The notes under the pieces: generated by a model
The model's database searches: none
What the model was told of the DNA's origin: nothing
What the model saw: the letters and a program-made list of their open reading frames with translations, nothing else
Origin: a virus
DNA length: 25,507 nt
Reading direction: 5' to 3' (one strand)
IMG/VR virus record: IMGVR_UViG_3300020160_000166
Coordinates: 1 to 25,507 of that record
Shown here: positions 1 to 25,507 of the stretch, piece by piece
Position numbering within the stretch: position 1 is the first letter of the stretch
How the letters are laid out: every line of letters starts with the position of its first letter
Translations under genes and position numbers: made by a program

Positions 1-260
1 CTACTATTTTGAAACGTACTTCTACTTGGTTGAGACCCGACAGTTGCTTGACTTGCGTGAAAATTGCTTCCGCTTTTATCTCTCCATTGACTAACGCTTG
101 TTCCAGAGCTATAACTGAATGTGGTATCATCCGCCGCATCTAACCATAAATTCAATCCATTTTTAACTGGCAAATCAGTTGGATATGATTTATTATTTGA
201 TGTGTCTAAATACATCAATAAACCATCTGTTGCTATTTTGGAAGAGTATGTTAATGACAT
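1..260 (-). CDS. LamG-type tail/adhesin protein, N-terminal part (runs off window)
   Basis: The reading frame opens with ATG at 260-258, one base after the stop of the upstream gene, and stays open to base 1, giving the first 86 residues of an incomplete protein. Two stretches are informative. GLLMYLDTSNNKSYP (about residues 13-27) matches the N-terminal motif of phage LamG-type proteins. GLNLWLDAADDTTF...VSQWRDKSGSNFHA (about 40-75) matches the opening strand of bacterial and phage concanavalin-A-like/LamG domains (usual form LWLDAxD...WxDKSGxxxxA). It is the third member of a tandem set of related proteins. From family knowledge such proteins are virion surface or tail-fibre components that bind carbohydrate. 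The inferred role is host-surface binding. The C-terminal architecture cannot be seen. Confidence 0.75.
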   Translation of the reverse strand, partial: MSLTYSSKIATDGLLMYLDTSNNKSYPTDLPVKNGLNLWLDAADDTTFSYSSGTSVSQWRDKSGSNFHASQATVGSQPSRSTFQNS

Positions 261-261
261 A

Positions 262-2466
262 TTATTTTATCCACCACCAGAGTTTAGTTCCACTATTGTT
301 TGCAGTTGTCACTGCTGAAGTCACTGTACTAGTATAAGCTGCCCAAACTACATTATCATCATATCCTACTTTAGCAGCTACATTTACATCACGATCTTGG
401 CCGGTGTAGTTATCGCTTGTTGTTGAAATTCCAATTGCTAAACTTCCATCAAGATCTGGAGCGCCTGTATTCGCTTCAAAATCTGCGCCTCTTCCCATTT
501 TGTAAGTACCAAATGGTTTACCGGGATATAATAAAGCTTCATGAAACCGGCAAAGGCCAACCGCTGGGGCGTCAGTTATTCCAGTGTTGCTCACATCTCC
601 TGTTGCACTTACTCCATAATCACTGTAACCATTGTATTTATGAAAAGCATTCTTGACTGAGAATTTTAAATTATAACTTAAATCAAAAGACTTTAAAGCC
701 GCTCTAGTAACTCCAATATTATTTCCATAACTACTATAATGTTGAGTTCTACTTGGATCTGGACCCCAAACTTCTTTCCATCTTACTTTATTTGTCCATT
801 GATAGTACCAATCTGCGCTTGCGTTGCTGGTAACAGTCGTAGCAGCAGAAGAAGCTAATACTCTAAAGTGATTTATTCTCATATTCCCAAAATTAGCAGA
901 AACGCAATTCAATGCAGTAGTGCTAAAAACCGAGTCAGAGCTATTTGCTGTCAATGACCATTGATAATCAGTATCCCAGCTTCCAACAAGCATCCACCCT
1001 GTTTGGCCATATTCATCTCTTGTGGTCATATCACAATATACTTGTTTTACACCATTCGAAGTAATAATATAATAAAGACCACTAGCGACATCTCCTCGTT
1101 TTCTTACAATATCTATAGCTGAGTAAGCTGGATTAGTTATTACAGATCCATAATTTGAATAACGAGAATTCTTTAAAACGTAAACATTTTTACTAACTAA
1201 GTAATCATTAGATATTTCATTTGCGGATAAAGCTCTTTGATAAATTTTTACCTCTTGTATTTTACCGTGCAAAAGAGAAAGTCCACAATTATTTTGAATG
1301 TAACCAAGATTTATATTCCCCTGCCAAAAGAAAGAGTTATTCGTCAATGCATAAGAAGTATTAGCCAGAACTCCATTTAGGTAAATTTTAATTATGAAAG
1401 CTGTATAAGTTATTGTTATGTGAGTCCATTCATTTCTATTTATAGTAGTTGTAGCGGAAGTCCCAGTCGCCGCAGAAGAGTGGATATTATCTGCTGTTGA
1501 AGCTATTCCGGCGACTAAACTCGTCGTACTTGAAGTAGCAGATGCAGAAGTTAAATAAACCCATAATCCTAGATAATAAGCAGTTCCTGTTCCCGGTAAT
1601 TCAAAAAGAACTGAAGGCTTATGACCGCAAGCATTTAATGGATAATTACTAGAATTTGCTTTTACCCAAAATTGCAAAGTAAAATCATATCTATTATCAA
1701 TAACTGCTCCTCCTGAATTTTGAGCAGCAGTTATATTAAAGGCACTTGAAGCAATTCCATCAAATAGTGGGCCTTCATCATCAAACTCTAGCGAAGTTAA
1801 ATCTGCACTTTTACCATTCCCAGTTAAATCAATCAATCCTCCTCCTCCAGAAGTTGCATTTGTCCTTGCAGTGCTATTAAATGGAGTTACAAAATCAGCT
1901 TCTTCAAATTTAAAATTAGCAATATAAACATCTCCTTTTGGGGTTGAATCATCCCCTGCTGGCTTAGTATAAGTACCTCTAAAATAACTATAACTATCAA
2001 CTGGCACATTTGTACATAGTATAGAATATCCAAAAGTCCATTTTCCAGCAATACTATTGTCAAAAGTAGTGGTCATTTCTGTTGATACCCCATTATACTC
2101 ACCAGATCCTCCTCTTGGAGTACCGAAAATTCTAGTGCCAGAGAAAGTAACGCTATCTGCCGAAGTTTGATAATACCAAAAACTAATTACATAAGTCTTT
2201 CCATAAGCTATGCTAAAATCAGAAGCATATCCCCAATAATTATTTCCATTAATCAATTTATAAACGTCACCTTCTAGCTTAAACGGGAGTCTTCCTGCTC
2301 TTGGATAAGAAGTAACCTTTGTCCATCTACCTCCATTAAATCCTAAATAAACTCCATTTGCTAAATTGATACTGTTTTTACCACGAAAACTTTTAGGATC
2401 ATTTATGTTGTAATATAAATTTAATCCTGTTTTTGAAATTTGTAGCCCTTTATTTACTGTACTCAT
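262..2466 (-). CDS. Tail/receptor-binding protein: LamG domain plus fibrinogen-like C-terminal domain
   Basis: This is a 734-residue protein with no signal peptide or membrane segment. Residues 14-30 carry a degenerate form of the phage adhesin motif (LNLYYNINDPKSFRGK). Residues about 66-200 resemble a beta-sandwich carbohydrate-binding module ending in FKFEEADFVTPF. Residues about 205-425 form a LamG/concanavalin-like domain, with GGGGLIDLTGNGKSADLT, FTLQFWVKA, EWTHITITY, IKIYLNGVLA and GKIQEVKIYQRALSANEI. Residues about 445-734 resemble a fibrinogen C-terminal-like fold: DVASGLYYI...VYCDMTT (C478), then GWMLVGSWD, and a Trp-rich end, LWWWIK. It starts 3 bases after the stop of the preceding LamG gene, so the two are probably cotranscribed. 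Fibrinogen-related domains bind glycans in animals, so a receptor-binding tip role is inferred. The fibrinogen-like assignment rests on the GxYxI/VYCDMTT/GW signature only. Confidence 0.8.
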   Translation of the reverse strand: MSTVNKGLQISKTGLNLYYNINDPKSFRGKNSINLANGVYLGFNGGRWTKVTSYPRAGRLPFKLEGDVYKLINGNNYWGYASDFSIAYGKTYVISFWYYQTSADSVTFSGTRIFGTPRGGSGEYNGVSTEMTTTFDNSIAGKWTFGYSILCTNVPVDSYSYFRGTYTKPAGDDSTPKGDVYIANFKFEEADFVTPFNSTARTNATSGGGGLIDLTGNGKSADLTSLEFDDEGPLFDGIASSAFNITAAQNSGGAVIDNRYDFTLQFWVKANSSNYPLNACGHKPSVLFELPGTGTAYYLGLWVYLTSASATSSTTSLVAGIASTADNIHSSAATGTSATTTINRNEWTHITITYTAFIIKIYLNGVLANTSYALTNNSFFWQGNINLGYIQNNCGLSLLHGKIQEVKIYQRALSANEISNDYLVSKNVYVLKNSRYSNYGSVITNPAYSAIDIVRKRGDVASGLYYIITSNGVKQVYCDMTTRDEYGQTGWMLVGSWDTDYQWSLTANSSDSVFSTTALNCVSANFGNMRINHFRVLASSAATTVTSNASADWYYQWTNKVRWKEVWGPDPSRTQHYSSYGNNIGVTRAALKSFDLSYNLKFSVKNAFHKYNGYSDYGVSATGDVSNTGITDAPAVGLCRFHEALLYPGKPFGTYKMGRGADFEANTGAPDLDGSLAIGISTTSDNYTGQDRDVNVAAKVGYDDNVVWAAYTSTVTSAVTTANNSGTKLWWWIK
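2381..2396 (-). repeat. 16-base direct repeat, copy in the 734-residue gene
   Basis: CCACGAAAACTTTTAG on the plus strand (coding for KSFRG on the minus strand) is identical to 4175-4190 in the neighbouring LamG gene. It marks recent common ancestry, or a recombination point, between the N-terminal parts of two tandem adhesin genes. Confidence 0.8.
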
Positions 2467-2469
2467 ATT

Positions 2470-4260
2470 TTATATTCCATAAGTTTTACGGGTTGCATTG
2501 AAATTTTGAGATACTTCTGCGGCAGTTAATAGTCTACTGTATATTTTAAAATTGGATATTTGACCATTAAAATCATAAGCTGTATTTGTCGTTTGTCTTC
2601 CTATTCTTCTATCATTTCCAGAATTAGGAGTTGCATTTTTAGCTGCAAATCCTGTTCCTGTAGATGACAAAGATCCGTTTACATAAAAATAAACATAATC
2701 TCCGTCTCTTACGAATCCTATATAATTCCAAGATCCATTTGTTACATTCACAGTATTATTATGAGGTAAATCACCAATCCATACTCTGCACCCACCATTA
2801 CTTGGTTGAGTTAAAAATTGAACACCTAAAGTTCCTGCGGCATTCATGTTATTGAAAATATTTCCAAAATTAGCCGTAGCAGAAGAGTTTATCCAAGTAA
2901 ATATAGAAAAATTATTAAGATTAAAATCTAAAAATGTAGAAGCTGGTAAATCAATGTAATTAGCAGAACCACCAAATGTATATCCACTACTATTAAAACT
3001 AACATTTGTTAAATCTGCATTAACATTATTTCCACTAATATCCAACAAACCACCACCACCAGCAACTGTATTTGTGGTCCGAGAACCATTTACAAATGCG
3101 CTCTGATATTCTCTTTGCTCTAACTGCATTTTTTCTACATAAAAGGTATCTCCTATGGTTGGGCCGCTCCATAAAATGCCTACTTTTATGCTTGTGCAAC
3201 CGGCAGGAACAGTAAATTTATTTACACACCATCCTTCAGTTCCTCCTAAAGCTGCTGCTCCTTGAGCAGTCCAAATTATATCTGTGCCATTGTTTACATT
3301 ATAAACATATAAATAAGCTTCAGATCCACTTCTATAAGCATACGCACTTAAAGTATAAACCGTTGAAGCGGTAACTGCAATTGCATCAGATAAAATTCCG
3401 GGCGTACTCGACCCTTGATTACTCACTGCTTTTAAATAAGTTTTTGCTCCGACAGTTAAAGTTGAAAGAGTTACGTTTGCATTGTTGACCCAATTTGATG
3501 TGGATGTAAAATCTGGATTGGATATTAAATTAGTAGTAGTCTCTCCTCTATTAGATAAATTAGTTAAGATATCATAAACTACTGGATTAGTAACATAAGT
3601 TTTTTGTTCTATTTGAAATTTAGCAATGTACATTGCCCCGCTAGTTAATCGGTCATTATATATATACCAATTAGAAAAATATTTTGCGCTGGAACTAATT
3701 GCTCCATTATTAACTATTGCGACTACTCTTATCCATTTGTTTAAATTAGCTGTATTCGAAGACCAGTTATTGTCTAACACCCCATTAACATAAGAACTCC
3801 ATCCATAACTTGTAAGAACTGATCCTATTGATCCATTTCCGCCTGAATTGTTTACATTTATATAACCACCTAATCCTCCATTGTATCCTGTATAAATTTG
3901 AGTTAAATGAGCATAAAAAGAAAAAATAAGATAAGTTCCCGCTATAGGAATACTTGTCCCTCCCGTTAATCCTCCATTATTATTATATAACGAACCATTA
4001 TTAGAAAAAGCAGGATTTGTGACTAAGTGATAGAGGACTCCTCCATTTGGAAAATTTTTAAAATAATTGCCTACACTTAAATCTTCTGAAAAAGAAGGAT
4101 ATGTCGTAGCAACAGTAAGAGAGCCTCCTTGAGCGCCAATAGAAACAGTATTAGCTAGGTTTGAAGTAGCTTCGCCACGAAAACTTTTAGAGAATTCACG
4201 GTTATAATATAACTGTAAATCTTTTTTAACTACTCCTCTATTACCATGTTGAATACTCAT
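2470..4260 (-). CDS. Tail/adhesin protein with carbohydrate-binding-like and LamG domains
   Basis: This is a 596-residue protein. The N-terminus (LQLYYNREFSKSFRGEATSNLAN, within residues 15-37) is homologous to that of the following 734-residue protein. Residues about 55-225 and about 240-395 look like two beta-sandwich carbohydrate-binding-type modules. The second has the typical opening TTNLISNPDFTSTSNW and ends FYVEKMQLEQREYQSAF. Residues about 400-590 form a LamG-like lectin domain, with GGGGLLDISGNNVNADLT, FSIFTWINSS, WNYIGFVRDGDYVYFYVNG and FNGQISNFKIYSRLLTAAEV. The start codon overlaps the stop of the giant fibre gene (ATGA), with a purine-rich GAGGAAAAAAT upstream that can act as a ribosome-binding site, so translational coupling is likely. 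The inferred role is a virion surface or tail component that binds host polysaccharide. The exact position on the virion is unknown. Confidence 0.78.
   Translation of the reverse strand: MSIQHGNRGVVKKDLQLYYNREFSKSFRGEATSNLANTVSIGAQGGSLTVATTYPSFSEDLSVGNYFKNFPNGGVLYHLVTNPAFSNNGSLYNNNGGLTGGTSIPIAGTYLIFSFYAHLTQIYTGYNGGLGGYINVNNSGGNGSIGSVLTSYGWSSYVNGVLDNNWSSNTANLNKWIRVVAIVNNGAISSSAKYFSNWYIYNDRLTSGAMYIAKFQIEQKTYVTNPVVYDILTNLSNRGETTTNLISNPDFTSTSNWVNNANVTLSTLTVGAKTYLKAVSNQGSSTPGILSDAIAVTASTVYTLSAYAYRSGSEAYLYVYNVNNGTDIIWTAQGAAALGGTEGWCVNKFTVPAGCTSIKVGILWSGPTIGDTFYVEKMQLEQREYQSAFVNGSRTTNTVAGGGGLLDISGNNVNADLTNVSFNSSGYTFGGSANYIDLPASTFLDFNLNNFSIFTWINSSATANFGNIFNNMNAAGTLGVQFLTQPSNGGCRVWIGDLPHNNTVNVTNGSWNYIGFVRDGDYVYFYVNGSLSSTGTGFAAKNATPNSGNDRRIGRQTTNTAYDFNGQISNFKIYSRLLTAAEVSQNFNATRKTYGI
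4175..4190 (-). repeat. 16-base direct repeat, copy in the 596-residue gene
   Basis: Identical to the 16 bases at 2381-2396. It encodes the conserved KSFRG part of the adhesin N-terminal motif. Confidence 0.8.
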
Positions 4261-7200
4261 ATTTTTTCCTCTACAATTAATTTAGGAACATCTTTTCTTT
4301 CAGCAGTAAAGTCCCAATAAAATTCAATATCTTTACATTTTTCATACCAAGGTTTATCATACTTAACAGTAAATTTATTATCGTCTATAATTATATTTTC
4401 TATATAAAGTATTTTTGCGCATTTTATAACTGTCAATTGTATATTAACCGTTTCTTCGTCTATTAAAGATTTTACATAATCAGGAAGAAATATTTCGGCG
4501 CGATTTCCTTTTGTTTTTCCTTTGCCAGTTAATCTTACTCCATGATATGGAGACTCAAGAGATCCGTATACTAAATCATGTTCTAATTTAGTTGGATGAG
4601 GTATTCTAAATGATTTTGTTGTTGCTGAAAATGCGCCAGTACTTGGATTATATCTAATTTTTGTGCTAGCTTTTAATGGAGTATTACCAGTAATATTCGC
4701 GCCAAAATATAAATAATACGATGAAGCTGTTGAATCATCAGTTGCTATAGTTACATTTGAAGCGTTTGTTATTGCGCTAGATCCAATAATTGTTGCAATA
4801 TTCGCGCCACTTAATTCTTCAACAATACCAGCGCTATTAGCTATTCTTCCTAAAACTGTATTAGGATTAACATTTTGTATTTTAGCATAAGAAACAATTC
4901 CTGTAGGAATATCTGCTGAAACCATTGCCCTAAAAGATGGAGCGGCAGCAGAACCACTAGATGGCCCAGCAAAAATTGTATTTATCGCTGCTGTTGCAAC
5001 TCCTGTGCCACCATTTGCAACCGCAAGTGTTCCTGTAAACTGCGTTATATCCATTGATGCCAATGCAGCAGCAGTACCGTCAATACTTGAAATACCTGTT
5101 AATGCAAAACTTGCGCCACTTGCTCTATTTATAGCAATCGAAGTTGTTCCAATAAAAAATGTTTGATCTATTGCTGCTGCTAAGATATCACTTCTAACTT
5201 CTGCGGCAGTTCTTGAAACTAATATGCCCGTTGCGTTAGTAGTTAAGAATATTGTACCGGCAGACCCAGAAGCTGATATGCTGCGAATTCTAACAGTTCC
5301 ATTTACATCTAATTTAGCAGTAGTAGTTGTATCTCCAATTCCTACATTTCCATTTCCATGAGGAGATAAAATTATGTTGCCATTTGCACCATTTGTCGCT
5401 AAAGTTAAACTATCAATACTAGTGCGGATAGTTTGTGCGCCATTTGATTCTAAAACTCCTGCGCTAGTTATTTTCCATTTTTCAGTATCATTTATGACAA
5501 ATATTAATGGATGATTTGTCACCATACCAACATAACCAGCGCCACCAGAAGAAGCGTTTATATTAAATTTTACAACATCGTTATAATTTAATAAAGCTAT
5601 AGCTGAACCTGTAGTTTTCTTTATTTCTAATAATTGAGATGGATTATTTGTTCCTATACCTACATTACCTTGGACAATCAATCCATTAGTTGGCGCTGAT
5701 ACATTATAAGTTGAATCTCCAATGCTCGCCGACCCAATTACACTTAATTTATTTATTGGGCTATTTGCGCCTAAACCAACTTTATTATTAATTACTACAA
5801 AATCATTTTGTCCATATTGTCCAGCAACAATTCTGTCGTCTGCAAACACTTCAAGCACGGGAAGTCCCGCGCTGTTATTTACACTCATCAAACTATCACT
5901 GAGATCATCAACAACGCTAAACAATGTTCCATTTGTGCCATCTGTTCTAAGTAAAGTTGCGCCTGAAGTAGTTGAATTAACATGAAGCTTGGCTAATGGA
6001 CTTGTTATTCCAATTCCCATATCTCCTTCTACAATTAATCCATTTGTTGGCGCAGCTATATTATAATTACTACCAACGCTAACTGACCCTGAAACTGATA
6101 ATTTATTTGCAGAAACAGGATTTGTTACACCAATACCAACGGCCCCATCTCCCTGCATTGTCATTACGAACTGAGTCCCCAAATCTGCCGCAGCATCTGT
6201 ACCGCGCTTCCAAACATAAAAATCAATATTATTTCCAACAATCCCAGATATTGGGGCTAATGGATTGTGCCTTGTTCTTATTGAATGTCTATAATTAGTT
6301 GTATTAGCATGTCCAAATGCAATTTGAACTGAATCAGTTTGATTGTAAGCATCGCCGCTTCTTAATAACAATGAATACCCACTAGTAGCACTTCCTGCAA
6401 CGTCTAATTTAGCAGTAGGACCTGTTACTCCAATTCCTACGTTTCCTTCGACAATTAATCCATTTGTTGTTGCCGCTGTATTATAACCACTACCAATACT
6501 AGCTGATCCATTTACATGTAATTTATTATTAGAAGTTAATGATCCCACGCTAACGTTGCCGCCATTTGGATTTAATAATAATGGATAATTTACACCTAAA
6601 TTAGTTTTATCTGTTGATTGTAGCCAAGCGCCCGCTCCAGCTGCTCTCATGCCAATATCAAGGATAGCATTATCAGTAGTATTACTGAATCTCATCATGG
6701 CAATTGAATTAACGCCACTAGCATAAGGATCATCTACGACGCCATATAATTCTAATTTTTGAGCTGGAGTTGTTGTTCCTATACCAACATTACCACCTAC
6801 TGGTTGCAGAAATAAATTATTTGAATTTGCTGAGTCAAACCTCTGCGACTGAATATAGACATGCCCTTCTGTTGTATATCCAATAGAGCCACCCGTTTGA
6901 CCATCGAAGCGTGTAAGATTGATTCCATTTCCTGCGGTTCCTAATGCTGGAACACCCGCTTGTCCCGTTGTTCTAACGTCAAGCCTACCATTTGGACTTG
7001 TTGTACCTATACCAACATTACCACCTTCTTCAATTCTTAGTTTGACACTTGGAGATGTTGTACCAGTAACCAAACTAATACCATTGTTAAAATCAGTTCT
7101 TGGTCCAGCTTGTAAAATTAATTCACCATATGTATTAAGCGGAAATGTACCGCCAGTTCCACTTGTATAAATAAATCCCTGAGCGCCTCCTCCATCGTTG

Positions 7201-9047
7201 TCAACTGCAAATGTATGGTCGTAGAATGTAGTTCGTGGTGTTATTTGCAATCTTAAAACTCCAAGTATTCTTCCAGTATTTGCAACTTGTAATATTGCTT
7301 CAGGACTTGCTGTGCCAATACCAACATTACCATTTAATAATGTATATCCAGTACCAGTTGGAGTTAAAACTACATTTTGATTAGATCCTCCAGCGGTTAT
7401 TGTTATTCCGCTTGTTCCAGTTATATTTCCAACAGATGTTAAATTTCCGCTTACATCTTGTGTTCCATTAAAAGTTTGCCCCCAAAAAGTATGTGATGTA
7501 GATAAACTTGCAGCAGATCCAGATACACTTCCAGTTATAGTGTTTGTAACTGTTAAATTAGCTAAAGTACCAACGCTTGTTAAACTTGAATTAACAACTG
7601 AACTTCCTAATGTAGTCGCGCTTAAAACTGCGACGTTATTTATTTTATAAGTTTTACCAGTAACAATATCTAAATTTTCAGAACTCGTCCAAGATGAAGT
7701 CGCATTAAGCCAATTAAAAGTTTTATTCGTTGCTCCTTTTAAAGTTATTCCGCCGGTATCAGCGGTAATATCTGTTGCGCCGCTAACACTAAAAACAATA
7801 CTTCCTGTTATAGCGTGAACAGGGGTTACCGTAAATTGAGTTGCGCTAACTATACTGTCAATAATTGGATTTGTTCCAAAAGCTCCTGTGCCAGTAGTTT
7901 TAGTTAACGCTTGACCAACTATTAATCCGCTTGTACTAGTTACGTCAACTATATTACTAGTAGCAGTTATGTTCGAAGTAGAAGATAAAGATGCGATAGC
8001 TATTACCGCGCCCAATTCAATATTTTTATCATCAACAGACAATGTGCTTGAATTAATGGTGATTGTAGTCCCGTTGACGGTTAAATCACCAGATACAATG
8101 ACACTATCTTTAAAAGTTTTATTTCCAGCGAAAGTTTGAGGGCCAATAGAAACTCCACCAGCAAGAGTATCAGAAGCGTTTTGTAAACCAATGCTAATAG
8201 CAGTAGATCCATTATAACTAGTTCCAGTTAATGGAGAACTAATAGTTAATGCATTTGTAACCGAACCAGCAGTTGTAGCGCTTCCAACGCTTAACGTAGA
8301 TTGACTTGCCCAAGTTGGCGCACCAGCAGCACCAGAAAGCAAAACTTGACTTAATGATCCAGCCGCGCTAAATAATGTCGTATTCGCGCCTGATTGATAT
8401 GGAATTTGTCCAGCTATTCCCCCCTCAAGATTTGTAGCTCTAGATACGGCATTTGTTCCTATAACAGAAACAACTCCTGATCCACCTAATATTTCTACAG
8501 GTCCAGATGAACCAGTAGTTCTTCCTAAAATACTTGAAGTAGCAATATTTTCTAATTTAGCAATTGTTAACGCCGCATCTGCTATTGAAATTGTAATTGT
8601 TTTATCAGCAGAAGCATTTGCTGTAAAAGTAGGAGGCGAATCAATTCCTATTCCTCCAGATCCAGCTAAAGTTAAAGTAGCGTTATTAACTGTAGGAATC
8701 TGATCAGTTGTAGCTAGAAGACCAGAAGTTGGAAGAGTTAAACTTGTAGATGCTGTAGTTGTAAAAGCTAAAGAAAAATTTCCAATAGTAGTAAAACTAT
8801 TTGCTAAAGAAATAGCTTTACCATTTATTTGAATTAACCCAGTTCCTTTAGATATTAAATTTAAACCAATATTTGTATCGTCACCAGTTGCTGAAATTGA
8901 AGGAGAAACAGAAGTCGCCGCATTAGTTATTGTTAATTCATTTACAGCGCTTGCAACAGGCGACGGAGATTTAATTAGCTCATTATCGTTTGCGTCGAGA
9001 ATAGAAGCTAATAGCCGTAAATTTTGAGTCCTAAATGCCTGTGCCAT
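4257..9047 (-). CDS. Giant tail fibre protein (1596 residues)
   Basis: This is a very long, Gly/Ser/Thr/Asn-rich protein without signal peptide or membrane segments, built of beta-type repeats. The N-terminal 120 residues (start MAQAFRTQNLRLLASILD) probably attach it to the virion. Around residues 320-520 are sequences typical of marine phage fibres: GTTITINSSTLSVDDKNIELGA, ITLKGATNKTFNW and GSSVVNSSLTSVGTL. From about 575 to 1250 there are many units of the form GNVGIGTTSPxxKLxV, including three longer repeats. Around 1365-1410 lies FTGTLAVANGGTGVAT...AAPSFRAMVSADIP, another common fibre motif. Residues about 1478-1596 are a charged C-terminal domain starting FRIPHPTKLEHDLVYG. In other phages a similar domain follows a peptidase S74 chaperone, but I see no S74 motif here. 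The start is preceded by the GTGTAATATAATAAA element and no Shine-Dalgarno sequence. Confidence 0.85.
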   Translation of the reverse strand: MAQAFRTQNLRLLASILDANDNELIKSPSPVASAVNELTITNAATSVSPSISATGDDTNIGLNLISKGTGLIQINGKAISLANSFTTIGNFSLAFTTTASTSLTLPTSGLLATTDQIPTVNNATLTLAGSGGIGIDSPPTFTANASADKTITISIADAALTIAKLENIATSSILGRTTGSSGPVEILGGSGVVSVIGTNAVSRATNLEGGIAGQIPYQSGANTTLFSAAGSLSQVLLSGAAGAPTWASQSTLSVGSATTAGSVTNALTISSPLTGTSYNGSTAISIGLQNASDTLAGGVSIGPQTFAGNKTFKDSVIVSGDLTVNGTTITINSSTLSVDDKNIELGAVIAIASLSSTSNITATSNIVDVTSTSGLIVGQALTKTTGTGAFGTNPIIDSIVSATQFTVTPVHAITGSIVFSVSGATDITADTGGITLKGATNKTFNWLNATSSWTSSENLDIVTGKTYKINNVAVLSATTLGSSVVNSSLTSVGTLANLTVTNTITGSVSGSAASLSTSHTFWGQTFNGTQDVSGNLTSVGNITGTSGITITAGGSNQNVVLTPTGTGYTLLNGNVGIGTASPEAILQVANTGRILGVLRLQITPRTTFYDHTFAVDNDGGGAQGFIYTSGTGGTFPLNTYGELILQAGPRTDFNNGISLVTGTTSPSVKLRIEEGGNVGIGTTSPNGRLDVRTTGQAGVPALGTAGNGINLTRFDGQTGGSIGYTTEGHVYIQSQRFDSANSNNLFLQPVGGNVGIGTTTPAQKLELYGVVDDPYASGVNSIAMMRFSNTTDNAILDIGMRAAGAGAWLQSTDKTNLGVNYPLLLNPNGGNVSVGSLTSNNKLHVNGSASIGSGYNTAATTNGLIVEGNVGIGVTGPTAKLDVAGSATSGYSLLLRSGDAYNQTDSVQIAFGHANTTNYRHSIRTRHNPLAPISGIVGNNIDFYVWKRGTDAAADLGTQFVMTMQGDGAVGIGVTNPVSANKLSVSGSVSVGSNYNIAAPTNGLIVEGDMGIGITSPLAKLHVNSTTSGATLLRTDGTNGTLFSVVDDLSDSLMSVNNSAGLPVLEVFADDRIVAGQYGQNDFVVINNKVGLGANSPINKLSVIGSASIGDSTYNVSAPTNGLIVQGNVGIGTNNPSQLLEIKKTTGSAIALLNYNDVVKFNINASSGGAGYVGMVTNHPLIFVINDTEKWKITSAGVLESNGAQTIRTSIDSLTLATNGANGNIILSPHGNGNVGIGDTTTTAKLDVNGTVRIRSISASGSAGTIFLTTNATGILVSRTAAEVRSDILAAAIDQTFFIGTTSIAINRASGASFALTGISSIDGTAAALASMDITQFTGTLAVANGGTGVATAAINTIFAGPSSGSAAAPSFRAMVSADIPTGIVSYAKIQNVNPNTVLGRIANSAGIVEELSGANIATIIGSSAITNASNVTIATDDSTASSYYLYFGANITGNTPLKASTKIRYNPSTGAFSATTKSFRIPHPTKLEHDLVYGSLESPYHGVRLTGKGKTKGNRAEIFLPDYVKSLIDEETVNIQLTVIKCAKILYIENIIIDDNKFTVKYDKPWYEKCKDIEFYWDFTAERKDVPKLIVEEKI
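5651..5757 (-). repeat. Intragenic fibre repeat, copy 3
   Basis: This copy encodes NKLSVIGSASIGDSTYN followed by VSAPTNGLIVQGNVGIGTNNP. It is the third and most diverged copy of a unit of about 35 residues in the giant fibre gene; the others are at 6005-6110 and 6422-6528. Limits are approximate. Confidence 0.7.
6005..6110 (-). repeat. Intragenic fibre repeat, copy 2
   Basis: This copy encodes NKLSVSGSVSVGSNYN followed by IAAPTNGLIVEGDMGIGITSP. It shares long near-identical stretches with 6422-6528, including the coding for APTNGLIVEG. Limits are approximate. Confidence 0.7.
6422..6528 (-). repeat. Intragenic fibre repeat, copy 1
   Basis: This copy encodes NKLHVNGSASIGSGYN followed by TAATTNGLIVEGNVGIGVTGP. 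The three copies are separated by different 80-120 residue inserts, so the repeat appears to be a shaft element between variable segments. Limits are approximate. Confidence 0.7.
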
Positions 9048-9062
9048 TTTATTATATTACAC
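9048..9062 (-). promoter_or_regulatory. GTGTAA/A+T element before the giant fibre gene
   Basis: Read on the minus strand the bases are GTGTAATATAATAAA, immediately followed by the ATG. The same 15 bases occur at 15992-16006 before another start. The element fills nearly the whole gap after the stop of the upstream gene at 9064, and there is no Shine-Dalgarno sequence. It could be a -10-type late promoter or a translation-start element. Confidence 0.5.
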
Positions 9063-9063
9063 G

Positions 9064-10527
9064 TTAAAAGGTTGGAGATGCGATAATTACATCAAGTAAA
9101 TATCTATCACTTGTTGATATTGGGGCGGAAAACATTATAGTCGCGCTTGTTGTTGTGGGAACTCCGGAAATTATTGTTGCGTATAAGTCTGAATCTATAA
9201 TTTGCGCGGCAGTTCCAGTCGCTCTAATATTCGGATTTATTATAGGAGTTCCACTTACGGCGTTGTAAGTTATTATTTTATAAGAATCCGCCGCACTTAA
9301 AGAATATGATTTAGCATTAAAAGTATATTCAGTAACTGGTTCATATCCACTTATTCTAATCGCTTTAAAATACCCAGTGCCATTTACATTAATATTATAT
9401 CCTTGAACGTCAATAGCTTGAGAAGGTATTGTTGTTCCAATTCCAATTGAACTTCCGCTTTTTAAATAAAATATACCACTACCTGCTGATCCAGAATTAT
9501 AATAAACATTTGAGCCGGAATTATAAACGTTCGTCGAAGTATTTTTATAATACGAAGTTCCTTCTACATCAATATACGCGCCAGTTTTTATTCCTAAATA
9601 AGAATTATCATCAAACAACCCATAAGATCCACTATTGAAATCAACGTGAGAAAATGCGTAAACTCCTTGATAAGCTCCATTTTTAAATAAAAATTCATTT
9701 GATCCCGATAAATATAAATCATTAGAAAACACTCCGCTGCCGCTGAAATTAAATAAACTCGACGAGTTGAGATTTAAAGTTTGATTTACGATGAAATTTT
9801 CAGCTTCACCAGTTCTATTAATTTTTGTATATCCAGAAAGATTAGTGTCTGTTAAAAAATCTTGTTTAGATCCAGAAAAAATAACTGCTCCAGAAGTAAA
9901 ATTAACTCCGCTGTTTAAATTAACATTTCCGCTAAAATTACTTTGTCCAGCAGTATAAACAGTTCCAGTAAAATTTGAAGTTCCTGAAAATTTATTATTT
10001 CCTATAAAATAATTTATCGTCGTACTGCCAGCACTAGTTCCAAATGTATTATCTCCTAATAAATTAACCACGCCGTTAAAAGTAGAAGCGCTATTTCCTA
10101 CGGTTAAAGTATTATTAACAACTACCGCGCTATTAAAAGTAGCAGTATCAGTAAAAGTAGTTGGATCATTAAATACTGCCGACCCATCTGAAGTAAAAAC
10201 CCCAGAAACAGTTAAATTCTTTTCAAAATATCCCGTTTTAAATGTCGAGATTCCTGAAACCAAAGAATCGCCACTAATAATTAAATTTTTATACCCAGTT
10301 ATATTTCCAGAGAATTTCGCGCCTGAATAAAATAAAGCTTCTTGTATAAAAGTGACATCATTAGCAAAGCTAGTATCGCCGCTGAAATTTGCTTGCCCAG
10401 TAACAAATAAATCTTTATATATAGATACAGAATTCGCGCCAGTTACGCCAACACCTAAAAACCCCGTAACGTAACTTCCAATTTGTTCGACTTTTATCTG
10501 CTTAAGACCTATTAAACTCTGCGGCAT
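9064..10527 (-). CDS. Fibre-like structural protein, paralogue of the one at 17852-19003
   Basis: This is a 487-residue protein rich in Ser, Gly, Asn and Phe, with short repeats such as NFSGNVNL, NLNSGVNF, VIFSGS and NKFSGTSNF, as expected of a beta-helical or shaft-type virion protein. The first residues, MPQSLIGLKQIK, are identical to those of the 383-residue protein near the portal. Similarity continues through LGVGVTG, ATFNSAVVV, LGTSAGSTT, YFIGNNKFSG and FNSGAVIFSG-type segments for about 250 residues. The C-terminal half is its own: a GIGTTIPSQAIDVQG unit near residue 355-370 links it to fibres, and the last 100 residues look globular. It has no signal peptide. It lies directly upstream of the giant fibre gene, which suggests a connector or accessory fibre role. 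The family is not recognised by name. Confidence 0.7.
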   Translation of the reverse strand: MPQSLIGLKQIKVEQIGSYVTGFLGVGVTGANSVSIYKDLFVTGQANFSGDTSFANDVTFIQEALFYSGAKFSGNITGYKNLIISGDSLVSGISTFKTGYFEKNLTVSGVFTSDGSAVFNDPTTFTDTATFNSAVVVNNTLTVGNSASTFNGVVNLLGDNTFGTSAGSTTINYFIGNNKFSGTSNFTGTVYTAGQSNFSGNVNLNSGVNFTSGAVIFSGSKQDFLTDTNLSGYTKINRTGEAENFIVNQTLNLNSSSLFNFSGSGVFSNDLYLSGSNEFLFKNGAYQGVYAFSHVDFNSGSYGLFDDNSYLGIKTGAYIDVEGTSYYKNTSTNVYNSGSNVYYNSGSAGSGIFYLKSGSSIGIGTTIPSQAIDVQGYNINVNGTGYFKAIRISGYEPVTEYTFNAKSYSLSAADSYKIITYNAVSGTPIINPNIRATGTAAQIIDSDLYATIISGVPTTTSATIMFSAPISTSDRYLLDVIIASPTF

Positions 10528-10541
10528 AAATTAAATTACAC
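10528..10541 (-). promoter_or_regulatory. GTGTAA element before the 487-residue gene
   Basis: Minus-strand reading is GTGTAATTTAATTT directly before ATG, with GTGTAA 8 bases from the start codon and TATATATA just upstream. No Shine-Dalgarno sequence is present. The element lies just downstream of a terminator, where a new promoter would be expected. Confidence 0.5.
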
Positions 10542-10548
10542 TATATAT

Positions 10549-10586
10549 ATGGAAAAAGGCCATCATTTCTGACGGCCTTTTACTTT
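10549..10586 (-). terminator. Rho-independent terminator after the 115-residue gene
   Basis: AAAAGGCC (10554-10561) pairs with GGCCTTTT (10574-10581). One A-C mismatch is followed by three more pairs, closing a tetraloop that reads GAAA on the minus strand. The minus-strand transcript ends in a U run (GGCCTTTTT). The plus strand also has U-rich sequence after the stem, so the hairpin could work in both directions. Confidence 0.8.
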
Positions 10587-10603
10587 TTGTTTTATTATTT
10601 TTG

Positions 10604-10951
10604 TTATCGACCTTCAGCGAGTATCTTTAAAACTTCTCTTGAAATCTTTGGGTCAGAAGCTTTTGTTTCAACAGGTCTTTTATATCCATTAACATGCTTT
10701 CTAAATTCCGACATCAAAGTCCTCTTTAGAAGCGAAGTATTGTCGATTGGCACCAGTCCAATCTTCGAAGCATGACTCCAAAGATCAGTTTTATTCATTT
10801 CGTTAATCTTATCTGAGTATGCATCCTCATTTAAAGTTCCGTATTTAGTTAAACCTTCATCTCCCCAAACTTGATCTAACGTGGAAGGCACAAACTTTTC
10901 TTCCATACCATGAGATTGAGATAATTCTTCTATCTTTTTCTTCTTAGCCAT
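10604..10951 (-). CDS. Conserved-looking small phage protein of unknown function
   Basis: This 115-residue, charged, soluble protein starts with a lysine cluster (MAKKKKIEEL). The middle part, KTDLWSHASKIGLVPIDNTSLLKRTLMSEFRKHVNG (about residues 54-90), looks like a compact helical unit of the kind seen in small virion or DNA-associated phage proteins, but I cannot name a family. It sits alone between two terminators: the capsid gene's terminator upstream and its own downstream. It therefore probably has its own promoter; TATAAATA (T4-late-like) and TCTATAATA both occur within 40 bases upstream of the ATG. There is no Shine-Dalgarno sequence. Its place directly after the major capsid protein suggests a head or head-tail joining role, which is inference only. 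Confidence 0.65.
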   Translation of the reverse strand: MAKKKKIEELSQSHGMEEKFVPSTLDQVWGDEGLTKYGTLNEDAYSDKINEMNKTDLWSHASKIGLVPIDNTSLLKRTLMSEFRKHVNGYKRPVETKASDPKISREVLKILAEGR

Positions 10952-10980
10952 ACACTTATTATAGAATCTTTATATTTATA
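10952..10980 (-). promoter_or_regulatory. Possible promoter for the 115-residue gene
   Basis: On the minus strand TATAAATA (10980-10973) lies 21 bases before the ATG, followed by TCTATAATA nearer the start. TATAAATA equals the known T4 late promoter core. It lies directly after a strong terminator, so a promoter is needed here. The AT-rich background makes the match weak evidence. Confidence 0.35.
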
Positions 10981-10981
10981 A

Positions 10982-11017
10982 ACAAAAAAAATCGGGAAGG
11001 ATTTCTCCTCCCCGATT
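10982..11017 (-). terminator. Strong rho-independent terminator after the major capsid gene
   Basis: AATCGGG (10990-10996) pairs with CCCGATT (11011-11017). After one mismatch, AGGA pairs with TCCT around a tetraloop that reads GAAA on the minus strand. The minus-strand transcript then runs into eight U residues. It lies 15 bases past the capsid gene stop. Confidence 0.9.
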
Positions 11018-11032
11018 ATGAAAAACTAACTA

Positions 11033-12154
11033 TTAGGCATCAACTAGTGAGATACCAACGATAGCGCGGGCATCCAAGCATATGCGGCCTTCCTCGATGA
11101 ATCCGTAGAAGCCGGTCTTATCAACTCTGTTATTGTTGAATTGATCGTCTGGGATAGCAGTGAATGTGCCGCCGCTCTCAGCTTGACGAGCGACAGGACG
11201 AATGAATGCACCCTTGCTGTTGTCGATACCAATAATAACTTCATCAGCAGAAGCAGAGAAGTCAGCATTTCCAGCGACATTTCCAAGGTTGTTTGAAGCA
11301 GCTAGGAATGTGCCAAACAATGTGTTGTACTTCTTACTAACACCAAGTTCAAGAAGCTCAGTGAGGTTAATCCCGAAGATTGAACCAGCACCAGCGGCGC
11401 GATAGATTTCCTCGCGAACACCTTCAGGCAATTGAGGAGCAGAAGCACCTGTTACCAATGGGGTGAAGGAGAAAGCGCGGATACGTTGCATAACCTCTGG
11501 GGAGAGGTATAGATCAGTTACGCCCTTACTGAATGGAGCGGCAGGAGTACCGCCATCATAGTCTGAATTGATGCGCTTCATGCGGGTCATAAGAGCGTTC
11601 AAGTCAGTTAGTCCGAATGTAGTTGTAGCACTTGTAATAACGTGCTTTAGAGCGGAACTACCTTTTGGAGTAGTAGAAGCGGTAGCGAGAGCCTTCAAAA
11701 GAACGGCCCAAGCATTACGCTCTTGCTTAACTAGAACTTCGTTAGACATACGCTCTACAGCCTTGCTAACTATATCTAGACGTGAACGGCGAGCATAACG
11801 CTTGTTGAAGCTAACAGCGCTATCCAAACGATAAGTTGCGAACTTAACTTCTCCGCCGCCAGTTACTTCTGAGGTTGGAAGACCACCGGCTGTGTTTTGA
11901 GCATAGACAGTGATATAACCAGAATTCTCATTGTAATAGAGATCGAGTGGGTATGAAGGACTATCATCTTCATCATACTCAGCATCGGTATAAACAGTGC
12001 TGGCAGTACCAGCCTTGTATAGAAGTTGTTGAACGACAGGTCCGAGGAAAGCCGCGAAAGCTTCTTGAGCCTCTCTAGCAACAATAGAGTTACGAGAACC
12101 CATAGCCTTGATTAACTCAACTTGCTCGGGTGTATTTTTTAGTTTAATTTTCAT
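11033..12154 (-). CDS. Major capsid protein (HK97-fold, T4 gp23-like)
   Basis: This 373-residue protein is probably the main shell subunit. The evidence is its place after portal, protease-scaffold and capsid-associated genes, its own strong terminator, and sequence features of phage capsid proteins. These are an acidic-hydrophobic N-terminal helical segment, a central SFNKRYARRSRLDIVSKAVERMSNEVLVKQERNAWAVL-type spine region (about residues 115-155), an LYLSPEVMQRIRAF segment, and a C-terminal GFYGFIEEGRICLDARAIVGISLVDA strand pair typical of T4-like and related myovirus capsids. The ribosome-binding site AAGGA lies 11 bases before ATG. Codons are visibly GC-richer than in neighbours, consistent with very high expression. 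The N-terminal part may be removed by the prohead protease; no cleavage site can be fixed by eye. Confidence 0.8.
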   Translation of the reverse strand: MKIKLKNTPEQVELIKAMGSRNSIVAREAQEAFAAFLGPVVQQLLYKAGTASTVYTDAEYDEDDSPSYPLDLYYNENSGYITVYAQNTAGGLPTSEVTGGGEVKFATYRLDSAVSFNKRYARRSRLDIVSKAVERMSNEVLVKQERNAWAVLLKALATASTTPKGSSALKHVITSATTTFGLTDLNALMTRMKRINSDYDGGTPAAPFSKGVTDLYLSPEVMQRIRAFSFTPLVTGASAPQLPEGVREEIYRAAGAGSIFGINLTELLELGVSKKYNTLFGTFLAASNNLGNVAGNADFSASADEVIIGIDNSKGAFIRPVARQAESGGTFTAIPDDQFNNNRVDKTGFYGFIEEGRICLDARAIVGISLVDA

Positions 12155-12190
12155 ATATTGAATTCCTTAAATTAATTTTTAACTTATTAA

Positions 12191-12763
12191 TTAAGCGACA
12201 GATGTTTCAAGGAATGAGGTGAAGTTTAGGAGAGCTAGAGTGCAGCCATTTGCATCAGCAGCACCCAAACAGATGCCGACTTGCTTGGCTCCACTTACGG
12301 TTCCGATTGAAAGATTACCAGCACCAGAGGTGTGAATCTTTGAACCAGCGGCAGGAGTTCCATTGATTCCGCTCAAAAGGAACATTCCCTTTGTGGCGAT
12401 AGGAACAGTTTGTCCAGGAATTACAGCGCCAATTTCAGCAGCTTTACGAGGATTAAACTTGAGAGCTTCGCCATTTTCGTCAAGATTCTTAATGTCTTGA
12501 AGAAGAATTCCAATTGGGACATCAGTTTGTCCACAAAGAGTAACAGTGGCAGGAACGTTAAATCTTGGGGAAGTGACGTTACCGAAAGAAGCTCCGATTT
12601 CAGAATCTAGAGTCAACTCATCGGTTGCCTTCCAGCCTGATTCGATCTTAACTACAATGCCTTTAGAGGCAATAGTAGCAGTGGTTAGGTCTGCGGTGCT
12701 ATATCCAAATAGCCCGAGAACATCGGATTCGTTTACTTGTCTAAATGGTCTTAGTGTAGCCAT
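12191..12763 (-). CDS. Capsid-associated / decoration-type protein
   Basis: This 190-residue protein starts MATLRPFRQVNESDVLGLFGYS and is mostly beta-structured. Its features are GIVVKIESGW, PATVTLCGQTDVPIGILLQDI, IGAVIPGQTVPIATKGMFLLSGI, and a Gly/Ala-rich end. Such short beta-rich proteins directly upstream of the major capsid gene are usually head decoration or stabilisation proteins. It has a good ribosome-binding site (AAGGA, 7 bases before ATG) and, like the capsid gene, GC-richer codons, so it is probably made in large amounts. It is separated from the capsid gene by 36 bases without a terminator, so they are cotranscribed. A tail or neck protein is the alternative. Confidence 0.6.
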   Translation of the reverse strand: MATLRPFRQVNESDVLGLFGYSTADLTTATIASKGIVVKIESGWKATDELTLDSEIGASFGNVTSPRFNVPATVTLCGQTDVPIGILLQDIKNLDENGEALKFNPRKAAEIGAVIPGQTVPIATKGMFLLSGINGTPAAGSKIHTSGAGNLSIGTVSGAKQVGICLGAADANGCTLALLNFTSFLETSVA

Positions 12764-12794
12764 ATTTTTTCCTTATATATATTTTGTTTGTTTG

Positions 12795-14279
12795 TTATAG
12801 TTGGATATCAAATCCTTCTACGCTAAAAGCCTTCTTGTATTTATCAACAAGACTCTCAGAAGCTTGACTAGAGTTGGGAATAGCGTTGTCAGTAACGACA
12901 GCGTTATCGATGGCATTTTCAACTGCATCCTTAACTTCGGAAGCATTTGCGGAAGCCATTACTTTACCCTTTTCCGTTACCTCTTGCACTACTGGAGCGG
13001 GCTTTTTGCCCTTTAGTAGCACATTCATTTTCTTCTTGTAGCCAGCGAAAGCGTCTTCGCTCATTTCGGAGATGTCTCCAGCGATAATTTCGCGCTCTTC
13101 AGAAGAAAGCTCAAACTCACCATCAAAACCAGTCATTCTTTGATTAAAGAGTTCTTGCTTTGCTTTAGCTTCATTTTCCTTTTGGATTTCAGCTAAAACT
13201 TGATTTACTTTTTCATATTCAGCCTTCAACGCCTCAAGATCCTTGGACAGTAATTCGGCCTTTTCGATAGAAGCTTTAACAGCCTCTTGTGATTGGTTCT
13301 TCTCTACTTCAAATTGATCTGAGGCTTTTTTAATTTCCTCAGTAATGAAATCAGAGATAACTGACGCGGAAACCTGTTTTAGGTTTTCGTCAGTAATATC
13401 AGAAATGCTATTAATCTTCATAACTTTATTATTATTATCTACAGTATTTTTATTATTTTGTGAAATATCTTTTTGTTCTGTCGCCTCAGAAGCTCCGACT
13501 TTTACGTCTTGTTCAGACTTAATAGTTAGAATTCCTTTGACATCAGCGGCAGGAGTTTCGGTTATCCCGACTCCAAGAGGAACAACTTTATCAATAATTT
13601 TGCGGTATATTTTTTTACCGCCATCTGTCATTCCACTACCGCCGAAAGCTTTTAAATAACCTTTATATTTTTCGACTTGATCTGGATCAGAAATAACTTC
13701 CGCAGAAGCTATATTCTTTTCATTATTATCAAGTAATATAAGGTTATAATTAGAAAATCCTAATTCCCAAGAAGTAGAAATAGATAGATAATCTTCACTT
13801 GAAGGATCTGAAGAATTTTCTACTAATTTAGTAATTCTGGGATTAACGACTTTCCACAACACGCCGCCAAGAGTAATATTAAATGGGCCGTCCATTTTAG
13901 AAACTTCTTCTTCAGTTAATGGGCGATCTGTGCCAAATTCGCTAAAACCAGCTTTTAAAATCGTGCCAATAACTTTTTCTCTGTTATGTTCGATATTAAT
14001 TGGTTTATTTATAAAGTTTTTATAAATGTCAACGGCTGTTGCAGTGTCAATAACGTCATTGTTTCTATTAACTCTGTTAGCAACACACGCGTTAAATGCG
14101 ATTGGTAAAAGATCAATATTTGTTGCTGAATCTACATCAGGAACAAACGCGCCGATCTTTTCTAAACTTGCAATAGCTAAATTAAAATCAAATTCTTCTG
14201 AATGAAGAGTTTTAATCTCGGAGCTAAAAATTGATTGAAATGGAAAGTCATTCATATTATTTTGTAATTTAATTACCAT
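12795..14279 (-). CDS. Prohead protease fused to scaffold protein
   Basis: This 494-residue protein appears to join two functions. Residues 1 to about 235 look like a T4 gp21/S78-type prohead protease: VANRVNRNNDVIDTATAVDIYKNFINKPINIEHNR (candidate catalytic His98) and EDYLSISTSWELG (candidate nucleophile among Ser166, 168 and 170). An Asn-rich linker (about 270-286) leads to an acidic, Lys/Glu-rich, coiled-coil part (about 290-494) like phage scaffold or core proteins, ending EGFDIQL. Met287 in VMKINSISD could be an internal start giving a separate scaffold chain. The start overlaps the stop of the preceding gene (ATGGTAA); Met9 is a possible alternative start. The next genes are capsid proteins, as expected for a protease/scaffold pair. 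Confidence 0.75.
   Translation of the reverse strand: MVIKLQNNMNDFPFQSIFSSEIKTLHSEEFDFNLAIASLEKIGAFVPDVDSATNIDLLPIAFNACVANRVNRNNDVIDTATAVDIYKNFINKPINIEHNREKVIGTILKAGFSEFGTDRPLTEEEVSKMDGPFNITLGGVLWKVVNPRITKLVENSSDPSSEDYLSISTSWELGFSNYNLILLDNNEKNIASAEVISDPDQVEKYKGYLKAFGGSGMTDGGKKIYRKIIDKVVPLGVGITETPAADVKGILTIKSEQDVKVGASEATEQKDISQNNKNTVDNNNKVMKINSISDITDENLKQVSASVISDFITEEIKKASDQFEVEKNQSQEAVKASIEKAELLSKDLEALKAEYEKVNQVLAEIQKENEAKAKQELFNQRMTGFDGEFELSSEEREIIAGDISEMSEDAFAGYKKKMNVLLKGKKPAPVVQEVTEKGKVMASANASEVKDAVENAIDNAVVTDNAIPNSSQASESLVDKYKKAFSVEGFDIQL
13419..13445 (-). promoter_or_regulatory. Possible internal translation start for a scaffold protein
   Basis: On the minus strand the sequence before the in-frame ATG at 13421 is TGTAGATAATAATAATAAAG, close to the A/T element found before other starts. 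The downstream codons begin the acidic coiled-coil scaffold part. There is no Shine-Dalgarno sequence. Confidence 0.3.
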
Positions 14280-15325
14280 TGAACTTGATCGTATCTTTTT
14301 TGATACTCTTTTTGGTCTTCTGAAAATCCGTTACCTCCACCATGTTCTTTTTCTTCTGGATTAATTTGCTCAGTAATTTTTTTAAGCTTTTTAAGAACTT
14401 CTGGGGAAAGAGTAGAAGGATTAAATTTTTTAGGATCATATTTTCTCAATTGATCTTTTGTTTTAGTTAATACGTCGCCTACTTTATAAGTAGCGCCATT
14501 ATTAGTAACTTTATATTTTACTACTTTACCCATTTTATTAGGCAAGTCTTCTACTGATTGAACGATTCCTTCGCTTCCGTAATGATCACAAGAAGGATTA
14601 ACATTCTTAACCATTGCGCCGTTTTCATAATCGTCTTCCTCATCTTGCATTTTACCATTATCATTAGCATTGGAATATTCATCTTCTTTATTGAACATGA
14701 CATAATTGTGAATTGTTGTGACGTAGTCTTCTGTAATAGCAATTTTGCCTTGTAGCCATGATTCTGTTAAATTTTCTTTAACATTAGAATCTTCTATATT
14801 ATTTAATATCGCGGTTACATGAGCTTGTATAGATCTTAAAGATCCAATTGACATTCCAAGAAAATCACCTTTATATTCGTCTAGCTCTTCTGAATCATCT
14901 TCTACTTCTTGAGCTTTAGATAAATCAGGCCAAATTTTAAGCAATTCATCTTTATCCCAAAAAGTTTCGCCATCCCAATTTTCTTGATAATTATCTAAAG
15001 AACCTTTTGTATATTGAGTAACAGACTTTCCAGATTCCCACATTTTGCATGACCAATAATTAGCTTTCCATTTTGGTCCCGGTTTAGAATCACATTGATG
15101 ACGAGCGCGATAACTCTTTCGACGAACAGGATCATCACGTTTAATTTCCATGTTAGGGTCGCCAAAGTTAACTTTGACTACATTCCCCTTTTCATTCTTT
15201 ACATATACAGAAAATTTCTTAGGGCCGTTTGCTGTTCTAAAAGGCTTGTTTAAAGTCTTTTTCTCGTTAGCGGCTAAAGATATTTGATTAGAAAAATCTA
15301 ATTCTATTTGGTTATTATAGTTCAT
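14273..15325 (-). CDS. Conserved phage structural protein with FGDPNMEI / YWSCKMW motif
   Basis: This is a 350-residue protein with two recognisable conserved blocks. Residues about 38-96 contain VKVNFGDPNMEIKRDDP, RRKSYRARHQCDSKPGPKWKANYWSCKMW, with two Cys (78 and 93). This motif is widespread in phage head proteins. Residues about 156-211 contain GMSIGSLRSIQAHVTAIL...ENLTESWLQGKIAITEDYVTTIHNYVMF, another motif seen in phage virion proteins. The rest is acidic, with a Lys-rich tail from about 285. It overlaps the DUF5824-like gene upstream by 11 bases and the protease-scaffold gene downstream by 7 bases, so translational coupling is likely. Its location points to a prohead core or head-maturation role. 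The biochemical function is not known to me. Confidence 0.65.
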   Translation of the reverse strand: MNYNNQIELDFSNQISLAANEKKTLNKPFRTANGPKKFSVYVKNEKGNVVKVNFGDPNMEIKRDDPVRRKSYRARHQCDSKPGPKWKANYWSCKMWESGKSVTQYTKGSLDNYQENWDGETFWDKDELLKIWPDLSKAQEVEDDSEELDEYKGDFLGMSIGSLRSIQAHVTAILNNIEDSNVKENLTESWLQGKIAITEDYVTTIHNYVMFNKEDEYSNANDNGKMQDEEDDYENGAMVKNVNPSCDHYGSEGIVQSVEDLPNKMGKVVKYKVTNNGATYKVGDVLTKTKDQLRKYDPKKFNPSTLSPEVLKKLKKITEQINPEEKEHGGGNGFSEDQKEYQKRYDQVQW

Positions 15326-15986
15326 ACCAGAATTTGCTTGAGTTATCTTCTTCGTCTAAATAAAGTTCTTCTACATCTTCAAAATTATAATTCAAATCAT
15401 ATTCTTTTATATCAATTTCAGCTTGAGCAAAATCTATATCTTCTAATTCCCAAGAATCTGATATATCAATAGAAGCTGAACTGCGAGCAACATCAGAATC
15501 CGCTTTTCTATAAGAATCTTTAACTGACTTTCCAGCCATCATTCTTAAAAACATATTGACACGCGCCGCAGCCCAACCGCCTCTTGTCATTCCCGGCCTG
15601 TGAGAAGAACTAAATGCTCCTGCTCCCCTGCGATAAACTTTTTTTAATTGAGTTAAATTAACTTTTCTAGAATGCTTAGAGTTATGATCTTTTACTTTGT
15701 TTTTAAGCATCTCTATAACTTTAGTTGAAAAAGTTATTGCATCACCGCTTGTCCCAGCAGATCCAGGTTTATTTTTAGAAGATCCGCTTTTCTTTTCAGA
15801 AGGTTTAGATGGAGTTTGCGCCGCGCTTTTTGGCCCAGATCTTTTAGCTTCTATTTCAATGTCTAGTTTTTCCAATTTCGGCAACACGAAATTTTCTCCA
15901 GAAACAATAATATCTTCAGCAGGAAGTTTTATTTCCGGCTTTTTATATTCTATTTCAATGGAATCGTTAAATGCTTCTGAGTTCAT
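15315..15986 (-). CDS. DUF5824-like conserved phage protein
   Basis: This is a 223-residue protein. Residues about 107-150 hold a strongly conserved block, LTQLKKVYRRGAGAFSSSHRPG...GGWAAARVNMFLRMM, which I recognise as the DUF5824-type domain (VyRRGxGA...WAxARVxxFL) of phage structural operons. The N-terminal third is charged and low complexity (Ser/Lys/Pro/Gly-rich, 50-80). The C-terminal 70 residues are very acidic. The domain is of unknown function; the gene's position between portal and protease suggests a head component packaged or used during assembly. The start is preceded by an exact copy of GTGTAATATAATAAA and no Shine-Dalgarno sequence. The family name is from memory and is the least certain part. 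Confidence 0.65.
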   Translation of the reverse strand: MNSEAFNDSIEIEYKKPEIKLPAEDIIVSGENFVLPKLEKLDIEIEAKRSGPKSAAQTPSKPSEKKSGSSKNKPGSAGTSGDAITFSTKVIEMLKNKVKDHNSKHSRKVNLTQLKKVYRRGAGAFSSSHRPGMTRGGWAAARVNMFLRMMAGKSVKDSYRKADSDVARSSASIDISDSWELEDIDFAQAEIDIKEYDLNYNFEDVEELYLDEEDNSSKFWYEL

Positions 15987-15991
15987 TTATT

Positions 15992-16006
15992 TTTATTATA
16001 TTACAC
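15992..16006 (-). promoter_or_regulatory. GTGTAATATAATAAA element before the DUF5824-like gene
   Basis: This is an exact 15-base copy of the element at 9048-9062. GTGTAA lies 14 bases before the ATG. The 31-base gap between the portal stop (16018) and this start contains only this element and A/T sequence. Confidence 0.5.
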
Positions 16007-16017
16007 TAATTTATTAA

Positions 16018-17871
16018 TTATAATTTACTATTTAATAAAATTGAAGCCATAAATGGATCAAGGCCATGCTTAACGGCGATATCATTTATTTCACTTATTC
16101 TGCCTGAGTTAGAATCTACTGGATTATTGCAATATTTTTCAACGCTTTCATCCCAAGATGCTACTGATTCATTTGCTATAATAATTTTAGAAATTTCTTC
16201 GGCAATTTGTTTTTGATTGTCAGTTAATTTTTTCTTGTTATGCTTTTTCTTCAAAAATCCTTCTACTGAACCTTGAAGTTGTTGGAATTTAAGAATATTT
16301 TCTTTAATCTTTATAAAGCTATAAGCGTCTTCTTCAGCTTTAACTTGTTGTTTAATCTTTGTCGTTCCTGCTGGCCTTCCTGCTTCTGGGGCAGATTTAG
16401 CTCCGCCAATAATTGGGGCATAAAGCCCTTCATCTCTTAAAGTTTTAGTTGCTCTTTGAGATTCAAGAGAAGCTTCTAAATCTGGAAGAACACCAGTTTC
16501 AATTGCCTTGAGGGTCTCTTCTGGAGTAAGAACACCAAGCTCCAAAAGTCTTGTATAAACACGATTTTGAGTTGTGTTATCTTTTAAATTAACTTCTTCA
16601 AAATAAGGAATTGGATATCCTCTAAATCCAAGAGCTTTAGATATTCTTTTTATCTCAGGAATCAAAAAGTCATTTAAGAAAGCTTGGCGACCTTGATTTA
16701 ATCGCGCCAAAAATACATCAATCTTAGCTTCTTGATTAGAGAACTTCTCACCTCCGACAAGAATATTATTAAGACCAAGGTTAATGTCGTTGTTAACTGT
16801 TTCATATTTTTTAGGATCTAGCAAATCAGCAATTTTAGGAACTACGAATTCAGCTTTTGTAGTATAATCAGCAATAAGAACACGACCAACAGATTCATTT
16901 TCAAATAGCTTTTGCATCGACTCTAAATTCTTCTGATTGATGCCGCCCTTTTCAGGTTCAGAACCCATTGTAACCAATAAAATAGCTTGTTGCATTGTAC
17001 GAGCAATAGCCATATCCATCTTCTTTAACTCAGCTTTAAAGTTAATATCTTCAAGAACTGGATATCCCATAGGCACAGCAAAAGGCTCGTAATCTTGCTT
17101 CTTATAAAATACAGACTTGAATCTTTCTGGATTAAGAGCAATTCTTAAAGAACCGATCTTAGAGGTCTTGATAAGATGTTGAGTTTCGGCGTTAAAACTA
17201 TCGAAAATTTGTTGATCTTCTTCTGTAGTTATAACTCTTAATCTACTCAATTCATATTCGCTAAGAACTTTATAATATTGACCCGTAAGATAAGAAGTGC
17301 CGCTAGAAAATTGAATATCTACAGGATTTATAATAACATAACGAACCGGAATTTTAACATTAGAAGCATTTAACGGACCTCTTCCTAATAATTGCACCAA
17401 TCTATTTGTATCTTCTTCTAGAAGAACACCTTCGAAACGGTAAATAAACACGTTTCCTGAACGATAATATTCTCTAAAAAATCTATCTTGAAAACTCCAA
17501 AGATTAATTTTATTAAACAACGCTTGAAAGAAATCTCGCGCTTTTTTTGTTCCTCCTTGGAAATATAAATTGCTAACAGAAAATTCCGTCATCAAATCAA
17601 TGACGTTTCTAAATTGAGCAAAATTATAATAAGCTTTTTGGCATAATATAGTAGCATCTTTAATATCAATTGTACTTCTATCAGCAAAATTGGTACGAGT
17701 ATATTTAAATGGCATCAAACCATCATCAATATTTTTAAATTTGTCGGTTCTTTCTATAGATCCAGACTTATTTCTTCTCGTACTTGTGTTAGAAGAAGCT
17801 GTTGAAACCATCAAAGGCTCTATTTCTTGAGATTTAAGTTTTGATTTCATTTTATCTGATAGCGAGAACAT
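16018..17871 (-). CDS. Portal protein (T4 gp20-like)
   Basis: This 617-residue protein is the probable dodecameric portal at the unique head vertex, through which DNA enters and leaves. Features of phage portals include an N-terminal ...NVIDLMTEFSVSNLYFQGG region, FFREYYRSGNVFIYR (about 130-145), IPVRYVIINPVDIQF, the mid-region KKMDMAIARTMQQAILLVTMGSEPEKGG, LLDPKKYETVNNDINLGLNNILVGGEKFSNQEAKID, and a C-terminal helical, Lys-rich part. Length fits T4-type portals. It follows the terminase, with one fibre-like gene between. The start at 17871 overlaps that gene by 20 bases in another frame; Met8 (17850) is an alternative start. The element GTGTAACATATA lies just before the first ATG. Confidence 0.85.
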   Translation of the reverse strand: MFSLSDKMKSKLKSQEIEPLMVSTASSNTSTRRNKSGSIERTDKFKNIDDGLMPFKYTRTNFADRSTIDIKDATILCQKAYYNFAQFRNVIDLMTEFSVSNLYFQGGTKKARDFFQALFNKINLWSFQDRFFREYYRSGNVFIYRFEGVLLEEDTNRLVQLLGRGPLNASNVKIPVRYVIINPVDIQFSSGTSYLTGQYYKVLSEYELSRLRVITTEEDQQIFDSFNAETQHLIKTSKIGSLRIALNPERFKSVFYKKQDYEPFAVPMGYPVLEDINFKAELKKMDMAIARTMQQAILLVTMGSEPEKGGINQKNLESMQKLFENESVGRVLIADYTTKAEFVVPKIADLLDPKKYETVNNDINLGLNNILVGGEKFSNQEAKIDVFLARLNQGRQAFLNDFLIPEIKRISKALGFRGYPIPYFEEVNLKDNTTQNRVYTRLLELGVLTPEETLKAIETGVLPDLEASLESQRATKTLRDEGLYAPIIGGAKSAPEAGRPAGTTKIKQQVKAEEDAYSFIKIKENILKFQQLQGSVEGFLKKKHNKKKLTDNQKQIAEEISKIIIANESVASWDESVEKYCNNPVDSNSGRISEINDIAVKHGLDPFMASILLNSKL

Positions 17872-19003
17872 TATATGTTACACTATTTATAGTTAACTGT
17901 TGAACGTACAATTGCCCACTTGGAACAGAACCTGTACCGGGAATAGACCCAAAATCTTGAGTATAGAATCCTGTTTCAATATTAAATTTCGCGCCGCTCT
18001 TAACGGTAAAATTAGAATCTTTATATAAAGTTTCTTTTGACCCGCTTTTAATTTCTAAGAATGAGCCGCTGTTTAAATTTATATAAGATTCATTATAATC
18101 TGAAACGCCGCTTAATTGAATTATGTCAGAATCTGATAATTGAAGCGAATTTGCTCTAAGCACCAAATCATTTCCAGCTCCAGATATAAAAACATCATTA
18201 TAAAAAAATGATTGGCCGCTATTAGTTAGTACGGCGCTGCTTGAAAGCCCTAAAGAAGAAGTTATTATAACTGATGATCCAGTTGTATTTCCTAATAAAG
18301 AAACATCTCCTGAAAAAGTAGTTTTCGTAGCAAAAGCTTGACCAGTTCCGCTAAAAATAATATTTCCGCTGTTAAACGACACTCCGCTATTGAAATTTGT
18401 TACGCCTGAAAAGTAATTTGTTCCTCCATGATAATTAGTTCCAGAAAAATTAGCATTTCCAGAGAAAATATTATTTCCAATTAAATATGTGCTTGTGGTT
18501 CCACCTGCGCTTGTTCCAAGACGCACATCGCCTAAAGATTGAAAATTTCCGCTAAAAACCGTATTAACAACTCCAACGCTTAAAGTGTCTGTTACGACTA
18601 TTGGATCATTAAAAGTGGCTGTAGAATTAAATGTTGCCGCCGCGTCAAACCTAGAAACACCAGAAAAGCCAGCAGCACCAGATATAGTTAATATATCTTC
18701 TAAAATAACTGGATTATCGAAAGAAACGTCGTTATCAAACCTAGCAACTCCGCTAATGTTTAAAGTTCCCAGCCCTGTGATATTTCCAGAAACTAACAAC
18801 CCAGAAGCAATTTGGAAATCTTCTCTAGCATAAGAAGTATCTTTTAAATCAGCCGCTCCGCTCACTGTAAGAGAGTTATTAAATACAGAAGGCTTGGAAG
18901 TATATACTGTTGAGCCAGTGCTTGATACACCTAAAGCTCCAGTTATATAATTTCCAATCTCGCCAGATTTTATCTGTTTTAAACCTATAAGACTTTGCGG
19001 CAT
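17852..19003 (-). CDS. Fibre-like structural protein, paralogue of the one at 9064-10527, inside the packaging module
   Basis: This is a 383-residue, Ser/Gly/Asn-rich protein made of short strands such as LTVSGAADL, RFDNDVSF, NANFSGTNY, TNFNSGVSFNSGNIIFSG. The start MPQSLIGLKQIK is identical to the 487-residue protein, and alignment by eye continues through LGTSAGGTT, YLIGNNIFSG and NSGNIIFSG. The C-terminal 100 residues (LVLRANSLQLSDSDIIQLSG..., ending YNVLAIR) differ. It lies between the large terminase and the portal, a place where a fibre gene is unexpected, and overlaps the portal start by 20 bases. Its shaft-like repeats suggest a head or neck fibre, whisker or other surface fibre. The family is not recognised by name. 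Confidence 0.7.
   Translation of the reverse strand: MPQSLIGLKQIKSGEIGNYITGALGVSSTGSTVYTSKPSVFNNSLTVSGAADLKDTSYAREDFQIASGLLVSGNITGLGTLNISGVARFDNDVSFDNPVILEDILTISGAAGFSGVSRFDAAATFNSTATFNDPIVVTDTLSVGVVNTVFSGNFQSLGDVRLGTSAGGTTSTYLIGNNIFSGNANFSGTNYHGGTNYFSGVTNFNSGVSFNSGNIIFSGTGQAFATKTTFSGDVSLLGNTTGSSVIITSSLGLSSSAVLTNSGQSFFYNDVFISGAGNDLVLRANSLQLSDSDIIQLSGVSDYNESYINLNSGSFLEIKSGSKETLYKDSNFTVKSGAKFNIETGFYTQDFGSIPGTGSVPSGQLYVQQLTINSVTYNVLAIR
17872..17883 (-). promoter_or_regulatory. GTGTAA element before the portal gene
   Basis: Minus-strand reading is GTGTAACATATA then ATG; GTGTAA is 6 bases from the start. TATAAATA lies directly upstream of it. All of this lies within the end of the preceding coding region. 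Confidence 0.4.
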
Positions 19004-19018
19004 TTTTATTAATTACAC
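19004..19018 (-). promoter_or_regulatory. GTGTAA element before the 383-residue fibre-like gene
   Basis: Minus-strand reading is GTGTAATTAATAAAA then ATG, with GTGTAA 9 bases from the start, placed in the 19-base gap after the terminase stop. Confidence 0.45.
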
Positions 19019-19022
19019 CTTT

Positions 19023-20849
19023 TTAGATCATTATTGGCGAAAAAGTAGAGACTTCTTTAATTTTTGATGAAGCTTCAAGTTCAAAATAAAATTTTGTAGC
19101 CCAATTTGCTAACATTAAAGTTGTATAATTATCTTTTCTAGCTCTATTAGGAGACATGTCTCTTTTCAAATGTTGAGGTAAGTCAAAAGATTGAGACCCT
19201 TTAGCTGAAGATCGTACTTCTATTAATGAACATTGCTTTTTCGTCTGATATATGATATTATCTTGGAATTCAATGAAATCTAAAATAGATTCATGACCAA
19301 CGTTATCCAAGTTAACATAACAAGAACTTTGTATATCGAAAGCTTCGTTGTTAGCGGAAGTTCTAGACGCAAACCAAACTTTTTTATGATCGATGCAAGC
19401 TTGTAGATAATTATTGGCTTTACGAATAAAATCTGTAGTGAAATTTTGTTTAAAACAAATAGACCCTTTCTCTACGTTATACTCTCTTGCCGCTTTGCGC
19501 GTCATGTTTATATATTCATTTCCTTCAAGACAAGTGTCAGACTCAAAGAAGCCTAAATTTATATTGGATTTTTTAAACAACTCACTTTCTTTTGCGCTAT
19601 CAATAAATTGATATCCCGCATTATCAATGCAAATCATAACTATATTAAAACTCGTCATTAAATAATGCAAATAGCTGATATGAGATTTTAAATTACCACC
19701 AGCAACAGCATATCCATGAACTAACGTTCCTTGTTTGCGCTCTTCATCTAGCTCAAAAACAGACATAGCGAAAAAGTCAGAGCTAGGACTATTAGAAAAG
19801 CTCGGATCGATTCCTAATATATATTTAACATTAGATTTTCCTTTAATCAAAGTATAAGGAACTTCTCCATCAGGAATTGTGCATTCATGCATCTTCTTCG
19901 CGCTAAAATAACCATCACTACCATCTGTAAATTGAGCGCAATATTCTCGTAAAAACGAACTGTGAGAAGTGCCGCCGTTTTGAGCTTCCTCAATAACGGT
20001 ATTGTCGATCATGTGCTTGGGCAAAGCTTCGTAACCCATTTGAGCTATAAAATATCTAGCTTCGCCATCTTCATTAGAGTAAATTTTATCGTTCCACTCT
20101 TTATAAGTTTTATATAAATTTTCGAACGTAAAAGAAGCCGAAGAAAGAGCTATCATTTTAGACGTGTTTGGAAACACCATTCTTTCTTTTTCTGTTAAAT
20201 GACCTTCTTTAATTAGGTTATCTTCAATTTCTCTAATTTCCATACGCTCTTTCATGTTTTGAGGAGCGACAAGGAATGGCATCAATACATTTTTAATGAT
20301 ATCTTCTGGAAGAAGCAGATATTCATCTAGTAAAAGGATATTGGCGCGAAAGCCACGAATCTTTTCTCCATTAAGAGGAATAGCTGTAATGGACCCTCCA
20401 TTAATTTGCCATTCATATTGATCGTTTCGTTTAGCTTTCACGCCAAAAGCTTGTTGAAGAAGTTCGCCGCCTTTTGAATCGACGATCTTCTCTAAATAAT
20501 TAAAAATAAAACGCGCAGTTCTAAATGTTGGACCTGCGATTAATATTTTAGTGTTAGGTTCAAATACACATTGAAGAAAACAAAAAACGCTACCTAAAAA
20601 GCTTTTACCACAACCACGGCCAAGAACATTCAGGCAAAAATTACGATTCATCATACCTTTGAGAATCATTTCTTGATAAGGAGCGAGTTTTATTCCTGAA
20701 AGCAATTCAGTTGTAAAACCAATATTGTTTCTTAGAAACTTAGCTAGAGTAATACGAGCTTCTTTATCATCAAGCTCTCCTTTGATAAGCTTATACTCTT
20801 CATTTAAATCAGGAAATGTTCCTTTATACTTATCAGGGCAGTAAATCAT
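19023..20849 (-). CDS. Terminase large subunit (DNA-packaging ATPase/nuclease)
   Basis: This 608-residue motor protein translocates DNA into the prohead and cuts concatemers. The ATPase part shows Walker A GRGCGKS (residues 77-83), Walker B ILLLDE (171-176) and a coupling motif ALSSASF (234-240). The C-terminal RNase H-type nuclease shows the expected acidic residues: YILGIDPSF (Asp348), ICIDNAG (Asp409) and ARKDNYTTLMLANWA (Asp573). The length matches T4 gp17-like terminases. The start overlaps the stop of the zinc-finger nuclease gene by four bases (ATGA), with GAG upstream. Identification is secure from motif order and position next to portal genes. Confidence 0.95.
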   Translation of the reverse strand: MIYCPDKYKGTFPDLNEEYKLIKGELDDKEARITLAKFLRNNIGFTTELLSGIKLAPYQEMILKGMMNRNFCLNVLGRGCGKSFLGSVFCFLQCVFEPNTKILIAGPTFRTARFIFNYLEKIVDSKGGELLQQAFGVKAKRNDQYEWQINGGSITAIPLNGEKIRGFRANILLLDEYLLLPEDIIKNVLMPFLVAPQNMKERMEIREIEDNLIKEGHLTEKERMVFPNTSKMIALSSASFTFENLYKTYKEWNDKIYSNEDGEARYFIAQMGYEALPKHMIDNTVIEEAQNGGTSHSSFLREYCAQFTDGSDGYFSAKKMHECTIPDGEVPYTLIKGKSNVKYILGIDPSFSNSPSSDFFAMSVFELDEERKQGTLVHGYAVAGGNLKSHISYLHYLMTSFNIVMICIDNAGYQFIDSAKESELFKKSNINLGFFESDTCLEGNEYINMTRKAAREYNVEKGSICFKQNFTTDFIRKANNYLQACIDHKKVWFASRTSANNEAFDIQSSCYVNLDNVGHESILDFIEFQDNIIYQTKKQCSLIEVRSSAKGSQSFDLPQHLKRDMSPNRARKDNYTTLMLANWATKFYFELEASSKIKEVSTFSPIMI

Positions 20850-21775
20850 AACTTCTCTATATCATATAATAGCTGAAGATCGTAATTTAATGATATATCT
20901 TTATTAACAAAGATCTTTTCTATTACTCTTACGCATTCCTCTCTACCGTCTACAAACAAAAACTGCACGTTCTTATATGTAGTCATTAACATCCGGACTT
21001 TATGAAATATAAAATCAGGATTGACTTTTGTGTTTCTAGCGATATACGGAAGATAATTGAATCTTAAACACGTCGCCAAATCATTCTCAACCACCACAAT
21101 GATGGAGCTATTGTTCTCGGCGGCTCTTTCTATCTCTCGGCAAAATCTATCGTATCCTCCAGCCAAAGTTCCAATAAAGTCTTTAAGCGACTTTCTTTCG
21201 ATAAAAGTATTTCCAGATACGTCTAGATTTTCAAAACAATAATCTCCAAAGTTCAATTTCTTTACTTGAGTTAATCTGGAAAACTCTAAAGGCTTTTGTT
21301 CTCTTGTGTCTACATAAATACAATAGTCGTCTACAAAGTTATCGATTAAAAGTAAATTTTTTGGATTTAAAAACTTCTTTTCGAAGCCGTTATTATCGCA
21401 ATAATCATAATAATCTCCAATAACAGTTTCTAGAAAGTTAATACTAGGAATTCCAGAAGACTTTAACTCTACTTGAGAGAATGGATATATAGATTTTTTC
21501 TTTTCTTGACGTTTTTGCAACAACCCTTTGCAATAATCTCCTACTATTTTAGGATCTGAAGACTTTGCCCACTTTTTAAAGTTTATTTTAGAGTTGAAAT
21601 CAGATTCAAAATATTGATCTTTGTTTTTAAACTCAATAATCTCACCAGTTAACAAATCCTTTCGAGGATAATGATGTTGATAATAATCTGATACTGAAAT
21701 TTTATGAGATTTTAAATGAGCGTGTAGACTTTTGTCATTATCAAAATCTTTATTACAGAATTTACAATTAGCCAT
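20846..21775 (-). CDS. C2H2 zinc finger - ERCC4-type nuclease
   Basis: This is a 309-residue two-part protein. Residues 4-24 form a textbook C2H2 finger: CKFC, then F at +4, L at +10, and H20/H24. Residues about 150-240 form an ERCC4/XPF-type nuclease core: YVDTREQKPLEF (Asp156, Glu159), LNFGDYC (Asp178), and FIERKSLKDFIGTL (Glu193, Arg194, Lys195, Asp199). It continues with RFCREIERAAENNSSIIVVVE. ERCC4 enzymes cut branched or flapped DNA; the finger may bind DNA. It has a strong ribosome-binding site (AGGAGAT, 7 bases before ATG) and overlaps both neighbours. Its place between the putative small and the large terminase suggests a job in resolving branched concatemers for packaging, which is inference. 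Confidence 0.82.
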   Translation of the reverse strand: MANCKFCNKDFDNDKSLHAHLKSHKISVSDYYQHHYPRKDLLTGEIIEFKNKDQYFESDFNSKINFKKWAKSSDPKIVGDYCKGLLQKRQEKKKSIYPFSQVELKSSGIPSINFLETVIGDYYDYCDNNGFEKKFLNPKNLLLIDNFVDDYCIYVDTREQKPLEFSRLTQVKKLNFGDYCFENLDVSGNTFIERKSLKDFIGTLAGGYDRFCREIERAAENNSSIIVVVENDLATCLRFNYLPYIARNTKVNPDFIFHKVRMLMTTYKNVQFLFVDGREECVRVIEKIFVNKDISLNYDLQLLYDIEKL

Positions 21776-22847
21776 TTAATATCTCCTGTTTAGAAATACC
21801 TAATATACGACATTTCAACTCGTCCATACCTTCTAGCTTGTCAATTTCTTCTCCTAATGTAGCTTTGCGTATTTCAGCGAGCTTAATCATCTTTACTCTA
21901 GATTCTTCTTCTTTCCAAGCTTGAATAAGATTAACAATACTAGCGTTTTGCTTAATTTGACTACCTAATCTATCAGAGCGCTTTGTTTTAAGATCGTTAA
22001 CAAGTTTTTGTTGACGACCGACGCATTGATTATACTCTTGTTGCGCTGTGTTGATAGATTCAACAAGACCCATCGAAATTCTAGCGTCATTGTCTGCGGC
22101 TCCTTCTAACAATCTTTGCAACTTTTCTACTCTTCGTTGAATGCTAGAAGCGATAACTACTTCTGACGCCAATATAATATATTGATCTACTTCTTCTTCT
22201 GTGAGATCATTTTTGTCGTATGTATAACGAACGAAAGAACTTTCAAAAAGATCTCTATCTACATTACCATCATAAGAATTAATTTGATGCACGAATCTAT
22301 AAGTATTAATATACTTTAATAGACATTCTAAATCTCTTTTATGTCTAGAGTTTAGAGTTTCGCGCTTTAAATTTAAATCATATACATATCTGTTAACTTT
22401 ATTTATCGCTTTATCTAAAGAACGTGGAGATACATAATCTTCTTGAGCTATTTCTTCTTGTTCTTTATAAATTCCTTCTGGAAGTACGTTTTCAGATATA
22501 AATTTGGCAACAATTCTAGTTTCGTTGTTTAAATTCGACAATGTAGGGTTATCAAATATGATTCGTGTTATTTCTAACGCCTTCATTGTTTTGGCGTTAT
22601 TCAAAATAAACTGTCTATTTTCGTCTGAAAGATCGGGCGCTTTCTTAGACTTGTATTCGTGAGTACCTCTAGCTTTTAAACTTCTTTTTGCTAGAAACGC
22701 TTGAACATATTTACCTTCTTTACAACGACCATCTAAATCAGGAAAACTCGGATATGCTATTCTAATCAATTCTATCAAAGAAGGCGGATCTTCTGGGCGA
22801 TTGTTCCATTCGTTGACGATAAGGTTCTGCTGATCTTCTGTTAACAT
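21768..22847 (-). CDS. Putative terminase small subunit / packaging-associated protein
   Basis: This is a 359-residue, mostly helical, charged protein. The N-terminal part (LTEDQQNLIVNEWNNRPEDPPSLIELIRIAYPSFPDLDGRCKEGKYVQAFLA, about residues 2-55) reads like a helix-turn-helix region that could bind DNA. A second helical region (about 75-125) follows, then a long coiled-coil-like section (about 235-345, with many Lys/Glu/Arg). Proteins of this type two genes before the large terminase are commonly annotated as small terminase or related packaging proteins. The start lies one base past the stop of the sigma-like gene. No enzyme motif is seen. The assignment depends on position and general character; another DNA-binding role is possible. 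Confidence 0.5.
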   Translation of the reverse strand: MLTEDQQNLIVNEWNNRPEDPPSLIELIRIAYPSFPDLDGRCKEGKYVQAFLAKRSLKARGTHEYKSKKAPDLSDENRQFILNNAKTMKALEITRIIFDNPTLSNLNNETRIVAKFISENVLPEGIYKEQEEIAQEDYVSPRSLDKAINKVNRYVYDLNLKRETLNSRHKRDLECLLKYINTYRFVHQINSYDGNVDRDLFESSFVRYTYDKNDLTEEEVDQYIILASEVVIASSIQRRVEKLQRLLEGAADNDARISMGLVESINTAQQEYNQCVGRQQKLVNDLKTKRSDRLGSQIKQNASIVNLIQAWKEEESRVKMIKLAEIRKATLGEEIDKLEGMDELKCRILGISKQEILNG

Positions 22848-22848
22848 A

Positions 22849-23538
22849 TTAATAAACGTCTATTCCGCCGTTATGGATATTTATCTTTATCTTTTTGATA
22901 ATAGATTTTTGCATATTCTTTATTTGCTTATATCCAGGATTTCTATTTTCCTCTGTACTCTTGTAACCCATCTTTTTAGCCGCTTGTTTTTCCGTCATTT
23001 TCTTGATATACAGCATTTCATACAACTTCCATTCTAAAGGTTTTAAAAAACCCTTCATCTTCTCGTCTAAATCCAACTTAAACTTGTCTATATCGATAGA
23101 GTCGCGATAACTTGTGTCTAAACAATTTTCCAAAGACTCGAAAGGAACGGGCATATTTAAATTATACGCTTGCTTTTTATTTCTCTCCCATTCTTTAAAC
23201 AATGGACAATCCGAACATTGTTTTCCGAACTTCTTGCACCCTTCATCTGGTTCAGACTCTGGACATTGGGCGCACGGCTTAATAAAATTCAGATAATTAT
23301 TGCGAATTAAGTTTTTTATCTGATTTGATATTATTCTATTTACCCAAGGAGCCAAAGGCTGTTTAGGATTATAAAGATGCCACTTTTTATAAATATGGAT
23401 TCTAATGATTTGCGATACGTCATCAAAATCTATCCAAGTTAAACTAGATAGATTCCATTTATTCCTTCTTTTGCTTATTTCGTTATCGATAATACTTATC
23501 GATTCTTCGAAAGAAGGCGATGACTGTTTCTTTTTCAT
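22849..23538 (-). CDS. Sigma factor-like protein, candidate late-transcription factor (T4 gp55-like)
   Basis: This is a 229-residue protein with the layout of a minimal sigma factor. Residues about 36-80 (IDFDDVSQIIRIHIYKKW...APWVNRIISNQIKNLIRN) match sigma region 2, which binds RNA polymerase and the -10 element. Residues about 163-215 (FLKPLEWKLYEMLYIKKMTEKQAAKKMGYKS) match a region 4 helix-turn-helix. Between them is a Cys-rich insert with C89, C92, C101, C108 and C111 that may bind zinc. The start overlaps the preceding stop (TAATG), indicating coupling to the zinc-ribbon gene. In T4-like phages such a factor directs late structural genes. Here it lies just upstream of them, and the GTGTAA/A+T elements are its possible targets. 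Confidence 0.65.
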   Translation of the reverse strand: MKKKQSSPSFEESISIIDNEISKRRNKWNLSSLTWIDFDDVSQIIRIHIYKKWHLYNPKQPLAPWVNRIISNQIKNLIRNNYLNFIKPCAQCPESEPDEGCKKFGKQCSDCPLFKEWERNKKQAYNLNMPVPFESLENCLDTSYRDSIDIDKFKLDLDEKMKGFLKPLEWKLYEMLYIKKMTEKQAAKKMGYKSTEENRNPGYKQIKNMQKSIIKKIKINIHNGGIDVY

Positions 23539-23933
23539 TATTTGTTTTTAATCGAACCTGCTTCTCTTCTAAAGTCATCCATTGAATATCCGCCGCCTTC
23601 ATTATTCCTTTGGAAAGTTTCGCCACCTGTTGAAGATCCAATGACATTTTCTATTTTTACCTTTGAGTCGTAATCTTTTTCAATTTCTACATCTAACTTA
23701 GAAGCACTAAATGCCAAATCTGTGTTTATCGGCGACCCATCTTCATCTTCGTCATAATCATCTTCTTCTGCTGAAGTGCGATATTGTGATCGTGTGGGTT
23801 TCGGCGATTGTTTACTTTGCACAGGTGAAGACGCCACAGATTTTGTTCCGAAAGAATTTCCACAGTTAAAGCAGAAATTCGGTTTGTTGTTAGATTCGTG
23901 CGGCGACCCACATTTTTGGCAGTATATCTTCAT
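23538..23933 (-). CDS. Small zinc-ribbon protein with disordered acidic tail
   Basis: This is a 131-residue protein. The N-terminus is a compact zinc ribbon (C5-x2-C8, C21-x2-C24; MKIYCQKCGS...FCFNCGNSFG). The rest is low complexity and probably disordered: a Ser/Lys/Pro-rich stretch, the acidic run EEDDYDEDEDG, and a Gly-rich end. It is coupled to the sigma-like gene (TAATG overlap), so a role in transcription or nucleic-acid binding is plausible but not shown. It begins 17 bases after the PhoH stop, and the gap reads ATGTAATATAATAATAT on the minus strand. Confidence 0.7.
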   Translation of the reverse strand: MKIYCQKCGSPHESNNKPNFCFNCGNSFGTKSVASSPVQSKQSPKPTRSQYRTSAEEDDYDEDEDGSPINTDLAFSASKLDVEIEKDYDSKVKIENVIGSSTGGETFQRNNEGGGYSMDDFRREAGSIKNK

Positions 23934-23950
23934 ATATTATTATATTACAT
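23934..23950 (-). promoter_or_regulatory. TGTAATATAATA element before the zinc-ribbon gene
   Basis: Minus-strand reading is ATGTAATATAATAATAT then ATG. It shares TGTAATATAATA with the elements at 9048 and 15992 but has A instead of G at the first position. It occupies the whole intergenic gap. Confidence 0.45.
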
Positions 23951-24670
23951 TTATTTAGAAGATTTTAGTTTATTAACGATAAACTTTACAATTTTCGATC
24001 TTACAATGTCTTCTTCGTCGAATGTGAACGTGTGTATTCCCATAGCTTTACTATCTTCATCAGAGAACAAATGGAATAGATCTTCAAAGCCGCCACATTT
24101 ATTAGGCGGCAAATCTGTTTGCATAGGATCAGCAAGAACGAAACAACGACTAAATTCGCCTAGACGAGTAAGAACTGTGATTATTTCTTTTTTTGTGCTG
24201 TTTTGGCATTCATCGAGAATAATAGACTTTGCCGCCCAACTCATGCCGCGTGAATAATTGATTGGATACATCGAAATCCGCTCTTCTTTTTCCAACTTAT
24301 CAACTTCGGCGCGAGACAACAATTCGTCCAACTTTTCTAGAAATGGCAAATTGTAGAATTGAAGCTTTTCACTTGCATCTCCCGGCAAGAACCCAATCTT
24401 GCTATCGCTACTTTCTACAGCAGAACGAATGTATATAATATCAGAAACTTTTTTCTCATTTAGTAACAATAATGAAACATAAGTAGCAATAATGCTTTTA
24501 GAAGTACCAGCGGGGCCATTAACAAATATAATACGAGTATCTTTATTTGTAGCTAACTCGATAAACTGTTTTTGCTTTTCAGTCCATTTTAACGATCTCA
24601 CATTCAAAGAGTCTTTGATTTTTTCTCTTTGCGCTATCTTTTGAGATTCGTCTTTTTTCTTTTGTTTCAT
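23951..24670 (-). CDS. phoH: PhoH-like ATPase
   Basis: This is a 239-residue P-loop ATPase of the PhoH family. Walker A is NGPAGTSKS (residues 51-59), and Walker B is SIILDECQN (149-157), the sequence usual for PhoH. YIRSAVESSDSKIGFLPGD (about 80-98) and VLADPMQTDLPP (178-189) are further family motifs. The frame is open upstream to 24763, but that part would be antisense to the plus-strand HNH gene, so I place the start at 24670 (MKQKKKDES). PhoH genes are common in aquatic phages, and their role there is unsettled. It is the first gene of the minus-strand block and probably shares its promoter region with the divergent HNH gene. Confidence 0.9.
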   Translation of the reverse strand: MKQKKKDESQKIAQREKIKDSLNVRSLKWTEKQKQFIELATNKDTRIIFVNGPAGTSKSIIATYVSLLLLNEKKVSDIIYIRSAVESSDSKIGFLPGDASEKLQFYNLPFLEKLDELLSRAEVDKLEKEERISMYPINYSRGMSWAAKSIILDECQNSTKKEIITVLTRLGEFSRCFVLADPMQTDLPPNKCGGFEDLFHLFSDEDSKAMGIHTFTFDEEDIVRSKIVKFIVNKLKSSK

Positions 24671-24714
24671 CTTGAGTAGATGTTGTATTATAATAAATAA
24701 ATGGAACAATCCAA
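24671..24714 (-). promoter_or_regulatory. Divergent promoter region between phoH and the HNH gene
   Basis: The 30-base gap contains the perfect palindrome TATTATAATA (24686-24695), giving a TATAAT on both strands. For the minus strand TTGGAT (24714-24709) stands 16 bases from TATAAT (24692-24687), a plausible sigma70-type promoter for phoH. For the plus strand the stretch TGTATTATAATAAATAA before the HNH start resembles the GTGTAATATAATAAA element; no convincing -35 is seen there. Confidence 0.45.
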
Positions 24715-25072
24715 AAAATGTCGAAATTGTGGGGAAATTAAATATATATATGAATATCCGCACTTTTCAACATTAGAAGCTGGACGTAAAAATACATGCA
24801 AAAGTTGTTCTAATAAATTGTCAAAATTAAGAAATAAATTACGATCCGAAAACCCACCCCCAGATTCAGGATTTTGCCCGATTTGTAATTTTTATACAGA
24901 AAAATGGATATTAGATCATTGTCATACTTCGAATGACTTTAGAGGATATATATGTAACAATTGTAATTTAGGTATTGGGCGATTTTATGATGACGTAGAA
25001 TATTTGAAAAAAGCTATAGTATATCTACAAGGCGATGTTTCAAAAAACACCGTCCCGGATTTTTGTATATGA
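24701..25072 (+). CDS. Endonuclease VII-type HNH nuclease
   Basis: This is a 123-residue protein. The N-terminal half has a zinc-ribbon-like set of Cys (C7, C10, C33, C36). The C-terminal half is a recombination endonuclease VII/HNH core: CPIC (59-62), ILDHCHTSNDFRGYICNNCNLGIGRFYDDVEYLKKAIVYL (70-109) with His73, His75, the C85/C88 pair and the Asn-Leu-Gly-Ile-Gly turn. Endonuclease VII of T4 resolves branched DNA, and stand-alone copies of this family are also mobile homing nucleases. It is the only full-length plus-strand gene here, sitting at the edge of the structural block, which fits either a repair/resolution enzyme or a mobile gene. It ends in two adjacent TGA stops. Confidence 0.85.
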   Translation: MEQSKKCRNCGEIKYIYEYPHFSTLEAGRKNTCKSCSNKLSKLRNKLRSENPPPDSGFCPICNFYTEKWILDHCHTSNDFRGYICNNCNLGIGRFYDDVEYLKKAIVYLQGDVSKNTVPDFCI

Positions 25073-25414
25073 TGATATATAGGAAAATACCTTTTTGTTA
25101 TTTTTTCTAAAAAGGGGGGTATATATATACAAATTTACATTAAGAGAAGATATAGACGGGTTATTATATATTTAGGAATATGGGAAGAAGGATGCTTAGT
25201 TTTTGAATATTGGGGAGAATGAAGTTAATCCCCTCCCCCCTAGTCCCAAAATGTCAAGGTCTAAATTTTTTGAAAAATGGGGGGGTTGGCATGGCATATG
25301 CTGGGAGCAGGACGTGTGCCAAGCTATGTTACAAAAGCGAGCGTCCAGGCCATCGAAAAAAAGTGAAAAAAAAAGCAGATAAAAATTGACGACGTGGAAA
25401 ATTTCGGGCATTGT
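25073..25414. other. Gene-poor stretch with homopolymer tracts and inverted repeats
   Basis: No convincing gene is seen. CTTTTT (25091-25096) can pair with AAAAAG (25109-25114), but no U-run follows. GGGGA (25212) pairs with TCCCC (25229). CCCCCC (25235-25240) can pair with GGGGGGG (25279-25285), enclosing the inverted repeat ATTTTT-TG-AAAAAT. TTGGCA (25286) pairs with TGCCAA (25317), and GGACG pairs with CGTCC further right. Two short plus-strand frames exist (25277-25366, 29 codons; 25291-25389, 32 codons), neither with a firm start signal. The right part is GC-richer than the rest of the window. Confidence 0.5.
25277..25366 (+). CDS. Possible very small plus-strand ORF
   Basis: This 29-codon frame begins MGGLAWHMLGAGR and ends in AIEKK before TGA. 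It is in the same frame as the partial gene at 25415, with only this TGA between them, next to runs of seven and nine A. It has no ribosome-binding site and no recognisable family. It may be a chance frame, or part of a larger gene if the A runs contain an indel. Confidence 0.15.
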   Translation: MGGLAWHMLGAGRVPSYVTKASVQAIEKK

Positions 25415-25507
25415 ATGTACATGGAAAACGAAATGACGGTTCTGAAAATCAACAGGTTCAAGAGTGTGGTGCTGGTCTCGGTGACGTACCGATTGGCGAA
25501 CGGTGAA
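25415..25507 (+). CDS. Start of a plus-strand gene running off the window
   Basis: An open frame of at least 31 codons runs to the last base (MYMENEMTVLKINRFKS...). The start could also be ATG at 25421 or GTG at 25394; the ribosome-binding signal is weak. The codons are strongly GC-ending (GTG GTG CTG GTC TCG GTG ACG), unlike the AT-ending codons of nearly all other genes here. The product cannot be identified from so short a part. Confidence 0.35.
   Translation, partial: MYMENEMTVLKINRFKSVVLVSVTYRLANGE

Follow-up and report, generated by a model that had tools for sequence, protein, structure and literature searches.

A GTGTAA(T) element as a candidate promoter core for mRNAs with little or no leader in a large family of uncultured phages

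The late promoters of phage T4 have a short, -10-only core, TATAAATA, that depends on the phage sigma factor gp55, and their transcripts carry leaders bearing Shine-Dalgarno (SD) sequences. Leaderless bacterial genes have a -10 box just ahead of the start codon (PMC3160421; for mycobacteria, PMC3898074 and PMC4633059). Late promoters of the AR9/phiKZ type are phage-specific, have a short core and are used by phage multisubunit polymerases; in AR9, transcription starts at a T-purine step and the leaders measure 26-491 nt (PMC5312081). In Flavobacterium (Bacteroidetes), non-SD, Kozak-like initiation is a translation signal tied to the ATG (PMC6847099). Open-access papers yielded nothing about a GTGTAA phage promoter or leaderless phage late genes in the phage family described here.

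The element of this family, GTGTAA(T), resembles the T4 late promoters in its short, -10-only core without a clear -35, in the internal promoters it appears to form ahead of structural genes within compact gene runs, and in the presence of a sigma-family protein in the phage genome. It differs in its core sequence, GTGTAAT, in a sigma protein without detectable homology to gp55 and in predicted leaders near zero; the T4 core TATAAATA, in the position where this family has its own core, shows no enrichment near starts. As in leaderless bacterial genes, the box lies a few bases before the ATG of genes without an SD sequence, and transcription is predicted to start at the start codon; those genes use host sigma factors and TA-type boxes, whereas the phage studied here has GTGTAAT and itself encodes a sigma-like protein. 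Having a short, apparently phage-specific core is a trait in common with AR9 and phiKZ, but the leaders, unlike those of AR9, are predicted to be near zero. The A/T-rich, SD-less starts also recall Kozak-like initiation in Bacteroidetes; here, however, the element has a predicted start site of its own, also stands before a tmRNA, and occurs in phages whose other genes use SD sequences.

The window, meaning the whole stretch of DNA analyzed, is a complete IMG/VR record of 25,507 bases and represents a phage fragment. It encodes a T4-type terminase large subunit (19023-20849), an ERCC4 nuclease, PhoH, and endonuclease VII. In a collection of 50,697 phage records, the only matches were distant terminases (<30% identity), and the sigma, capsid, and portal proteins had none. 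In IMG/VR, the terminase matched at least 300 relatives, of which the 80 kept range from 100 to 67% identity, and the sigma protein matched at least 570; two long relatives are referred to as G1 (136,548 bp) and G2 (158,301 bp). The phage family is large and uncultured, with freshwater and marine habitats. Its sole genome match was a 77-kb contig (NZWA01000041.1) binned in a Flavobacteriales MAG; this link is weak and may result from mis-binning, and the use of SD sequences in the family speaks against a typical Bacteroidetes host. Gene calls were simple and ATG-only.

The first-pass annotation had reported minus-strand GTGTAA ahead of the genes starting at 9047, 10527, 15986, 17871, and 19003, and locating the strings confirmed all five, along with the identity of the two copies of the 15-base GTGTAATATAATAAA (9048-9062 and 15992-16006) and the position of TGTAATATAATA ahead of 23933. 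The genes at 9047, 10527, 15986, and 19003 indeed lack SD sequences, which are present at 21775 (nuclease) and at 12763 and 12154 (capsid region). The candidate promoter cores and neighboring terminators are the following:

9056..9062, minus strand: putative GTGTAAT promoter core of the 1596-aa gene at 9047; GTGTAA-ATG distance 9, predicted leader 0-1 nt
10535..10541, minus strand: putative GTGTAAT promoter core of the tail-fibre-like gene at 10527; distance 8, T-A step
16000..16006, minus strand: putative GTGTAAT promoter core of the 223-aa gene at 15986; distance 14, predicted leader ~6 nt
19012..19018, minus strand: GTGTAAT core in the gap between the terminase gene and the 383-aa fibre-like gene (19003); distance 9, predicted leader 0-1 nt
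10553..10582, minus strand: intrinsic terminator (TAAAAGGCC...GGCCTTTTT), just upstream of the 10527 promoter
10990..11017, minus strand: intrinsic terminator, 3' of the capsid-region gene 11033-12154

The core at 9056..9062 is intergenic, the stop of the preceding gene lying at 9064, and that at 16000..16006 is conserved among relatives. The putative promoter of 10527, for which a wholly leaderless mRNA is predicted, occupies the ~25 nt remaining from the terminator at 10553-10582 to the ATG; such good single cases apart, proximity of terminators to promoters was not significantly enriched. The tail-fibre-like proteins encoded at 9064-10527 and 17852-19003 have the N-terminus MPQSLIGLKQIK in common and are otherwise different, which suggests a shared attachment piece.

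The remaining site, ahead of 17871, was rejected as a promoter:

17878..17883, minus strand: GTGTAA within the C-terminal codons of gene 17852-19003, not a promoter

Its context, GGT GTA ACA TAT AAT GTT CTC GCT ATC AGA TAA, translates as G V T Y N V L A I R stop. Relatives retain these codons, but the supposed ATG is absent or altered, though not in every relative, which marks the site as a coding coincidence. In several relatives, the portal protein reads from ATGAAATC past the stop of the upstream gene, and the portal start is probably the next in-frame ATG, at ~17850, just past that stop. Further GTGTAA sites may be coding coincidences of the same kind.

The total number of GTGTAA copies in the window shows no excess over shuffled sequence (12 vs 10.3), which, like the coding site at 17871, would suit an effect of chance or of A/T-rich composition. 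The placement of the copies argues otherwise. Five stand within 25 nt of a start among the 19 starts of the window, vs 0.09 expected (p ~4e-8), a number reached by 1 in 2,000 dinucleotide shuffles of the upstream stretches. The interval from -20 to -11 contains 113 copies of GTGTAA in 82 loci (~1.8 expected), and in an independent set of loci, retrieved through the sigma gene and then cleared of similar sequences, GTGTAA far outranks every other hexamer (80 vs 2.6); it also ranks among the top hexamers in both G1 and G2. Furthermore, GTGTAA lies no more than 60 nt past the terminase stop in 75 of 77 relatives (~0.016 expected in each), and is kept there although relatives differ in the spacer, in how far off the next ATG lies and even in which gene comes next. 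Given this retention and the 30-60-fold excess at a fixed place in two independent sets, which bears out the claim that the element is commoner before starts than expected, the probability of a chance or composition effect is negligible.

A free expectation-maximization (EM) motif search was dominated by A-rich sequence at the start codon and recovered GTGTAAT from several different seeds. The extended motif originally described has a narrower conserved part, GTGTAA(T); the TATAATA tail characterizes the freshwater clade. In the first 50 kb of each of two control T4-like phages, P-SSM2 and HTVC008M, the GTGTAA placement was absent and the ATAAATA placement present. In the pelagiphage HTVC008M (1-50000), this T4-type late core lies at -15 to -11 of six starts, vs 0.04 expected, so that short leaders may occur there too. 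Four relatives (L055, L058, L063, and L072) carry two GTGTAA copies facing apart with 16 nt between them (TTACAC-N16-GTGTAA); this arrangement sits between genes for proteins of 264-268 aa and 175-182 aa, like closely spaced divergent promoters.

We consider it highly probable that GTGTAA(T) is the -10-type core of a phage-specific promoter from which transcription starts ~8 nt further on, yielding mRNAs with little or no leader. In G1 and G2, respectively, GTGTAA occurs at 0.95 and 1.41 copies per kb on the sense strand of tandem gaps and at 1.47 and 1.13 per kb in divergent gaps; its frequency in the coding sense is 0.11-0.13 per kb, and the 8.8 kb of convergent gaps contain none, with both strands counted. 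The distance from GTGTAA to the ATG ranges from 8 to >40 nt; the distribution breaks off sharply below 8 nt, which is also the commonest value. At sites at least 13 nt from the ATG, a pyrimidine-purine step falls 8 nt past GTGTAA in 27 of 48 cases and, in a second set, in 15 of 31 (together 42/79, p ~1.5e-9 against an assumed background of 22%). The base preceding the ATG is a pyrimidine in 31 of the 34 distance-8 genes, vs 50% in other genes; genes at distance 9 or 10 do not show the step in its usual position, which makes their start selection uncertain. SD sequences accompany 12 of 135 near sites (≤16 nt) vs 24 of 47 far sites (17-40 nt; p ~5e-9). The 190 non-redundant sites comprise 34 at distance 8, where the mRNA is predicted to begin at the start codon with no SD sequence, 69 with a predicted leader of 1-4 nt, and 55 at ≥17 nt. 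No clear TTGACA-like -35 was found at these sites, which show weak A/T and T/C preference only. The identified genes that follow the element include those for tape measure, minor tail, tail-fibre assembly, portal, and PhoH proteins, among others.

Several relatives encode a one-piece tmRNA (Rfam RF00023, 128-145 bits), matched at the following positions:

L092:3676-4080, minus strand: tmRNA
L038:5297-5709: tmRNA
L043:996-1407: tmRNA
L049:212-634: tmRNA
L051:6073-6495: tmRNA
L155:1301-1725: tmRNA
L158:1668-2092: tmRNA
L159:620-1044: tmRNA

The tmRNA of G2 begins exactly 8 nt past GTGTAA, at a C-G step, and because a tmRNA has no start codon to serve, GTGTAA there points to a promoter and not to a translation signal. 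A second tmRNA type (L155, L158, and L159) has TTGTAAT upstream, and its C-A step, likewise at 8 nt, precedes the RNA by two bases; the L038 and L043 lineages have no GTGTAA directly upstream. According to ARAGORN, the tag encoded by the tmRNAs of G2, L038, and L043 is unusually long (31 aa) and ends in VAA. G1 gave two other RNA matches:

L085:4911-5168, minus strand: group I intron (RF00028)
L087:5249-5427, minus strand: manA RNA (RF01745)

These observations bear on the other proposal of the first-pass annotation, a translation enhancer in the mRNA that replaces the SD sequence, for instance by pairing with or binding the ribosome. Such an enhancer would explain why GTGTAA is found near starts that mostly lack SD sequences, but not why its distance to the ATG varies from 8 to >40 nt with SD sequences returning at long distance, why the start step keeps a fixed offset from GTGTAA whatever the position of the ATG, or why the same phages use SD sequences for other genes; nor is the element confined to coding genes, one copy standing 8 nt ahead of a tmRNA. 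We regard this explanation as very improbable, the variation in ATG distance and the tmRNA site effectively excluding it as the main one. The promoter reading, with leaderless or very-short-leader mRNAs, is by contrast strongly supported by the start step, the variable ATG distance, the distance-dependent SD sequences, the lack of copies in convergent gaps, and the copy ahead of the tmRNA.

A second class of sites consists of TATAAT boxes without GTGTAA, which cluster 5-8 nt ahead of the ATG with a modal spacing of 6 nt:

10958..10963, minus strand: TATAAT box of the 115-aa gene at 10951, 6 nt before the ATG and just past a terminator
24689..24694, plus strand: TATAAT box of the endonuclease VII gene at 24701, 6 nt before the ATG
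23938..23949, minus strand: TGTAATATAATA, ahead of the sigma operon, holding TGTAAT and TATAAT (5 nt before the ATG)

This class probably covers the genes at 24701 and 10951 and perhaps also the sigma operon (23933), whose assignment is ambiguous: in relatives, the gene at 23933 is preceded by TATAAT in many cases, by ATGTAAT in others, and rarely by GTGTAA. Of the shared element first proposed, the GTGTAA placement is real, the 17871 copy is coding, and the site at 24701, with perhaps that at 23933, probably belongs to the TATAAT class instead. In a region of G2 with mostly small genes (122595-137510), several genes are preceded by a TTGAC-like -35, 16-17 nt, TATAAT, and 6-8 nt to the ATG, a pattern that predicts sigma-70-type promoters and leaderless mRNAs there too; the TATAAT class as a whole also looks leaderless.

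The proximity of TATAAT to the ATG raises the question of whether GTGTAAT is no more than a variant -10 box of host sigma-70 that the unmodified host polymerase would read: TGTAAT is one base off TATAAT, and the freshwater clade often has GTGTAATATAATA. This appears unlikely, given that the first G is conserved, as is the G that replaces the critical A at the second position, that TATAAT is far less enriched than GTGTAA in the independent set, and that GTGTAA is kept in 75/77 terminase flanks. In addition, GTGTAA lacks a clear TTGACA-like -35, whereas the TATAAT class is spaced differently (modal 6 nt) and has a TTGAC-like -35 in several G2 genes.

A phage-specific promoter would call for a recognizer, for which the window offers a candidate:

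22849..23538, minus strand: sigma-70-region-2 protein of 229 aa with a cysteine-rich insert, candidate recognizer of GTGTAAT
23538..23933, minus strand: zinc-ribbon-like gene, head of the sigma operon

Sigma region 2 (PF04542) was detected in 25 of the 25 members scanned (E ≤ 0.01), the protein of the window scoring 26.3 bits vs a cut-off of 24, and the cysteines of the insert are invariant. The gene order phoH, zinc-ribbon gene, sigma, 359-aa gene, ERCC4 nuclease, terminase is conserved. The best PDB matches to a structure model of medium quality (pTM 0.37) were all bacterial sigma factors, with E 0.003 at best and none ≤0.001. Homology to T4 gp55 was rejected (hhalign probability 0.3%, with a shallow profile, Neff 2.2). 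The earlier suggestion that this protein uses the promoter is plausible, considering region 2 in all members scanned and the strict synteny; from conservation and fold, we infer that it is likely to be the recognizer of GTGTAAT.

In the mechanism we propose, GTGTAA(T) would be recognized in an A/T-rich setting by RNA polymerase, most likely the host enzyme together with the phage sigma-like protein, and transcription would start at the pyrimidine-purine step 8 nt past GTGTAA, that is, 7 nt past the hexamer TGTAAT. With the ATG at 8 nt, the mRNA would begin on the start codon and be leaderless; with the ATG at 9-12 nt, the leader would measure 1-4 nt, making SD initiation impossible. Messages with little or no leader would need no SD site, and where the start lies ~17 nt or more away, an ordinary SD sequence would often be there. 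The GTGTAA class would drive structural (late) genes, among others, "late" use being a fair inference from gene functions. The small-gene cluster and, in many relatives, the sigma operon would use the TATAAT class, near enough to the ATG for leaderless transcripts. Host polymerase would make the sigma-like protein, which would then open the GTGTAAT promoters, and TATAAT ahead of the sigma operon in many relatives suits such a host-polymerase-first cascade.

There are precedents both for phage sigma factors that serve late promoters of their own and for leaderless genes preceded by a -10 box; new are the core sequence, the sigma-like protein, and the combination of both in one widespread phage family. 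We give about even chances to the full proposition that GTGTAAT and the cysteine-insert sigma-70-region-2 protein form a new sigma/promoter pair in phages whose structural and, via TATAAT, probably early genes are routinely leaderless or nearly so. With its predicted start nucleotide, the element offers a promoter signature that can be read in a phage family common in fresh water and the sea, and the sequence by itself may allow operons, gene starts (e.g., that of portal), and regulons to be corrected. Should the 5' ends be confirmed, this would be an uncommon instance of phages with leaderless mRNA as a normal mode of late-gene expression, and their sigma-like protein would represent a new phage sigma specificity.
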